In this document: one piece after another, positions 1-64,000 of the stretch | How positions within the stretch are numbered: position 1 is the stretch's first letter | How the letters are laid out: every line of letters starts with the position of its first letter | NCBI GenBank assembly: GCA_001897515.1 | Contig: MKTA01000018.1 | Location: 186,001-250,000 of the forward strand | Direction of reading: 5' to 3' | From: Bacteroidetes bacterium 41-46 | Lineage (GTDB): Bacteria > Bacteroidota > Bacteroidia > Bacteroidales > UBA932 | DNA length: 64,000 nucleotides | The notes under the pieces: model-generated | Seen by the model: the letters and a program-made list of their open reading frames with translations, nothing else | The model's database searches: none | What the model was told of the DNA's origin: nothing | Position numbers and translations under genes: made by a program

Positions 1-2
1 TT

Positions 3-215
3 GTTGAGCAGATTCTTACAGATTTTAAGAGTGGAAAGGAGAACCAGGCTAAATTTTGGCTGAGCAACTTTATGGGGAGGTTCGTTTATATTGAGTACAC
101 CGCGCTGAGAGGAAAGGAGGGTGAATATCTTGGAGTTATTGAGATTACCCAGGATATATCTGAATTTAGAAAACTTGAAGGGGATCAGCGTCTCCTCTCA
201 TATTCTAAAAAGTGA
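3..215 (+). CDS. DUF438/PAS-domain protein, C-terminal fragment
   Basis: This is the 3' end of a gene that starts left of the window; the frame is open from base 3 to a TGA at 213-215. The 70 visible residues read like the end of a PAS-type sensor domain: a KFWLSNFMGRFVYIEY stretch, then GEYLGVIEITQDISEFRKLEG. That is the pattern of the C-terminal PAS domain of DUF438 proteins, which are thought to be haem- or redox-linked sensors paired with DUF1858/hemerythrin-like modules. The stop overlaps the next start (TGATG), so the two genes are translationally coupled. Nothing can be said about the N-terminal domains. Confidence 0.75.
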   Translation, partial: VEQILTDFKSGKENQAKFWLSNFMGRFVYIEYTALRGKEGEYLGVIEITQDISEFRKLEGDQRLLSYSKK

Positions 216-736
216 TGAAAGAGATAACTTTAGATACAAAAATATCTGAAATTCTAAACGAGTGGCCGGAGCTCGAGCATACTCTGCTCGGGCTCTCGCC
301 CTCATTTGCCAAACTGAACAGCCCGCTACTTCGCAGGACAGTTGCGAAAGTGACCTCAGTCAGACAGGCGGCTTCAATAGCGGGGATAGACTCCGGGCAT
401 ATGCTGACTATGCTGAGAAAAGGTGCCGGAATGGAGCCGATGAACGCTTCAGATGAGAGCGAAGAGGCGAGGGATATACTGGCAGCACCTCGTCCTGGCT
501 GGTTTGCGGAAGAGAGGATTGTATCAAGATTTGATGCTGCGAAAGTTCTGGAGTTGGGAAGCGTTCCAATGGCTAAAATACTGGAGGAGTCAAAAAGGCT
601 TTCAGAGGGGGAGATATTCCAGTTCTCCACCCCTTTTGTACCGGCTCCCATAATTGAAATATTAATTAACAGAGGATATGATGTGTGGTGCAGACGGATT
701 GAGGATGTTGTTGAAAATTACGTAATAAAGCAATAG
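215..736 (+). CDS. DUF1858 / DUF2249-like domain protein
   Basis: A 173-residue cytoplasmic protein. The ATG at 215 overlaps the upstream TGA; a GTG one codon earlier is possible but less likely. Residues ~3-65 match the DUF1858 pattern (ITLDTKISEILNEWPEL, then LLRRTVAKVTSVRQAASIAGI), a small all-helical domain. Residues ~90-173 (RPGWFAEERIVSRFDA, then FSTPFVPAPIIEILINRGYDVW) resemble the TusA-like DUF2249 fold. Such two-domain proteins commonly sit beside DUF438 sensors, as here, and are guessed to act in nitric-oxide or redox stress. copA follows after 11 bp, so this may be one operon. Biochemical function is unknown. Confidence 0.75.
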   Translation: MKEITLDTKISEILNEWPELEHTLLGLSPSFAKLNSPLLRRTVAKVTSVRQAASIAGIDSGHMLTMLRKGAGMEPMNASDESEEARDILAAPRPGWFAEERIVSRFDAAKVLELGSVPMAKILEESKRLSEGEIFQFSTPFVPAPIIEILINRGYDVWCRRIEDVVENYVIKQ

Positions 737-747
737 TAGTTAAGTCT

Positions 748-2994
748 ATGAAAAGAGTATATCCTGTAACAAATATGAGTTGTGCGGGCTGTGCGGCAGG
801 GGTGGAGAAGACCCTCCAGGCCCAGCCCGGGGTTTTATATGCCTCGGTTAACTTTGCAGATTCAAGTGTCCTTCTGGAGACAGATCCAAAGATAACAACC
901 CCCGAAAGGCTAAGGGAGATAGTAAGGGCGATGGGGTATGATATGATAATTGAGGAGCCGGAAGAGGCACGAACCCTTAAAGAGAGCATTGAGGAGAGCA
1001 ACTATGTTAAGTTAAAGAGAAACACGCTCTTTGCCTGGATATTCTCAATTCCGGTTATGATACTATCCATGCTATTTATGAAGCATACCGAGTCGCACGG
1101 GGACATTAGCATGCTCAATGTCATACTTATGCTTCTCTCTTTTCCTGTTCTGGCTTTTTTTGGCAGAAGCTTCTTTATCAGGGGTTTCAAACAGGCAGGA
1201 ATGTTTAAGGCAAATATGGATACTCTTGTTGCATTAAGCACTTCAATAGCATTTTTATTAAGCACATTCAATACACTATGGCCATCATTCTGGATTGACA
1301 AAGGTCTGGAGCCAATGGTCTATTATGAGGCTGCTGTTATGATAATTTCATTCGTCCTTTTGGGGAAATTTCTGGAGGAGAGAGCAAAGGGCAACACAAC
1401 AGCATCCATTAAAAGACTTATGGGTCTGGCACCCAAAGTAGCCACGGTAATAAGGGGAGGTGAGAGGGTAGAAATTCCTGTCTATACAATAAAGGTTGGT
1501 GAAATTGTTGTTGTGAAGCCAGGAGATAAGATACCCGTAGATGGAGTAGTAACCGAAGGCGACTCATACGTTGATGAGAGTATGATTACCGGAGAGCCCA
1601 TAGGGGTTCTGAAGCAGAGAGGCGAAAGAGTACTTGCCGGCACAATCAATCAAAAGGGCAGCTTCAATTTTGAGGCAGATAAGGTAGGCAGTGAAACAGT
1701 GCTTGCTAAAATTATTGAGATGGTCAAAGAGGCACAGGGGAGTAAGGCTCCGGTCCAGAGAATAGTTGACAAGATTGCATCAATATTTGTCCCTGCCGTT
1801 TTGGTTATATCTATTATTACACTCGCTGTATGGCTTACTATTGGAGGTCAAAGCCACTTTTTCCACGCCCTTATATCTGCTGTATCAGTTTTGGTAATTG
1901 CATGCCCCTGCGCATTGGGTCTTGCAACACCCACAGCTCTTATGGTGGGAATCGGGAAGGCCGCAGAGGAGCACATACTTATCAAAGATGCCGCGGCACT
2001 AGAACAGATTAAGGATATTGACACAATTGTTCTTGATAAAACAGGAACCCTCACCGAGGGGAGTCCGGCTGTAACAAATTACAAACTCTTTTCTGACCGG
2101 CCAGGAATTGAGGTTCTTGCTGAGCTGGAGAAGCGCTCCGAACACCCTCTTGCAGAGGCATTGCTACAGTGGGCCAACTCCCATATCGGGGCATCTGACA
2201 TCAAGACTGAACTAACTTCATTCCAGAGCATAACAGGAAAGGGTGTTAAGGGCACCTTTGACGGAGAGGAGTGGTGGGCTGGCAACATAGAGCTAATGGA
2301 GGAGATGATCGGAACATCAAAAGATGATTCGCTTAAAGTAATTTTTGCTGAGGCTATGGCACTCTCATCCGAATGGCAGGCCAGAGGATTGAGCATAATA
2401 TACTTTGGAGTCAGGGGCAGGTTACTGGCTATCATTGCAGCTGCGGACAGGATAAAGGAGAGCTCTGCAGAGGCCGTCTCAAAGATGAAAAAAATGGGTA
2501 TAGAGATTCATCTGCTTACAGGTGACAACAGGGCTACCGCAGAGGCAATTGCAAAGGAGGCCGGTATTTCAAATGTTTTTGCAGGAGCATTACCGTCTGA
2601 CAAAGAGAATTATGTTGTATCTTTACAAAAGAGAGGCCGGAAGGTGGCAATGGCAGGTGATGGTATTAATGATTCTCAGGCACTTGCAAGAGCAGATGTG
2701 AGTATCGCGATGGGAAGAGGGACAGATGTGGCAATGGATGTCTCAATGATGACCATTATGACTGACGACCTCAGATTACTCCCCAGAGCAATAGAACTAT
2801 CAAGGGGAACTGTAAAACTTATACGGCAGAACCTCTTCTGGGCTTTTATATACAATCTTATTGGAATACCGGTTGCGGCAGGTTTGTTGTATCCTGTAAA
2901 CGGAACCCTCTTGAACCCTATGATTGCTGCGGCTGCAATGGCATTCAGCTCGGTCTCCGTAGTTCTGAACAGTTTAAGATTGGCAAGAAAGTAG
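748..2994 (+). CDS. copA: Copper-translocating P1B-type ATPase
   Basis: A 748-residue inner-membrane pump of normal CopA length that exports Cu(I) with ATP. One N-terminal heavy-metal domain is present with the metal site C12-x-x-C15 (MSCAGC). Further motifs are the TGE actuator loop, the ion-binding CPC motif in a membrane helix (C386-P-C388), the phosphorylated aspartate D430 in DKTGT, the HP motif in SEHPLAEA, and the hinge GDGIND near 637. About eight membrane helices surround them. The CPC motif plus the single CxxC domain point to copper or silver rather than zinc or cadmium (where CPC is also found but the partner residues differ). Neighbouring redox-sensor genes fit a stress-response unit. 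Confidence 0.93.
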   Translation: MKRVYPVTNMSCAGCAAGVEKTLQAQPGVLYASVNFADSSVLLETDPKITTPERLREIVRAMGYDMIIEEPEEARTLKESIEESNYVKLKRNTLFAWIFSIPVMILSMLFMKHTESHGDISMLNVILMLLSFPVLAFFGRSFFIRGFKQAGMFKANMDTLVALSTSIAFLLSTFNTLWPSFWIDKGLEPMVYYEAAVMIISFVLLGKFLEERAKGNTTASIKRLMGLAPKVATVIRGGERVEIPVYTIKVGEIVVVKPGDKIPVDGVVTEGDSYVDESMITGEPIGVLKQRGERVLAGTINQKGSFNFEADKVGSETVLAKIIEMVKEAQGSKAPVQRIVDKIASIFVPAVLVISIITLAVWLTIGGQSHFFHALISAVSVLVIACPCALGLATPTALMVGIGKAAEEHILIKDAAALEQIKDIDTIVLDKTGTLTEGSPAVTNYKLFSDRPGIEVLAELEKRSEHPLAEALLQWANSHIGASDIKTELTSFQSITGKGVKGTFDGEEWWAGNIELMEEMIGTSKDDSLKVIFAEAMALSSEWQARGLSIIYFGVRGRLLAIIAAADRIKESSAEAVSKMKKMGIEIHLLTGDNRATAEAIAKEAGISNVFAGALPSDKENYVVSLQKRGRKVAMAGDGINDSQALARADVSIAMGRGTDVAMDVSMMTIMTDDLRLLPRAIELSRGTVKLIRQNLFWAFIYNLIGIPVAAGLLYPVNGTLLNPMIAAAAMAFSSVSVVLNSLRLARK

Positions 2995-3006
2995 AAAAAA
3001 TCTATT

Positions 3007-4947
3007 ATGATATTTACAGGTAAGTGGAACAGACTGGTATCGGTAATTTTGCTGTCGGCACTATTACTGATCTCTACAGATGCCCGTTCGCACTTAGAAA
3101 ATGACATAGAGAAAAAAAGCAGGCATATACTTATTGTAAGCTCATACAGCAACGGTTATACCTGGTCTGATGAGATAATTGACTATATCGGAGGAGAGTT
3201 AACCAGCAGACACGACCATTTTGACGTTAGTGTTGAACATATCTCTGTCGAATACAATACAGATTTCAATGTCTGGACATACCGGTTCAATATAATTACC
3301 AGCGCGTACAAGGATCACCCTCCGGATGTAATGGTACTTTTAGGAGATGAGGCCTGGTATGCTTACAGAAACTCAATAAAAAGAGAGGGCTTTGAACGGG
3401 TTCAGGTGGTTGTGGTTGCTGCGAAAAGTGTCTCCTTCACCTCAGAGCAACTTGCCAAACCAGATTCTGTATCATTTTCCAGTCTTGAGAGCACTAAGAC
3501 TCTAATGGAGGATATGGGTGTGACAGGAGTACTCAGAGAGCTGAATTTGAGTGGCCTTTTTGAAGTGATGGAGGGTTTGATTCAGCCACTAAAGAGGATT
3601 TATATTCTGACAGACCACAGAATTCAGGGTATCTACTCCCGGCTTATGGTAAAAGATATTGTAGAAAAGAGAGGGCATCCGGATGCGGTATTCATCAGTT
3701 CAAGAGATGTTACCACAGATTCTCTCCTCTCTTTGACCAAAAGCTTTTGTGATTCAAGCGCAATATTTATCTCCTCATGGTTTACATCAGGTTTCGGATT
3801 CAGATACTCAGTCAACTACACATACACAAGAATAGCGGCCAATACTAAACTGCCTATATTTGGAATTGTCGGCAGAGCCGTTGAGACAGGAATTTTTACC
3901 GGGGGATATTTTATGCCCCAGAACTTCTGGGGCAGGAAGGCAGTGGAACTCATAGAGGAGATTGAGAGGAGAGGGTCAGCAGACCTTGTTCCTGTTGAGA
4001 CCTACAGAGACTCACTATTCCATATAAATTGGGAGAATGCACGTGCAAGAGGAATATCCCGTCTTGACATACCAAAGGGGTCAAAGATTTACGCAAGACC
4101 TTTTGATATCTTTCTTAAGTACAAGGAGGAGATACTTATTATAGGTGGTTTTTTCATAATTATCATTCTCGCCGCCCTGCTGGTCTTCAGAAGCTATATT
4201 CAGGTCCGGGCTGCAAAAAAGAGGCTGATGGACTCAGAGGATAACCTCTTTAAGGCTTTAAGGAAATCTCAGGAGAGCGACAGGCTTAAATCTGCCTTCC
4301 TGGCGAATATGAGCCATGAGATAAGAACTCCTTTAAACTCAATACTTGGATTTTCAGAGCTCCTCTCAGAGACCTACGACGAGAGTGAAAGAAGGCAATA
4401 CACGAAGCTGATATCATCAAGCAGCGATTTACTCCTGAGACTTATTGACGATATACTTGACCTGTCAAAAATTGAAGCGGGGACTTATGAATTTGTATTT
4501 GAGAGGGTTGATCTGTGCGAGATGCTTGATGAGCTAAAGCAGATATTTGAACACAAGGTGAAGAGCGGAGTTGAATTTAATGTTGAGTGCAAGTATGACA
4601 AGCTTGAGATATTTGCAGACCGCAAAAGGCTGTTTCAGGTGCTTACCAATCTTGTTAACAACGCAATGAAGTTCACAACCAGTGGTTTTGTAAAAGTAAA
4701 GGCTTCCATAGAGGAGTTTGACGGGCTCAGGATGGCAGTTATAGAGATAGAGGACAGCGGATTGGGGATTCCAAAAGAGAAACTTGATGCAATATTTGAG
4801 AGGTTTGTCAAGCTTAACGACTTCTCTGAGGGTACCGGCCTGGGGCTGACAATCTGCAATACAATTATAAATAAACACAAAGGGACAATTGAGGTACAAT
4901 CCAAATATGGGGTTGGATCAAAGTTCACAGTCCGTATTCCCATTTAG
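3007..4947 (+). CDS. Histidine kinase with periplasmic ABC-binding-protein-like sensor
   Basis: A 646-residue membrane sensor kinase. An N-terminal signal/anchor (residues ~5-25) leads into a periplasmic region of ~340 residues that begins HILIVSSYSNGYTWSDEI, typical of ABC-type sugar/tryptophan-binding-protein-like sensors. One membrane helix lies near 375-397 (IIGGFFIIIILAALLVF). A short coiled stretch precedes the HisKA domain with phospho-acceptor H437 (NMSHEIRTPLNS). The ATPase domain has an N box (NLVNNAMKF), G1 box (DSGLGIP) and G2 box (GTGLGLTI). No receiver domain or response regulator is next to it, so its partner is elsewhere. It starts 12 bp after copA, which suggests co-transcription but not necessarily metal sensing. 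Confidence 0.9.
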   Translation: MIFTGKWNRLVSVILLSALLLISTDARSHLENDIEKKSRHILIVSSYSNGYTWSDEIIDYIGGELTSRHDHFDVSVEHISVEYNTDFNVWTYRFNIITSAYKDHPPDVMVLLGDEAWYAYRNSIKREGFERVQVVVVAAKSVSFTSEQLAKPDSVSFSSLESTKTLMEDMGVTGVLRELNLSGLFEVMEGLIQPLKRIYILTDHRIQGIYSRLMVKDIVEKRGHPDAVFISSRDVTTDSLLSLTKSFCDSSAIFISSWFTSGFGFRYSVNYTYTRIAANTKLPIFGIVGRAVETGIFTGGYFMPQNFWGRKAVELIEEIERRGSADLVPVETYRDSLFHINWENARARGISRLDIPKGSKIYARPFDIFLKYKEEILIIGGFFIIIILAALLVFRSYIQVRAAKKRLMDSEDNLFKALRKSQESDRLKSAFLANMSHEIRTPLNSILGFSELLSETYDESERRQYTKLISSSSDLLLRLIDDILDLSKIEAGTYEFVFERVDLCEMLDELKQIFEHKVKSGVEFNVECKYDKLEIFADRKRLFQVLTNLVNNAMKFTTSGFVKVKASIEEFDGLRMAVIEIEDSGLGIPKEKLDAIFERFVKLNDFSEGTGLGLTICNTIINKHKGTIEVQSKYGVGSKFTVRIPI

Positions 4948-4963
4948 CAAAACAGGCCGAAAA

Positions 4964-5932
4964 TCAAATCCACCCGAAGGGGTGTGGAGAGCACCCAAGG
5001 GCTGCCAGAGGGTGGTACTCCCCCTTTAGACCAACAGGCTTGGCATGTCTAATACCATGAACAATCTCTACTGCAGCTCTCGCCTCCTCAAGGCCGAATC
5101 CATCACCGGCAATTATTTGTCTGTATGACTCAGTATGGAGCTCTGTAAAACCGTCAGAGAACTCAATCTCCTCGCCCTCCATCTGCAGAGAGCGGAATGT
5201 TCTTTTTCCTTTCTCTACGGCCTCCTTTGGAAGGGTGTCTTCGTTAATGGAGAGGAAGTATCTTACTCTTGCCCTATCAAATTCAAGCAGCCCGGCAACT
5301 CTGTCATGAGAAGATACATGAACTGTATTACCTCTGAGTGAGCCAAAGACCCATGCAAGCATATCGTAGAAGTGAACACCGATATTGGTCGCCACCCCTC
5401 CGCTCTTTCTCTCATCCCCCTTCCAGCTTGTGTAATACCAGTTCCCACGTGATGTTATATATGTCAGATCAACATCAAATATTTTTTCTGCAGGTGTTGC
5501 CGCAACTCTCTCTCTAAGGTTTTGAATAGCGGGGTGTAGCCTCAGCTGAAGAATTGTATTAACCCTCTTTCCGCTCTCCCTCTCGGCAACGACAAGGGCA
5601 TCAATATTCCAGGGGTTAAGTACCAGCGGCTTTTCGCAAATTATATCTGCACCCAGACGGAGACCATATCTGATATGGGCATCATGTAGATAGTTAGGAG
5701 TACAGATTGACAAGTACTCTATACCCTCTCCCTCTCTTTTCATTTTTGAGAGATGCCTGTCAAAAAGCTCAAACTCAGTAAAAAATGAGGTGTTAGGAAA
5801 GAATGAATCCATAATTCCCACGCTGTCAAAGACATCATAAGCAGCTGCAAGTTTATTACCGGTATCTTTTACAGCCTTAAGGTGCCTTGGGGCAATATAG
5901 CCCGCAACCCCGATTATCGCAAAATTTTTCAT
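4964..5932 (-). CDS. Gfo/Idh/MocA-family oxidoreductase
   Basis: A 322-residue NAD(P)-dependent sugar oxidoreductase. The start is taken at MKNFAIIGVAGYIAP because the Rossmann fold begins there; the longer reading frame would run into the upstream gene. The nucleotide-binding loop is an unusual GVAGYIAPRH rather than GxGxxG, and the EKPL motif of the family is present (CEKPLVLNPWN). WbpB-type enzymes of this family oxidise UDP-GlcNAcA at C3 and are ~315 residues long, with the same GVAGYIAPRHLKAI-like start, so wbpB/wlbA is the best guess. It ends the rhamnose/WbuC operon 13 bp after the preceding gene and converges on the histidine kinase. Confidence 0.8.
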   Translation of the reverse strand: MKNFAIIGVAGYIAPRHLKAVKDTGNKLAAAYDVFDSVGIMDSFFPNTSFFTEFELFDRHLSKMKREGEGIEYLSICTPNYLHDAHIRYGLRLGADIICEKPLVLNPWNIDALVVAERESGKRVNTILQLRLHPAIQNLRERVAATPAEKIFDVDLTYITSRGNWYYTSWKGDERKSGGVATNIGVHFYDMLAWVFGSLRGNTVHVSSHDRVAGLLEFDRARVRYFLSINEDTLPKEAVEKGKRTFRSLQMEGEEIEFSDGFTELHTESYRQIIAGDGFGLEEARAAVEIVHGIRHAKPVGLKGEYHPLAALGCSPHPFGWI

Positions 5933-5945
5933 GGTGCAAATATAG

Positions 5946-6464
5946 TCATCTCTTCTCCACAACAACTGCCAGACTCTCCTTTGAATTATCCCTGAATGCC
6001 CTCTCTTTTTCATAGAAGGTGACCGTAAAGTCTGAGTCAGAGAACGAGGATGTCATCAGATCCCGTTCAACTTTTAGAGATTCGGTTCTGTATCCGCTGT
6101 TTCCCACATATCTCATCCACTCCTGATACAGTTGTCTGTCCGATGTCTTAAATAGTCCTCTCAGCGATAATTTATCAAAGATATAAACAGTAGCTGTATC
6201 CATCTCGCCAAGTCTGTTTCTGTTTGAGTATCTCTCCCACCCGAAATTATCACCGCTCTCCCATTGAGAGCCAACAAAATTCCAACCCTTTTTCTCAAAA
6301 AATCCCTTTATCTGCTCGGGACTCTTCCCATCGCAGGCAACGGCAAACTCCATAAAGGAGAGAGGCTCTCCCGACGGTTTCACAAAACTCTGTGCAGAGA
6401 GAGTGGAGCAGAGCAGCAACAATGCAGCTGCAAATGCCAGAACCGGATAAGCGCTCGTTTTCAT
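5946..6464 (-). CDS. Secreted protein of unknown function
   Basis: A 172-residue protein with a clear N-terminal signal peptide (MKTSAYPVLAFAAALLLLCS, cleavage probable after LSAQS). The mature part is mixed alpha/beta with no catalytic motif that I recognise; it contains repeated aromatic residues (GWNFVGSQWESGDNFGWERY). It has no lipobox and no membrane helix after the signal. It lies 11 bp after wbuC and 13 bp before the Gfo/Idh/MocA gene, so it appears co-transcribed with a polysaccharide gene set, but I cannot infer a role. Confidence 0.7.
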   Translation of the reverse strand: MKTSAYPVLAFAAALLLLCSTLSAQSFVKPSGEPLSFMEFAVACDGKSPEQIKGFFEKKGWNFVGSQWESGDNFGWERYSNRNRLGEMDTATVYIFDKLSLRGLFKTSDRQLYQEWMRYVGNSGYRTESLKVERDLMTSSFSDSDFTVTFYEKERAFRDNSKESLAVVVEKR

Positions 6465-6475
6465 ATCTTTTGGAT

Positions 6476-6883
6476 TTAAATTTCAATAATATCCTCCGGA
6501 GCAGATGGGGTATAAGGACCCTCCTTAACCTCAAATATTACAGTACCCTTAGAAAGAACCTCAACAGTGTGAAATCTGCCGGCAGGTATATTTACGCCAT
6601 AATTCCCATCACAAGGATCCAGCACAAAACTATCATCAAGTTTGCCGGATTCGTTGTAAAACATCACCCTAATGGCTCCTCTCAGAACTATATAGGTCTC
6701 ATCAGTAAATCTGTGCCTGTGAACAGGAAGCATTGTGCCGGGTTCAAGAGCATTCATAAGTCTCTGTGCAGGCGCATCAAGCGACTCATGGATATTGTAG
6801 TTCATCCTAAGCCTTGGAGAGCCCTTAGCCTCTTCGCTGATCTTATCCAACAGCTGCTCATCAATTTTCAGCACACCCTTCAT
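6476..6883 (-). CDS. wbuC: WbuC-family cupin metalloprotein
   Basis: A 135-residue single-domain cupin. The metal-binding cluster is visible as HRHRFTDETYIVLRG (two histidines and a glutamate) followed by FHTVEVLSKGTVIFEVKEGPY with the last histidine. The flanking residues (MNYNIHES near 28-35, LMNALEPGTMLPVHRH) are those of WbuC, a conserved small protein of O-antigen loci whose reaction is not established. It follows rfbB by 38 bp in the same direction. Confidence 0.85.
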   Translation of the reverse strand: MKGVLKIDEQLLDKISEEAKGSPRLRMNYNIHESLDAPAQRLMNALEPGTMLPVHRHRFTDETYIVLRGAIRVMFYNESGKLDDSFVLDPCDGNYGVNIPAGRFHTVEVLSKGTVIFEVKEGPYTPSAPEDIIEI

Positions 6884-6921
6884 CTTATTGTTTGTGTCAG
6901 TTATATCCTATTATCTGCAGC

Positions 6922-7995
6922 TTACCTTCCCCGGTACATTTTATCATAGTAGCTCTGATAGTCTCCTGAGGTAACCCTCTCCATCCACTCCCTGTTCTCC
7001 AGGTACCATTTTACGGTTTTTTCTATACCCTCCTCGAACTGGAGCGAGGGTGACCACCCGAGCTCCCGGTGTAGCTTTCCGGAGTCAATAGCATAGCGAA
7101 GGTCATGGCCGGCGCGGTCAGTAACATAGGTGATGAGCTGGAGCGAGGCACCCGCAGGGCGGCCGAGCTGCCTGTCAACCGTTGCAATTAACACCTTAAT
7201 AAGGTCAATGTTTTTCCACTCATTAAAGCCGCCAATATTGTAAGTATCACCCATTTTGCCGATATGGAAAATCAGGTCAATTGCACGTGCATGGTCCTCA
7301 ACAAAGAGCCAGTCACGCACATTCTCTCCCTTACCGTAAACAGGAAGAGGTTTGTTGTTGCATATATTATTGATAAAAAGTGGAATCAACTTCTCCGGAA
7401 ACTGATAAGGACCATAGTTGTTTGAACAATTTGAAATAACAACAGGCATTCCGTATGTGTCGTGCCATGCCCTCACAAAATGGTCGCTTGAGGCCTTTGA
7501 TGCCGAGTATGGCGAGTGCGGGTCATATTTTGTCTCCTCCGTAAAGAAGGTGCCGTCATCCTCAAGAGAGCCGTAAACCTCGTCGGTAGAGACATGATAA
7601 AAGACCTTCCCCTCAAAACCGGCTCTGTTCTTGCCTCCGTCACTCCAGTACATCCTCGCCGCCTGAAGCAGAGAGAGTGTCCCCATAACATTTGTGCGGG
7701 CAAAAGAGAACGGATCAAGTATTGAGCGGTCCACATGAGACTCGGCAGCAAGGTGGATTATACCGTCAATTTTATTGTCGGCAATTACCCCACTAACAAA
7801 CTCAAGGTCACAAATATCGCCCTTGATAAATTTGTAGTTTGCTCTCCCCTCAATATCCCTTAGATTTTCAAGATTACCCGCATAAGTGAGCAGGTCAAGG
7901 TTAAAAATGTTGTATTCAGGATATTTGTTAACCATGAGCCTCACCAGGTGAGACCCTATAAATCCTGCTCCTCCCGTAATAAGTATATTCTTCAT
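6922..7995 (-). CDS. rfbB: dTDP-glucose 4,6-dehydratase
   Basis: A 357-residue extended SDR enzyme that converts dTDP-D-glucose to dTDP-4-keto-6-deoxyglucose, the second step of dTDP-rhamnose synthesis. The start is set at MKNILITGGAGFIGSH, where the NAD-binding GGAGFIG motif begins; the 31 residues upstream in frame do not resemble the family. The STDEVYG motif and the catalytic YSASK motif are present, and NYGPYQFPEKLIP is characteristic of RmlB. Gene order on the minus strand is rfbA-rfbC-rfbD-rfbB, a complete pathway set. Confidence 0.97.
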   Translation of the reverse strand: MKNILITGGAGFIGSHLVRLMVNKYPEYNIFNLDLLTYAGNLENLRDIEGRANYKFIKGDICDLEFVSGVIADNKIDGIIHLAAESHVDRSILDPFSFARTNVMGTLSLLQAARMYWSDGGKNRAGFEGKVFYHVSTDEVYGSLEDDGTFFTEETKYDPHSPYSASKASSDHFVRAWHDTYGMPVVISNCSNNYGPYQFPEKLIPLFINNICNNKPLPVYGKGENVRDWLFVEDHARAIDLIFHIGKMGDTYNIGGFNEWKNIDLIKVLIATVDRQLGRPAGASLQLITYVTDRAGHDLRYAIDSGKLHRELGWSPSLQFEEGIEKTVKWYLENREWMERVTSGDYQSYYDKMYRGR

Positions 7996-8065
7996 AATGT
8001 TTATACTCCCTGATCCAATTCTTTTATATTTTACTATTCCTTTACTATACTCTAATTTGCAATAC

Positions 8066-9034
8066 TCAGCTCTGTGTTGTTTTGGCATCGCTATCTACAG
8101 ATATTGCCCTCCAAAAATTTTCATCCTCTAGCGGCTCTCTCCAGTGACGAATCTCTATCCCAAATGTACTCTTTATCTTCCCTTTGTCCAGTACGGAGTA
8201 TGCCGGTCTAACCGCCTTTGTGACAAATTTGTCGGATGTCACAGGATTAATCCGGCAGTCCTTAGTAACGGTTTGAATTTCAGCTCTCCTGCTCTGCTTA
8301 ACTATCTCTTTAGCAAAGTCATACCATGAGCAAACACCCTCATTTGAGAAGTGATAAACTCCGGGCAGGCTTTTGAGAGAAGATGGTTCGGCTAACTCCC
8401 AGGCAGAGATTATGTTGCCAATAACTTTGGCAAGGTCCCCGGCATATGTTGGGGTGCCAACCTGGTCAAATACAACGTCAAGTTTTTCTCGCTCTGAGGC
8501 AAGTCTGGTGATTGTCTTAACAAAATTTGTCCCGTAGGCTGAATAGAGCCAGGATGTTCTTATGATTATTGCATTACAGCCTGAATCAAGTATGGCCTTC
8601 TCTCCGGCAAGCTTTGTCCTTCCGTAGGCCGATACGGGAGCGGTGAGGGAGTTCTCGGTATAGGGTCTGTGCCCTTTGCCGTCAAATACATAGTCGGTAG
8701 AGATATGGATAAGGAGCGGGCCGCCCTTACCCGAGGAGCCGGCTCTCCATACCGCCAGTGCCCCCTTTGCCAGATTTTCCGGGGCATCTCTGTTGACTCT
8801 CAATGCCACATCCTCCTCCTCCTCTGCCCTGTCAACAGCTGTATATGCAGCACAATTAACTATAATATCAATACTCTTCTCAAACAGAAATCGCTCAACC
8901 TGTTCGCTTTTAGTTATATCAAGCTCTTTTACATCTGTATAGAAGATATTGGGCCTCTCTCCCAGCAGAGCCCTCAGTTCACTTCCAAGCTGTCCGCCGC
9001 TGCCCGTGATCAATATATTCCCTTTCAGCTCCAT
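8066..9034 (-). CDS. rfbD: dTDP-4-dehydrorhamnose reductase
   Basis: A 322-residue SDR-type reductase making dTDP-L-rhamnose. N-terminal NAD(P) motif GSGGQLGSEL, catalytic YGRTKLAGE, and STDYVFDGKG are all present. It is slightly longer than the usual ~285-300 residues. Part of the excess is a Gly/Arg/Ser-rich insert (AVWRAGSSGKGGPLL, residues ~92-107) before the STDYVFD strand; its DNA is GC-rich and contains the palindrome GAGCCGGCTC. That resembles the small palindromic inserts seen in metH. The gene starts 2 bp after rfbC ends. Confidence 0.95.
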   Translation of the reverse strand: MELKGNILITGSGGQLGSELRALLGERPNIFYTDVKELDITKSEQVERFLFEKSIDIIVNCAAYTAVDRAEEEEDVALRVNRDAPENLAKGALAVWRAGSSGKGGPLLIHISTDYVFDGKGHRPYTENSLTAPVSAYGRTKLAGEKAILDSGCNAIIIRTSWLYSAYGTNFVKTITRLASEREKLDVVFDQVGTPTYAGDLAKVIGNIISAWELAEPSSLKSLPGVYHFSNEGVCSWYDFAKEIVKQSRRAEIQTVTKDCRINPVTSDKFVTKAVRPAYSVLDKGKIKSTFGIEIRHWREPLEDENFWRAISVDSDAKTTQS

Positions 9035-9036
9035 AT

Positions 9037-9600
9037 CTATTTTGTGTTATTGTAGTCAAACAACCGGGCATCTTTTAAAAGGGGATGGTGTTTATCCTTT
9101 TCGCTCAGAATTATCTCATCCGGACTTAAACCCCAATCTATCCCTAAAGCCGGATCGTTCCAAAGTATTGCAGCCTCATCCTGAGGAGAGTAGTAGTTGT
9201 CGGTTTTATATTGAACTATAGTGTTATCCTCCAGGACAGAGAATCCGTGCGCAAACCCCCTTGGGATAAAAAGCTGTCTTTTATTGTCAGCAGAGAGTTC
9301 TGTCACTACACACTTTCCGAAAGTCGGAGAGCCTCTTCTTATATCAACAGCAGCATCAATTATCCGCCCGGTCACAACCCTGATCAGTTTAGACTGAGCC
9401 ATCGGAGGCAGCTGGTAGTGAAGCCCCCTGAGAACACCACGGTTTGAGAAGGACTCATTCTCCTGGACAAACACAGTCTCAACAACCTCTTTGTTAAATC
9501 TGTCTTTAAGAAAACACTCCATAAAGTAGCCCCTTGAGTCCCCTCTTACAATGGGCTCAATGATTACAACTTCCGGTATTTCACACTTTTTTATTATCAT
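9037..9600 (-). CDS. rfbC: dTDP-4-dehydrorhamnose 3,5-epimerase
   Basis: A 187-residue cupin-fold epimerase, the normal length. Seen motifs are GVLRGLHYQLPPMAQSKL with the catalytic histidine, VDIRRGSPTFGK, and PRGFAHGFSVLED, all hallmarks of RmlC. It lies between rfbA (43 bp upstream) and rfbD (2 bp downstream) and is surely co-transcribed with both. Confidence 0.97.
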   Translation of the reverse strand: MIIKKCEIPEVVIIEPIVRGDSRGYFMECFLKDRFNKEVVETVFVQENESFSNRGVLRGLHYQLPPMAQSKLIRVVTGRIIDAAVDIRRGSPTFGKCVVTELSADNKRQLFIPRGFAHGFSVLEDNTIVQYKTDNYYSPQDEAAILWNDPALGIDWGLSPDEIILSEKDKHHPLLKDARLFDYNNTK

Positions 9601-9643
9601 AATTCATTTCTGCAATTTAAGACATATGGCTATCTTCAATTTG

Positions 9644-10519
9644 CTACTGCCCGGCCATTTTGACAAGATACTGGCCGTACTGATTTTTAATCATCGGCTT
9701 TGCAATCTCCATGAGCTTATCGGCATCAATCCATCCGCTGTTGAATGCTATCTCCTCAAGACAAGCTACCTTGAGGCCGGTTCTTTTTTCAATAACCTCA
9801 ATAAAGGTTGACGCCTCAGAGAGTGATTCATGAGTTCCGGTGTCAAGCCAGGCAAAACCACGGCCAAGAGTCTGCAGTTTCAACCGCTCCATCTTTAAAA
9901 ACTCCTGATTAACTGTTGTAATCTCAAGCTCACCCCTTGCAGAGGGCTTTATTGATTTTGCTATCTCAACCACCTTGTTAGGGTAGAAATAGAGCCCCAC
10001 TACAGCGTAATTGCTCTTTGGCTCCCTTGGCTTCTCCTCAATAGAGAGAACCTTGCCATCTTTATTGAATTCAGCAACTCCATAGCGTTCAGGGTCATTT
10101 ACCCAGTAACCGAAAACTGTTGCATCTCCATCCTCATCGGCAGCCCTAACAGACTCCTTCAGCATTTTTATAAATGACTGACCATAGAAGATATTATCTC
10201 CCAGTACAAGACAAGCAGAGTCATCTCCGATAAATTTTTCTCCAATTATAAATGCCTGAGCAAGCCCGTCGGGAGATGGCTGTTCTGCATACTCAAACTT
10301 TACTCCGTAATCACTTCCGTCACCCAAAAGCCTTTTAAAACCCGGTAGGTCTCCGGGACTAGAAATAATAAGAATCTCCCTGATCCCGGCCATCATCAGA
10401 ACGGAGATAGGATAGTAAACCATTGGTTTATCATATATTGGAAGCAGTTGTTTGGAGATCCCCTTGGTAATGGGGTATAGTCTCGTGCCAGAACCACCCG
10501 CAAGTACAATGCCTTTCAT
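9644..10519 (-). CDS. rfbA: Glucose-1-phosphate thymidylyltransferase
   Basis: A 291-residue nucleotidyltransferase that makes dTDP-glucose from glucose-1-phosphate and dTTP and begins the rhamnose pathway. The nucleotide-binding [11 protein letters not shown] signature and the [15 protein letters not shown] region are intact, as are LGDNIFYG and [10 protein letters not shown]. It is the first gene of the minus-strand operon; a TATTTTTG box lies 35-42 bp upstream of its ATG. Confidence 0.97.
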
Positions 10520-10553
10520 AAAGAGAAGAGTTTGAGTTATTTATTATATATGA

Positions 10554-10561
10554 CAAAAATA
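10554..10561 (-). promoter_or_regulatory. Possible -7 box for the rfb operon
   Basis: On the minus strand the sequence reads TATTTTTG, matching the Bacteroidota -7 consensus TAnnTTTG, with a leader of about 28 nt before the rfbA start. The upstream TTTG lies only 16 nt away instead of 19-21, so the -33 half is not convincing. Confidence 0.35.
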
Positions 10562-10657
10562 ACTAATTTATTCTCTCCAAAGAAGATTTATTCTCTCTGC
10601 AGATGATATTATTCTAAGAACAGAAGATAAATATCCCTACTCAAAAGATTTTATTCA

Positions 10658-10677
10658 CCTGACATTAGATTGTCAGG
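10658..10677. terminator. Hairpin downstream of the patatin gene
   Basis: CCTGACA-ttagat-TGTCAGG forms a perfect 7-bp stem between the divergently placed rfb operon and the 3' end of the patatin gene. On the minus strand it is followed by an A/T mix (TGAATAAAATCTTTT) but no clean T run, so termination of the patatin transcript is possible, not certain. Confidence 0.4.
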
Positions 10678-10681
10678 AGGG

Positions 10682-10724
10682 ATCAAACTATCCGTCAGTT
10701 TAAATCAAACTATCCGTCAGTTTA
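10682..10724. repeat. 22-bp tandem duplication at the patatin stop
   Basis: The 21-base unit atcaaactatccgtcagttta occurs twice with a period of 22 bp. The right copy encodes the last residues of the patatin protein (LTDSLI) and the left copy repeats them after the stop codon, as expected of a slippage duplication across the gene end. Confidence 0.75.
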
Positions 10725-11713
10725 TCCAGCACATCACCGTTGTGATCAATAAAGTACTGTGCAGCATCGGCCAGATCCCTGATATTCCTCTGGGTAGCCC
10801 TGTCCATATCAACATCTGCATTCAAAAGCGAGGGCTCAATTCTTATATAATTGCCATGGCAATCAAGGGTTTTGCAGAGTTGTTTAATCTGATAATCAAC
10901 AGTTTCAGCAACAGATGAGAGCATAATGTCAAGAATCGGGCTAAGCCAGCCAATATACCCGAACCTTCTGACCCTCTCATATGGATATGAACGCTCGGCC
11001 TTGCCTGTCCCGGCCGATACCATTAGAAAATTCCTGACCCCCTCCTCTGGCCAGAGCTTAACCGCCTCCACAAGAGCGCACATTGAGGGGTTGTTGGCAT
11101 ATATCCCTCCGTCCACAAGGTTGCGGAAAGGGATGTTATCCTCCGATACACCGTCGGCCCTAAGCAAATCCGAGCTTATTGGATAGACCTTGGCAGGGGG
11201 AAAGTAGGTTGGGGCGGCAGATGTGGCACGGACAATATCACATAGCCTGTAGTCTGCCAGTGTGCCATATTTTCCGGTGTCGCTCCTGGTAAAAAGCAGA
11301 GCCTTCCTTGAGGTCATTTCATAAGATGTAATAAGACAGTCCTTTGCAACCTCGGATATAGTTGCGTCCCCAAGAATTCTCTTTGCAAAATCATAAAGGG
11401 CATCCTCTTTGTACCTGCTGGAGAAGAGACCGAAACCGGATTTAAGTCTCTGCCCGAGCCCCCGGTGGAAGAGAATCGGTCCAAGCTCACGGTAGAATTC
11501 AAGAATCTGAGATGCACTGTATCTTTTAGGGGAGAGGTAAAGAACCGCAAGGATGCCTCCCGTTGAAGTACCCGCCAGAAGGTCAAACTTATCTGCAAGC
11601 CTGAGGTTCCGGTCGCCTGACGCGAGCTTAAGCCTCTCCTCCAGATTAGCAAAAATAGCCGCCGGGATAATTCCCCGGATGCCACCACCGTCAATGGAAA
11701 GAATTTTTTTCAA
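10700..11713 (-). CDS. Patatin-like phospholipase
   Basis: A 337-residue lipid acyl hydrolase. The oxyanion loop DGGGIRG is at residues 8-14, the nucleophile elbow GTSTG (catalytic Ser) near residue 50, and the catalytic Asp in VDGGIYANNP near 203. The family uses a Ser-Asp dyad. The start is a TTG at 11711-11713; no in-frame ATG exists near the conserved N terminus, so a non-ATG start is the best reading. Patatins of this form serve as CBASS effectors when next to a CD-NTase, but no such gene is nearby, so a stand-alone phospholipase is more likely. Confidence 0.88.
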   Translation of the reverse strand: MKKILSIDGGGIRGIIPAAIFANLEERLKLASGDRNLRLADKFDLLAGTSTGGILAVLYLSPKRYSASQILEFYRELGPILFHRGLGQRLKSGFGLFSSRYKEDALYDFAKRILGDATISEVAKDCLITSYEMTSRKALLFTRSDTGKYGTLADYRLCDIVRATSAAPTYFPPAKVYPISSDLLRADGVSEDNIPFRNLVDGGIYANNPSMCALVEAVKLWPEEGVRNFLMVSAGTGKAERSYPYERVRRFGYIGWLSPILDIMLSSVAETVDYQIKQLCKTLDCHGNYIRIEPSLLNADVDMDRATQRNIRDLADAAQYFIDHNGDVLDKLTDSLI

Positions 11714-11810
11714 TAGAGAGTGTTGTTAAAGAACGTTATTATTAAAGAGTGTTATTATTAGATATTGTTATTATTTGAAAGTGTTGTTATATAATGTTGT
11801 TATTTGAAAG

Positions 11811-11892
11811 TGTTATTGTTAGATAATGCTGATATTTGAAAGTGTTATTGTTAGATAATGCTGATATTTGAAAGTGTTATTGTTAGATAATG
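11811..11892. repeat. 32-bp tandem repeat upstream of ferritin
   Basis: Two exact copies (11811-11842 and 11843-11874) of a 32-bp unit starting TGTTATTGTTAGATAATGCT, then a partial third. Less regular relatives (GTTATTATT, TTTGAAAGTG) extend left to about 11720. The rest of the 371-bp gap up to the ferritin ATG is AT-rich and must hold the ferritin promoter, which I could not place with confidence. Confidence 0.8.
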
Positions 11893-12084
11893 ATTCTATA
11901 ATTGAGTCATATGTAAATAAGAGTCAATATTGCTCAATAGATAAATCTAATTACTCAATGCATTAAATCTATTGGCCGATCTTAGCCCAAATGTAACAAA
12001 AAATGATTAACTTAGCGAGACATTTTACATTGAACGCGCTTGATTATTAACTGATAATACAAACAATATTAAAAATTTACCACA

Positions 12085-12603
12085 ATGAAATTCAACAAAA
12101 AAGTAGAGGATATCCTCAATAAACAGGTTAACGCAGAGTTCTGGTCTGCATTTATGTATCTTTCAATGTCTGCATGGTTTGAAAACCAGGGCCTTAAAGG
12201 AATGGCAAACTGGATGAAAGTTCAGTATCTTGAGGAGACTTCACACGCGATGAAGATTTATGACTTCATTATCAGCCGAGGAGGCGAAGCAAAGCTTGCA
12301 GCCATAGATAAAGTTCCTACAGAGTGGAAGAGCATTACTGAGGTGTTTGAGGAGACATACAAACATGAGTGCAAGGTGACCGAGATGATTCACAACTGCT
12401 ACAACGTGGCCGCCGCAGAGAAAGACCACGCCTCAACCAACATGCTTCAGTGGTTCATAGACGAGCAGGTAGAAGAGGAGCAAAATGTAATAGAGATTCT
12501 TGACCAGCTGAAGCTAATTGGCGACAAAGGTCAGGGCATCTTCATGCTCAATAAAGAGCTAGCCGGCAGAGTATTTGTTGACGCCACAAAAGGAGCCGAA
12601 TAA
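12085..12603 (+). CDS. ftnA: Ferritin (bacterial non-haem type)
   Basis: A 172-residue four-helix iron-storage protein of typical length. Ferroxidase ligands are visible: E in LNKQVNAEFWSAF (near 17), EETSH (near 50-53), and E with QxxE in QWFIDEQVEEEQ (near 126-131). The haem-ligand Met of bacterioferritin is absent, so this is FtnA rather than Bfr. The gene stands alone, with its own strong terminator at 12646-12680. Confidence 0.95.
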   Translation: MKFNKKVEDILNKQVNAEFWSAFMYLSMSAWFENQGLKGMANWMKVQYLEETSHAMKIYDFIISRGGEAKLAAIDKVPTEWKSITEVFEETYKHECKVTEMIHNCYNVAAAEKDHASTNMLQWFIDEQVEEEQNVIEILDQLKLIGDKGQGIFMLNKELAGRVFVDATKGAE

Positions 12604-12645
12604 AGTTCCACGCAAATAACAGAAATACAAGTATTTTAAATAGTT

Positions 12646-12680
12646 AGAGGCCGCCCGGCGACGGGCGGCCTCTTTTCTTT
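12646..12680 (+). terminator. Rho-independent terminator of the ferritin gene
   Basis: AGAGGCCGCCC (12646-12656) pairs with GGGCGGCCTCT (12663-12673) around a 6-nt loop and runs into TTTTCTTTTAT. It lies 43 bp after the ferritin stop. Confidence 0.92.
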
Positions 12681-12705
12681 TATAGAGAACTTAAGGTTTG
12701 CGTGC

Positions 12706-12755
12706 AAGTTCAGATTTACAGTTAAATTCAGATTTACAGTCAAGTTCAGATTTTT
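12706..12755. repeat. 18-bp tandem repeat
   Basis: Two full copies and one partial copy of AAGTTCAGATTTACAGTT-like units with an 18-bp period, between the ferritin terminator and the first 130-bp element. It has no reading frame of interest. Confidence 0.7.
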
Positions 12756-12773
12756 AGGCATATGTTTCCGCAG

Positions 12774-12903
12774 GCTTGCCACCCCTCCCTGTACAATTAA
12801 CAGTTTTACAGATAATTAACTTTTGCAAAATCTCAAAAAACGCAAAAATCTAAAAATTCAATCAGCTATATACTAGCATGATGTACATCGGAGGGTGGCA
12901 AGC
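12774..12903. repeat. 130-bp inverted-repeat element, copy A1
   Basis: Begins GCTTGCCACCCCTCCCTGTA and ends TGTACATCGGAGGGTGGCAAGC. The ~22-bp ends are inverted repeats of each other, and the AT-rich interior has no ORF. Copy A2 (13099) is nearly identical, and B1/B2 (30363, 30722) are diverged copies of exactly the same length. The structure is that of a MITE or BIME-like non-autonomous element. Confidence 0.88.
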
Positions 12904-12930
12904 CTCACGCCCCTTCCGCCAGTTTTGAGT

Positions 12931-13098
12931 GGTGCTTCGCCCTTTTTCACGGACTAACGTCCGGATTTAGATGGTGCTTCGCAGTTCACACGCCTGTGGT
13001 CGTAATTAGGTAGTGGATCGCAGTTCACACGGCCTGCGGCCGGAATAAAGTGGTGCTTCGCCGTGTTTAGCCATTCGGCAGTATGCACTTCTTGAAGG
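12931..13098. repeat. GGTGCTTCGC direct-repeat spacer with mini-hairpins
   Basis: Four to five diverged ~40-bp units each starting near GGTGCTTCGC or GTGGATCGC lie between two 130-bp elements. They carry short palindromes: GGAC-taac-GTCC at 12951-12962 and GGCC-tgc-GGCC at 13031-13041. A shorter version of the same spacer (same beginning and same CTTGAAG end) lies at 30509-30590, again between two 130-bp elements. There is no coding potential. Confidence 0.78.
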
Positions 13099-13228
13099 GC
13101 TTGCCACCCCTCCATATACAATTAACAGTCTTACAGACAATTAATTTTTGCAAAATCTCAAAAAACGCAAAAATCTAAAAATTCAATCAGCTATATATCA
13201 ACAAGATGTACAACGGAGGGTGGCAAGC
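13099..13228. repeat. 130-bp inverted-repeat element, copy A2
   Basis: Same boundaries and length as A1: GCTTGCCACCCCTCC at the left and GGAGGGTGGCAAGC at the right, with almost the same interior (TTTTGCAAAATCTCAAAAAA). It is in direct orientation to A1. Confidence 0.88.
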
Positions 13229-13260
13229 CATCCACCTTAGAGTTTGGCACTCCCACCCAG

Positions 13261-13400
13261 AAACTCTCTTTGTTTTGTGGGTTTTAGCGCAGGTTTGTTG
13301 ATCCACAAACTCTCTTTGTTTTAGTGGGTATTAGCGTAGGTTTGTTGACCTACAAACTCTCCTTGATTCTCTCGGGTATCAATGCGGGTTCATTGACAAC
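13261..13400. repeat. Degenerate triplication of the sucD 3' end
   Basis: Three units of 46-47 bp start AAACTCTC at 13261, 13307 and 13354. The rightmost is the real 3' end of sucD. The two to its left repeat it beyond the stop codon, with drift (for example GGTTTGTTGATCCAC versus GGTTCATTGACAAC). They are non-coding remnants. Confidence 0.75.
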
Positions 13401-14216
13401 GGTGACGCCGGCGGATTCTAGGGCGGCAATCTTCTCTTTTGCTGTGCCGGTGCCGCTGGAAATAATTGCGCCGGCGTGGCCCATTCGTTTGTCGGCGGGT
13501 GCTGTCTGACCGGCTATGAAAGAGAAGACTGGTTTAGTAACATGCTCTTTAATGTAGGCGGCGGCCCTCTCCTCTGCATCTCCGCCAATTTCTCCTATCA
13601 TTACAATTGAGTCTGTCTCGGGGTCACCCTGGAACATCTGCAGAAGATCAATGTAGTAAAGGCCGGATACCGGGTCGCCACCTATACCCACAGCTGTGGA
13701 TTGACCTATGCCTGCGCGAGTCAGATTGTAAACCACTTCGTATGTGAGAGTTCCGCTTCTGGATATTACACCGGTTCTTCCGGGGGTAAAGATATTACCC
13801 GGCATAATTCCAACAAGAGATTTCCCCGGTGAGATAAGTCCCGGACAGTTTGGTCCTATGATTCTTGCTCCCATAGCGGTGGCGTAGTGTCGGGCACCAA
13901 TGAAATCAAGTGTCGGCACACCCTCAGTTATCACTATAATAAGTTTGATTCCACCCTCAGCTGCCTCCATAACGGCATCTTTAACAAACGGTGCCGGAAC
14001 AAATATTATTGATGTATCTGCCGATGTTTCCCTTACTGCATCTGAGACAGTATTGAATACAGGGAAACCATCGTGGATTGTACCACCCTTTCCCGGGGAG
14101 GTCCCACCCACTACCCGGGTACCGTAATCTCTCATCTTTGATGCGTGAAAACCTCCGTCTCTGCCGGTGATTCCCTGTACGATTACTCTGCTGCTTTTGT
14201 CTAGTAATATGCTCAT
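13350..14216 (-). CDS. sucD: Succinate-CoA ligase, alpha subunit
   Basis: A 288-residue subunit carrying the CoA-binding Rossmann domain ([15 protein letters not shown] near 12-26) and the phosphohistidine loop (RMGHAGAII near 245-253). Together with SucC it interconverts succinyl-CoA and succinate with NTP formation, a key step in Bacteroidales propionate/succinate metabolism. The length is normal. It is transcribed after sucC, with 194 bp between them, an unusually wide gap filled by a 24-bp tandem repeat. Confidence 0.96.
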
Positions 14217-14264
14217 ATATAATTATTTATCTGTTTGCATAAAATTCATTTTACCCGATAGGTT

Positions 14265-14371
14265 GCATGCTTGTTCACTTGCCTGAATGCATGCTTGTTC
14301 ACTTGCCTGAATGCATGCTTGTTCACTTGCCTATTGTATGCTTGTTCACTTGCCTGAATGCATGCTTGTTC
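14265..14371. repeat. 24-bp tandem repeat between sucC and sucD
   Basis: Five copies of GCATGCTTGTTCACTTGCCT-GAAT at 14265, 14289, 14313, 14336 and 14360; the fourth starts GTATGC and follows a 23-bp unit. It lies wholly inside the sucC-sucD intercistronic gap. GCATGC is self-complementary, so the transcript could form weak hairpins. Copy number may vary between strains. Confidence 0.88.
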
Positions 14372-14410
14372 GCCTTCCGGCTTATCCATCAAGCTTTAAC
14401 AATTGCGGAA

Positions 14411-15544
14411 CTATTTTACCAGTGCCACTGCCTTCCGGATTGCCTCGCCCATGGTCTCTGCGCTGTGGAAAGGTGTGCCTTCAAGCATTGCCCTCCCCTC
14501 TTTTTCATTGGTGCCGGTGAGGCGGATGACAATTGGAATATCGGTTTTGATTTCATTGAAGGCGGTTATGAGTCCGCGGGCTACGTCGTCGCAGCGGGTT
14601 ATTCCTCCGAATATATTAATCAGCACAACCTTCACCTCTTTATCAGAGAGGAGGAGTTTCATTGCCTCAATTACCTTTCTTGGGTTTGAGCTTCCCCCTA
14701 TATCAAGGAAGTTTGCAGGATTGCCTCCGTACAACTTTATCAGATCCATAGTTGCCATTGCAAGGCCGGCTCCGTTTACCATACAGCCAATCTCTCCCCC
14801 AAGATGGACAAAGCTGAATCCGTTGGCCTTAGCCTCAAGCTCTCTCTTCTCCTCCTCATCCGGCTCAAAAAGAGCCTCAATTTCCGGTTGGCGGAAGAGA
14901 GCGTTATCATCAAAATTGAGTTTTGCATCAAGAGCCAGAAGACGGCCATCTCTCGTGACTACCAGAGGATTTACCTCCACCAGAGATGCGTCGGCAGAGA
15001 CCATAAGCTTGTACAGTTTCTGAATCATGTTTTTACCCTGCAAAACCAGTCCCCACTCATCAAATAGTATTGCAGAAGCCTTTTTTGCAAGAAAATCGGG
15101 AATACCCACAAACGGGAATATCGGAATTTTATGAATCTTCTCAGGAGTTTTCGCAGCCACCTCCTCAATCTCAACGCCACCTTCACGGCTGAGAATCATA
15201 ATGACGCTCTTGGAGTTCCTGTCAACGGCAAAGCTGAAGTAGTACTCCGATGCAATATCGGCAGCCTCAGCCACCATTACCCGATCCACAATCAGCCCCT
15301 TTATCTCCATGCCGAGTATCGCCTTGGCTGCGGCACCTGTTTCGGCCCTGGAGGATGTAAGTTTGATCCCCCCAGCCTTTCCGCGCCCACCGGTCAACAC
15401 CTGTGCCTTAACCACGGCTCTCTCAAGCACCAGCTCGTCGTAGGCGGCCATAGCCTCCTCTGCGCTTCTGCACACCTTACCTATTACAGTGGGAACCCCC
15501 ATTTTATCAAAGAGCTCCTTACCTTGATATTCATGTATCTTCAT
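14411..15544 (-). CDS. sucC: Succinate-CoA ligase, beta subunit
   Basis: A 377-residue ATP-grasp subunit. It begins MKIHEYQGKELFDKMGVPT, the classical start, and contains the nucleotide-grasp residues (VVKAQVLTGGRGKAGGIKL), the metal-binding EVNPLVV segment and the C-terminal NIFGGITRCDDVARG loop that contacts SucD. It is intact and of normal size. Confidence 0.96.
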   Translation of the reverse strand: MKIHEYQGKELFDKMGVPTVIGKVCRSAEEAMAAYDELVLERAVVKAQVLTGGRGKAGGIKLTSSRAETGAAAKAILGMEIKGLIVDRVMVAEAADIASEYYFSFAVDRNSKSVIMILSREGGVEIEEVAAKTPEKIHKIPIFPFVGIPDFLAKKASAILFDEWGLVLQGKNMIQKLYKLMVSADASLVEVNPLVVTRDGRLLALDAKLNFDDNALFRQPEIEALFEPDEEEKRELEAKANGFSFVHLGGEIGCMVNGAGLAMATMDLIKLYGGNPANFLDIGGSSNPRKVIEAMKLLLSDKEVKVVLINIFGGITRCDDVARGLITAFNEIKTDIPIVIRLTGTNEKEGRAMLEGTPFHSAETMGEAIRKAVALVK

Positions 15545-15585
15545 AAGCTTCTATTTGCCTATAAAGATAGTATTATTTCTGAATA

Positions 15586-16827
15586 TTAATGCTTTGAGAA
15601 GGCCCTGATTTGGGGCATAAATGCAGATGCAACGCCAATTATTGCGAGCATGGAACCACCAATTATAAATGCATTTGTAACCCCGATAGAGTCAGCGATA
15701 AAGCCCGTAGCCATTAGTGAAAACATTGCCGGTATCATTATCAGGCTGTTATGGATTGAAAATATTCTCCCCAGCACTGCACTGTCAAGAGAGCTCTGAA
15801 GCACAACAGAGAATGCTCCCCAGAAGATCGCCCCGGCAATACCCCCAATGAATGTGAACATTACAAAAAATTTATACCCCTCTTCAGGAAGGAATCCGGA
15901 CAGTACAAATGTTGTTCCCAGAATTACATACATGCCGTTTATCAGCATAACCTTATTGAATCTGAACCTCTCCAGACTCATAATACCACCCCCCGCCAGC
16001 ATCCCGACACCCCACGACACCTCCACAACGCTCATCATATATGTATCCCCGGCAAAATGCTCAAGGGTCATAAGCGGGAAGAGGGTTGAGACAGGGACCA
16101 TTGCCAGACTGGCAAATACAGTAAAAATAAACATCCACATAAGGCCTGGTCTGAGCCGAATCTCATGCAGAGCCACGCCAAGCTCTCTGAAGAACCGTCT
16201 GAACTCCTCGCTCTCTTTGTGTTGCTCACCACTTTTTTCAGGGTTGGGAATCTTTACAAAAAGCAGGGAGGCACTGGCAATTGCAGCACCAAAGACATCA
16301 AAGAGGAGCACCCATACAATATTCAGATTGGCAACAAAGAGCGCAGCCATTGCCGGAGCAGCAATTGAGCTCATTGAGAAAATCATATTGTTCACCCCGG
16401 CAACCTTCATTAGCTTCTCCTTTGGAGCAAGCAGAGGAATTGAAGCCTCAAGGGCAGGCATATGGAATGAGCTACCTATTGATCTCAGAGCGAGCAGAGC
16501 ATACAGTATCCCGATACTCACCTCTCCGTGGCCAAGCTGAAAAATAACAGCCATCACAAGAGTCATCAGGGCAATGTAGAGGTCGGCAATAATCATCGTT
16601 CTCTTTCTGTTCCACCTGTCCACAAGAACCCCTGTGAAGAGACCCAGTACAAGCTGAGGAAGAAGTGATGCAATTGTTGCAAAAGCAAGCACCTCGGCAG
16701 AGCCTGTCTCAATGCTTAGCCAAAAGATTACAGCAAAGCTTACCATGCTGCTGCTCAGTGTTGAAAAAAGCTGTCCTGTCCAGATAAAGGCAAAAGTTCT
16801 TCTCCAGCCGCTCCCGATATTCTCCAT
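15586..16827 (-). CDS. MFS transporter (MFS_3 / EntS-like)
   Basis: A 413-residue 12-helix inner-membrane transporter. It opens with GWRRTFAFIWTGQLFSTLSSSMVSFAVIFWL and has the MFS loop motif LVDRWNRKRTMI between helices 2 and 3. This subfamily includes siderophore and macrolide exporters; the substrate cannot be read from sequence. The gene is monocistronic and divergent from the PPi-PEPCK-like gene. Confidence 0.85.
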   Translation of the reverse strand: MENIGSGWRRTFAFIWTGQLFSTLSSSMVSFAVIFWLSIETGSAEVLAFATIASLLPQLVLGLFTGVLVDRWNRKRTMIIADLYIALMTLVMAVIFQLGHGEVSIGILYALLALRSIGSSFHMPALEASIPLLAPKEKLMKVAGVNNMIFSMSSIAAPAMAALFVANLNIVWVLLFDVFGAAIASASLLFVKIPNPEKSGEQHKESEEFRRFFRELGVALHEIRLRPGLMWMFIFTVFASLAMVPVSTLFPLMTLEHFAGDTYMMSVVEVSWGVGMLAGGGIMSLERFRFNKVMLINGMYVILGTTFVLSGFLPEEGYKFFVMFTFIGGIAGAIFWGAFSVVLQSSLDSAVLGRIFSIHNSLIMIPAMFSLMATGFIADSIGVTNAFIIGGSMLAIIGVASAFMPQIRAFSKH

Positions 16828-16917
16828 CTATTATTGATTTGCGGATGCTAAGATAATAAATCTCCATTTTTGGAACCATTTTTGCATAATATTTGGGAGA
16901 TTAAAAGAGGCAACTAT

Positions 16918-19900
16918 ATGAACAAAGAGCTTAGATCTCTGGGTTTTTTTGAAGACACCAGACAAAACTCAAAAGAGTACATACACCAATACATAAAGTT
17001 AAGACTTGAGGCTCTGGGCCTTGTTGACGGAGAATTTCAGGATGATGCCGGTGACGGCTTCCTCCATCTGGCGAAATCTCTGATAATAAACTACAGGGAG
17101 AGAGAGAGACAGTTTAAAAATTATCTCTGCCCGGCAGACCAGAGGATTCAGAACTTTATAAACGGATATTTCAAAGGGGCAGATGCTCCGGAGATACAGA
17201 TTCCCTCATTCACCTTTACCCTTGATTTCTACGGAATCGCCAGAGAGCTCTCAATCCCTGAAAAGAGAGAGGAGTACACATCCCAATACCTCACCTCATA
17301 CAGAGTGAAGCAGGGGATACTCCACAACCCACGTAACGACAGACGTACCACAAAAGGGGTCTTTCATATAGCTGAAGGTGGCCTGCCCATTCCTGACGAC
17401 AAAAAGGCGGTTCCGCTTAAGACAGCTGCTCTGCTTCTGCAGAAGGCCACAACTATTGAGGGGGATGTTTTTAACCTCCCTTTCACTGAAGATTGCAATA
17501 AAAAGGCTAAGATATTTGTTTCATTGCTTCTTAGACCTAAGGTAAGTCCTGAGGTTGAAGGACTCTCCCCCAGAAAAACTATGGAGGTTCGCTTTTTCGC
17601 ACCAGGCTCTCTTGTGTCAAATCTGGATTTCGTTGAGTCCATCTTTGGTAACGGAGGCTCTCCATACCATATTTCAAATGATGCGGGGCTTGATTTTGAA
17701 AACTGGAGCGGCCACACAGGCTGCATAATTCTTGCACCACAGCTTACACAAATGACCAAAAAGGAGCTCGGCCTTCCAAATATAGCCAAGGCAACAGAGC
17801 GGCAAAAGAGAGACGGTATGTGCTGGGAGAGGGAGGATGAGCTATACAACGACGGATCTGCCTTTAAGCTGACAATGCGCACAGACGAGGGAGTTATCGT
17901 AACAGTAATTGCCGATAACTACTTTGGATACTCAAAGAAGGAGATAAAAACATTTATCTCATACGCCGCAAACCTTATGGGAAATGCAGAGGAGGAGCAC
18001 GCAGGCGGAGCCCTGATATTCCCATCCTATAACCAGGGCGAGGGTCAGATTACTAAGGCCGAGAACTTTAAAAAGAGTCTTGAAGAGACTGCAAAACTAT
18101 TTCCGGAAATTATTGAGATGAAGCCTGAAGGCTATGGAGTGGACAGAAACTATCCCGACATCTTTTATGTGCCGGAGCTCTCAAGATTTGATATCAAAAG
18201 TCAGAGAGTTACCTGGAGCAGAGGCAAAAAGGGTGATGCCTCAATAAAACTTCTCCCCAACAGAGTTTACATATTGCCAAACGGCCATAAATACAGAATG
18301 GAGAAGGCTGCGGGAACACTCAACTACAGACTTGTTGAGACCAATGCAGAGGGTGTGTTCATACACAAACCATGTACAGTATCCGGAGGTGGAAAATCTG
18401 AGATATCCAAATCCATCGAGGATTCAATTATATCGGGTTCATTCTTTATCAAGGATTTTGAGAGCGATTTCAGAAGGGTAGAGGAGATAATAAACTACAA
18501 CTACTTCTCCCGCTTTAAAGACCCGTCAAAGGGGAAGAAGGTCAGCAGAAGCTTCCTCAGCAGCAAAAGATCAATGGGCTCAGCAATCAAGATGCTTACA
18601 CCTTCGCATGAATTCACTGAGGAGTACAACACATGGCTGGAGTCTATACCACAATACATTAAAGGTATAGCCTTTATCGTCAAGAGATTTTACAGAGAGG
18701 AGTGGGGAGCAGACTGGAGGAGTCACTTCTCGGTTGATATACTGAACGGACAGCCGGGGAATGAGCTAAAGTACCAGAATAAGAAGATTGCCGCAAGATA
18801 TCTCCGCATAGGCTATGACGACAAGGGTGCCTGGCGTACATTCAAGCTTCGTCAGGACTATGTCCATGCTGACAAAATTCAGATGGAGGATGATATAACT
18901 GTCTCAACAGTTGTGCCTGCCAACTCACTAAGTGATCTGAATCCCAATATCTCCAACAAGAGCCTCAAGATACTTGAGAACTGTGAATACAGATTTTTCC
19001 AGCGTCCGGATGAGGCAATCCACAGAGGATTGGATAAAAAGGCGGAGTCCGATATAGCTTCACCCTGCACATTCATATCTAATTTCCAGCCACTTGCAAC
19101 AGAAGATGCAAAAGAGATGGTTGAGGACGTGATAAACTTTGACCAGTTTACCGAACCTATGAGGAGCCTTATAACAGATGTCGCCTCCGGCGATAAAAGG
19201 CAGTATTTCGTATCCTCAGCAAATCCAAGGATTGTAGATGGCAAGCCGACCAAAAACGTTCGCTATCTCCAGACCAGGGATGATATTTTAGATCCAAGGA
19301 CAAAATACATTGCAGAGACAGGTATAAGGATTGCCAGGGATATTACCCTGGACAAGCCTGTTCATGTTCCGGTTAACGCAGTACTTCCCGGAAGAAGAAA
19401 CAACCCGGCAGAGAAGGGGATACGTCCGCTTGCTGTTTACAATCCGGTACATTACCAGGAGCTTCCAGAACTATTTATGGACTTTGTCTGCTCACTCACA
19501 GGAAAATCACCATCCACAACAGGGGCCGGTTCAGAGGGGGCACTCACAAAGGCACCCTTTAACGCCCTTCTGCCTGTTATAGACCTAAATAATGCACTCG
19601 TCTCTTTTATACTAACAGGATACAACGGATTCACAACACCTGCAGGCTATATCGGCCACCGCTACAGGGTTGACCACGACCTGAGCCTTCTGATTCCTGA
19701 GCTTTGGGCACGTCTTCAGCACTTTGAGAAGGATCCTGCCAGAATGATTGCAGAGGGTGAGCTTGAGAAGATAGAGGATTTTGAGTACGAAGGCAAGAGA
19801 ATTCCAGCCTCAATACTTGGCTATAGAATCACAGAGAAGTTTGTGATAGGATATTTTGGAAGGGTGTTTGAGAATCCAAATGTAATCTTCCCTGAGGATA

Positions 19901-20367
19901 TGCTTAAGCCGGAGTTACAGTCTATGGAGCAGTTTGCCGACGGAATTCTCAACATTGTAGAGGCACAGCAGAGGGTTGCCGAGTCCTACTTCCGTGATGG
20001 AAGCATTGATTCAGCCTGCCCGCCACTTAAGGCCCTTCTGCACATCATGGCATACGGAGAGTACGAAGGTAAGGGGCTTAACTCACCAGAGGTACGTAGA
20101 ATGTTTACATACGAATACCTTGTTGAAAGCGACTGGTACAAATCAAGAATTATGCTAAAGCAGCAGACAGACATCGCCCAGATGGCCGAGCGTATCCGCT
20201 ATATTGAGCGTATTCTTAGAGAGGACAAAAACCTTACACCGGAGATGACAGAAGACCTGTCACAAAGGCTTGAAAAGGCGAAGAGTCTTCACGACTACCT
20301 CTGCTCTTATGACTATGCAAAGTTCCTGTATGGAACCATAGGAAGAGATAACATCAAGAGGCACTGA
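16918..20367 (+). CDS. Probable PPi-type phosphoenolpyruvate carboxykinase
   Basis: A very large cytoplasmic protein, 1149 residues from the ATG at 16918, which is preceded by AGAGG; a TTG 48 bp upstream gives only unlikely sequence. It contains a P-loop-like segment SGGGKSEIS (S489-G-G-G-K493-S) and conserved stretches such as ADNYFGYSKKEIKTFISYAANL, EEEHAGGALIFPSY, and GKSPSTTGAGSEGALTKAPFNALLPV. Size and motif style fit the PPi-dependent PEPCK family of Entamoeba, Propionibacterium and many Bacteroidota, which makes PEP and PPi from oxaloacetate and phosphate, or the reverse. This is from memory of the family and is not verified. It has no paralogue in the window. Confidence 0.6.
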   Translation: MNKELRSLGFFEDTRQNSKEYIHQYIKLRLEALGLVDGEFQDDAGDGFLHLAKSLIINYRERERQFKNYLCPADQRIQNFINGYFKGADAPEIQIPSFTFTLDFYGIARELSIPEKREEYTSQYLTSYRVKQGILHNPRNDRRTTKGVFHIAEGGLPIPDDKKAVPLKTAALLLQKATTIEGDVFNLPFTEDCNKKAKIFVSLLLRPKVSPEVEGLSPRKTMEVRFFAPGSLVSNLDFVESIFGNGGSPYHISNDAGLDFENWSGHTGCIILAPQLTQMTKKELGLPNIAKATERQKRDGMCWEREDELYNDGSAFKLTMRTDEGVIVTVIADNYFGYSKKEIKTFISYAANLMGNAEEEHAGGALIFPSYNQGEGQITKAENFKKSLEETAKLFPEIIEMKPEGYGVDRNYPDIFYVPELSRFDIKSQRVTWSRGKKGDASIKLLPNRVYILPNGHKYRMEKAAGTLNYRLVETNAEGVFIHKPCTVSGGGKSEISKSIEDSIISGSFFIKDFESDFRRVEEIINYNYFSRFKDPSKGKKVSRSFLSSKRSMGSAIKMLTPSHEFTEEYNTWLESIPQYIKGIAFIVKRFYREEWGADWRSHFSVDILNGQPGNELKYQNKKIAARYLRIGYDDKGAWRTFKLRQDYVHADKIQMEDDITVSTVVPANSLSDLNPNISNKSLKILENCEYRFFQRPDEAIHRGLDKKAESDIASPCTFISNFQPLATEDAKEMVEDVINFDQFTEPMRSLITDVASGDKRQYFVSSANPRIVDGKPTKNVRYLQTRDDILDPRTKYIAETGIRIARDITLDKPVHVPVNAVLPGRRNNPAEKGIRPLAVYNPVHYQELPELFMDFVCSLTGKSPSTTGAGSEGALTKAPFNALLPVIDLNNALVSFILTGYNGFTTPAGYIGHRYRVDHDLSLLIPELWARLQHFEKDPARMIAEGELEKIEDFEYEGKRIPASILGYRITEKFVIGYFGRVFENPNVIFPEDMLKPELQSMEQFADGILNIVEAQQRVAESYFRDGSIDSACPPLKALLHIMAYGEYEGKGLNSPEVRRMFTYEYLVESDWYKSRIMLKQQTDIAQMAERIRYIERILREDKNLTPEMTEDLSQRLEKAKSLHDYLCSYDYAKFLYGTIGRDNIKRH

Positions 20368-21271
20368 GCAGTGAATTGAGTTCGTTTTGAAGATGTCTCT
20401 TTTTGTTATTGGAAAGGGAGAGTTCGTTCAGAAGCACCGAGTTTTTGACTAGCTCTTCCTTTAGCTGTCTGCAGATTACAATTCCACGATCCATAAGCAG
20501 CTCTTTTTGAGCCCTTGTTAAGGTTGTAAGCACAGTTACAGGAAATATTCTCTCACGATCAATAATCTCCCTCAGCCCTTCACCTTTAGGGTAGTCCCAG
20601 CTGATTAGCTTTAGCCCGGCATATTCACCATATGCAATTGCATCAGATGAGAATCGGGTATTTGTGGCAACGCCTCCTGTGAAAGAGTACTTTCGGAATT
20701 CAGGAAGAGTTTTTCTGTAGCTGAAAATATCCTCCATCCGAGAGTGGACATACAGAGAGACCTGCACCCCGGCATTTTTACCATTGCTCTGGTAATATTT
20801 GCATTCAACGACATGCTGATTATGGCCACCGTTTCCGTCACTCTTTGTTGCAACGACATCCACCTCATGTGTGAGGCAATGTCCCTGAAGGGTTTGAGCA
20901 ACCTCAATCTCCTCATATCCAAGTGTCTTATATATCTGACCCATAAAATGCTCAAAGGGATGGCCCGTTGGCCCCATCTCCATCATAGCACTTTTGAGCT
21001 TGTATCTTGCAGCATTACTACTTGTCATACGTCTAAGCAAAGAGAAAGCCCTGTTGTATATCTGCTTGGTAGAAATTGCTGATTTAGCAGTTTTTGTTGA
21101 ATTAGCAGTTATGTTTGAGTTTTGCTCTTCTACCCAGATGGCGATATCATTTAATATCTCTTCAATGATTGCGGGATCTGCGCCCGATCTGGTAAGTGAG
21201 GCCTTAATCTTATCTGTTGAGAAGGGTTCGGTTTCACCATTTGCCTTTTTTACTAGAATATTTTTTACCAT
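20354..21271 (-). CDS. ATP-cone domain fused to Mrr-like restriction nuclease domain
   Basis: A 305-residue protein whose 3' end overlaps the convergent PEPCK-like gene by 14 bp. Residues ~1-95 form an ATP-cone (VKKANGETEPFSTDKIKASLTRSG, as in NrdR and ribonucleotide reductases), interrupted by a low-complexity NSNITANSTKTAKSAIST loop. Residues ~105-230 carry a PD-(D/E)xK nuclease core: D138 in HEVDVVATK, and E156-C-K158 in HVVECKYY, the Mrr_cat pattern. The C terminus is helical. An ATP- or dATP-gated nuclease is the natural inference; similar fusions occur widely in Bacteroidota but their role is not known to me. Confidence 0.82.
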   Translation of the reverse strand: MVKNILVKKANGETEPFSTDKIKASLTRSGADPAIIEEILNDIAIWVEEQNSNITANSTKTAKSAISTKQIYNRAFSLLRRMTSSNAARYKLKSAMMEMGPTGHPFEHFMGQIYKTLGYEEIEVAQTLQGHCLTHEVDVVATKSDGNGGHNQHVVECKYYQSNGKNAGVQVSLYVHSRMEDIFSYRKTLPEFRKYSFTGGVATNTRFSSDAIAYGEYAGLKLISWDYPKGEGLREIIDRERIFPVTVLTTLTRAQKELLMDRGIVICRQLKEELVKNSVLLNELSLSNNKKRHLQNELNSLLSAS

Positions 21272-21304
21272 TCTGGAAATTATTTACGATATTGAATGCT
21301 AATA

Positions 21305-21412
21305 TACGAAAATCCCGGGCTGTCAGAAGGACAACCCGGGATTCATGAATGAGTTTTTCATAGTAGTTAACTAACCCCTTAATTACTTATACCTGAAATT
21401 TCATTCCTTAAG
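21305..21412 (-). ncRNA. Candidate small RNA or attenuator leader
   Basis: On the minus strand a TATTTTTG box (21419-21426) is followed ~75 nt later by a strong hairpin (21311-21343) that ends in TTTTCG. The hairpin is AATCCCGGG, an inner GTC/GAC stem and CCCGGGATT. The ATP-cone/nuclease gene begins 40 nt beyond. Either a ~100-nt sRNA ends here, or this is a terminating leader of that gene; a 12-codon frame (MKNSFMNPGLSF) runs into the hairpin. I could not match it to a known RNA family, and the upstream -33 element is weak. Confidence 0.4.
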
Positions 21413-21481
21413 CGCAATCAAAAATAGGATATAATAGGGGATTGAGTGTAAAAATTAGTGCTTACCTTATCCTTCCCCTAT

Positions 21482-21512
21482 TTTGCGGTTAGGGATTTAT
21501 TACCTATATTTG
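21482..21512 (+). promoter_or_regulatory. Bacteroidota-type promoter
   Basis: TTTG (21482-21485), a 19-nt spacer and TATATTTG (21505-21512) match the TTTG-N19-TAnnTTTG consensus exactly. Transcription would begin ~7 nt later, leaving about 10 nt before the GTG start at 21529. Confidence 0.75.
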
Positions 21513-21528
21513 GTTAAAATCACTGATT

Positions 21529-22884
21529 GTGAATTATAAACGGAATCTCTTATTCCTATTGGGTTTTATGATGACTGCAATGCTGTTGCAGGCCCAAAAT
21601 CCCGTTTTTAGCATAAGGGATATTAACTTTCCGTTTGCCTTCAGAGAGAGTTATTTTGTGCTAACTCCCGACACACTTTACAGATCTTCAGACGGAATAC
21701 TCTGGGATGCTGAGAAAAACACCTTTGAGTTCCGTCAGATGCAGCTATCTTATGTTGAGGATAACTCAATCGGCTTTATTTTTCATGAATCCGGAGGAAA
21801 AATCGTCTCTTTTAACGGAATAAGATTCTCGGTTTACCATCAATCTCCGGAGTACAGAAATCAATACAAGGGACTTCCGTTTATCCATAATAAGAATCCG
21901 CATATCTTCGGAGGGGTCGGGCTATTTACATACAAAAACATTATTACCGGCTATGACAGACTCCAGATGGAGTGGGTCAAGATACGTCCCAAGACCCCAA
22001 TAAATGAGCTTCCGCAACAGAGGTACGGCTTATGCGGCGGGGCAGAGGGGGGTGAACTCTTTGTAGGGCCTGGTTTTGGAATTGATAAGGAGAGGAGCAA
22101 CTCAGAGACATACCAGATTCAGCTGAATGACTTCTGGCGTTTTAATTTTGCGACAAGAGAGTGGAGTATGATGGGCAATCTTATTGCTGATATTGATTTA
22201 AGACGTTACCTGATTATAAATAATTATAAAGGGGGAGCTCTGCTAATCGGTCTGTCAGATGCATACTATTTTGATATAAAGGGCAACAGACTTGTAAGGT
22301 ATGGTTCAGTTGACGTATCAATGCTTGCAGAGACTGCAGGAAATATCCCAATTCCAACATCCATTGCCTACAATAAAAATACAGATAAGTTTATTGTCCT
22401 TGTAGCAAAGGAGGATGGCTACAGAATGCCTCTGGTTGTAAATTCTGAAAGGTTACTGGGTAGGGATATGAAGGAGAGCAGGCTATATAAAAGGCCATTC
22501 CCTTATCTGACAATGTTTTTCGCCTCAATGCTATTCCTTGCTGCTGCAGTTCTGATCTATTTTAGATTTATAAAGATAAGAAAGGTGAAGAGCCTTTATG
22601 AGAAGGTGGTTGAGACCCTCCCGGCTATTGAGGAGATTCTTACTAATGAGGAGTTCAGCATTTTAAAGATGATTATTCAGAAAAACCCAGAGCCGGTGCA
22701 ATTTCTGGATCTGATGTCCATTTTTGATCCAAAGATGAGCTATGAGTCTCACAAAAAGAGGCTGAGAAGCTCTCTGCTCTCAATAGAGGAGAAACTAAAA
22801 AAACACCTGCATACGAATGCAGATGTTTTTGATATTTCCCGCTCCAAAGAGGATCGCCGGAATAAGGAGATTAAATTCTCATAA
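21529..22884 (+). CDS. Membrane-anchored beta-propeller-like protein with cytoplasmic tail
   Basis: A 451-residue protein starting with GTG; this start gives a proper signal peptide (MNYKRNLLFLLGFMMTAMLL, cleavage after LQAQ). Residues ~25-320 are periplasmic and look kelch- or propeller-like, with repeated W/G/D strands (DFWRFNFATREWSMMGNL). A single membrane helix lies at ~326-348. The last ~100 residues are cytoplasmic, helical and charged (ETLPAIEEILTNEEFSILKMI, then SHKKRLRSSLLSIEEKL), resembling the wHTH-like tails of some Bacteroidota sensors. A one-component signalling role is a guess. It converges on ahcY with a 14-bp gap. Confidence 0.75.
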   Translation: MNYKRNLLFLLGFMMTAMLLQAQNPVFSIRDINFPFAFRESYFVLTPDTLYRSSDGILWDAEKNTFEFRQMQLSYVEDNSIGFIFHESGGKIVSFNGIRFSVYHQSPEYRNQYKGLPFIHNKNPHIFGGVGLFTYKNIITGYDRLQMEWVKIRPKTPINELPQQRYGLCGGAEGGELFVGPGFGIDKERSNSETYQIQLNDFWRFNFATREWSMMGNLIADIDLRRYLIINNYKGGALLIGLSDAYYFDIKGNRLVRYGSVDVSMLAETAGNIPIPTSIAYNKNTDKFIVLVAKEDGYRMPLVVNSERLLGRDMKESRLYKRPFPYLTMFFASMLFLAAAVLIYFRFIKIRKVKSLYEKVVETLPAIEEILTNEEFSILKMIIQKNPEPVQFLDLMSIFDPKMSYESHKKRLRSSLLSIEEKLKKHLHTNADVFDISRSKEDRRNKEIKFS

Positions 22885-22898
22885 CGGCAATAAGTATC

Positions 22899-24302
22899 TT
22901 AGTAGCGGTAGTGTTCCGGTTTGTATGGTCCCTCTACAGGAACGCCAATGTACTCCGCCTGCTCAGGTGAAAGTCTGGTAAGTTTGACACCCAGCTGCTC
23001 AAGGTGAAGTCTTGCTACCTCTTCGTCAAGATGTTTAGGAAGTCTGTAAACTCCAAGCTCATACTTTTTAACCCATAGCTCTATTTGAGCAAGTGTCTGG
23101 TTCGTAAATGAGTTGCTCATTACAAAAGATGGGTGTCCCGTGGCGCATCCAAGGTTTACAAGTCTGCCCTGTGCAAGAAGGAAGATGGCATGTCCGTCAG
23201 GGTATATATATTTATCAACCTGTGGCTTGATATTCAGCCTCTTGATTCCCGGCCAGTTCTCTAGACGGGCGACCTGAATCTCATCATCAAAGTGTCCTAT
23301 ATTGCAGACAATTGCCTGATCCTTCATTGCAGCCATGTGTTCGGCCGTGATGATATCCTTGTTACCGGTTGTGGTTACAAATATATTACCCTCATGGAGA
23401 GTATCCTCAATGGCCTTTACCTCAAAACCCTCCATTGCTGCCTGAAGTGCGCAGATGGGGTCAATCTCTGTAACAATAACCCTTGCACCATATCCTCTCA
23501 TAGAGCGGGCGCATCCTTTACCGACATCACCATAGCCGCAAACAACCACAACCTTGCCGGCAATCATAACATCCGTAGCCCTTTTGATTCCGTCGGCAAG
23601 TGACTCGCGACAACCGTAGAGGTTGTCAAATTTTGATTTTGTAACGGAGTCATTAACATTGAACGCCGGGAATAGGAGTTTGCCTTGCTCAAGCATTTGG
23701 TATAGTCTGTGAACACCGGTAGTTGTCTCCTCAGAAACGCCGCGAATCTCCGGAGCAGTAGTGCTCCATCTTTTTGGAGTCTCTGCAAGAATCTTTTTCA
23801 AAATCTTATTAAGCTCTTTCTCATCCTGAGTATCTGCCCTTCCGTCAAGAACGGAGGTGTTTTTCTCGGCCTCGTAACCTCTGTGAATCATAAGTGTGGC
23901 ATCACCACCGTCGTCAACAATCAGGTTTGGACCCAGCCCGTCTCCAAAATCCAGTGCCCTCTCTGTGCACCACCAGTACTCCTCAAGGGTCTCGCCCTTC
24001 CAGGCAAATACCGGTACGCCTGCTTCGGCTATTGCTGCCGCAGCATGGTCCTGGGTTGAATAGATGTTACAGCTGCACCAGCGTACATCTGCGCCAAGCT
24101 CTGTGAGGGTCTCAATCAACACGGCTGTCTGTATTGTCATATGCAGGGAGCCCATAACTCTTGCCCCTTTTAGTGGCTTCTCTCTGCCAAATTTTTGCCT
24201 TACAGCCATCAGCCCCGGCATCTCCTTTTCTGCTATCTCAATCTCTTTTCTGCCAAACTCCGCAAGGGAGATATCGGCAACTTTGTACTCTTTTGCTCTC
24301 AT
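22899..24302 (-). CDS. ahcY: Adenosylhomocysteinase
   Basis: A 467-residue NAD-dependent hydrolase that splits S-adenosylhomocysteine into adenosine and homocysteine. Characteristic motifs are [31 protein letters not shown] with the substrate lysine, the NAD-binding [17 protein letters not shown], and NIGHFDDEI. The C-terminal PYKPEHYRY is the conserved end that binds NAD of the partner subunit. It is last in the metH-metF-ahcY operon, which closes the activated methyl cycle. Confidence 0.97.
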
Positions 24303-24340
24303 ATATACTTTGTTGTGTTTATTATACTTTTTTGACGAAT

Positions 24341-25294
24341 CTAGAAAGAGGCTTTGACGATCCTGGCAACATTGTCTGAACGTCCAAGCGTGTAGTAGTG
24401 AATTCCCGGAACACCCTCTTTAATAAGCTCTTTTGTCTGCATTGTTGTCCACTCAATTCCAACTTCCCGGGCCTCTTCATCGGTTTTGCATTTTGCAACG
24501 GCGTTGTAGAGATCTGCAGGAAGATCTATGTGGAATGTCTGAGGCAGGAGCCTTATATCATTCAGGGCCGATATCGGCTTGATACCCGGGATAATGGGTA
24601 CATCAATTCCAATTTTGCGACAGTTGTCACGGAAGCGGAAAAAGGCTGCGTTGTCAAAAAACATCTGTGTTGCAATATAGTGGGCACCGGCATCAACCTT
24701 ACTCTTAAGATTCAGCAGATCAATCTCCATATTTGGTGCCTCAAAGTGCTTCTCAGGATAGCCTGCAACGCCAATGCAAAACTTAGAGGGCGAACTGCTG
24801 TCAACGTGACCGTTTATATATTCGCCTCTGCCTGTTGCGCTTATTTGCTCCACCAGTGCCTTTGCATTCTCGTTGCCGCCCCTCTCCGGGATAAAGCTTC
24901 TGCTCCCCTTTGGAGGGTCACCCCTGAGTGCAAAAACATCCTCAATACCCAGAAAGTTCATCTCAATAAGTGCGTTCTCCGTCTCTTCCCGGGTAAAGCC
25001 TCCGCAGAGGAGATGGGGTACAACAGTGATGTTGTACTTATATTTAACCGCAGCCGAGAGGGCGATTGTGCCGGGGCGTACCCGCGAGAATCTCTTCTCA
25101 AGGGTTCCGTCGGGACTCTCAATGTATTGAACCTCGTTTCTGTGCGAGGTGAAGTTTATGTAGGCCGGCTCAAACTCAAGCAGGCTCTCAATTGTCCTGT
25201 AAACCCTCTCAATGCTGTGCCCCTTTAGAGGAGGCAGCAGTTCAAATGTAAAGAGCGGTCTCTTTGCTCTATTAATCTTTTCTATAACGGTCAT
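24341..25294 (-). CDS. metF: Methylenetetrahydrofolate reductase
   Basis: A 317-residue flavoprotein that reduces 5,10-methylene-THF to 5-methyl-THF, the methyl donor for Met[12 protein letters not shown] carries the catalytic glutamate, [13 protein letters not shown] binds FAD and folate, and [15 protein letters not shown] is the barrel strand typical of MetF. It starts 29 bp after metH stops. Confidence 0.96.
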
Positions 25295-25323
25295 AATCCT
25301 GCAAATGTAGTAAAATAATGTTG

Positions 25324-28300
25324 CTATAGACTCAGGTTTGGGGCAAGCCAGGATGCTGCCTCTTCAATAGTCATCCCCTTTCTGCCTGCGTAATCCCTTA
25401 ACTGATCATCGCAGATTCTGCCTACATTGAAGTAGGCGGATTCAGGATGAGCAAAGACGAATGCGCTTACAGAAGCGGCGGGAACCATTGTGTAGCTCTC
25501 TGTCAGTGAGACGCCCACTCTCTTCTCTGCTTCCAGCATTGCAAAGAGCTTGCCCTTCTCCGTGTGCTCCGGGCATGCCGGATAGCCGGGGGCGGGGCGG
25601 ATGCCCCGGAACTCAGATTTGAACATCTGCTCTACGGTGAGTTGCTCATTTGGGGCGAAGCCCCATATTTCGGTTCGCATCTTATGGTGTATCCATTCTG
25701 CAGCAGCCTCGGCCAGACGGTCAGCAAGTATCTTAATCATGATAGTTGCGTAGTCGTCTTTTTGGTAGGTTGTTAATGTGGATTCGTCAAGCCTGGCTGT
25801 TACGACAAAGGCTCCAAGGTGGTCCGGAGAGGCCGGGCGGGCGGGGGTGCCGGAGGCACCAACGTCTGTCCGGCCGCTCCCTGCGGGAGCTATAAAGTCT
25901 GCGAGGCAGAGGTTAAGTGTGTTTTGTTTTTTCTCCTGGTTGCGGAGGAAGCAGAGGCGGAGGGGGGCGAAGCCGGAGGCTTCGGCGGCCGCGGATGCGG
26001 CCGGCCCGGGGCCGCTGGCCCCGGCGCCCCCCTCACACCACACAACTACATCTTCACCCTCAGAACTCGCTTCAAAGACTCCGCAAACTCCGTGAATTGA
26101 GACAATACTCTTGCTCTTCATCTCCTCAAGATATTGCAGAGCATCATCCATCAGCTTTTTAGCCTCAGGTCCCTTTACAGGATCCTGAAGTATTGCAGGG
26201 TATCTGCCACTCATTTTCCAGGCAAAGAAAAAGAAAGTCCAGTCAATATATTTGATAACTGAGTCAATGTCAATATTATGAAACTCCTGCAGCCCGCTCT
26301 TTACCGGGGCAGGGGAGAGGTAGCCTCTGTTCACGAATCGGTTCTCTCTCGCCTCTTCAAGAGAGATATACTCACCCCTTTTTACACTTGAGTTGTGAAG
26401 GTCACGTATCTCTCTGTACCGTTCTCCAATCTCACCCGCAAAGAGCTCAGAGGAGTCGCCAAGCAGAGAAGACATCACCCCCGCAGCCTTAGAGGCATCC
26501 TTAACATGTACCACAGCTCCCGAGTACTTTGGAGCAATCTTCACAGCAGCATGCACTTCAGATGTTGTTGCGCCTCCTATCAGAAGCGGCAGGCGAACCT
26601 GCCTCCTCTCCATCTCCTGAGCCACATTCACCATCTCCTCAAGCGAAGGTGTAATCAGCCCGCTAAGACCAATAGCATCCGCACCCACCTCAATCGCCTT
26701 CTCAATTATCTTCTCGGCAGGAACCATAACCCCCATATCCACAATCTCATAATTATTGCAAGAGAGCACCACGGCAACAATGTTTTTGCCGATATCGTGC
26801 ACATCCCCCTTTACAGTTGCAAGAAGCAGCCTACCGGCACTTCTGCTCTCTCCCTCAGCACTCTCGGCCTTAATAAAAGGCTCCAGTACCGCCACCGCCC
26901 GCTTCATCACCCTCGCACTCTTAACCACCTGAGGCAGAAACATCTTCCCCGCACCAAACAGATCTCCCACCTCATTCATCCCACCCATAAGTGGCCCCTC
27001 AATTACCTCAATTGTTCTTGCAAAGAGCCCTTTAGCCTCAAGAATATCCTCCTCAATATAATCATCAACACCCTTAACCAAGGCGTGTCTTACCCTCTCC
27101 ACAACAGGCAGACTCCTCCAGTTATCCCTCTGATGTCCTGCACCTCCACCGTAACCAATACCGTCACCCTCAGACTTACTCCTCTCGGCATAGATTATCA
27201 GCCTCTCGGTAGCATCCTTACGCCTGTTAAGGACAACATCCTCCACCAGCGTCAGAAGATCCTCCGGAATCTCGCTGTAAACCTGTAGCATCCCCGGATT
27301 CACAATACCCATATCCAGTCCCGCCTTAATTGCATGAAAAAGAAATACCGAGTGCATCGCCTCTCTTATCCTGTCCATCCCTCTGAAAGAGAACGAGAGG
27401 TTGCTTATCCCACCACTCACCTTTGCATAAGGCAGATTCTCCTTAATCCACGCCACAGTCTTTATAAAATCTACGGCATAGTTTGAGTGCTCCTCAATAC
27501 CCGTGGCAACAGCCAGCACATTCGGGTCAAAAATTATATCCTCGGCAGGAAAATTTATCCTCTCTGTCAGAAGCCTGTAGCTCCTCTCGGCCACCTCCCT
27601 GCGCCTCTCAAAAGTATCGGCCTGCCCCCTCTCGTCAAATAGCATAACCACAGCCGATGCACCATAACTCCTTATCAGTTTTGCCCTCTCAAGAAAAAGC
27701 TCTTCACCCTCCTTCAGACTTATTGAGTTTACTACGCTCTTGCCCTGCACACACTTCAAACCACTCTCAAGCACCTCCCATCTGGATGAGTCCAGCATAA
27801 GCGGAAGTCTGGCAATATCAGGTTCAGACATAATCAGCTGTATGAACTTCACCATCGCCCTCTCCGAGTCCAGCATCGCCTCATCCATACAGATGTCAAT
27901 TATCTGGGCACCCCCCTCAACCTGCTCCCTCGCCACCGCCAGAGCCTCGGAGTATCTCTCCTCCCTTATCAGCCGGGCAAACTTTTTAGAACCCGATACA
28001 TTTGTCCGCTCACCCACATTGATAAAATTACTCTCAGGCCTTATCTCCAAAACCTCCAGCCCGCAAAGCCTGGTAACACGTTCTCTCCCGACAATCCCCC
28101 CCAAAGTGCTCTCAATAATGAAATTACCCGGGTCTCTATCCAGTACCCGTGGAGAGTAGCGAGCTGCCACTTTTGCAATCTCCCTTATATGATCCGGAGT
28201 GGTACCGCAGCACCCTCCAATAATATTAATCCAACCATTTTTTACAAAATCCTCAGCAATAGAGGCCATATAAGAAGCACTCTGATCATATCCCCCGAAC

Positions 28301-29169
28301 TCATTCGGCAAGCCGGCATTTGGATGGGCCGACACAAAAAACGGTGCGCTCTCACTCAACTCCTTAACAAAAGGTCTCAGCTGCTCCGCACCCAGAGCGC
28401 AGTTCAGTCCAACACTTAAAAGCGGAAAATGCGAGACACTCACAAGAAAGGCCCCAAGCGTCTGCCCCGTTAAGGTCCGCCCGCTGGCATCAGTAATAGT
28501 TCCCGAAACCATAACCGGGAGAGAGTACCCCTTTTCCAGAAATACCTTATTAATTCCAAACAGAGCAGCCTTAGCATTCAAAGTGTCAAAAACAGTCTCC
28601 ACAAGTAAAATATCCACCCCGCCATCAATCAAACCCCTCGCCTGCACCATATAAGCCTCCGCCAACTGATCAAACGACACTCCCCTAGACCCCGGATCAT
28701 TAACATCCGCTGACATTGACGCCGTCCTGTTCGTCGGCCCCATAGATCCCGCCACCAGCGCCACTGCGCTGCGGGCTGCTCCCGCCTCACCGGCGCGACC
28801 CGCCCGGCTCCCCATCTCATCCGCTACCATTCGCGCCACTCTGGCCCCCTCAAAATTCAGCTCATACACCAGATGCTCCATCCCGTAATCCGCCATGGAT
28901 ATGGCATTCGCATTAAAAGTATTGGTAGAGACAATATCCGCACCCGCCTCAAAATACTCACGGTGAATATCCGCAATTATATCCCGCCGGGTCAATGACA
29001 GCAGATCATTATTCCCCTTTAACGGCGACGGGTGGCCGGCAAACCTCTCCCCCCTGTAGTCCTCCTCCTCAAGCCCCCTGCGCTGAATCATCGTACCCAT
29101 AGCACCGTCCAGCACAAGAATCCTCTCTCTGAGCAAACCGGCAATCTTTATATGTCTTGAGTTATCCAT
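25324..29169 (-). CDS. metH: Cobalamin-dependent methionine synthase with GC-rich in-frame inserts
   Basis: A 1281-residue enzyme from the ATG at 29167-29169; a TTG 18 bp upstream is less likely. Order of domains: homocysteine-binding barrel (~1-330, zinc cysteines in LNCALG and GGCCGTTP), pterin-binding barrel (~365-640), cap and B12 domain (~650-890, [10 protein letters not shown] with the cobalt-binding His), and activation domain (~915-1281). It is longer than the usual ~1220-1230 residues. Two Ala/Gly/Pro-rich inserts interrupt the activation domain (residues ~1042-1068 and ~1105-1118), and a smaller [11 protein letters not shown] stretch lies in the first domain. The inserts are made of short palindromes (25846-26022). 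No riboswitch was recognised upstream. Confidence 0.96.
25846..26022. repeat. Cluster of five miniature hairpins inside metH
   Basis: Five perfect palindromes with 6-bp arms and 3-4-nt loops: GGTGCC-gga-GGCACC (25846-25860), GCTCCC-tgc-GGGAGC (25876-25890), GAAGCC-gga-GGCTTC (25969-25983), GGCCGC-ggat-GCGGCC (25987-26002) and GGGGCC-gct-GGCCCC (26008-26022). They fall in two groups on either side of a normal conserved segment of MetH ([17 protein letters not shown]). Similar hairpins occur in the intergenic clusters near 13.0 kb and 30.3 kb. Confidence 0.85.
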
Positions 29170-29432
29170 AATAACGCTGATTATCAATATTCTACTGAAA
29201 TAAAAACTAAATTTCTAAAATGGCTCCTAATACATGCAAGTTCATGAAAATTGCAAGTATAATTTACCATCATAATTCACAAAAATACTCAATTAATAAC
29301 TAATATTGATTTTTTCACACTAGGAAATATTCTTAAACAGATAGTTCTAAAAGAGTTAAATCAATAGATAAAAAATCCTTAAAGATTTAATAAAAATAAC
29401 TCCATTATGAACATAATATTTTTACACTTTTT

Positions 29433-29546
29433 CCAATAATAATTCCTAATTTCGTTAACGAAGTAGTGATAAAATTGTCCAATAAATCACAAACCGACGG
29501 TTACATTATTGGTAGCGCCTGAGCAACACTCAGGCGCTTGTTTTTT
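29433..29546 (+). ncRNA. Candidate structured small RNA ending in an orphan terminator
   Basis: In the 483-bp gap right of metH, CCAATAAT (29433-29440) pairs with ATTATTGG (29505-29512) to close a multiloop. Inside it are a TTCG-ttaa-CGAA hairpin (29451-29462) and a small ACC-gac-GGT hairpin. A perfect terminator follows at once. No gene precedes this terminator on the plus strand, so an RNA starting near 29425 is the simplest explanation. The promoter is only loosely consensus (TAATATTT at 29414). I cannot name an Rfam family. Confidence 0.5.
29514..29546 (+). terminator. Rho-independent terminator without an upstream gene
   Basis: AGCGCCTGAG-caaca-CTCAGGCGCT, a perfect 10-bp stem, followed by TGTTTTTTAT. 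The T run is on the plus strand only. The nearest plus-strand gene upstream is more than 6 kb away, so it most likely ends the candidate RNA at 29433. Confidence 0.9.
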
Positions 29547-29652
29547 ATACCCACTCACTCACAATTTTATACTCAAACACATTGCTGTTTTTCCAAAATA
29601 GCTTATATTTACATAGAGAGCACCATTTTTCTAATCCCCAAAACATATTGCT

Positions 29653-29910
29653 ATGGCACGATGCAACAGTAACCACAACCTGATTGTACACCACATTAAA
29701 AGAGATGGAGGCAACAGTCTGAACAATGCAGAAGTTCTTTGCTCCGTTTGCTATTCCAACTACACAACAGTGAGCAACCCCGGACCCGGCGAACCAATCG
29801 CCCACGACGGCCCAAGCCCACCACCATTTTCACAACAAACCATTAACGAAGCCCTCACCCGCGCGCACAACCGCTGCGAATGCGAACGCCTCACCTGCCT
29901 TAACCACTAG
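29653..29910 (+). CDS. Small HNH/zinc-binding protein
   Basis: An 85-residue protein. Residues 1-35 have the treble-clef pattern of HNH proteins: a first Cys (RCNSNHNLIVHHIKRDGGNS), HH at the nuclease position, an Asn, then CSVC. The C-terminal part has PPPFSQQTINEALTRAHNRC followed by ECERLTC, a second cysteine cluster seen in short Bacteroidota proteins of this type. Whether it cuts DNA is not known; a zinc-stabilised binder is possible. It is single, with no clear operon. Confidence 0.68.
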   Translation: MARCNSNHNLIVHHIKRDGGNSLNNAEVLCSVCYSNYTTVSNPGPGEPIAHDGPSPPPFSQQTINEALTRAHNRCECERLTCLNH

Positions 29911-29928
29911 GCTAATCACCTAACATAA

Positions 29929-30006
29929 ACCTCAACCTCAACCTCAAACTACAAACTCAACCAACAAACTCAACCAACAAACTCAAACCACAAACTCAAA
30001 CCACAA
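29929..30006. repeat. C/A-rich simple repeats
   Basis: The stretch contains CCTCAA three times and then AAACTCAACCAAC or AAACTCAAACCAC units four times with 13-15-bp spacing. The plus strand has few G residues here. It separates the HNH gene from the tRNA promoter. Confidence 0.7.
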
Positions 30007-30051
30007 AAACCGGAAAATTCACCCGGTAGTACAAAATCAGCCAAAAATTAC

Positions 30052-30059
30052 TACTTTTG
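30052..30059 (+). promoter_or_regulatory. -7 box for tRNA-Ser
   Basis: TACTTTTG fits TAnnTTTG and lies 34 bp before the first base of the tRNA. No good TTTG lies 19-21 nt upstream, so only the -7 part is supported. Confidence 0.45.
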
Positions 30060-30092
30060 CACTCCCAAAAGAGGAAAAAGACCTCTAACCAC

Positions 30093-30183
30093 GGAGAGAT
30101 GCAGGAGTGGTTGAACTGGCCCGCCTGGAAAGCGCGTATACCCCAAAAGGGTATCGGGGGTTCGAATCCCCCTCTCTCCGCCA
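30093..30183 (+). tRNA. tRNA-Ser (anticodon GGA)
   Basis: A class II tRNA with encoded CCA (30181-30183). Acceptor GGAGAGA pairs with TCTCTCC, the D arm is CAG/CTG, and the anticodon loop CTGGAAA carries GGA. A long variable arm (TACCCC-aaaa-GGGTA) is typical of serine, and the T arm has GGTTCGAATCC. The anticodon stem reads CCCGC/GCGCG, which leaves a C-C mismatch at the second pair (28-42). It is otherwise complete and followed by a strong terminator. Confidence 0.95.
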
Positions 30184-30214
30184 AATGGTAAAAACCCACC
30201 ACGAAGTGGTATTA

Positions 30215-30269
30215 ACCAAAAAAGACAGAACCGCCTCAAGTTCGCTTGAAGGCGGTCTGTTTTTTGGTT
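30215..30269 (+). terminator. Terminator of tRNA-Ser
   Basis: AACCAAAAAAGACAGA-ACCGCC... folds back on ...GGCGGTCTGTTTTTTGGTT around a CTCAAG-ttcg-CTTGA(A)G top. The stem is about 20 bp with one bulge, and the T run is part of the stem. It works symmetrically, and the next plus-strand sequence is non-coding. Confidence 0.9.
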
Positions 30270-30272
30270 ATG

Positions 30273-30342
30273 CTGCCGGAGGCAGTTGGGTTTTTACTAT
30301 TTTAGGCTCCCCCCCCTTGGGGAACGCCTCGCCCAGCGAGGC
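30273..30342. repeat. Mini-hairpin cluster
   Basis: CTGCC-gga-GGCAG (30273-30285), CCCC-tt-GGGG (30313-30322) and GCCTCGC-cca-GCGAGGC (30326-30342) follow the tRNA terminator and precede a 130-bp element. The arm and loop sizes match the hairpins found inside metH. A further one, CCCTGC-g-GCAGGG, is at 30893-30905 beyond the last 130-bp element. Confidence 0.7.
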
Positions 30343-30362
30343 AATCCCCTGTTTGCGGAAGC

Positions 30363-30492
30363 GCTTGCCACCCTTAGTTGTACAATTGACATAAAAACAG
30401 CAGGTTAACTTTTTGAAAATCTTAAAATATGCCTCAATCCAAAAAGTAGACTCTCAGTCAATCAATACGATGTACAACTAAGGGTGTCAAGC
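30363..30492. repeat. 130-bp inverted-repeat element, copy B1
   Basis: Starts GCTTGCCACCCTTAGTTGTA and ends TACAACTAAGGGTGTCAAGC. The internal 16 bases of each arm are perfectly complementary although they differ from those of copies A1/A2 (TTAGT in place of CTCCG), so both arms have changed together. Length is exactly 130 bp; the interior is diverged. Confidence 0.88.
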
Positions 30493-30508
30493 CCTCCCAC
30501 AAAAATAA

Positions 30509-30590
30509 GGTGCTCCGCCTTTTTTAAGGACTATCGTCCGGATTAATTGGTGCTTCGCCGTGTTAAGCCTTTCGGCAGAAGTACTTGAAG
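30509..30590. repeat. GGTGCTTCGCC spacer, short version
   Basis: Same order as 12931-13098 but without the two extra ~40-bp units: GGTGCTCCGCC, the GGAC-tatc-GTCC hairpin (30528-30539), GGTGCTTCGCCGTGTTAAGC and a CGGCAGAAGTACTTGAAG end. Again it lies right after a 130-bp element. Confidence 0.75.
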
Positions 30591-30623
30591 CCATTTGGCA
30601 AAAGTATTATGCCTCCTCAAAAA

Positions 30624-30719
30624 GTTATTCTCGCGACCCGGTTATTCCCGCACGGGCAAGCAAATAATAAACTGCTTGCAAATGAGCGGGAAATAACCGG
30701 GTTAGTCGCGGGAAATAAC
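30624..30719. repeat. 96-bp near-palindrome
   Basis: The left arm begins GTTATTCTCGCGACCCGGTT and the right arm ends AACCGGGTTAGTCGCGGGAAATAAC. Arms of ~42-46 bp pair around an AATAATAAAC loop, with GGCAAGCA/TGCTTGC near the tip. Each arm also contains a direct repeat of GTTATTYCCGC. It abuts copy B2 and has no ORF. Confidence 0.82.
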
Positions 30720-30721
30720 TT

Positions 30722-30851
30722 GCTTGCCACCCCTCCGTGTACAATTAATTGTGTTACAATAGATTAATTTTTGCGAAATCTCAAAAAATGCAAAAATTAA
30801 AAAGATTAAATATCTAAAAAACAGCAAGATGTACAACGAAGGGTGGCAAGC
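30722..30851. repeat. 130-bp inverted-repeat element, copy B2
   Basis: Starts GCTTGCCACCCCTCCGTGTA and ends TGTACAACGAAGGGTGGCAAGC, 130 bp, with an interior closer to A1/A2 (TTTTTGCGAAATCTCAAAAAA) than to B1. It is in direct orientation to the other three copies. Confidence 0.88.
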
Positions 30852-30926
30852 TGTCCCGTCCTGAAAAAAGTTGACATGCCCTGCGGCCGGCGCCCTGCGG
30901 CAGGGATTAATTGGTGCTCCGCCTTT

Positions 30927-31535
30927 TTATTTCGTCTTAATCGTACACCCAATAGCCACAGTACTCTTTACCTCCGGCTCCTGACCCTTCAGCAAAGCAT
31001 CAAGCGCACTCTCAACATACTTTTGGTCTGCGTCATTCGCATTTTTGTAGTTATTGTCAATAGCACCAATGTACTTAACAATATTTTTCTTGCCATCTCT
31101 CTTCAGGATATACACATGCGGAGTTCTCTGCGCACCATACTGTGGGTATATCTTCTGACCCTCGTCAATCAAGTATGGGAATGTAAAGCCCTTACTTTTA
31201 GCCCTCTCCTTCATAAGTTCAAAACTATCCTGAGGCTGAACTTCAGGATCATTCGGATTGATTGCAATCACAGGATATCCCAGAGCTTTGTATTTCTTAT
31301 CAATGGCAATGATTCTATCCTCATAGGCAATTGCATACGGACAGTGGTTGCAGGTAAAAATTACTACAAAGCCCTTTGCATCTTTGTAGTCCGACAGTGA
31401 AATCATCTTACCATCAATGTTTTTCAGCTTGAAATCAATAGCCTCATCCCCAATCTTATATCCCTGAGCAAATGCAGATGAAACTGCAAAAATCGCAATC
31501 ATTAGTGTTGCAAAATATTTAACAAACGTTTTCAT
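30927..31535 (-). CDS. Secreted thioredoxin-fold (AhpC/TSA-like) protein
   Basis: A 202-residue protein with a signal peptide (LMIAIFAVSSAFAQG). The redoxin domain begins GDEAIDFKLKNIDGK and has a C62-x-x-C65 pair in TCNHCPYA, the motif of periplasmic thioredoxin-family proteins (peroxiredoxin/RedB-like group). The cis-Pro region is RTPHVYIL. The tail has one more cysteine (AIGCTIKTK). It is probably a periplasmic thiol reductant or peroxidase; the partner is unknown. Confidence 0.85.
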   Translation of the reverse strand: MKTFVKYFATLMIAIFAVSSAFAQGYKIGDEAIDFKLKNIDGKMISLSDYKDAKGFVVIFTCNHCPYAIAYEDRIIAIDKKYKALGYPVIAINPNDPEVQPQDSFELMKERAKSKGFTFPYLIDEGQKIYPQYGAQRTPHVYILKRDGKKNIVKYIGAIDNNYKNANDADQKYVESALDALLKGQEPEVKSTVAIGCTIKTK

Positions 31536-31680
31536 ATAGTTTCAATTGATTTAATTTATTTACAAGTAATTCTATTATTTATATTTGTTCAATTATTTAT
31601 AATTGTGCTATTATTTATAATAGTTCTATTTTTTATAATTATTCTATTATTTATAGGTATTCAATTATTTACATTTATTA

Positions 31681-31730
31681 GCATATATTAGCATATATTA
31701 GCATATATTAGCATATATTAGCATATATTA
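31681..31730. repeat. 10-bp tandem repeat (5 copies)
   Basis: GCATATATTA is repeated five times exactly. The preceding ~130 bp is a looser array of TATTTATAATT-like units. The gap 31536-31807 between two thioredoxin-fold genes holds nothing else. A 10-bp AT-rich period matches the helical repeat, so intrinsic curvature is likely. Confidence 0.9.
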
Positions 31731-31807
31731 CCATTTATTTATATTATAAACAGCTAATTATATTAGTCTGTATTTAACTCATCATTAATTCTCGTCCCTT
31801 TTTCTCC

Positions 31808-32323
31808 TTATTTATTATCCTGCATTAGCTCCAGAATTATCATACGCAACTCATCTTTTTCTATTGCACTTGATACAAATTTCAGGCTTTTACCATTTCT
31901 GATAAAGAGGGTGGCGGGTATTGAGCCCGACCATGCCGAATCCACAGCCGGGATCCATTCGTTCATCCGCTTAATGTCGTCCAACAGGTACAGGTCAACA
32001 TCATTAATTTTTTTATCAACGATAAAGGGTTTGACAGCCTCCTCCAGCTTATCGGAATCGTCCAGAGAGACAAGGACCATTTTAAAATTATCGGATTTGC
32101 TGAATTCAGAATTAACCTCCATAAAATCCGGGATCTCCTTAACACACGGAGCGCACCAGGTAGCCCAGAAATTAACCACATATAGTACGTCATTCTGCTG
32201 ATGGAAAACAGGCCTGAGCTCCTCAAAATTTACAACCTTTATTTCCGGTTCTGATACGCAACCGCTTAGAGTTGATAAATATACTGCGATAGCAATAAAT
32301 AGGAATATCTTCTTATATTTCAT
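31808..32323 (-). CDS. TlpA-like thioredoxin lipoprotein
   Basis: A 171-residue lipoprotein: signal peptide with lipobox LSGC (Cys ~22), then a thioredoxin fold with the active site WATWCAPC and a downstream SGSIPATLFI cis-Pro segment. It is a probable membrane-tethered periplasmic disulfide reductase of the TlpA/ResA group. It runs in the same direction as the redoxin gene 272 bp downstream, across the AT-rich repeat. Confidence 0.88.
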   Translation of the reverse strand: MKYKKIFLFIAIAVYLSTLSGCVSEPEIKVVNFEELRPVFHQQNDVLYVVNFWATWCAPCVKEIPDFMEVNSEFSKSDNFKMVLVSLDDSDKLEEAVKPFIVDKKINDVDLYLLDDIKRMNEWIPAVDSAWSGSIPATLFIRNGKSLKFVSSAIEKDELRMIILELMQDNK

Positions 32324-32417
32324 ACTATTATTATTTCCCTGTTCAGAAAAATTTATAGCAATAACAATTTGAACAAGACAAAAGTTGAAAAATAAAAAGT
32401 CAAAACTTGGAAATCAC

Positions 32418-32855
32418 CTAACCAATACGCAAATTGATAATTTCTATAAGGTCGGGCAATTGCTTAATACTATTAATATCAATTGTCAGCGGAATCAATT
32501 TTCCCACTGGCTTAGCTGAGAGAAACTGTTGCTTGATAACATCTGAAATGGCCAAATCACAAATTCCCTGCTTATGTTTCTCAGTGAAGTAGAAGCTCAC
32601 CTTAAAGTACCCCTCCCAAACCGACAGCCAGAAGATTGTCCGTTTCTTATTAGCCACCTTGCATAGCCACGATTTACCATCATTATAGTAACGCCACTCA
32701 TAGATAAGTCCGTCCTTAAGATTTGCGTGACTACCATCCGGACTATTATTGAGACTATTCATCAATTTGATATACACATGAAAGGACTCTTCTGATAGAA
32801 TCTCTTTAAGGACCTCTTCACCTGGAAATACATCGGGATTAGATAGAACATTCAT
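32418..32855 (-). CDS. DUF3788-family protein
   Basis: A 145-residue soluble protein. The pattern LSEESFHVYIKLMNSL, then EWRYYNDGKSWLCKVANKKRTIFWLSVW and FYFTEKH, is that of DUF3788, a small family common in Firmicutes and Bacteroidota with no known activity. It faces a 26-bp palindrome just upstream of its start. Confidence 0.78.
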   Translation of the reverse strand: MNVLSNPDVFPGEEVLKEILSEESFHVYIKLMNSLNNSPDGSHANLKDGLIYEWRYYNDGKSWLCKVANKKRTIFWLSVWEGYFKVSFYFTEKHKQGICDLAISDVIKQQFLSAKPVGKLIPLTIDINSIKQLPDLIEIINLRIG

Positions 32856-32881
32856 AATAGTCAGTCATAATTATTGATTAT

Positions 32882-32907
32882 AAATGTATAAAAACATTTA
32901 TACATTT
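32882..32907. promoter_or_regulatory. Perfect palindrome in a divergent promoter region
   Basis: AAATGTATAAA-aaca-TTTATACATTT has perfect 11-bp arms. It sits 27 bp before the DUF3788 gene (minus) and 42 bp before the small Cys-rich ORF (plus). A TACATTTG -7 box for the plus strand overlaps its right arm (32901-32908), so a bound protein could control that promoter. Confidence 0.6.
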
Positions 32908-32948
32908 GCATATCCAAAGCAACTCACAACAATTTTAATATAATCATT

Positions 32949-33062
32949 ATGGAAAGCAAGTGCAAAGATTGTCCAATGAGGGCAAAATATGACAAAAATC
33001 CCAAGTCATTCAGTGACACCTTGCCACAGTTTTTGGCAAGTGTCAGATTAACAGAAAAATAA
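32949..33062 (+). pseudogene. Small CxxCP protein, 3' end replaced by a REP element
   Basis: The frame encodes 37 residues starting MESKCKDCPMRAKYDKNPKS. This opening resembles a family of ~55-65-residue Bacteroidota proteins with a CxxCPMRAKYD start and a longer Trp-rich tail (from memory). Here the tail is lost: from residue 22 on, the codons belong to the repeat at 33014-33159, giving DTLPQFLASVRLTEK. So it is either a truncated gene or a still-made short form. The start is well placed after a TACATTTG promoter box. Confidence 0.55.
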
Positions 33063-33159
33063 AACAAACACTTTTTGAAGATTCTCTTTGTCTCTCAAAA
33101 AGTGTTTGTTGTAATAAATACAAATTCAATGACTTGCCAAAAACTGTGGCAAGGTGTCA
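33014..33159. repeat. REP-pair (BIME-like) element, 146 bp, variant interior
   Basis: Left end TGACACCTTGCCACAGTTTT-TGGCAAG and right end CTTGCCAAAAACTGTGGCAAGGTGTCA are exact inverted copies, and each end is itself a CTTGCCA/TGGCAAG hairpin. The interior differs from the copies at 42567 and 43676 and holds a separate hairpin (ACAAACACTTTTTGA / TCAAAAAGTGTTTGT) that could terminate transcription from both sides. The element overlaps the small ORF on the left and ends on the TGA of the regulator gene at 33157. Confidence 0.87.
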
Positions 33160-33435
33160 AAAGTAACTCTTCAACGCCTCAACATAATCCTCAAACGCCT
33201 TCCTGCCTGTCTCGGTGATCCGGCAGGTGGTTCGGGGTCGTTTTCCGCTGTAGCCCTTCTCAACCTCAATATACCCGGCCTCGCTGAGTTTTTCTAGTTG
33301 CACACTAAGGTTCCCGGCAGTAGATGAGGTCTTCTCACGCAAATAAACAAAGTCGGCCTCCTCAAGCGAGGCGAGCAGCGATATTACTGCCAACCGCAAC
33401 TGCGAATGGAGTAGGGGGTCCAGCTCCTTAAACAT
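33157..33435 (-). CDS. Winged-helix transcriptional regulator (HTH_34 type)
   Basis: A 92-residue protein from the ATG at 33433-33435; longer starts upstream lie inside the previous gene. The HTH and wing read HSQLRLAVISLLASLEEADF, LREKTSSTAGNLSVQLEKLSEAGY, KGYSGKRPRTTCRITETGRKAF, matching the MarR/PadR-like HTH_34 group. It overlaps the membrane-protein gene by 8 bp, so the two are coupled. It probably autoregulates the twin palindromic promoters at 34092-34195. The stop codon lies on the edge of a REP element. Confidence 0.85.
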   Translation of the reverse strand: MFKELDPLLHSQLRLAVISLLASLEEADFVYLREKTSSTAGNLSVQLEKLSEAGYIEVEKGYSGKRPRTTCRITETGRKAFEDYVEALKSYF

Positions 33436-34075
33436 GGCTACCTCCTCTAGCAACATTACCTCCGTTTTTAACATTACCTCCCCTCTTAGCACTCCCTGCT
33501 CTTCTTTTAGCATCGTTTAAAATGTGGCCCGGTATTATTAGCATTATCACCGCAAAGCCCGCAGAAACAAGAATTTGCTCCATCCCCGACACCATCAGCA
33601 TAACAAAGCTTAGGGCAATTCCGAGGAATCCGGCAATGATAACCGGCTTAAACTTAATCACTAAGCCACTAATTGCCACACCTACATTCACTAACAGAGC
33701 CATCACAAACAGAATCGGGTAAGCATTGTAATCAACTAACATATATAAAGATAGCAATCCTGCTGCTACACCTACCGATATCCAGATATTTCCAATTACT
33801 CTGCCGATAAAGGTCACAATCCCCTTATCCCTCTTTTTCAGCATGTAGATCATTGTCGGATAGCCGATTATCGGCATTGCAAACCAAAGCCACTGCACAC
33901 GGTAGTCACCCGTCTCCCTAATCAGGAAATATATGGCCAACGCGACAATCAGCCATAAATATCCCCATAGCAAATAGATTCCGCCACCGTCTCTTTCTAG
34001 ATTTGTCCTGGTCTCTTTGATCATTCTGGAAATGATCTCCAGACTCTCATTCTGATTTAAGTTCTTCTCTTCCAT
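33428..34075 (-). CDS. Multi-pass membrane protein paired with the HTH_34 regulator
   Basis: A 215-residue protein with a soluble N terminus (NLNQNESLEIISRMIKETRTN) and about six hydrophobic helices from residue ~28 to 185. The C-terminal 28 residues are Gly/Arg/Asn-rich (KRRAGSAKRGGNVKNGG, then a GGNVARGGSHV repeat). This arrangement of membrane protein plus small winged-helix regulator is frequent in Bacteroidota. I know no function for it; a membrane-stress or transport role is only a guess. Confidence 0.72.
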   Translation of the reverse strand: MEEKNLNQNESLEIISRMIKETRTNLERDGGGIYLLWGYLWLIVALAIYFLIRETGDYRVQWLWFAMPIIGYPTMIYMLKKRDKGIVTFIGRVIGNIWISVGVAAGLLSLYMLVDYNAYPILFVMALLVNVGVAISGLVIKFKPVIIAGFLGIALSFVMLMVSGMEQILVSAGFAVIMLIIPGHILNDAKRRAGSAKRGGNVKNGGNVARGGSHV

Positions 34076-34091
34076 AATTAAAATGTTATTA

Positions 34092-34123
34092 CAAAAATAA
34101 ATAAGTTTAAAATATAAACCAAA
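34092..34123 (-). promoter_or_regulatory. Proximal promoter P2 with palindromic spacer
   Basis: Reading the minus strand: TTTG, 20 nt, TATTTTTG, then ~16 nt to the ATG of the membrane-protein gene. The spacer contains GTTTA-tattt-TAAAC (34105-34119). Both boxes match the Bacteroidota consensus. Confidence 0.75.
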
Positions 34124-34163
34124 CAGCTGTTAAAAAAGTGCAACTGGTTTTGATTGCACTTTG

Positions 34164-34195
34164 CAAATGTAAATAAGTTTATAATATAAACCAAA
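34164..34195 (-). promoter_or_regulatory. Distal promoter P1 with palindromic spacer
   Basis: TTTG, 20 nt, TACATTTG on the minus strand, 72 bp upstream of P2. The spacer holds the perfect palindrome GTTTATA-t-TATAAAC (34177-34191). P1 and P2 share 24 of ~27 bases, so they look like a duplicated promoter-operator. Confidence 0.72.
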
Positions 34196-34223
34196 TATTT
34201 TGTAAAAATATCTTAAAGCGATA

Positions 34224-34679
34224 TTATGTTTCACTATTCGTTAGCAGAGTTGCAGGGTTAATAACAGGAAGAATCACTCCATTTAGTGGTGTATTTACTG
34301 TTTTTTCTAATATAATTCCACGAGCTGTTGAATATACAATCCCCATTAAAGATGCTCCAAGCTCACCATTGATGAGAAGCGTATCATTTTCTCCCTGTTC
34401 AATAAACTCTTCCAAATTATCAACACGAATTACAAATTCAATGCAAAATTCTCCATTTACATCAACTAGTTGTTTCTCATCATTTTCGGCATTAAGTGCG
34501 ATATTCAATTTTATGGAGACTAATTTATTTACAAAATCAAATTTGCTACTTTGATGAATTCCAACTCTGCTATGTTTAATAATTACAGGGTTGTTACAAA
34601 AACTTTCCTCTGAACTTATTGAAGACTTGAGGATGTTAATGCAGTTTAATGCAATTTTTGAAGGATCAACTTTGCTCAT
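34224..34679 (-). CDS. SecB-like chaperone of a TAC module
   Basis: A 151-residue protein. The second half has the SecB signature: LGASLMGIVYSTARGIILEK, followed by GVILPVINPATLL, where SecB has its AYSTARG and LPPVNF-like segments. The N-terminal half (NPVIIKHSRVG, then SSKFDFVNKLVSIKLNIALNA) supplies the beta strands. Its ATG overlaps the antitoxin stop (ATGA). SecB-like proteins next to HigBA-type pairs act as dedicated chaperones that protect the antitoxin (known from Mycobacterium tuberculosis Rv1957). A general export SecB is less likely given the context. Confidence 0.72.
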   Translation of the reverse strand: MSKVDPSKIALNCINILKSSISSEESFCNNPVIIKHSRVGIHQSSKFDFVNKLVSIKLNIALNAENDEKQLVDVNGEFCIEFVIRVDNLEEFIEQGENDTLLINGELGASLMGIVYSTARGIILEKTVNTPLNGVILPVINPATLLTNSET

Positions 34680-35071
34680 GATGCAATATTAGAATTTTCT
34701 TCTTTATATTCTCCATTTGAATATTCTCCACAACCAATATTGTTACAACTGTTTATTGCTGCAACATTTAGGTAGATATACTTTGTTTTTTTATATTTTT
34801 CCTCAGCTTTAAGAGGAGTAATAATGATATCTTCGCCTAGTGCATCTTCAATATTCGCAATGCTCATAAGGGTAAGATTATGAAGTCCGGACATTAGTTT
34901 AGATATTTCACTAGGCTCTTTTTCCATTATCTCAGCCAATCTTTTTTGACTAATACCCTTTTGGTTAAGAATATGAGAAATCTGCTCAGATATCTCCAGG
35001 TTCTTTTTAATAAAGATTCTGTTTGATGGCTTAATCTTATCCTTAAGCCTTTGTGCAATAGTTTTTTTCAT
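34676..35071 (-). CDS. HTH antitoxin (HigA-like) with C-terminal extension
   Basis: A 131-residue protein. Residues ~25-88 form an XRE/Cro helix-turn-helix (ISHILNQKGISQKRLAEIMEKEP, SEISKLMSGLHNLTLMSIANIEDALG). The last ~40 residues (KYKKTKYIYLNVAAINSCNN and on) are an unstructured, aromatic and Asn-rich tail. In TAC systems such a tail is the chaperone-addiction segment that must be bound by the SecB-like partner. It overlaps both neighbours by 4 bp. It likely represses its own promoter through the TCACTTATAAGTGA palindrome upstream of the operon. Confidence 0.75.
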   Translation of the reverse strand: MKKTIAQRLKDKIKPSNRIFIKKNLEISEQISHILNQKGISQKRLAEIMEKEPSEISKLMSGLHNLTLMSIANIEDALGEDIIITPLKAEEKYKKTKYIYLNVAAINSCNNIGCGEYSNGEYKEENSNIAS

Positions 35072-35598
35072 ATTTCAAATTCAAAAGACTCATTAAAACA
35101 AATATCTGTATAATCACTATTCCAAGTAATCTCAGTTTTAAATGATTCATTAATCTTCTTGGTTATTCTGTTTGCAGTTAGAAAATGGTTTTTAACATTC
35201 GGGCAGTCATTAGCTTTAATTGTTGTTTTAATTCCACCGTTGAAAAGAATTACAACATGCTCGTTAGCCCTTAAGCAGTATAGTCGTAAATTATTAACCA
35301 GTATTTTGCACACTCTTTGCTCGCCTGCATCTGGCGGAAGGGCAGATGTGTCAGAATAAATGCCCTCTTTTCTGAAAAATTTTTCTTTTGCCCCATATTT
35401 CTCGCCAATCTCTTCAATCCAAGTAATTAAGTTGACTAAATCTGTTTCAGATTCACTCTCAAGTTCCATATTTGAGAGAAAACAATAAAATTCAGAGTTC
35501 TCCTCTTTATATTCTTTGTCATTTATTACTACGGAATAGTATTTAACCTTTTCATAGCTAAATTCTGAAAGCTTGATAAGTTTTACAAATGTATTCAT
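35068..35598 (-). CDS. Putative toxin of the TAC module
   Basis: A 176-residue protein, first in the three-gene operon. The C-terminal ~100 residues (RVCKILVNNLRLYCLRANEHVVILFNGGIKTT, then ANRITKKINESF) have the strand order and YCLR..HVVILFNGG pattern of RelE/HigB-like mRNA interferases, although it is longer than the ~100-residue HigB norm because of an acidic N-terminal domain. Catalytic residues cannot be assigned with certainty. The assignment rests mainly on position before an HTH antitoxin and a SecB-like gene. Confidence 0.6.
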   Translation of the reverse strand: MNTFVKLIKLSEFSYEKVKYYSVVINDKEYKEENSEFYCFLSNMELESESETDLVNLITWIEEIGEKYGAKEKFFRKEGIYSDTSALPPDAGEQRVCKILVNNLRLYCLRANEHVVILFNGGIKTTIKANDCPNVKNHFLTANRITKKINESFKTEITWNSDYTDICFNESFEFEI

Positions 35599-35623
35599 TT
35601 AAAAGTAAAATACAAAATAAAAA

Positions 35624-35663
35624 TCACTTATAAGTGAATTTTAACCCCGTGAATAATCACTTA
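35624..35663. promoter_or_regulatory. Operator of the TAC operon
   Basis: TCACTTATAAGTGA (35624-35637) is a perfect 14-bp palindrome 26 bp before the toxin ATG, and a half-site TCACTTA recurs at 35657-35663. A TATTTTG stretch just downstream on the minus strand is a near-consensus -7 box. The site is well placed for autorepression by the HTH antitoxin. Confidence 0.6.
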
Positions 35664-35749
35664 TTAGACAATAAAGTTTGTTGTTTGAGTTTGTATTTGC
35701 AAGGAGAATACTTTGAATGAGTAAATTATGAAGTTGAAACTGAAAAACA

Positions 35750-37042
35750 CTATCTCCCCAACTCCACAAAAACACCCGGCACTGCCATTGCCACTGATAC
35801 ATTTACCACAATTGCATCCTCTTGCGATTCTCGGAAATCGTGCTCTTTCACTTCGCTGAATTTTTGCTCTCTCTTTCCCATCGGCCCGACATTTACTTTA
35901 TAGCTCTCCTGGCGGGTGTGTCCGGCAAGTGCACCACGGATCCGGAGGGATTCCAGATATTGATTAACCCGATTATCAATTTTTTGCCAAGTTTCGGCAT
36001 TATTTGCGCAGTATTGGTATTCAGCGAGAGAGTCATTAATTGAGTGTTCAATCATATCAATAGTTCGCTTGACATTTATGAACCTATTGATTGAATTACA
36101 TTTAGTCAAAGTCCTTGCACCCCAAATCAGTGGCTCGGAATAGGGTACTTTCTTAATAACATTAACGCTAGGCACTCCATCAGGGGGATTTGTAAAAGAT
36201 GGTATCTCACTCTCAGTAAGATTAACGCTAACTTTAGTCAGCCCCTTAACTGGTAAGTTTGCAGGAGCCTTCCATATCCCGACCCTCCACTGCTGCTGAA
36301 GATATTGAGCTGCCACCCCTCCCGATGCCGGAATGACCACCTCTTTTTTAGTATCACTATTGTAAACCTTTACCCAAGGGAAGTATGCCGCCCCAAACCC
36401 CAGCCAGTCAGCTTCATTTCCAGAACTATCATTAATCCCCTCTCTAAACCTCTTCACGGGATCACCATCTGACGAGAATCCGCCAAAAATATCCAGAATT
36501 GCAAATCTCATATAGGAGGAATCTGCACAATGTCTGAGCATAGCACGCTGAACCCTAAGAGAATCATCAATATCAGGCAGGCAAACTGCCTCAGGTATAA
36601 CTAAAAGTACGTGATTAGATTCGTTTTTAAGTGCCTCTAAACCTTTAATAAGATCATACGCAAAAATCCCATCCCTGTTATTTCCTACAGATACTACAAT
36701 ACACTCACCTCCTCCATTTTCAAAGAATAGCTTTACACTTAAGTACAAATAGTAGTCCTCTCGGGTGCCATCACCACCACCAAACAGATCTATAAAATCA
36801 CCCAAATTCCTAACCCGAACCGGTCTAAAAAAGAGGTCATTATTGCCAGTCACCTTCTCAGTATATCCTACAAAAGCAACCACATCACAGGACACGTCAT
36901 TTATCGGCCTCTCCACCCACTTGCACTCCTCAACATAAACACCCGGCGGCATTTGGGTTGAATCACTCTGAGGCATTTGGGTTGAATTACCAGAGCTAGA
37001 GATGAAAGGGTTCTTAAGATTGAGAGTAAAACACTTAGCCAT
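35750..37042 (-). CDS. Phage tail sheath-like protein, isolated
   Basis: A 430-residue protein from the ATG at 37040-37042, which is placed before MAKCFTLNLKNPF. The N-terminal PPGVYVEEC segment, VAFVGYTEKVTG, and the C-terminal domain with RTLTKCNSINRFINVKRTIDMIEHSI and INQYLESLRIRGAL-like text are those of contractile tail sheath proteins. A short duplication (STQMPQSDSTQMPP) lies before the sheath start. No tube, baseplate, spike or ATPase gene is beside it, so it is either a remnant or a stand-alone sheath-like protein. Confidence 0.8.
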   Translation of the reverse strand: MAKCFTLNLKNPFISSSGNSTQMPQSDSTQMPPGVYVEECKWVERPINDVSCDVVAFVGYTEKVTGNNDLFFRPVRVRNLGDFIDLFGGGDGTREDYYLYLSVKLFFENGGGECIVVSVGNNRDGIFAYDLIKGLEALKNESNHVLLVIPEAVCLPDIDDSLRVQRAMLRHCADSSYMRFAILDIFGGFSSDGDPVKRFREGINDSSGNEADWLGFGAAYFPWVKVYNSDTKKEVVIPASGGVAAQYLQQQWRVGIWKAPANLPVKGLTKVSVNLTESEIPSFTNPPDGVPSVNVIKKVPYSEPLIWGARTLTKCNSINRFINVKRTIDMIEHSINDSLAEYQYCANNAETWQKIDNRVNQYLESLRIRGALAGHTRQESYKVNVGPMGKREQKFSEVKEHDFRESQEDAIVVNVSVAMAVPGVFVELGR

Positions 37043-37175
37043 AGTTTTTCCTGCAAGGTAATAAAAAATGTGGCAAGGTAGTATTTTGAAAAAAGATTGC
37101 AAACAGAGTGTAATTATTTAAAAATAGTTTTTAACTTTATTCAGCCCTAATCACCTAATTATTTTACTAATAACT

Positions 37176-38120
37176 ATGAAAAAAATGCGTAGAATTGCAG
37201 CTAGTGCTTGCATTGCGCTTACTGCTCTATTTATTCTTTCCTCTCTTGCTACCCTCTCATCATGTTCAGAAGGGGAAAAACCAGACCCTCCTAAACCAAA
37301 ACCACCAACTCCACCTGCTGAACAGACAAAAATACCAATTAACATTGCAACCGGTGCCTGGACAAAGGCAACAGACTCGGGATTTGAAACTGGGGATAAA
37401 GTGGGAGTCTATGTAGTGAATTTTACAGGAGCCACCTCACCCGGAACATTGGCATCAAGCGGAAACCATGCTACAAACATCGGTTTTACTTATGGTACGG
37501 CTTGGACGGCTGATACTCAAATTTACTGGAAGGACCAGACAACAAAGGCAGACTTCTATTGCTACTATCCTTATGTAGCATCTATAGCAGACGTTTCTGC
37601 CTATCAGTTCAATGTAAAGGCGAACCAGAGCGCATTGGCGGACTACAAGGCAAGCGACTTTCTCTGGGGCAAAACTGCAGGCGTTTCGCCTACATCGGAC
37701 CCTGTCCAAATTACAATTAAACACGCAATGAGCAACTTAATTGTAAGACTCACTCCGGGGAATGGCTATACGGCAGCAGATCTTGCAAATGCTGTAGTTA
37801 AAATCAAAAATCTTAAAACCAGGTCTGTAATAAACCTTACAACCGGATCTGCATCTGCCACAGGTACTGCAGAGGATATGACACCTCGTAAAGAGACTGA
37901 TTACTACAGGGCCCTGCTCGTTCCCCAAACCATTACTAATTTGGACCTAATAGTTGTTGAGTTGGGAAGTGACATCTATACTCTCAAGCAGTCAATCACT
38001 TTTGAAGCAAATAAGCAACACACTTGCACTATTGTTGTCAATAAATCCAACGGAGGAGTAACCATTACCATTGGTAACTGGGAGACTGACGGCAATGATC
38101 ACGGAGGAACAGTAGGTTAA
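37176..38120 (+). CDS. Fimbrillin-family (Mfa-like) lipoprotein
   Basis: A 314-residue outer-surface lipoprotein. Signal peptide with lipobox LSSC (Cys ~31), then a proline-rich linker (PDPPKPKPPTPPAE), then the Mfa_like_1 fold: GDKVGVYVVNF, the TQIYWKDQTTKADFYCYYPY strand, ASDFLWGKT, and IKHAMSNLIVRLTPG. This is the pattern of minor fimbrial or anchor subunits in Bacteroidales. It is first in a three-gene run and 20 bp before the next gene. Confidence 0.87.
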   Translation: MKKMRRIAASACIALTALFILSSLATLSSCSEGEKPDPPKPKPPTPPAEQTKIPINIATGAWTKATDSGFETGDKVGVYVVNFTGATSPGTLASSGNHATNIGFTYGTAWTADTQIYWKDQTTKADFYCYYPYVASIADVSAYQFNVKANQSALADYKASDFLWGKTAGVSPTSDPVQITIKHAMSNLIVRLTPGNGYTAADLANAVVKIKNLKTRSVINLTTGSASATGTAEDMTPRKETDYYRALLVPQTITNLDLIVVELGSDIYTLKQSITFEANKQHTCTIVVNKSNGGVTITIGNWETDGNDHGGTVG

Positions 38121-38140
38121 TAGAAAACCCCACAACAGTT

Positions 38141-41100
38141 ATGAAAAAAACAAAAAAAACAATATTTGCTCTTGCCTTAATTTCGGCATTGGCATTGTCA
38201 TCTTGTCTTAGAGAAGAGCCGGGAATAGACTACAATACAAATAAGCCTGGAAAAATTATGCTCTCAGGTGAAATCTCACAGATTTACCAAACACGCGTAA
38301 ACGACGAAGGATTTTGTGACGGTGATGCAATAGGTATATATATCGTTGACTATGACGGATCCACACCAGGCACTCTGAAAACTGAAGGGAACCGTGCGGA
38401 CAATATAAAACACACGTACGATGAGGAGAACTATATGTGGGTTGCAGCAAAGGATATTTACTGGAAAGACGATAAGACTCCGGTAGATGTTTTTGGATAC
38501 TACCCGTACGCCTCTCCACAAAGTATTTCGGCCTACTCTTTTGAGCTGCAAAAAGATCAAAGCACATCCGCTGCCTATGGAAAAATTGGCGGATACGAAG
38601 CCTCAGACCTCCTTTGGGGCAAGGCCGAAAAGATTGCTCCTACAGACAAGGTTATACGAATCAGCTTCAGCCACAAAATGGCCAATGTGCGAATCACCCT
38701 TGCAGAGGGAACCGGATTTACCACCGGTGAATGGAGTGCGATAGATAAGGCCGCTCTTGTTCTAAACACAAAGCGCTCCTCTACCGTTGACCTGTCAACC
38801 GGGGTGGTAACGGCAACCGGAGAAGTTCCATCCACCGGAACTATCCCGATGAAGGATAACGGAGACTTCAGGGCAATTGTAGTTCCACAAGAGGTTCCTG
38901 CCGGTCGTCCACTAATAAGCGTTACAGTAGGAGGAACCCCATATCTCCTTACCAAGGCCGAGCCATTCATTTATCATCCCTCCAAACAGCACAATTTCAC
39001 AATAACCGTAAATAAACGTGAATTAGGAGGAGTAGAATTCGTCCTCACCTCCGAGAGCATAACCGCCTGGGAGAATGACAACACTACTCACGATGCTGCT
39101 GCCAGGGAATATATTGTTATAGATGTCCCTACAGCCGGTACACTTCACGAACGCATCGCTGCTGCCGGAAAAGATTTAGCCAAGGTCAAAAATATGAAGG
39201 TAACGGGGAAGATAAATGCTACTGACTTCGCATATATGAGATTACGTATGCCAATGCTACAGTCTTTGAATCTGAAAGAGGTGACATTAGTCAAGGGTGA
39301 CGGAATTGCTATGGATGATACTTGGTATAACGGAAATGAAGACAATGAGATACCTGACTATGCTTTCTATAAAAAATCATCACTTCAAAGACTAGTTCTT
39401 CCAGATATGGTTGAAATAATTGGTGAGTGGGCATTTTATAATTGTTCCAATTTACTTGGATCAATTATACTCCCGGAGGGCTTAACTAAAATAAGCAGTT
39501 TTGCATTTGGAGAATGCAAGTCGTTAAATGGAGTCCTGTTGCTTCCATCATCATTAGAATATATTGGTGAATACGCATTTTATCAATGTGGATTCAATAC
39601 TGAATTAACTCTGCCACAAGGATTAAAATACATTGGCAATTCGGCATTCACAAGAATTGTTGGTTTGCGTGGCTCCTTAATTTTACCGGAGTCACTTGAG
39701 TATATTGGATTGACAGCATTTTGGGGAAATACTAATTTAACTGGTTCGTTGGAAATACCACCAAAAATAACTGAAATTCACGAGAGCTCATTCTCTAATT
39801 GTGGCTTTAATGGGACGCTTATATTAAACGATGATATAACTTCAATTGGTGAGTATGCGTTTTCATCTACACCATTCAGAGGCGAATTAAAACTGCCTGA
39901 AAACTTAGTTTACATTAAAAGAGGGGCGTTTAGTGATTGTGATTTTACAGGAATTCTAAAACTGCCAGAAAGTATTTCAACAATTGGAGAAGGGGCTTTC
40001 TATGGGAATTGGAGGCTAATTGGTGTAGTTGAATTTCCCAGAAACATTCAGTCAATAGGCCCATCCGCTTTTCAAAATTGCTGGGGGATAGAAGGAGTGA
40101 TTTTTAACGATGGCCTTGAAACAATTGGTCAATATGCTTTCAGTAATTGTCACGGAATAGGAAGAATTGTAAGCAAGAGTACAATACCACCTTATATTGC
40201 CGCAGGGGTTTTCCAAGGAGTTGCTAAAGACAATTTTACTGTTGAGGTACCTGAGTCTTCAGTGTCTCAATACCAGACAGCAGTTGGCTGGGCAGATTTT
40301 AAACGAATATCGGCCTACAGGGAGCTTTCAGTGAGCCCTGGCTCTGCTTCTGCAATTAACACATCTGTAACTAGGGACCTGATCTTAAGGGCAGAAGGAA
40401 ACTGGATAGTTGAGAGCAAGCCGGACTGGGTAACTCTTGATAAGATGAGTGGTAATAAAATAGCTGAAATTAAACTGACATTCCAGCAGATGTCATCTGG
40501 TTCTGCTAACAGAGAAGGTGAGGTAGTTTTTAAACTATCTGATAAAGATTACAGAACTAGATTTAAAGTGTCTCAATATAATTATGAGTATGCAGAGGAT
40601 CACTTTCTGACTCTTCATTCAGCAACAAAGGGTAATGGTGTCAATATTGTCTTTCTTGGAGACGGATATAGTGCCAAGGATATAAGCGAGGGTAAATACC
40701 TCACAACAATTAATGAGGCAGTTGGACATCTCTTTAGTGTAGAACCATACAAAACCTATAAAGAGTATTTCAATGTATATACCGGTATTGCTGTTTCACC
40801 TGAGTCAGGTATAGGCAGTGTTAATACAATAATAAACAATAGATTCAATACTTATGCACTTGGAGGAGGAGTTCTTGGTCCTAATACAACTATGTGTCCG
40901 GGATGTGATTTATCTGTTTTGGAGTACGCTGCTAAAGCCCCTACTGTTAACGAATCCAATATTGCTAAAACACTGGTAGTTATGATTGCTAATTCGTCAG
41001 AATATGGCGGTGTTACATATATGTATCCAGATGGTTCAGCAATAGCATACTCTCCGGTTAGTAATTACGGTTACCCATACGACTTCAGAGGTTTGGTACA

Positions 41101-41614
41101 ACACGAGGCCGGGGGCCACGGATTTGGGAAATTGGCAGATGAATACATTTCTCATAATGCATTCATTCATTCTTGTGGATGTGCATGTCACCCACACGTG
41201 GGAGAGATTTTAAAGGCTAAAAATCTCGGTTGGTACGAAAACATCTCCCTATCCGGCAAGCTTAATGAAGTCCCTTGGAGCCACTTTATTTTCCACGAAA
41301 AGTACAATCAGATTGTGGACGTTTTTGAGGGTGCATTTTACCACTCCCGAGGCGTTTACAGATCAGAACAGACCAGTTGTATGAACAACAACATCCCATA
41401 CTTCAATGCAATAAGCAGAGAGAGTATTGTGAAAAGGATTATGGCCTATGCTGGGGAGACATACTCACTATCAGATTTCCTAGCTAAGGATGTTCTGGAG
41501 GCTTCTGTTCCAACAAAAGGACTTGAGGCACCGGAGCTGTTAAGAAGAGCCCCGCTTCACAGCCACGCACCAATAATGATGGGCAAAAGACCAAAATTAA
41601 ATACAAGAAAGTAA
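38141..41614 (+). CDS. Fimbrillin-LRR-BACON-M64 peptidase fusion lipoprotein
   Basis: An 1157-residue surface protein. A lipobox (LALSSC, Cys ~26) is followed by a fimbrillin-like domain (~30-300; GDAIGIYIVDYDG, DIYWKDDKTPVDVFGYYPYA, SDLLWGK). About a dozen BspA-type leucine-rich repeats (LRR_5) follow at ~400-700, with recurring FxxCxxLxGxLxLPxxLxxIGxxAF units. Next come a BACON domain (~735-815; SVSPGSASA, NWIVESKPDWVTL) and an M64 IgA-peptidase-type domain (~820-1110; VFLGDGYSAKDI). The zinc site is H988-E-A-G-G-H993 followed by D1000-E-Y. All four are known Bacteroidota surface modules, but this order in one chain is unusual. No type IX secretion tail is present. Confidence 0.88.
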   Translation: MKKTKKTIFALALISALALSSCLREEPGIDYNTNKPGKIMLSGEISQIYQTRVNDEGFCDGDAIGIYIVDYDGSTPGTLKTEGNRADNIKHTYDEENYMWVAAKDIYWKDDKTPVDVFGYYPYASPQSISAYSFELQKDQSTSAAYGKIGGYEASDLLWGKAEKIAPTDKVIRISFSHKMANVRITLAEGTGFTTGEWSAIDKAALVLNTKRSSTVDLSTGVVTATGEVPSTGTIPMKDNGDFRAIVVPQEVPAGRPLISVTVGGTPYLLTKAEPFIYHPSKQHNFTITVNKRELGGVEFVLTSESITAWENDNTTHDAAAREYIVIDVPTAGTLHERIAAAGKDLAKVKNMKVTGKINATDFAYMRLRMPMLQSLNLKEVTLVKGDGIAMDDTWYNGNEDNEIPDYAFYKKSSLQRLVLPDMVEIIGEWAFYNCSNLLGSIILPEGLTKISSFAFGECKSLNGVLLLPSSLEYIGEYAFYQCGFNTELTLPQGLKYIGNSAFTRIVGLRGSLILPESLEYIGLTAFWGNTNLTGSLEIPPKITEIHESSFSNCGFNGTLILNDDITSIGEYAFSSTPFRGELKLPENLVYIKRGAFSDCDFTGILKLPESISTIGEGAFYGNWRLIGVVEFPRNIQSIGPSAFQNCWGIEGVIFNDGLETIGQYAFSNCHGIGRIVSKSTIPPYIAAGVFQGVAKDNFTVEVPESSVSQYQTAVGWADFKRISAYRELSVSPGSASAINTSVTRDLILRAEGNWIVESKPDWVTLDKMSGNKIAEIKLTFQQMSSGSANREGEVVFKLSDKDYRTRFKVSQYNYEYAEDHFLTLHSATKGNGVNIVFLGDGYSAKDISEGKYLTTINEAVGHLFSVEPYKTYKEYFNVYTGIAVSPESGIGSVNTIINNRFNTYALGGGVLGPNTTMCPGCDLSVLEYAAKAPTVNESNIAKTLVVMIANSSEYGGVTYMYPDGSAIAYSPVSNYGYPYDFRGLVQHEAGGHGFGKLADEYISHNAFIHSCGCACHPHVGEILKAKNLGWYENISLSGKLNEVPWSHFIFHEKYNQIVDVFEGAFYHSRGVYRSEQTSCMNNNIPYFNAISRESIVKRIMAYAGETYSLSDFLAKDVLEASVPTKGLEAPELLRRAPLHSHAPIMMGKRPKLNTRK

Positions 41615-41634
41615 CATATAAAAGTGATAAAGCG

Positions 41635-42546
41635 ATGAAAAGGATATTTTTATTATTATCAGCAGCAACACTTATTATAAGTTGCTCAAAGATAGATCAA
41701 GGCATACCGGATTCGGATGAGATGCGCTTTGCACCACAGCATTTTTCTAACAGCCAATCATCTGCTAATGGCCCGAGCACCAAAGCCACTGCCACCGCAT
41801 TTGAGGCAGGCGATAAAATCGGCCTCTTCGCAACAAAATATAATGGAGAGAATGCTGTTCCGCTGGAGATATCAGGAAACTATGCTAACAATTCGGCAGT
41901 CACATTCAATGGAACCAAATGGACAGCACAACCAGCTGTTTTTTGGGCCGACGGTAAATTTGATATATATGCCTACTACCCATTCATTCCATTTAGTAAA
42001 CTCCTTTCGGTTGACGAGCAGTCATTCTCCGTAGCATTAGATCAATCTACGGCAGAGACTGCTGATGCTCTCAGCGGATACGAAGCCTCTGACCTGCTGT
42101 GGGCAAAAAACACCAGTGTAACAAAGATGGATGTTGTACCACTTATTTTCAGACACACAATGAGCAGGCTGGTGGTTAATCTTGTGAAAGGGGAGGGGTA
42201 CACTGGTGACATTCCTGCCGATGCAATCGTAAGAGTTCATAATACGGTACCGCACTCTTACGTTGACCTTGCATCAGGTATTGTTACTAAAAATCCCTAT
42301 GAATCACCTAAATCAATAACAGCCAAAAAGCTCTCCACTGGAGTGTATGCCGCAATCATAGTACCGCAAAGAATCACTACCCGACTCCCATTTGTCGAGA
42401 TACTTACAAGCGGCGTCTCTTACCTTATAGAGAGCACATTTATCTTTAAACCCGCAACCCAGCACACAATCAACATCATACTCAGCAACAACCCTGAGCA
42501 GGTAAAGATAATTATTGGAGGAGAGTTAGAGGGAGGCTGGAATTAG
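41635..42546 (+). CDS. Fimbrillin-family (Mfa-like) lipoprotein
   Basis: A 303-residue lipoprotein, 20 bp after the fusion gene. Lipobox ISCS (Cys ~17) and an Mfa_like_1 fold: GDKIGLFATKYNGE, PAVFWADGKFDIYAYYPF, ASDLLWAKN, FRHTMSRLVVNLVKGEGY. It is clearly related to the two preceding proteins over the same motifs. It ends 20 bp before a 140-bp REP element. Confidence 0.87.
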   Translation: MKRIFLLLSAATLIISCSKIDQGIPDSDEMRFAPQHFSNSQSSANGPSTKATATAFEAGDKIGLFATKYNGENAVPLEISGNYANNSAVTFNGTKWTAQPAVFWADGKFDIYAYYPFIPFSKLLSVDEQSFSVALDQSTAETADALSGYEASDLLWAKNTSVTKMDVVPLIFRHTMSRLVVNLVKGEGYTGDIPADAIVRVHNTVPHSYVDLASGIVTKNPYESPKSITAKKLSTGVYAAIIVPQRITTRLPFVEILTSGVSYLIESTFIFKPATQHTINIILSNNPEQVKIIIGGELEGGWN

Positions 42547-42566
42547 GGTCGGGTCAGGACCAAAGG

Positions 42567-42706
42567 CACCTTGCCGTAGTTTATGGCAAGTTGCAATCAT
42601 AGAGGTATTTATACAAAGTATTTTCCTATAATTGAAGGATTATTCCAAAAAGTGCCTTTCTTATATCTCAGGTATACAATCACTTGCCAAAAACTGTGGC
42701 AAGGTG
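42567..42706. repeat. 140-bp REP-pair element left of the RAYT gene
   Basis: Starts CACCTTGCC-gtagttta-TGGCAAG and ends CTTGCCAaaaactgTGGCAAGGTG; each end is a hairpin and the two ends are inverted relative to each other. The interior (TTGCAATCATAGAG, then TATTTATACAAAGTATTTTC) is shared with the copy at 43676. It overlaps the last 15 codons of the RAYT gene. Confidence 0.9.
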
Positions 42707-43617
42707 CCTGCGGTTCCGTTGGCAAGGTCTTTGCGCTCCCCCCTCAATATCCTGATCACATCATAATAACTCTCATGAGTCACAGCAGAAATTTGTCGGT
42801 AAGTCGCCCCTCCTTGTTCCCGGAGAACTTGCATCGTTTTAACAAGTTCATTGCGGGTGATATCACCGAGCCTCCTCCCTTTTAAAATGAAACCCAGGTA
42901 TTTAGCAACTTCGTTGTCCGTAGGTCGAATCAACTGTCTGGAATTATTTTTAACACCACCCTCAACCTCTTCGAAAGACCAGAACTCCCTCAAATGTTTC
43001 TCAGCACCAGAATGAAGGTCATTATACGATTTAAACAGATAGTCACTTACTAAATCATTAATATCTATGAACTTGCCTAAGTAGTTATAGTAGCCCTTCT
43101 TGGTATAATGATACGAACTCCACCGATACTTCGTTATATTCTCACATATCCCGGCTCGTACAGGATTCGTAAGTATGTATAAGTAATTATATCTTAAATA
43201 CTCCTCATTGTCAATAAGTTTACTGCAAAATGGACTGTTAAACAATTGCCCGCTTAGCCCCTTACGCCTGTTGTACCATTGATTAAAACTCATCAGCAAA
43301 GACCTCATGAAAGCATTCAAACAATGCGTATAGATTTGTAAATGAACATGATTGTCCATCAGTACAAACGCCGACACAAAAGTTTTATTGTTTTTCGCCG
43401 CCCTGTCGCAACGCTCCAAAAATCCGACAAAATCAGTCGTATTATAGAATACGTTATACCGATTACTTCCCCTTATCCACACGTGAAAAAACCCGACCTG
43501 AGCACGCCTGGGTTCCTCCTTGATTTTTTGACTCTTAATTTCTGTTGCTAAACTTTCACCACCGACAGAAACGATATACTTATCTGCTGCACCAACCAAA
43601 GACGAAAAATCTCTCAT
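42661..43617 (-). CDS. REP-associated tyrosine transposase (RAYT)
   Basis: A 318-residue Y1 single-strand transposase. The start is at MRDFSSLVGA, preceded by GGGAGAGATTG; the 36 residues upstream in frame are REP sequence. The HUH motif is H90-V-H92 in VLMDNHVHLQIY; the nucleophile is probably Y147 in YNYLYILTNPVRAG. Unlike short IS200 TnpA it has a C-terminal HTH (REQGGATYRQISAVTHESYYDV), as in DnaA-like RAYT tails. RAYTs are single-copy domesticated enzymes that move or process REP sequences. The gene ends inside a REP element, so its tail GTLPQFLASDCIPEI is repeat-encoded. Confidence 0.9.
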   Translation of the reverse strand: MRDFSSLVGAADKYIVSVGGESLATEIKSQKIKEEPRRAQVGFFHVWIRGSNRYNVFYNTTDFVGFLERCDRAAKNNKTFVSAFVLMDNHVHLQIYTHCLNAFMRSLLMSFNQWYNRRKGLSGQLFNSPFCSKLIDNEEYLRYNYLYILTNPVRAGICENITKYRWSSYHYTKKGYYNYLGKFIDINDLVSDYLFKSYNDLHSGAEKHLREFWSFEEVEGGVKNNSRQLIRPTDNEVAKYLGFILKGRRLGDITRNELVKTMQVLREQGGATYRQISAVTHESYYDVIRILRGERKDLANGTAGTLPQFLASDCIPEI

Positions 43618-43675
43618 CACAATCTCTCCCACATATTTCAAACGCAATATACAAAAAATCCGGTTGCAGGAGAGG

Positions 43676-43815
43676 CACCTTGCCACAGTTTTTGGCAAGT
43701 TGCAATCATAGAGATATTTACACAAAGTATTTTTCTATAATTGAAGGAGTATTCAAAAAAGTTCCTTTCGTATGTCTTAGGTATACAATCACTTGCCAAA
43801 AACTGTGGCAAGGTG
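43676..43815. repeat. 140-bp REP-pair element right of the RAYT gene
   Basis: Same length, orientation and most of the interior as 42567-42706 (TTGCAATCATAGAG, ATTTACACAAAGTATTTTTC, GGTATACAATCACTTGCC). The two copies bracket the RAYT gene as direct repeats 1109 bp apart. This copy has the consensus hairpin CTTGCCACAGTTTTTGGCAAG at the left. Confidence 0.9.
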
Positions 43816-43920
43816 AACGGTGCCTCCTGGCAAGGTTTCCGCTCCGCCCATTCCTCCCAACAATAATAATTATGTTAAATAGCCAAATTCTTAAAAACGC
43901 AACCCTCTCAGATTGCGTTA

Positions 43921-43944
43921 CTTGCCAAAAACTATGGCAAGGTG
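43921..43944. repeat. Solo REP hairpin on the 3' end of the aminotransferase gene
   Basis: CTTGCCAAAAACTATGGCAAGGTG is a single REP half. On the minus strand it supplies the last residues NTLP and the TAG stop of the downstream aminotransferase gene. Confidence 0.85.
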
Positions 43945-45134
43945 TTCACCACCCCCACAACTCTCTCCAAATCCTCATCACTCAAACCAGGGTGGGAGGG
44001 AAGGCATAATCCCTTCTCAAATAACTGTCCGCAAATGCTATTCTCTCTATCCGGCTCTGTGTCTGAGTCTTTGTTAAAGCTGGTATAGCAGCTGCTATCA
44101 TTGTGTCCATAAAAAGGAGCCTCTTCAAACACAGGTTGCATATGCATCGGTTTCCAAAGAGGCCGGGTTTCAATGTTTGCAGCCTCCATTGCTAATCTTA
44201 AATCTTCACGAGTGAAGCCGGCAACTTTAGGGTCAACCAATATACAGGTTAGCCACATATTTGATTCAAATTCATCTGAAGGGTTTGTAAGGAATGATAT
44301 CCCTGGTAAGCCCTGCAGCAACTTCTTATATTTATTATTTATCTCCCTTCTTGCAGAGATATGCTCATCCAGCACCAACATCTGCCCCCTTCCAATTCCG
44401 GCGCAGATATTGCTAAGCCGATAGTTGTATCCAATATGTGAGTGCTGGTAGTGCGGTGCATTATCACGTGCCTGAGTTGCCAAAAATTTGGTCACACCGG
44501 CGGCCTCGGCAGAGGAGCAAACCAGAGCCCCACCACCCGAAGTAGTTATTATCTTATTTCCATTAAAAGAGAGACAAGCAAACTCCCCAAAAGTACCACA
44601 GCACCTTCCCCTATATTTTGAACCCATAGCCTCGGCCGCATCCTCAAGTACCGGAATCCCATAACTGTCGGCAATTTCCATTATTTCATCCATCTTTGCC
44701 GGCATTCCATAAAGATGCACCGGAATAATCGCCTTAGGTTTCTTACCTGTTATCTTAATCCTATCCTCAATTGCAATCTCAAGCAGCTTTGGATCCATAT
44801 TCCATGTCTCCTCCTCACTATCCACAAATACAGGCGATGCCCCAACATATTTAATCGGATTAGCACTTGCGCTAAAAGTAAAGGATTGGCAAATCACCTC
44901 GTCTCCAGGTTGCACCCCAAGCTGAATAAGCGCCAGATGTATAGCCGCCGTTCCCGAGCTCAGAGCCACTATATGTTTATCACCGCCGATAAACTCCTCC
45001 AGATCCTTTTCGAATCCATCCACATTTGGGCCGAGCGGAACCACCCAGTTTGTGTCAAAAGCCGATTGAATAAATTTTTGCTCCATACCGCCCATATGGG
45101 CCAGTGAGAGCCAGATTTTATTAAAAGTTGACAT
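43932..45134 (-). CDS. pglE: DegT/DnrJ/EryC1-family sugar aminotransferase (PglE-like)
   Basis: A 400-residue PLP enzyme. The PLP lysine lies in SFNGNKIITTSGGGAL; other family marks are LSSGTAAIHLAL, VEDAAEAMGS and HYQHSHIGYNYRLSNICAGIGRGQ. With the acetyltransferase and phosphosugar transferase that precede it in transcription order, it forms the PglE/D/C set that makes and loads UDP-N,N'-diacetylbacillosamine-like sugars. It transaminates the 4-keto sugar. The last codons and stop are inside a REP hairpin. It is the distal end of the polysaccharide operon. Confidence 0.88.
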   Translation of the reverse strand: MSTFNKIWLSLAHMGGMEQKFIQSAFDTNWVVPLGPNVDGFEKDLEEFIGGDKHIVALSSGTAAIHLALIQLGVQPGDEVICQSFTFSASANPIKYVGASPVFVDSEEETWNMDPKLLEIAIEDRIKITGKKPKAIIPVHLYGMPAKMDEIMEIADSYGIPVLEDAAEAMGSKYRGRCCGTFGEFACLSFNGNKIITTSGGGALVCSSAEAAGVTKFLATQARDNAPHYQHSHIGYNYRLSNICAGIGRGQMLVLDEHISARREINNKYKKLLQGLPGISFLTNPSDEFESNMWLTCILVDPKVAGFTREDLRLAMEAANIETRPLWKPMHMQPVFEEAPFYGHNDSSCYTSFNKDSDTEPDRENSICGQLFEKGLCLPSHPGLSDEDLERVVGVVNTLP

Positions 45135-45147
45135 ATATAAATTTTAG

Positions 45148-45762
45148 TTAAATCAATTTTTTTACCACCCTAGCCGGATTACCCATCACCAACACATTAT
45201 CAGGGACATCTCTCATCACTACAGAACCAGCTGCCACTAGGCTCCATTTGCCAACTCTGATTCCTGGGATTACAACAGCTCCTGCACCCACCTGACTTCC
45301 CTCTCCAATAAAAACATTTCCGCAAAGAGTTGCATTTGGAGAGATATGTACAAAGTCCTCAAGCAAACAATCATGATCTACAGATGCAGCCGTATTAATA
45401 ATGCAATGCCTGCCAACAGAAGCAGCCGATTGAATTATTGCTCCTTGCATTACCACTGACCCATCACAAACAGTAGCGTGCTCTGAAATAATTGCTGTAG
45501 GGTGGATTGCCTTACCATATTTAATATTTAGTGGAAGCTTGTCCTCTACCTTTTTTCTGATATTATTCAGCCCAATCGAAATAATTAATTTGCTTTCTTT
45601 CAGAATTTCAGAATTATAAGAGCCAAAAACTTTATATCCAAGAAGCTCTTTAACATTAGGATTATCGTCAAATAGTCCTTTAACTTCAAATCCTGAGGCA
45701 GTTAATGAATCAATAATCACTTTCGCATGCCCACTTGCCCCATATAAAAAAACAGATTTCAT
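45148..45762 (-). CDS. pglD: Sugar O/N-acetyltransferase, left-handed beta-helix (PglD/NeuD family)
   Basis: A 204-residue enzyme. The N-terminal Rossmann-like subdomain starts FLYGASGHAKVIIDSL, and hexapeptide repeats from residue ~85 build the beta-helix (HATVCDGSVVMQGAIIQSAA, then GAGAVVIPGIRVGKWSLVAAG). The acid/base histidine is in ASVDHDC. It most likely N-acetylates the 4-amino group put on by the neighbouring aminotransferase. It sits 13 bp before pglE. Confidence 0.87.
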   Translation of the reverse strand: MKSVFLYGASGHAKVIIDSLTASGFEVKGLFDDNPNVKELLGYKVFGSYNSEILKESKLIISIGLNNIRKKVEDKLPLNIKYGKAIHPTAIISEHATVCDGSVVMQGAIIQSAASVGRHCIINTAASVDHDCLLEDFVHISPNATLCGNVFIGEGSQVGAGAVVIPGIRVGKWSLVAAGSVVMRDVPDNVLVMGNPARVVKKLI

Positions 45763-45763
45763 A

Positions 45764-46372
45764 TCATTTATTCCCTTTAAACGGCTCCATTGTTACATCA
45801 CTCCCCGCATTAATCCCATCCCTGAAAAAGACCCTTTTAACAGTTAAAAATAGTATTTTTATATCCAGCCACAAACTCAAATTATCCACATACCACACAT
45901 CATACTCAAACTTCTGCTCCCACGAGATCGCATTCCTCCCATTCACCTGCGCCCACCCGGTCATCCCCGGCTTCACCTCATGCCGCCTCGCCTGCCTATC
46001 GGAATAGAGCGGAAGGTATTGCACCAGCAAAGGCCGAGGTCCCACCAGGCTCATATCCCCCTTCAGGACATTTATCAGCTGAGGAAGCTCATCAATGGAC
46101 AAAGAGCGCACCACCCTCCCCACCGATGTAATCCTCTCCCCATCCGGCAACAGATTCCCCGCACCATCCCTCTTGTCACTCATCGTCTTAAACTTAATCA
46201 CCCTGAACAACTTCCCCCCCTTCCCGGGCCGACACTGAACAAAAACCGCCCCGGCCCCTCCATTCGCCACCATCAGCAGCACCCATACAAGTAGAAGGAT
46301 GGGGCTAATAACCACCAGCCCAATTAAAGACAAAGTAAAATCCAGGAAGCGTTTGAAGAAGAATTTGTACAT
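45764..46372 (-). CDS. pglC: Initiating phosphosugar transferase (PglC/WcaJ type)
   Basis: A 202-residue monotopic membrane enzyme that moves a phosphosugar from UDP-sugar to undecaprenyl phosphate. An N-terminal re-entrant hydrophobic helix (FTLSLIGLVVISPILLLVWVLL) is followed by the core LFRVIKFKTM, SIDELPQLINVLKGDMSLVGPRP, and RHEVKPGMTGWAQVNGRN. It is of the short PglC class. It starts repeat-unit assembly for this locus and overlaps nothing, lying 1 bp from pglD. Confidence 0.93.
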   Translation of the reverse strand: MYKFFFKRFLDFTLSLIGLVVISPILLLVWVLLMVANGGAGAVFVQCRPGKGGKLFRVIKFKTMSDKRDGAGNLLPDGERITSVGRVVRSLSIDELPQLINVLKGDMSLVGPRPLLVQYLPLYSDRQARRHEVKPGMTGWAQVNGRNAISWEQKFEYDVWYVDNLSLWLDIKILFLTVKRVFFRDGINAGSDVTMEPFKGNK

Positions 46373-46397
46373 TTTAATTTGGTTTATTTACTTTGCT

Positions 46398-46967
46398 TTA
46401 CTTTGCTTTGAATTTCATTTCATTATAATCTATCCCTGGTGATTTCTCGATAAAATTAACGTAATCCTTTTCCCTCTTAACTTTTGTAGGTTGAACCAAA
46501 CTGCAATATAACACAGCTACCGTTAGGTAGGGAAGAAAAATAGTAAGACACGAACATTTATGATCTCCCATAGAGTTATTACAATAAGGGATTAATCTGA
46601 CAGAAATGTGATAAATCAATAGTATTACTGATATAAATATTACTATCACTAAGTTAATTTTCAATGAATCGATAACACTATATTTATTACTGTGTTTATT
46701 AAAATAATGATGTATTTCTTTCTCGTCCTCTTGGTACAAAAACTGCCTCTCAATATTCCTAATTATTGCAAAATTTCTTCTGTACCAAAAGTTTGATTCA
46801 TAGATATTTGCTATCGCCCACATAGCAATTGAAAGACAAATGGTAGTTATAAAATCAGTTACAATGTCATCGCCCTTCCCATGTTTTATAAAAATAGCAA
46901 GTGATGAAATAAATAGAATTGCTAATTCCCAAGAGAACTTGTAATGATTATAAACGCTTTTGTTCAA
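46398..46967 (-). CDS. Integral membrane protein of unknown function
   Basis: A 189-residue protein with about four hydrophobic segments (WELAILFISSLAIFI, FITTICLSIAMWAIANIY, INLVIVIFISVILLIYHIS, LTIFLPYLTVAVLYCSL). The longest frame starts with TTG at 46965-46967 (MNKSVYNHYKFSW); no closer ATG leaves helix 1 intact. No polysaccharide-enzyme motif is seen. AT content is high and the flanks (46968-47113) contain only non-coding AT-rich sequence. It may be an inserted accessory gene. Confidence 0.55.
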   Translation of the reverse strand: MNKSVYNHYKFSWELAILFISSLAIFIKHGKGDDIVTDFITTICLSIAMWAIANIYESNFWYRRNFAIIRNIERQFLYQEDEKEIHHYFNKHSNKYSVIDSLKINLVIVIFISVILLIYHISVRLIPYCNNSMGDHKCSCLTIFLPYLTVAVLYCSLVQPTKVKREKDYVNFIEKSPGIDYNEMKFKAK

Positions 46968-47113
46968 AAGGTCACATGAAGACTTTAAGAATTCTTATCT
47001 GTTTTCACCGTAGTTTTCTTCTTCTTCCATATCAGATATGATTTAAGGTTTAAATAAGTTTTCTGCTTCTTCGGGCATCATTCCTTTTGAAAAGACCTAT
47101 TTAAGGAAATAGG

Positions 47114-48247
47114 TTACTCTCCCCAAACGACCCGTTTAATATAATCGGTATAACTCAAAATAATCCTTACCACTTTTTCACTCACATTGGGCATACTATA
47201 ATCAGCTACAGGTCTGAAATTGCGCTCCTCTCCTAAAGATTGATACTGCAACTGCACCAGCCCCTGCATTACCCGTTCCGGGTTCAACCCGACCATCATT
47301 ACCGAAGCCTCTTCCATAGCTTCAGGGCGTTCATGTGCTTCACGGATGTTTAATGCTCTAAAGTTTAATATTGAAGACTCTTCGGATATGGTGCCACTAT
47401 CCGATAATACTGCAAATGACTTCAATTGGAGTTTGTTGTAGTCGCTAAGCCCCATTGGTTTCATTAGTTGTACATTCTTGTGGAATGTTACCCCTTTTGC
47501 TTCAATCATCTTTCTAGTGCGAGGGTGAGTAGAGACTATTACCGGGTAGTCATACTTATGAGCAATTTCGTTTAGGATTTGAACCAGGTTTTTGAAATTC
47601 TTCTCTGAATTGATGTTCTCTTCCCTGTGAGCAGATACAACAAAGTATTTGCCTTCCTCCAAACCTAATTTCTCTAAAATAGAAGAGCTTTTAATTTTTG
47701 GAAGGTATTGCATCAAAACCTCGTACATAGGACTACCTGTTTTAATGATTCTGTCCGGCCGTAAACCTTCTGCAAGAAGGTATTCACGGGCAATGTCACT
47801 ATAAGTAAGATTTATGTCAGCAGTGTGGTCAACAATTTTGCGGTTGCTCTCCTCCGGTACCCTCTGATCGAAACACCTGTTACCCGCCTCCATATGGAAG
47901 ATGGGGATATGCCGTTTCTTGGCAGCGATTGCACACAGGCAAGAGTTTGTATCACCCAGCACCAGGAAAGCATCAGGTTGTTCCTTCTCCAGAACAGGGT
48001 CTATATTAATCAGAATCTGTCCGGCAGTTTCAGTAGCGTTTTTACCTGCAGCATTCAAAAAATGATCAGGCTTACGCAACCCCAGGTCCTCGAAGAAAAC
48101 CTCGTTCAGTTCGTAATCATAATTCTGTCCGGTATGCACCAATATATGTTCAATTGCCTCTGAAGCATCGAGTTTCTGAAGCACGCACGAGAGCCGGATT
48201 ATTTCCGGACGGGTACCCACTACTGTAAGGACTTTAAGTTTTTTCAT
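47114..48247 (-). CDS. capG: UDP-N-acetylglucosamine 2-epimerase family (CapG/WbjD type)
   Basis: A 377-residue epimerase: [22 protein letters not shown] start, [52 protein letters not shown], and SAHREENI. The wording [11 protein letters not shown] is typical of the WbjD/CapG branch, which makes UDP-L-FucNAc, rather than WecB (HVEAGLRTGDL). With CapE and CapF upstream in transcription order, the UDP-L-N-acetylfucosamine pathway is complete. Confidence 0.9.
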
Positions 48248-48269
48248 ATTTTTTATAGATTTCTTAGAG

Positions 48270-48507
48270 CAAAGGTTTTTTTAAGAGACAAGGAAAAAGG
48301 AGAAAGAGAAAAGTTTAGAGGAATTCATTCCAGAAGAATTAAGAGCCAAGGAAAAAGGAAAAAGTAGAAAGTTTAGAGGAATTCATTCCAGAAGAACTAA
48401 GAGCCAAGGGAAAAGAGAAAAGTATCGAAGCAAATCTCCCTCCACTTTTCACTTTTATCGTTTCACTTTTATCTTTTTACTTTTATCTTTTTACTTTTAT
48501 CTTTTTA
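48270..48507. repeat. Purine-rich 58-bp repeat and pyrimidine-rich 15-bp repeat
   Basis: Left part: two copies of a 58-bp unit containing GTTTAGAGGAATTCATTCCA at 48313 and 48371, set in A/G-only text (AAGGAAAAAGGAAAAAG). Right part (48450-48507): ACTTTTATCTTTTT-type units of 15 bp repeated three to four times. The two halves are roughly complementary, so an RNA could fold back over ~230 nt. They lie directly downstream of the four-helix-bundle gene. Confidence 0.8.
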
Positions 48508-48508
48508 C

Positions 48509-48865
48509 TTAATCTCCGTACACCTTCGTATTATTTACTATTGCTCCTAAAACATTTTTTAGTTCCTGACTTTCTTTTAACAACCTGTCTAACTCTGATT
48601 GATTAACATTTCCAATCTTCTTAATAACTCTTAACCAATAATTTGATTCTCTCGCCTCGCGTAAAGCTATTCTCACTTTATTCTTAAAATCAGCTTTAGA
48701 GGATCCTGCCTGAGATTCTTCATAATTGGCACCCGTAGAAGTTGAACTCTTAATCAATTGGTTTTTAATAATATAATATTCCTGATTATTAGGCAACTGT
48801 CTTAAATATTTAATACAATCAACACCAAAAATAAATGTCCTTTCCAACAAATCATTCTCCCTCAT
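48509..48865 (-). CDS. Four-helix-bundle protein (S23 / IVS-encoded type)
   Basis: A 118-residue protein starting MRENDLLERTFIFGV; an ATG five codons earlier is possible. Family marks are LRQLPNNQEYYIIKNQLIKSSTSTGANYEESQAGSSKADFKNKVRIALREARESNYWL. These proteins are encoded inside 23S rRNA intervening sequences of some bacteria and, in Bacteroidota, as solo inserts in capsule and other loci. Molecular function is unknown. It splits the capE-F-G gene set and is flanked by pyrimidine-rich repeats on both sides, as expected of an inserted unit. Confidence 0.88.
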   Translation of the reverse strand: MRENDLLERTFIFGVDCIKYLRQLPNNQEYYIIKNQLIKSSTSTGANYEESQAGSSKADFKNKVRIALREARESNYWLRVIKKIGNVNQSELDRLLKESQELKNVLGAIVNNTKVYGD

Positions 48866-48879
48866 ATCACACCCCCTCA

Positions 48880-48962
48880 CTCCTTACTTTTTACTTTTAT
48901 CTTCTTACTTTTCCCTTTTTACTTTTTACTTGTCTCTTTTTCCTTTTATCTTTTCCCTTTTT
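48880..48962. repeat. Pyrimidine-rich repeat right of the four-helix-bundle gene
   Basis: TTACTTTTTACTTTTATCTT-like text without A/G runs, matching the array at 48450-48507. Its right end encodes the last residues of the CapF-like protein (KKGKR and stop), so the repeat has replaced or extended that gene's 3' end. Confidence 0.75.
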
Positions 48963-50106
48963 TATCCACCGGTAAAAAAAACGTATCCGGCCGTTCCGGA
49001 TCAAACACTTCGTTCACCCACATCACCGTCACCATATCAGTTTCACCCAGATTCTCTATATTGTGCGTATATCCCACGGGAATATCTACCACCTCCAGTT
49101 TATCGCCTGAAACAAAGTATTCATAGACCTTCTCCTCATCTATCTTGCGGAAACGAATAACTCCTTTACCGCTAACTACTAAAAATTTCTCATTCTTTGT
49201 ATGATGCCAGTGTTGTCCTTTAGTGATACCCGGTTTAGAGATGTTGATGGAAACCTGTCCCCGGTCGGGCGATTTCAGAAACTCGGTAAACGAGCCCCTC
49301 TCATCTAAATTCATCTTCAGGGGATAGGAGAACTGGCCTTCGGGCAAATAACTGAGGAAAGTAGAATATAGTTTCTTTGTTAAAGCATCCGACAAATTGG
49401 GAACCTGCAGCGTACTACGGCTCTCTTTAAAAGAGTAGATCAATTCCACAATCTCTCCCAGCTGAACCCGATGCTCTATGGGCACTTTGCAAAAAACGCC
49501 CTCTTTGTGAGGTATGCCTTCCAATGCCGATATCAACTCTTTCACCACATCGTCAATATAGACAAGCGTCATATTCACAGAGCGGTCGTTCACCTGAATT
49601 GGCAAATCATTGGCCACATTATGACAGAAGGTAGCCACCGCACTATTATAATTAGGACGACACCATTTACCAAACACATTTGGAAAGCGGTAGATCAGTA
49701 CCTCCGAACCTGTCGCACTGCCATAATCAAACAACAAATCCTCACCAGCCTTTTTTGAGACACCGTAAGGATTATCCAGTTCCGCCTGAATGGAAGAGGA
49801 GAGCATCACTGGGCAATTGTTACCATGTTTCTTTAAACTATCCAACAGCAGAGAAGTGAATCCAAAATTCCCTTCCATAAACTCAGATTGCTCTTTTGGC
49901 CGATTCACCCCGGCCAGATGAAATACAAAATCAGCCTCTTTGCAATACTTATCCAGCAAATCAGGATCCGAATCTATATCAAATTCGAACAGGGTGAGAT
50001 CAGATGTTAAACTATAGTTCTTCGCTTTACCCTCTCTTATGTTACTCAGCTCTGCAATAAGGTTTTTTCCTATAAATCCCTTTGCACCGGTAATGAGTAT
50101 ATTCAT
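48946..50106 (-). CDS. capF: UDP-2-acetamido-2,6-dideoxy-hexulose reductase/epimerase (CapF/WbjC)
   Basis: A 386-residue bifunctional enzyme. The N-terminal SDR domain (NILITGAKGFIGKNLIAEL, FHLAGVNRPKEQSEF, NPYGVSKKAGE) reduces, and the C-terminal cupin (QVSINISKPGITKGQHWHHTKNEKFLVVSGKG) epimerises. This two-domain form is diagnostic of CapF. It works between CapE and CapG in UDP-L-FucNAc synthesis. It starts 5 bp after capE stops. Confidence 0.94.
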   Translation of the reverse strand: MNILITGAKGFIGKNLIAELSNIREGKAKNYSLTSDLTLFEFDIDSDPDLLDKYCKEADFVFHLAGVNRPKEQSEFMEGNFGFTSLLLDSLKKHGNNCPVMLSSSIQAELDNPYGVSKKAGEDLLFDYGSATGSEVLIYRFPNVFGKWCRPNYNSAVATFCHNVANDLPIQVNDRSVNMTLVYIDDVVKELISALEGIPHKEGVFCKVPIEHRVQLGEIVELIYSFKESRSTLQVPNLSDALTKKLYSTFLSYLPEGQFSYPLKMNLDERGSFTEFLKSPDRGQVSINISKPGITKGQHWHHTKNEKFLVVSGKGVIRFRKIDEEKVYEYFVSGDKLEVVDIPVGYTHNIENLGETDMVTVMWVNEVFDPERPDTFFLPVDKKGKR

Positions 50107-50111
50107 AGCAC

Positions 50112-51125
50112 TTACTTGACTATATCCTCTCTAATTTCAGGAAGCTTCAACAGTAACTGTTTCATCTCCTGCTTATTCAGGCGGTGTGTATTGTGAGAAT
50201 GATAATCCTCCACCTTCGAAATATCCTCCTGGCCTTCTAAGAAAAACTTGTCGTAGTTCAGGTCACGGGCATCAGCCGGAATACGGAAATAGTCCCCCAT
50301 ATCCTCAGAGCGGAACATCTCTTCACGAGTTACTAAAGTTTCGTATAACTTTTCACCATGACGGGTGCCAATCACCTTCACCTCTGTATCTGCCTTATAC
50401 AGTTCTTTCAGTGATGCAGCCAATACCTCAAGCGTGGCTGCAGGCGCCTTCTGTACAAAGAGATCACCCTGGTTACCATGTTCAAAAGCATACAGCACCA
50501 AATCCACTGCATCATCGAGTGTCATCATATAACGGGTCATATTTGGGTCGGTAATGGTTATAGGTTTCCCTGCCTTGATCTGGTCGACCCAAAGCGGAAT
50601 GACAGAACCGCGGCTGGCCATCACATTCCCGTAACGGGTGCAGCAAATAGTGGTAGCAGCCTCATTGCCCAACGAACGCGCTTTGGCAATCGCCACCTTC
50701 TCCATCATCGCCTTGCTGATCCCCATTGCGTTGATAGGATATGCAGCCTTGTCGGTGCTCAGCACTACAACATTCTTCACCCCATGCTCCACAGCCGAAT
50801 CCAGCACATTCTCGGTACCAATCACATTTGTACGCACCGCCTGCATCGGAAAGAACTCGCAAGAAGGTACTTGCTTTAATGCTGCAGCATGAAACACATA
50901 ATCAACACCTCTCATTGCTCCATCTATAGAGCGTTTATCTCGTACATCTCCAATGTAAAACTTGACTTTAGGATTCTGTATCCGGTGACGCATATCGTCC
51001 TGCTTCTTTTCGTCACGGGAGAAAATGCGGATTTCTTTAATATCAGTATCCAGGAAGCGTTTTAAAACCGCGTTCCCGAAGGACCCAGTTCCACCGGTGA
51101 TTAATATTACTTTATCTTTAAACAT
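50112..51125 (-). CDS. capE: UDP-N-acetylglucosamine 4,6-dehydratase / 5-epimerase (CapE/WbjB)
   Basis: A 337-residue SDR: ILITGGTGSFGNAVLKRFL start, FSRDEKKQDDMRH, and the modified catalytic motif in STDKAAYPINAMGISKAMMEK where Met replaces the usual Tyr, as in CapE/FlaA1. It removes water at C4-C6 and inverts C5 to begin L-FucNAc synthesis. Its ATG overlaps the stop of the preceding glycosyltransferase by 1 bp. Confidence 0.94.
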   Translation of the reverse strand: MFKDKVILITGGTGSFGNAVLKRFLDTDIKEIRIFSRDEKKQDDMRHRIQNPKVKFYIGDVRDKRSIDGAMRGVDYVFHAAALKQVPSCEFFPMQAVRTNVIGTENVLDSAVEHGVKNVVVLSTDKAAYPINAMGISKAMMEKVAIAKARSLGNEAATTICCTRYGNVMASRGSVIPLWVDQIKAGKPITITDPNMTRYMMTLDDAVDLVLYAFEHGNQGDLFVQKAPAATLEVLAASLKELYKADTEVKVIGTRHGEKLYETLVTREEMFRSEDMGDYFRIPADARDLNYDKFFLEGQEDISKVEDYHSHNTHRLNKQEMKQLLLKLPEIREDIVK

Positions 51126-52291
51126 TAACTTATAAATTTTAACGATAATAATCTTTCATATTCTATTAATAAAGCATTCCATACAACATTTTGATCATAA
51201 CGAGTTTCCAATAAAGACATTGAATTCTTTGCCATCAAAGAAACCTTTTCTGGATTTTCAATCCACTCGCTCATTTTATCGTATAAGGCTTTTTCGTTTT
51301 TTGGAGGAATGATTTCCCCGTTTTTACCCGGAATTATTATTTCATTGCAACCGTTTATATCTGTTACTATTGAAGGTAATCCCATCGCTCCTGCCTGCAT
51401 CACTACATTAGGAAAACCTTCTCGGTAGCTGGGAAACACCAGTGCATCAGAGATAGCAAGCCAGGGACGAACATCACTTTGATGGCCAACTGGTAGTATA
51501 TTAGGATTTTCGTGTATTGCTTTTATTGTCATTGGTAGCAACGGATCTAAGTTTTCTTCAAAAGGACCCACAAGGATTAGTTTTAAATTCTTATTATTAA
51601 CTTCTAACTTCTCAAAGGCACTTACCAGTTCATTTAATCCTTTATCTCGAACCAAACGACCAACGAATACAAATACAAAGTGAGTGGGTGAGATATTCAG
51701 TTTAGTTTTCAGGGAAAATTTTGTTTCTGGACTTACTTCTGTGGGTGAAAAAAAATTAAGATCAATGCCATTTGAACTACCATTACCTAATACTTTAAGT
51801 TTATCAGAGGAACAAAACTTCTGTTGAAGAATGAAATCCCTTAAACCAAAAGAATTTGGATACACCATGGTAGCGCATGAATATGTCAATTTCTCTACAA
51901 AATCTAGCACCAATCGTTTAAATCCGCGGGTTTCCATCAGGGGCAAACCAGCAACTGTATGTAGCCTTATCGGAACTCCAGCCATCCATCCGGCAATCAT
52001 TCCAAGCATGCCTGCCTTAGGAGTGTGAGTATGGATAATTTGCGGTTTTTCATTTTTTATCAACCGATACATTTTGATGAGCGAAACAAAATCATTCCAC
52101 AAACTCACCTGCCTCTTCATCTCAAGAGACACTATGCGAATTCCCTCGTTTATTGCCACCTCGTTCAAATCATTACCAGGAGATGATACTCCTATCACTT
52201 CAAAGTATTGGTTCATAAAGCGATGCTGACCTTTTAACAGGGTTTTAAGGGAAACAGGAACGGTGGTAATACGAAGAAGTTTTATCTTCAT
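51125..52291 (-). CDS. GT4-family glycosyltransferase
   Basis: A 388-residue GT-B enzyme. Visible marks are HTHTPKAGMLGMIAGWMAGVPIRLHTVAGLP, VFVGRLVRDKGLNELVSAFEKL, the C-terminal SYREGFPNVVMQAGAMGLPSIVTD with the E-x7-E pattern, and a following NGEIIPP loop. The wording near the N terminus resembles glycosyltransferases that act with L-FucNAc donors (WbuB/CapM-like), which fits its place right before capE. Acceptor and linkage are unknown. Confidence 0.88.
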   Translation of the reverse strand: MKIKLLRITTVPVSLKTLLKGQHRFMNQYFEVIGVSSPGNDLNEVAINEGIRIVSLEMKRQVSLWNDFVSLIKMYRLIKNEKPQIIHTHTPKAGMLGMIAGWMAGVPIRLHTVAGLPLMETRGFKRLVLDFVEKLTYSCATMVYPNSFGLRDFILQQKFCSSDKLKVLGNGSSNGIDLNFFSPTEVSPETKFSLKTKLNISPTHFVFVFVGRLVRDKGLNELVSAFEKLEVNNKNLKLILVGPFEENLDPLLPMTIKAIHENPNILPVGHQSDVRPWLAISDALVFPSYREGFPNVVMQAGAMGLPSIVTDINGCNEIIIPGKNGEIIPPKNEKALYDKMSEWIENPEKVSLMAKNSMSLLETRYDQNVVWNALLIEYERLLSLKFIS

Positions 52292-52328
52292 AATAAAGGT
52301 TTAGATGTATTTGAGTTAATCGACATGG

Positions 52329-53495
52329 TTAAGAACTTTTCAAGTTTTTTATTAATAAGTCAAAGTTTGACAAATATTTAGTGTAATTGAAAGGTTGAGA
52401 ACGATAGCAAATATCTTTCATTATTCGAATTCTATCAAAGGGAAGTGTAATTGCTTCTTCTATTCCTTTTTGTAAAGTATCCCTTGAAGTTGTGTCAATT
52501 AGAAATCCATTGACACCATTTGTAATATAATCTTCAATATTGCTTGTGGCATTTGTCAATACAGGGGTACCACACGAAATAGATTCTGCTAATTTTGTAG
52601 GAAATCCGGCATTATTAACCAGACTATTTTCTCGAATAAATAAATTGAAATGAGCTTTTTTCACCTCACTCAATGAATCAATATGTGACATCCTCCCTTT
52701 GAAAAAGATGTTTTCTCTTATGTTTAAAGGTAAATCTGTGGCAAATGATGTTTTATACTGATCTTCTGCAATGCCTATTACTATAAATCTAAATTTTGAA
52801 AATCCATCTTTCTTAATTTGAGACAATATTTGAAGAATGATATCCAGTCTATCCTTTCCTCCTGCTCCGGGAGAACCGGCATAAACGATATTTACAATTT
52901 CTTCAGAACTCTCTGTCTTTTCCACCAAATTCCATTTGTTCATATTCAAATCCACCAACGGTGGCACTTCTATTACATTATTCATCCTCGAATTATAATA
53001 CCTATACAGAAAATGACTTATAGCAATCATTCCATCAAGCTTCGGATGTATTTTTTTCATTCTAAGAGAAGTATCAAGACTCTTTAAAAGGCGAAAAAAT
53101 ATATTTCCAGTTGCTTCATACCATTCAGTACAGTCTGCAATAAGAGGGATATTTTCTTTAAGAGTCCATTTTCTTAATTTATATAATGCAATAGCAGGGA
53201 AGTTATATGCGATTATCATAGTAAGTTTATCATCATTAATGAATTGACTATACTGTTTTATCGAAGTTAAGTAAGATAACCATTGTTTTAGATCTGCTGG
53301 GTATTCTAAATTTATATACTCAAATCCCTCAAAAATTTCTATTCTGTTGCAAACCGATTTATCTCTTGACAATCCAATTAAAAAAGTATAGTAACCTAAA
53401 TCTCTAAATGCCTTAGCATTTGACACAACTCTGTGTGCAGCCGCATTTTTATCAGGTAACTCAAAACCACCAATGTATAAAATTGATTTCTTCAA
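52329..53495 (-). CDS. Glycosyltransferase (GT4-like)
   Basis: A 388-residue GT-B protein. It starts with TTG (MKKSILYIGGFELPDKNAAAHRV); the conserved N terminus leaves no room for another start. Later parts include IVYAGSPGAGGKDRLDIILQIL and a C-terminal KLAESISCGTPVLTNATSNIEDY donor site. It lies 8 bp after the acetyltransferase gene. The text is AT-richer than the cap genes to its left. Confidence 0.8.
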   Translation of the reverse strand: MKKSILYIGGFELPDKNAAAHRVVSNAKAFRDLGYYTFLIGLSRDKSVCNRIEIFEGFEYINLEYPADLKQWLSYLTSIKQYSQFINDDKLTMIIAYNFPAIALYKLRKWTLKENIPLIADCTEWYEATGNIFFRLLKSLDTSLRMKKIHPKLDGMIAISHFLYRYYNSRMNNVIEVPPLVDLNMNKWNLVEKTESSEEIVNIVYAGSPGAGGKDRLDIILQILSQIKKDGFSKFRFIVIGIAEDQYKTSFATDLPLNIRENIFFKGRMSHIDSLSEVKKAHFNLFIRENSLVNNAGFPTKLAESISCGTPVLTNATSNIEDYITNGVNGFLIDTTSRDTLQKGIEEAITLPFDRIRIMKDICYRSQPFNYTKYLSNFDLLIKNLKSS

Positions 53496-53503
53496 CTTAT
53501 TAA

Positions 53504-54049
53504 CTAATTATTTTGTCTAAGAAAATATTCTTTCAACGCATCATCTTTAACTTTCCCTTTCAAATCCCCCAACCCTAAAGACTTATTTTTTAACCCTTCC
53601 AGATAATCATCGGTTGATTTAATAAACCGGGCTGGTACTCCACCTACCACACTATTATCAGGTACATCTTTGGTGACGACTGAACCTGCTGCGATTACAC
53701 AATTATTGCCAATAGTTACACCGGGCATAATAATACTCCTTACACCAATGTAAACATCATTTTTAATTGTAATAGGAGCTGTATATTCAAGTGTAGGAAT
53801 TTTATCACGAAATAATAATGTACCTCCATCATGATTAACAAATAATACTTCTTTAGTTATATATACATTATCACCCAATGTTATACACCAGGGCTCAGTA
53901 CTCAACATGTTATATGGATTGCCATATATGTGAACATTCTTACCCATCTTAACTCCTCTCCAACGAGCATAACCCTCGTGATCGAGCAGAGCGTATGTCT
54001 TTGAAAATGATACTGTTAGTATTTTTTTTACTAATTTCAGTATTTTCAT
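53504..54049 (-). CDS. Acyltransferase, left-handed beta-helix (CatB/WcaF-like)
   Basis: A 181-residue enzyme starting [13 protein letters not shown]; the ATG overlaps the stop of the upstream gene (ATGA). Hexapeptide repeats run from ~30 to 155 ([67 protein letters not shown]). The active histidine is in FVNHDGG. It probably O-acetylates a sugar in the repeat unit. The C terminus is charged and helical. Confidence 0.87.
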
Positions 54050-54363
54050 TTTTTGGTTAGTTTTATTATTTTTGATTTTGTATCTGTAACATAATGTCTC
54101 GTGCCATTCTTCATTACAATTACAGTTGTTCCTATTTCTCCACAATAAGGATTATCAAGATAAGCAATTTCATTTTTGTTAATTGTAATCGGAGTGTCTT
54201 TAATTGGACCCAGGTAAGCTCCGCCTGCAATCGTGACAGTAATTAAGTCAGAAGTGTTATTAAATCTTCTGTAGAAGTACTTAATTATTCCTCCAACAAT
54301 TAAAATGCCAACACCTGAAAAAATCCATTCCTTGTTTTCTATGATAGTATTGATGATATTCAT
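54046..54363 (-). CDS. Small membrane-anchored protein
   Basis: A 105-residue protein with one N-terminal helix ([19 protein letters not shown]) and a beta-rich tail ([20 protein letters not shown], then [18 protein letters not shown]). I do not recognise a family. It overlaps the acyltransferase by 4 bp and is probably translated with it, but a catalytic role in sugar assembly is not apparent. Confidence 0.6.
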
Positions 54364-54532
54364 GATGGGATTTATTTATTAGCATTCTGAATAAATTCTC
54401 TCATTAAGTCAATGGATGTTTTCATGGAACTAGCTTTATTTTGTATTTTTGGTTATCATTTAATCTGTTTTTCTTCATTTTTTCTGTGAATCTCCCATAG
54501 CATGCCTTTTTAAAACGGACATATAAGACAAA

Positions 54533-55732
54533 TTAAATGTTGACAATAAAATCAATGATTTTTCTTGTTTGTACTTTATGATTTTTTTGACTTAAGATAA
54601 ATTTATGGGCTTTGTGTCTATAATTATTTCTTTCTTCTGTCGACATTGTACATACCTTCTGAATTGTATTTTTAAGTTCACTGACAGAATCATCAAGAGG
54701 AACAAAGCAAAATTCAATATATTCTTGAGGAACACCCTCCAGTTTATACATGATTACTGGTGTACCTGAGGCGAGATATTCCATTGTTTTAGATGGGAAT
54801 GAATATTTTGTATATTCCCCACCAGAGGGGCGAGGATTAACTAATACATTAGCCTTCTTCTGCATTGCCTGAACTTCTGTAGTAGGTAAAAGACCCCAGT
54901 ATTTTATCCTAGCGTCATTTTTTGATCTTTCCTCGATTTCTTCAACACATTCCCCACCGCCACAGAACCATAATTTATAATCTTTTTGAGTAATTAAACT
55001 GAATGTATCTAATAACTTAATGATTCCGTATTTTCTTGTCAATGCTCCTGTATATAAAACAATTTTATCATCAGTAGCTTGTGTAGTGGAATCTATAATG
55101 TTCGTTGATGAAGAATCGTAAATACCTTCTATTACTAAAAATGGTTTGTGTCCAATACTGAGTCGATCTACCATATAAGGAGTTAGTACAACAAATGAAT
55201 CAATAAATTTTATATTATTTTTTATAGATTTGGAGTCTAGTTTTTTTAATCCTAAAAATCTATAGATTTTATTGGCGTTTATAAATTCAGGTAAATCAGG
55301 AACAATCTGACATAAGGATAGGTCAGGGTGTATATTTTTAACTTCAATTGCAGCACTCATTAAATCGTTTATTAATGCATAAATTATTATACACTTCTTA
55401 CCTGAAGTATGATTATACCATTCTAATATTTCGTAAATCAATTTCTTCTTTTTAGTTTGTATAATTGGAACATTAATAAAACTAATACACTTTCCTTTAT
55501 ATGATGAACCAGAGAAATCACATCCTTTAAAAAACAATCTTTTATATCCAAAAGGAAAAGTGCTTAAAAAAGGAGCTGTTAGAACAGAAAAATCTTTTAA
55601 ATTCTCTTCTAAGCCCTTAATTATTGACCATTGAAAATTATTTGCTGCAAATTGTAATCCTTTTTTACTGTTTGCTTCTATAGTTTTATATAATTCAGCA
55701 GGATACATACCTCCTAAAAATAAGATTTCCAT
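54533..55732 (-). CDS. Glycosyltransferase (GT4-like)
   Basis: A 399-residue GT-B protein. N-terminal FLGGMYPAELYKTIEANSKKG, middle VLYTGALTRKYGIIKLLDTF, C-terminal LVNPRPSGGEYTKYSFPSKTMEYLASGTPVIMY with the donor-binding acidic residues. It is very AT-rich. The flanks (54364-54532 and 55733-55969) are non-coding and AT-rich. Confidence 0.82.
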   Translation of the reverse strand: MEILFLGGMYPAELYKTIEANSKKGLQFAANNFQWSIIKGLEENLKDFSVLTAPFLSTFPFGYKRLFFKGCDFSGSSYKGKCISFINVPIIQTKKKKLIYEILEWYNHTSGKKCIIIYALINDLMSAAIEVKNIHPDLSLCQIVPDLPEFINANKIYRFLGLKKLDSKSIKNNIKFIDSFVVLTPYMVDRLSIGHKPFLVIEGIYDSSSTNIIDSTTQATDDKIVLYTGALTRKYGIIKLLDTFSLITQKDYKLWFCGGGECVEEIEERSKNDARIKYWGLLPTTEVQAMQKKANVLVNPRPSGGEYTKYSFPSKTMEYLASGTPVIMYKLEGVPQEYIEFCFVPLDDSVSELKNTIQKVCTMSTEERNNYRHKAHKFILSQKNHKVQTRKIIDFIVNI

Positions 55733-55969
55733 ATTAATTGTTTTCCATTACTTAGTAGATAATAGTCTTCTCATGTGAATTCTATTTAATATAAATGATC
55801 TTGAATAGATATTGATTGTACACATTCACCGAAAATAAAACACACTGCATACATAAATTAATTTCCCCTGTGGTCTAAATTTGTGGGTGTATTATAGTTC
55901 TAGATTTAATTGTTTATTAATTCCCGTCCATAATTATTAGACAATTACATAAACTAAAAAAAATAAATA

Positions 55970-57175
55970 TCAAAATTTAATTTTTAAGTATATATATATA
56001 ATTATCGATGTGAATACAGCGCAACCATACATATGATCCTCCATATAATTACCGACGAAATTCATTAATGGTAACGTTACAATTACGCCAAAAACCAGCA
56101 GACTAAATATTGATATAACTCCCTTTCGAGGCATAAGCAAGTAAACAATATATGAATATAAAAGTGTAAAGAGAATTGTAAAAATAACTCCAAAATCATA
56201 GGTCAAAATTGTAACTAGACCAATGAATTTATAATAGTGATTTGGCCATATGTTCTGTCTTATCTCTACATTAGTCAAATCAGGTTTCGCATTAAAAAAG
56301 GAGCTAACCCAATCAATGAATGAATCAGATAGTTCTCCATTCAAAGATGTTAAATGGTAATTGCTCAGGAGTTCCACTCCATGTTTATACCATTGACCGC
56401 CATAATCTAATAATCCAGCTAATGTACCAGAATCAAAACTCTCACCAGTACTAAATCTGTTTACAGAAATAATCATAAAAACGATTAGAATAAGAGATAT
56501 AAAGCAAATTGCAATCCGTTTTATAATTTTGAGTGTAGCTTTATTGTAAGATTGAAAAAGTAGTATTAAATATAAAATATATAGAAAACTGAAAAGAATT
56601 AATGCAGAGCGCGAAAAATACACTAACATGCGGAGAGGCATTGAAAGAGAAGCAATCAAAAAAAGTATCGCTCTTTTGTATTTTTTACAATATAAATAAT
56701 AGAAATGAAAGCCTAATGAAAAGAATGATGTACTTGAAAAAAAAGAGGAAAGAGTCAAAAATTTTGTATTTATTGGGACCATCATAAAAATGTCTTGCTG
56801 ATAATTTCGTTGTCCTTTAAATAATGAATATTCTGTTACTGAAGACCATACAATTATTACAAAGGATGCTGAAACAATTAAGGCGAAGAAATTTATTACA
56901 AGTATTATTCTTGATAAGGTTTCAATTTTTTTAGAGTCAGGAACATAGATATTGGTTACTTTTCCATATTTAACATATGGTAAAATCATATTAAATAAAA
57001 TGATTACAATAAATAAAATACTTAATACACTTTCAACTGAATTTATTGAAGGCAAATAATTTGATAAATATGCACAAATAACGGATATGACAAAAAATAG
57101 AGCAAGGATTACAGAAATAGATCTACTCCTCCAAATCAATATAATGTATAAGATAAAAAAAATAATAAAAAACAT
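55970..57175 (-). CDS. wzy: O-antigen / capsule repeat polymerase (Wzy-like)
   Basis: A hydrophobic protein of 401 residues from the ATG at 57173-57175 (407 from a TTG 18 bp upstream). About ten membrane segments are seen, with a long periplasmic loop around residues 255-320 (STGESFDSGTLAGLLDYGGQW, then LSDSFIDWVSSFFNAKPDLTNVEIRQNIWPNHYYKFIG). This topology and the EIRQN...WP text fit oligosaccharide repeat-unit polymerases. It joins repeat units made by the neighbouring transferases after Wzx flipping. Confidence 0.8.
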   Translation of the reverse strand: MFFIIFFILYIILIWRSRSISVILALFFVISVICAYLSNYLPSINSVESVLSILFIVIILFNMILPYVKYGKVTNIYVPDSKKIETLSRIILVINFFALIVSASFVIIVWSSVTEYSLFKGQRNYQQDIFMMVPINTKFLTLSSFFSSTSFFSLGFHFYYLYCKKYKRAILFLIASLSMPLRMLVYFSRSALILFSFLYILYLILLFQSYNKATLKIIKRIAICFISLILIVFMIISVNRFSTGESFDSGTLAGLLDYGGQWYKHGVELLSNYHLTSLNGELSDSFIDWVSSFFNAKPDLTNVEIRQNIWPNHYYKFIGLVTILTYDFGVIFTILFTLLYSYIVYLLMPRKGVISIFSLLVFGVIVTLPLMNFVGNYMEDHMYGCAVFTSIIIYIYLKIKF

Positions 57176-57229
57176 AAATATTAATATATCCAATTAAATA
57201 TATTGACAAAAAGATAAATAAATTTTAAT

Positions 57230-58774
57230 CTAGTTGCTTTCATTTTTTGGAATAACCAATTTCTCTATTTGTATGTGAAATATAACAAAAAAAGTTTTTT
57301 TTAATCGTCGAATGAAACCGGTTATTAAGAAATACAAAGTACGAGAACCCATGATTTTTTTCCAGTTAATAAGCGTCACAGGGATGTTAAAATTCAATAT
57401 CTTAATTTTTGAATATTCCCAATTAAAATCAATAAATGACCCACTATCCCATTTTTCATTCATAAGATAATACCCATATTTTATAGCCGCAATTCTATCT
57501 TTAGGCTTGAGTGGAAGTGAAATAATATCAATTAACTCTTCACGCGTCTTTGGTATATAGCAAGCGTCCAAAAAATAATATTGCGCTCCAGCTAGTAATA
57601 TTGTTGGTTTTCCCCAAAATACAGATTCGACTCCGATGGTAGATCCAAATACAATTACAACATCTGCTTTATCAAGTAATGAATATGAACTAACAAGAGA
57701 ATTTCCTTCAATTACATAAAAATTATCGCCATTTAAAGTTTTAAGCGATTCAGCATAAGAATATTTGACAGATGAAAGATTTGGGTGAATTCGAAGAGTT
57801 ATATTAATTAAAGAATTATTTCGAAATGTATTCTTCAAATACTTTAAACCCTCTAATTGGGTCGAAAATATTGAATATTTTTCATATTCTTCACCAAGAG
57901 ATGCATATTCGTCTTCGGAACTATTAAATATAACAACATTCAATTTGTTGCTATCCCAAAATTGGGGAATAAAACCGGATAGTTGATTGATAGTATATAT
58001 TTTATCTCCAGCATACAAAGCATTTCTGCGACGTTCAAAAAAAGATGAGCCAATTTTAATTTTTTCTTGTAGTGGGATAGATAAGTCATCCCAAAATTGG
58101 TTAATCATTAAATTAATACCCTCTAATTGATGTGGCGTAAAATTTAATGCTTTAAATTTATATTTTCTAGATATACCATAAATTGCTTCAATAGTTGTAA
58201 ATGGAATATTGTGCTTTAAGGCAATTTCCCATGCAGGGCGACTATCGGCAAACCTTCCGTTCAAAAGGTAAATCTCGCTTGGTGAGATTAATGTCAACGC
58301 ATTTTCAATAGCTATGATTGAAAGAATGCTATTTCTTAAATTTTCATTGAAAAACAATTTAAATTTTTCATCAATTAGTGGATATAAATTTCTAGTTTGA
58401 GAAATATATCCAGAAAAAGCTGCAATCCCAATTGAAATGTTTTTGTATTTTATTTTTTTAATTTCCTCAATCGATTCATACGAAAAATTGATTGCACGTA
58501 CTTCTTCTTTTTGGTACTCTTCAACAATATTATCCATTGATACAAAATTTATATTTTGCTCAAATAATTTCATCTCTTTTTTAAAATTATGACAACACTC
58601 TGAACAGATAATCCTATTCCCACTAATATTATTGAAACATTGGCTCATCAATTTGTCGCAAAACAATAAATGTATTTTATAGCCTTTATTAGATAAAGAT
58701 AGAGCTTCATCATAAAAAATACCGCGACTTTGTGTACATGGAGATAAAGAAGATTGGAATAATATAGTTTTCAT
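57230..58774 (-). CDS. Capsule polysaccharide biosynthesis / putative glycosyltransferase
   Basis: A 514-residue soluble protein starting MKTILFQSSLSPCTQSRGIF. It has a CSECC cluster near 38-41 of the FCDKLMSQCFNN region and, towards the end, a GT-B-like donor half (VVIFGSTIGVESVFWGKPTILLAGAQYYF), typical of surface-carbohydrate transferases of the Kdo/CDP-glycerol type. The exact family is not certain. It lies between Wzx and Wzy in transcription order. Confidence 0.65.
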   Translation of the reverse strand: MKTILFQSSLSPCTQSRGIFYDEALSLSNKGYKIHLLFCDKLMSQCFNNISGNRIICSECCHNFKKEMKLFEQNINFVSMDNIVEEYQKEEVRAINFSYESIEEIKKIKYKNISIGIAAFSGYISQTRNLYPLIDEKFKLFFNENLRNSILSIIAIENALTLISPSEIYLLNGRFADSRPAWEIALKHNIPFTTIEAIYGISRKYKFKALNFTPHQLEGINLMINQFWDDLSIPLQEKIKIGSSFFERRRNALYAGDKIYTINQLSGFIPQFWDSNKLNVVIFNSSEDEYASLGEEYEKYSIFSTQLEGLKYLKNTFRNNSLINITLRIHPNLSSVKYSYAESLKTLNGDNFYVIEGNSLVSSYSLLDKADVVIVFGSTIGVESVFWGKPTILLAGAQYYFLDACYIPKTREELIDIISLPLKPKDRIAAIKYGYYLMNEKWDSGSFIDFNWEYSKIKILNFNIPVTLINWKKIMGSRTLYFLITGFIRRLKKTFFVIFHIQIEKLVIPKNESN

Positions 58775-58936
58775 AAAATATTAACTCGGATTAGATATAT
58801 ATATATTTGAGTGCTTAGAAATAATAATATATCAGTTTATTTAGATAAATATGAGGAGATATTAATTCTCTATGTTGAATTAAAGTGATAGTTATAAAAT
58901 AATATCTGGTAGATTACAATTATTAGAAATCATTTA

Positions 58937-60346
58937 TCAAATTTCTTTGTTCTTTAGGCTAATAAAAAACACAAATGAAATAATAATAATAGTTATTAGT
59001 ATTTTAATAGATATATAGGTTTTTGAAAAAAGATATCCCAAAATTGTTAGAATGGCCATTGTCATAAATAGATAAATAAGTATCTTAAGATTCCCAAGTA
59101 GCGCTTTAGTTATTTCTCTGAAATAAGGTACTATGAACGGAATTGCTAATTGAGACCAATATGAAATAAGTGCAACGTAAATTGCAACTTTATAATTAAA
59201 TAATGGTAAAAATACAAAATTAAGAATAATATTAAGTGAAGCAGGAATGAATACTAACCATAATATTTTTGTCGTCTTTTCCTCAATAAAGGCGATGGTG
59301 GAAATAAATGTATAAAAGGGGAATGCTGCATTTGCAAAGCTTATAAATATTGCTATTTTTGAAGCTGGTTGTAAATCTGCATTACGGATGAGCAATTCAT
59401 ATATTTCAGGCATCCAAATTGCAAATGTTAACGATGAGAGTAAGGCAATTATTTGACAAAAGAAAAATAATGTTTTTAATTTTATGAAATTTCGTTCTCT
59501 GTATAATTCCTGGATTCTTGGAGCTATTGAAATTATTAATGCAGTGGTAATTACAGTTATGTAATCACCCATTATGTAACCATTTGTATATATGCCAATA
59601 TCGTTAATACTTATATTTAACCAATCCATTATGATTCTCGCAGAGCTTGAAATTAACACAAAACCTAATGTATGAGGAATAATTGGTAGAGATATTGTCA
59701 ACCATTTTTTTATTCTGTTGAAATCATAAAAAAAAATAGGAATAATTTTTTCTTGATACCATAATTGATACGAGAAAGCAATGAATGCTACAATCGCAGA
59801 TGCACTTGAACCAATTATCCAACCTAAAAAACCCATTTTAAAAAAATAAATCAAAATGAAAGTAATAAATATGCCACAAATCCCTGAAATTAAATTTATT
59901 ATTACAAGTGGTCTTGGCTTATAAATTAACGGATAGTAATGCTTCGCAAGAGTAGTGTTGCCATTAAGTATAATAGGTAAACACGCACAAACAGCAGTTA
60001 AAAACTTCAATTTCCCGTTGACTTGGATCAATGAAAAATACATAATTATTCCGTAAATAATCCCAAATATTACGCCAGAAATAATAAGTAAAACAAGAAT
60101 TCTTCCCCAAACCTTTCTAAAATGATTTTTATAAATATAGAAACTGTTTGTGAGATGGATATTCAAACCTAGAGTTGCAATAACGATGAAAATACCTGAA
60201 TAAGAGTTAATTATTCCAATAATCCCATAATCAAATGGAGTCAAATAAGGAGTGATAAATGGAAGGATGAATAAATTTATAATTGTCGTTATCCTAGGAA
60301 TCACACCAAACCAAACAGAATTAATAAACGCTTGTTTAACTCTCAT
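58937..60346 (-). CDS. wzx: Polysaccharide flippase (Wzx-like)
   Basis: A 469-residue membrane protein with 12-14 helices. It begins MRVKQAFINSVWFGVIPRITTIINLFILPFITPYLTPFDYG, a classical MATE/Wzx opening, and has the mid-protein IPHTLGFVLISSSARIIMDWLNI segment. It moves undecaprenyl-linked repeat units across the inner membrane. It is intact; the IS3-family element lies 73 bp upstream of its start and may change its expression. Confidence 0.9.
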   Translation of the reverse strand: MRVKQAFINSVWFGVIPRITTIINLFILPFITPYLTPFDYGIIGIINSYSGIFIVIATLGLNIHLTNSFYIYKNHFRKVWGRILVLLIISGVIFGIIYGIIMYFSLIQVNGKLKFLTAVCACLPIILNGNTTLAKHYYPLIYKPRPLVIINLISGICGIFITFILIYFFKMGFLGWIIGSSASAIVAFIAFSYQLWYQEKIIPIFFYDFNRIKKWLTISLPIIPHTLGFVLISSSARIIMDWLNISINDIGIYTNGYIMGDYITVITTALIISIAPRIQELYRERNFIKLKTLFFFCQIIALLSSLTFAIWMPEIYELLIRNADLQPASKIAIFISFANAAFPFYTFISTIAFIEEKTTKILWLVFIPASLNIILNFVFLPLFNYKVAIYVALISYWSQLAIPFIVPYFREITKALLGNLKILIYLFMTMAILTILGYLFSKTYISIKILITIIIISFVFFISLKNKEI

Positions 60347-60460
60347 TGAAGGAACAATATTTTATGTATATACTCATAATGTGAGACAATAATTGGCATT
60401 TTGGAATTACTAAATTAGTTGGGACACATGGTTAAGCACAAAAGGTTACTTTTGTGTATT

Positions 60461-60760
60461 ATGAGAAGACAACGTATGCATTTTGACAAAGCATTTAAAG
60501 ACAATGCAGTCAAGTTAAGTTTAGAGCGCAAAAATGTTTCGGAACTTGCGCAAGAATTAGGAATAGAGCCATTTTTGTTATATCGATGGCGTAAAGAATT
60601 CCGGGAGAAAGGAGATTCATGCTTTCCCGGTAATGGTATCCAGTCTCTCAGTGAAGAGAGTAGAAGAATCGTAGAGCTTGAAAAGCGTTTAAATGACGCT
60701 GAGATAGAACGTGATATATTAAAAAAAGCTTTAGGCATCATCTCCAAGAGCGGTCGTTGA
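60461..60760 (+). CDS. IS3-family transposase OrfA
   Basis: A 99-residue DNA-binding protein from the ATG at 60461 (an ATG at 60428 is inside the terminal repeat). The HTH (AFKDNAVKLSLERKNVSELAQELGIEPFLLYRWRKEF) is followed by a leucine-zipper helix (IVELEKRLNDAEIERDILKKAL). A run of seven A at 60721-60727 (A AAA AAA G in frame) is a slippery site for -1 frameshifting into orfB. Confidence 0.9.
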   Translation: MRRQRMHFDKAFKDNAVKLSLERKNVSELAQELGIEPFLLYRWRKEFREKGDSCFPGNGIQSLSEESRRIVELEKRLNDAEIERDILKKALGIISKSGR

Positions 60761-61650
60761 TCTTTCAGTTTATCAAAGACTACAACTCGAAACGATGGAC
60801 GATTGAGGTGATGTGCAGAGTCTTGAATGTTTCCAAAAGCTCCTATTATCGTTGGTTTAAAGAACCTATCGGCAAGCGCAAACAGAATTATATGGAACTT
60901 GATAAAAAGATTAAACAAGCGTATTTTAAAGCTAAAAGTCGTAACGGTAGTCCCCGTCTTGCAAAAGACTTGTTGGCTTGCGGTACTGTTGTGTCCAGAA
61001 CAACTGTTGCCAGCCATATGAAACAAATGGGATTGCGCAGCAAACTTTCTAAACGCTACAAGGTTACCACCAACTCCTCTCATAATTTTGAAGTAGCCCC
61101 CAACCTGCTCAATAGGGTTTTTAAACATGAAGAGCCTGTTAAAGCTTGCGTGTCTGACTTGACATATATCTCTTGTCTGGATGGATTCCTTTATCTGACT
61201 TGTGTTTTGGATCTTTTTGACCGTAAACTCATAGGCTGGTCGATGAGTGATAGTATGAGTGCATCTAAAACAGTTATCCCGGCTATAAGGATGGCTAATA
61301 GGAACAGGGCTTTTACCGAGGATATGATTTTTCATTCTGACAGGGGGGCCCAATATGCCTGCAAGCAAACAGTCAATATCTTGAAATCTCTTAATGCTAA
61401 GCAGAGCATGAGTCGTAAAGGTAATTGCTGGGATAACGCAGTAGCAGAAAGCTTTTTTAAGTCCTTTAAAACGGAATTGATTTATGGCACAAGACTTATT
61501 ACAAGAGAACAGATGCGCTTGTTGATATTTGATTATATAGAATCCTGGTATAATCATAAGAGAAGATTCTCTGCTTTAAAGAATTTGACTATTGATGAAT
61601 TTTGGGAACAGTATAATATTAAAAAACAGATTACTAAAAATGTCGCTTAA
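60757..61650 (+). CDS. IS3-family transposase OrfB (DDE integrase)
   Basis: A 297-residue frame in the -1 phase relative to orfA; the only early start is a TTG at 60757, so it is most likely made as an OrfAB fusion by slippage at 60721-60727 (the -1 frame is open from there). The rve core shows D in ACVSDLTYI, D in FHSDRGAQYA and E in GNCWDNAVAESFFKSFKTEL. It is intact, so the element may be active. Confidence 0.92.
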   Translation: MIFQFIKDYNSKRWTIEVMCRVLNVSKSSYYRWFKEPIGKRKQNYMELDKKIKQAYFKAKSRNGSPRLAKDLLACGTVVSRTTVASHMKQMGLRSKLSKRYKVTTNSSHNFEVAPNLLNRVFKHEEPVKACVSDLTYISCLDGFLYLTCVLDLFDRKLIGWSMSDSMSASKTVIPAIRMANRNRAFTEDMIFHSDRGAQYACKQTVNILKSLNAKQSMSRKGNCWDNAVAESFFKSFKTELIYGTRLITREQMRLLIFDYIESWYNHKRRFSALKNLTIDEFWEQYNIKKQITKNVA

Positions 61651-61659
61651 CTATTTGTC

Positions 61660-61791
61660 TCAAATAAATTTGCAAGTCCATTTTAATAAATTCTGTATAA
61701 CGATAATTAAGTTTTCATAATCACAATCGAACTCAACTGAGGGAGCGACAACACTATTTCTTATCTTGATATCGTTAATATAGACTATCAT
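61660..61791 (-). pseudogene. Short frame cut by the IS element
   Basis: A 43-residue frame (MIVYINDIKIRNSVVAPSVE and on) whose TGA stop is created by the first bases of the IS right end. On the far side of the IS the same strand continues open for ~28 codons before wzx (TNLVIPKCQLLSHIMSIYIK). The joined product would be ~72 residues; I do not recognise it. It could be a small gene broken by the insertion, or chance. Confidence 0.35.
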
Positions 61792-62228
61792 AAAAAAAGA
61801 ATTACGATAGACTATTTAATATTCATGAAATGTATCTGTACAATTGTTGGTGGTTATTGATATGGGCAACTAGTAAGGGTAATTTCTTAATTATTTCGCG
61901 ACTCATCTTTAATATCGGAATACATTCATAACTTTGTGTAGAGTTATATTACAGAATTTTTTATCGAAAAAACTGTTACTATGGTACGGAAAAATTAGTA
62001 ACTCAAATCCTCCTTCATAGTTTCACGCTATCTAAATATTAGATTTAACATCCTCTTCCTGTATAATATAAGAAAAACTTCATTTGAGTGAATTGTTATT
62101 ATAATTAACTTATTTAAATTTTTTGGAATAGAAATGTAAACAGACTTTGCCCAGTAACAACGATTTAATAACTTTTGAGTATAGATTCTTGCTAAAAATT
62201 TTCACATCATTTTTATAGAGCTAGATAT
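61792..62228. other. AT-rich intergenic stretch without recognised feature
   Basis: 437 bp between the IS-cut frame and the SDR gene. Both strands are full of stops; the longest frames are ~35 codons without family resemblance. No terminator with a T run and no consensus promoter was found. Confidence 0.6.
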
Positions 62229-62966
62229 TTAAATCGCAGTCCATCCTCCATCGACCATGAGATTGTGCCCTGTAATAAATGAAGCTTCATCAGAAAGAAG
62301 GAAACTTACAGCAGGAGCTACTTCTTCAGGGCGGCCCATTCTTTTGAGGGGAGATTTATTCTCATATCGTTCAATAAAAGATGGATTTTGGTTATCGATT
62401 ATTCCTCCAGGGGATACGCAATTGATTCTAATGTTGTATTTCCCAAAATAAGAAGCTAGGTATCGAGTTAAGTTAATTATGCCCCCCTTAATCGCAGAAT
62501 ATGCAGCAGGAGATGTCCCTCCATAACCTTCATATATTGTAAAATCATTTCCAACAACACCATAAATTGATCCAAAATTTACGATTGATCCTGACATTTG
62601 AAATACCATCTGTTTTAAAACAGTTTGAGTTAATAAAAACGTACTATTTAGCTGCATATCAATATTTTTTTGCCAAGATTCAAAAGAAATATCCTCAAAT
62701 TTCAACCCCCAGTCATTAGTTCTCGGATAGGCGTTGTTAACTAGCCCATCAATTCTTTTATATTTATTAATGATATCATCAACTAGTTTTAAAATTGATT
62801 CTTTATCTGTAATGTCGGTATTTACAATACCTTCTTCCCAATTGGTAGTGATACCAATTTCGGCATTTATCACTTGAGCCCCGTCTTTCTTGAGAATCTT
62901 TACAATCTCGCGTCCAATAAGCCCATTTCCTCCAGTTACTAATATTACTTTATTACTTAATTTCAT
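62229..62966 (-). CDS. SDR-family oxidoreductase (PtmA-like)
   Basis: A 245-residue short-chain dehydrogenase: [18 protein letters not shown] cofactor loop, NNAYPR in place of NNAG, catalytic S in VNFGSIYG, Y-x3-K in AAYSAIKGG, and the end [10 protein letters not shown]. The [21 protein letters not shown] segment resembles PtmA-type enzymes found with nonulosonate or flagellin-glycan genes (from memory). It overlaps the nitrilase-family gene by 14 bp. Confidence 0.85.
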
Positions 62967-63747
62967 ATAATTCTTTATACAAATTCTCTTGACGATCTTT
63001 TTTTACGGGAAAACTAGTTTGGTATTCGTTGACATATTCAGGATTAATTGTATAAATATCAATTTCTTCTGAAATACACCTGTGTTTACAAATTTCTCCA
63101 TTTGGATTGAAAATCAAACTTGATTTCTGATAATTAACGCCATTTCCATCATCCCCTGTACGATTGACTCCAATGAAAAAAACCTGATTTTCAATTGCTC
63201 TTGCTTTTAAAAGTGTATACCAATGATCAATTCTTTTAGCCGGCCAATTAGCAATGTTAACAATAATTGATACATCCAAAGACATGGCCTGAAAAATTTC
63301 AGGGAATCGTAAATCATAACAAATGCTGAACCCAACTTTAGTCTCTTTAATTATGCTTTTAGAAATGGCAACTCCCCCACTATAGAATTCATCTTCTTTT
63401 GCAAACGAAAATGGGTGTATCTTAGCATATGAAGCAACAATATTCCCGTTTTGGTCTATAGTTATCAGATTGTTAGTTGCAAGAGGTACAGATTCTAAAA
63501 TTATTCCAAAGGAAATAAAAAACTTATATTTGATTGAGAGTTTTAAAAAAAAATTGATTGTCTCTGAATTTTCAAAATCTTCAGCAAGATCCTTTGTATT
63601 CATAGAGAATCCAGTTAATGTAAGCTCTGGAAGGATTATCCAATCTAGCTTTTCACTAGAGATATTTTCAAATATTATAGATATCTTTTCTTTGTTAGCT
63701 GTTTTATTTTCCCAAGACTGGTCCAAAGAAATGAGGGCAATATTCAT
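62953..63747 (-). CDS. Nitrilase-superfamily carbon-nitrogen hydrolase
   Basis: A 264-residue amidase-like protein with the Glu-Lys-Cys triad: E41 in [13 protein letters not shown]109 in SYAKIHPF, C143 in [12 protein letters not shown]. Length is normal for the omega-amidase/Nit branch. Amidases are rare in capsule loci; it might deacylate or de-amidate a sugar or an aminotransferase product. It lies 1 bp after the aminotransferase gene and overlaps the SDR. Confidence 0.88.
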
Positions 63748-63748
63748 A

Positions 63749-64000
63749 TTAGTTGAACTTTCTAAAAACAGGTTTAATTATTGCTCCTTGAAGATATTTC
63801 TCATACCCCTCTTCTAATGCCTTTTTATAAATGACGAGCGTTTTTTTAGTAGCAACAAGGGTTTTCTTTAATTCTTCTTCTTTGTGAGCATAAGAAATTG
63901 CAATCCATGGCATCAATACTCCATTTTTAATCATCTCTTGTGCAAATAGGGTCCGGAAAGCCATACTGATTGTTCCAGTTTTATCTTTTGTAACATAATT
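63749..64000 (-). CDS. Class III aminotransferase (glutamate-1-semialdehyde aminomutase-like), C-terminal part
   Basis: The frame is open to the right edge of the window and so is the 3' part of a longer gene; 83 residues are visible. SMAFRTLFAQEMIKNGVLMP, then WIAISYAHKEEELKKTLVAT and IIKPVFRKFN, match the end of GSA-aminotransferase-like proteins in polysaccharide loci. The visible part has no PLP lysine, which would lie upstream. With the SDR and the amidase it forms a tight three-gene group. Confidence 0.75.
   Translation of the reverse strand, partial: NYVTKDKTGTISMAFRTLFAQEMIKNGVLMPWIAISYAHKEEELKKTLVATKKTLVIYKKALEEGYEKYLQGAIIKPVFRKFN

Follow-up and report, generated by a model that had tools for sequence, protein, structure and literature searches.

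RAYT gene and paired hairpins in the window

The sequence analysed here (the window) is a 64,000-nucleotide stretch of the genome of Bacteroidetes bacterium 41-46 (genome G000; assembly of 2.47 Mb in 34 contigs). A RAYT-REPIN system exists at this locus, with the following features:

42661-43617, minus strand: gene for a RAYT-like HUH/Y1 protein of 318 aa, read from the ATG at 43617
42564-42706, plus strand: downstream paired-hairpin element (REPIN), detected as a direct and inverted repeat, with hairpins at 42568-42590 and 42683-42705
43673-43815, plus strand: upstream paired-hairpin element (REPIN), detected as a direct and inverted repeat, with hairpins at 43677-43699 and 43792-43814
about 33015-33158, plus strand: third paired-hairpin element with a diverged interior, detected by repeat search and hairpin pattern
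43920-43944, minus strand: solo hairpin overlapping the stop codon of an aminotransferase-like gene (43932-45134)
8414-8436, minus strand: degenerate solo hairpin with 3 mismatches, detected by hairpin pattern search

The two elements flanking the RAYT are in direct orientation, 143 nt each, 92% identical and spaced by 1109 nt. Both have inverted 25-nt ends, each of which is a 7-bp stem with a 7-nt loop (CTTGCCA-N7-TGGCAAG), and one such inverted hairpin pair per element is the layout of a REPIN. The arms of the inverted repeat in the upstream element are 100% complementary. The 3' end of the RAYT gene (42661) falls within the downstream element, and a longer ORF with a TTG start (42661-43725) extends into the upstream one. 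The third element is 71% identical, over 33017-33156, to the element at 43673. Thus the gene, the direct elements on its two sides, the solo hairpin placed near 43921 and the variant pair placed near 33014 in the initial annotation were all recovered.

When a 23-nt hairpin pattern was searched with up to 3 mismatches, 8 sites were found in the window, compared with a mean of 0.00 in 100 shuffles. One of the 8, the degenerate solo at 8414-8436, is additional to those of the initial annotation. The whole genome has 11 such sites. The initial annotation described the repeats as dispersed elsewhere, which calls for correction: six sites form three full pairs, all on a single contig and inside 11 kb, and the other five are solo or degenerate. 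The element is present elsewhere in the genome, though rare. An Rfam scan of window positions 30000-46000 returned no family except one tRNA (gene at 30093-30180).

The RAYT protein

The protein has the motifs H90-x-H92, Y147 and W166-S167-S168. H90, H92 and Y147, which had been proposed as the catalytic residues from the sequence, are invariant across 18 aligned homologues. The NCBIfam model REP_Tyr_transpos matches all 18 aligned members, and the window protein with E 3.9e-13 (49.5 bits, under the cut-off of 80); the Pfam model Y1_Tnp matches it with E 0.002 (18.6 bits, under the cut-off of 23). These profile matches make it a weak but clear member of the RAYT family.

A C-terminal helix-turn-helix (HTH) had also been proposed. 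With three HTH-type Pfam models, hits were limited to 2, 2 and 1 of the 18 members (best E 0.02) and the window protein had no hit at E 0.5, so that the HTH is a weakly supported, putative feature of this protein. A profile built from the C-terminus of the genus proteins matched 1 of 82 proteins from outside the genus; sharing of this domain with them is therefore unsupported. A sequence search for relatives of solved structure gave one irrelevant match (E 0.69).

Homologues are found at E 1e-5 in 22 of 25 genomes of the genus, and the distance from the HUH motif to the tyrosine is 55 in all 48 genus homologues surveyed. The closest are in G016 (84% identical), G003 (71%), G005 (69%) and G001 (68%). 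Each of the five genomes in this clade (clade A) has one homologue of more than 50% identity, that is, a single copy for the clade. The gene does not behave as an IS200/IS605 insertion sequence, which is self-mobile and multicopy: there is one clade copy per genome in 5/5, and its neighbours are conserved. In an order-level sample of 148 genomes, 27 of the 147 others have a match, and the matches listed cover the core region only. The two other genera of the family in this sample gave no match.

The genome that contains the window encodes two more distant RAYTs, at C15:37323-38132 (38% identical) and C22:47126-47884 (27%). An element pair exists upstream of the former, and none was found at the latter.

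Structure and placement of the elements

The fetched stretches contain 28 full hairpin pairs, of which 19 are 137-138 nt in length. Their ends are nearly invariant and their interiors diverged. Folded as single-stranded DNA, five elements gave z-scores of -5.4 to -12.8, including the downstream (-5.4), upstream (-8.3) and third (-12.8) elements of the window. In an alignment of 19 of the 28 elements, 97.9% of the cells of the outer 25-bp helix are paired. The inner stem is less well kept (71 and 83% of cells paired in its two parts), and RNAalifold predicts the outer helix as the sole helix for the 19 elements. The number of pairs changed on both sides in the aligned elements does not exceed that in shuffles (266 of 500). 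At the feet of the hairpins the bases are CACC/GACC on the outer side and A-C or G-T on the inner side; the GT[AG]G guide at the foot, which is the canonical mark of REPs, is absent from the aligned elements.

None of the 28 elements lies within an ORF of at least 150 aa, though 78% of the DNA surveyed belongs to ORFs of this size. Several of them terminate within 35 nt of the 3' end of an ORF.

Hairpins and RAYTs across the genus

Four hairpin motifs (A-D), taken from the flanks of four RAYT clades, were counted in the 25 genomes. In the five genomes that encode a clade-A RAYT, motif A (the motif of the window) has 11, 11, 17, 30 and 29 sites. Without this RAYT it has 6 and 4 sites in two incomplete genomes (G015 and G019) and none in the other 18, and a reversed motif A used as control has 0 or 1 sites. 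The same pattern is repeated by the three further motifs: motif B has 28-40 copies, motif C 8-35 and motif D 26 in their own genomes, with few or none elsewhere. Counting by hand as present those motifs with 4 or more copies farther than 1.5 kb from the RAYT, dispersed copies are found in 11/11 genome-motif pairs with the cognate RAYT and in 5/89 without it. Note that the motifs were picked from RAYT flanks and that the genomes are related, so the P values attached to these figures mark an upper bound of strength rather than strict tests; shared descent alone suffices to raise co-occurrence.

The five exceptions, in which a motif is present and no cognate RAYT was detected, are G015, G019, G011, G013 and G009, whose assemblies are 82-89% complete. 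The worst is G011 with 30 copies of motif B. In four of them a profile search returned different RAYTs or fragments at contig edges; the fragments in G013 are not nearer to the motif-C clade, and G009 has no RAYT at E 0.1. As to whether the hairpin is equally abundant in relatives lacking the enzyme, which the initial annotation had raised, the answer is no for motif A and likewise for the three further motifs, with these five exceptions standing against it.

The end motifs grade with the RAYT tree. Clade A has ACCTTGCCACAG, its sister clade ACCTTGCCTTAC and another clade CTCCGCGCC, and the fourth clade has CCCCAGGGG or CCTCAGAGG. Together with the anatomy of the locus, this genus-wide pairing of hairpin and enzyme supports the initial interpretation as a RAYT-REP system, which was right in kind.

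Flanks of related RAYTs and place in the RAYT tree

Among the 48 genus RAYTs, 46 have enough flanking sequence to be surveyed. A paired element is found on both sides in 20/46 and on at least one side in 28/46, and a direct repeat of at least 50 nt spans the gene in 15/46; the flank test gave no paired element for the remaining 18/46. At 300 control sites, which were drawn from three genomes and may hold other elements of the same families, there were 2 direct repeats, 16 paired elements on at least one side and none on both sides.

Homologues outside the genus (54, mostly proteobacterial by title, 49 assessable) have different flanks. A terminal inverted repeat (TIR) spans the gene in 33/49, and paired elements occur on a side in three and on both sides in one. 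GGGGWSAS, which Di Nocera et al. (2013) give as the TIRYT motif (PMC3733652), is present by eye in 17 of the 33 printed TIRs. For other Bacteroidales RAYTs, 25 of 28 loci were assessable; 9 have a direct repeat, 4 a paired element on a side and 1 on both. These proteins are 166-236 aa long, and those in which both motifs could be located have an HUH-Y distance of 58-99. In a quick unrooted tree of 40 chosen rows, the genus RAYTs group with the TIR-flanked ones (split support 98) and the other Bacteroidales RAYTs are on a separate side; the class placement is made through the TIR-flanked relatives rather than from subclass reference sequences.

Locus stability and turnover of elements

The order of the aminotransferase-like gene, the RAYT and the gene at 33428-34075 is identical in G000, G016 and G005; G001 likewise has the aminotransferase-like gene close to the RAYT. 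Some hairpins are in old positions. G000 and G016 both have a hairpin where the aminotransferase-like gene ends (840220-840242 in G016, overlapping the 3' end of the homologue), and an element starts nearby in G005. The G016 solo hairpin at 890043-890065 is in a region syntenic with the window hairpin at 8414-8436. The third element has a counterpart in G005 (7784-7920) beside the same gene, and the alignment to contig C31 of G005 (33018-34210 to 7920-6736) runs from the element through the neighbouring gene.

One base change is found in 23/30 G005 hairpins and in 0/78 hairpins of the other six genomes, and the counterpart of the third element also has it. The change sits on both arms of the stem (pair UA in 13, CG in 6). 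That old positions carry a new, species-wide hairpin sequence points to homogenisation, with the G005 hairpins changing in concert.

In G016, which is a single contig, 10 of the 13 elements more than 1.5 kb away from the RAYT are within 60 kb of it (0.66 expected), and in G001 4/6 are within 20 kb (0.09 expected); the expectation assumes uniform placing and ignores gene density. In G010, the initial 7 kb of the contig with the RAYT hold 13/26 motif-D copies. Crowding near the RAYT is not general, as copies of motifs B and C are scattered more broadly: 7/40 motif-B copies in G007 and 4/35 motif-C copies in G017 are within 1.5 kb of a RAYT and the rest are over many contigs.

Some ends of homology also fall at elements. 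When the window is compared with G016, 4/34 homology ends have a hairpin or element no more than 10 bp away (null mean 0.82, P 0.016). In the close pair G015 and G016, three breaks are not N runs, and two of these are at element edges. Neither comparison gave a clean empty site, only breaks at element edges. The crowding and break-point patterns are leads rather than proof.

Several other features were seen in these regions. A small ORF with the motif CxxCPMRAKYD is cut at an element edge both in the window (32946-33014) and in G016 (867164-867343), at opposite ends. A 321-bp piece of a glycosyltransferase-like gene (window 45793-46113, G016 841739-842059) is 96% identical and differs in position, with 7 bp between its end and an element. 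Another palindromic repeat, roughly 105 bp long and with AAGTTATTTCCCGC at its tips, is found in the window at 30620-30722 and in G016 at 798489-798593, 842438-842540, 858328-858431, 864164-864267 and 867503-867578, where it is often near hairpin elements. G016 has a repeat island at 864072-864640, beside an element, which contains several different palindromic repeats and is missing from G015.

Possible origins of the arrangement

We consider it likely that the RAYT is a domesticated, vertically inherited TIRYT (subclass-2.1-like) enzyme with its own small REPIN population, which it would mobilise in trans. This reading brings together how the locus is built, the match of each RAYT clade to its own hairpin, the location of the elements outside genes, the kept gene order, hairpins that changed in concert in one species, and the crowding in two genomes. 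TnpAREP is reported to cleave single strands, and in other groups the enzyme and the REP change together (PMC8266576). By analogy, the enzyme would recognise the hairpins of 7-bp stem and 7-nt loop at the ends of a single-stranded element of roughly 138 nt. Y147 would cut the element ends, with H90 and H92 presumably holding the metal, and the element would be excised and copied or moved in trans into extragenic DNA, while the RAYT gene itself would stay put between two element copies. The window RAYT probably copies the paired-hairpin elements that flank it, acting on its own hairpins.

Alternatively, the element-RAYT-element unit could be a compound mobile element that moves whole, with the outer hairpins as its ends. 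The flanking copies are direct and near-identical within G000 (92%) and G016 (89%), yet differ between species, and the G000-G016 alignment of the RAYT region stops where the downstream element has its outer edge (42564/844083), which favours this view. However, the clade has a single copy per genome in 5/5, and the RAYT keeps its neighbours in three genomes (G000, G016 and G005) and lies close to the aminotransferase-like gene in a fourth (G001), which makes this quite unlikely. An equally improbable view gives the hairpins a host role, for which they would be retained, in terminating transcription or stabilising mRNA 3' ends; the proximity of the RAYT would then be incidental. Extragenic elements, several of them at most 35 nt away from where an ORF ends, and a solo hairpin (43920-43944) over a stop codon suit this role, but inverted pairs of near-constant length (137-138 nt in 19/28), hairpins matching the RAYT clade by clade, and an Rfam scan giving nothing but a tRNA in 30000-46000 do not.

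The elements might instead be MITE-like relics of another transposon that serve mainly as end points of recombination or deletion, with the RAYT captured between copies. The homology ends near elements (4/34, P 0.016), the two of three G015-G016 breaks at element edges and the small ORF cut at an element edge in G000 and G016 all fit, but the same layout recurs with unrelated hairpins at RAYTs of other clades. Because of this recurrence a chance capture is disfavoured, and we regard this origin as very unlikely. A speculative extension of the TIRYT-REPIN reading, itself unlikely, is that TIRYT-type enzymes of this genus run local REPIN populations, in which new copies mostly arrive within tens of kb of the RAYT and element edges, as break points, rearrange the surface-glycan locus around it. 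The RAYT might then be a region-specific generator of cell-surface variation.

Comparison with known systems

The initial annotation held that RAYT-REP systems are much less described in Bacteroidota, which needs qualifying. Quentin et al. (2018), in their account of subclass 2.6, already report Bacteroidetes RAYTs with atypical flanking structures (PMC6006769). The genus RAYTs share with subclass 2.6 the phylum and the presence of atypical flanking secondary structures that are copied elsewhere. They differ in that subclass 2.6 has an insertion between helix C and strand 4 and an HUH-Y distance of about 82. With a distance of 55 in 48/48 genus RAYTs, the window RAYT is not of this subclass. 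Among the papers listed by literature searches, none concerned REPINs belonging to HTH-type RAYTs of Bacteroidales. The novelty lies in the class of enzyme and in the matched enzyme-hairpin pairs across the genus.

As for TIRYTs (TIRtrons) and subclass 2.1, the closest relatives outside the genus have a TIR across the gene in 33/49 assessable cases, and the short HUH-Y distance, the WSS motif and the C-terminal extension are shared. Unlike them, the genus RAYTs are flanked on both sides by paired elements of 100-150 nt in 20/46, compared with 1/49. The subclass 2.1 section of Quentin et al. (2018) describes a C-terminal HTH and no REP-like neighbours (PMC6006769); the paired elements thus extend the known RAYT-REPIN kind to an enzyme class reported without REPs. 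The step to paired elements has some precedent, since Di Nocera et al. (2013) note TIR families of which some are self-complementary and some dimeric (PMC3733652). If our reading is true, the genus links the TIRYT and REPtron layouts.

REPtrons (RAYT-REPIN systems) of Pseudomonas fluorescens SBW25 and the E. coli TnpAREP, as reported, likewise have an HUH/Y1 protein beside inverted hairpin pairs, extragenic copies, a single-copy, vertically kept gene and hairpin families specific to each RAYT (PMC3116915, PMC6006769, PMC8266576). Unlike theirs, the hairpins of this genus are without the GT[AG]G guide at the foot; if the reading holds, REPIN formation is not bound to GTAG-guided RAYT groups. 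The genus also has only about 10 to 40 hairpins per genome. While the spacing analysis reported for SBW25 REPs gives no departure from random above 200 bp (PMC3116915), copies crowd near the RAYT in two complete genomes of this genus, which lets one ask about spread via short-range single-strand transfer. The four or more enzyme clades with matching hairpins would form a natural series for the co-change of HUH enzymes and their hairpins.
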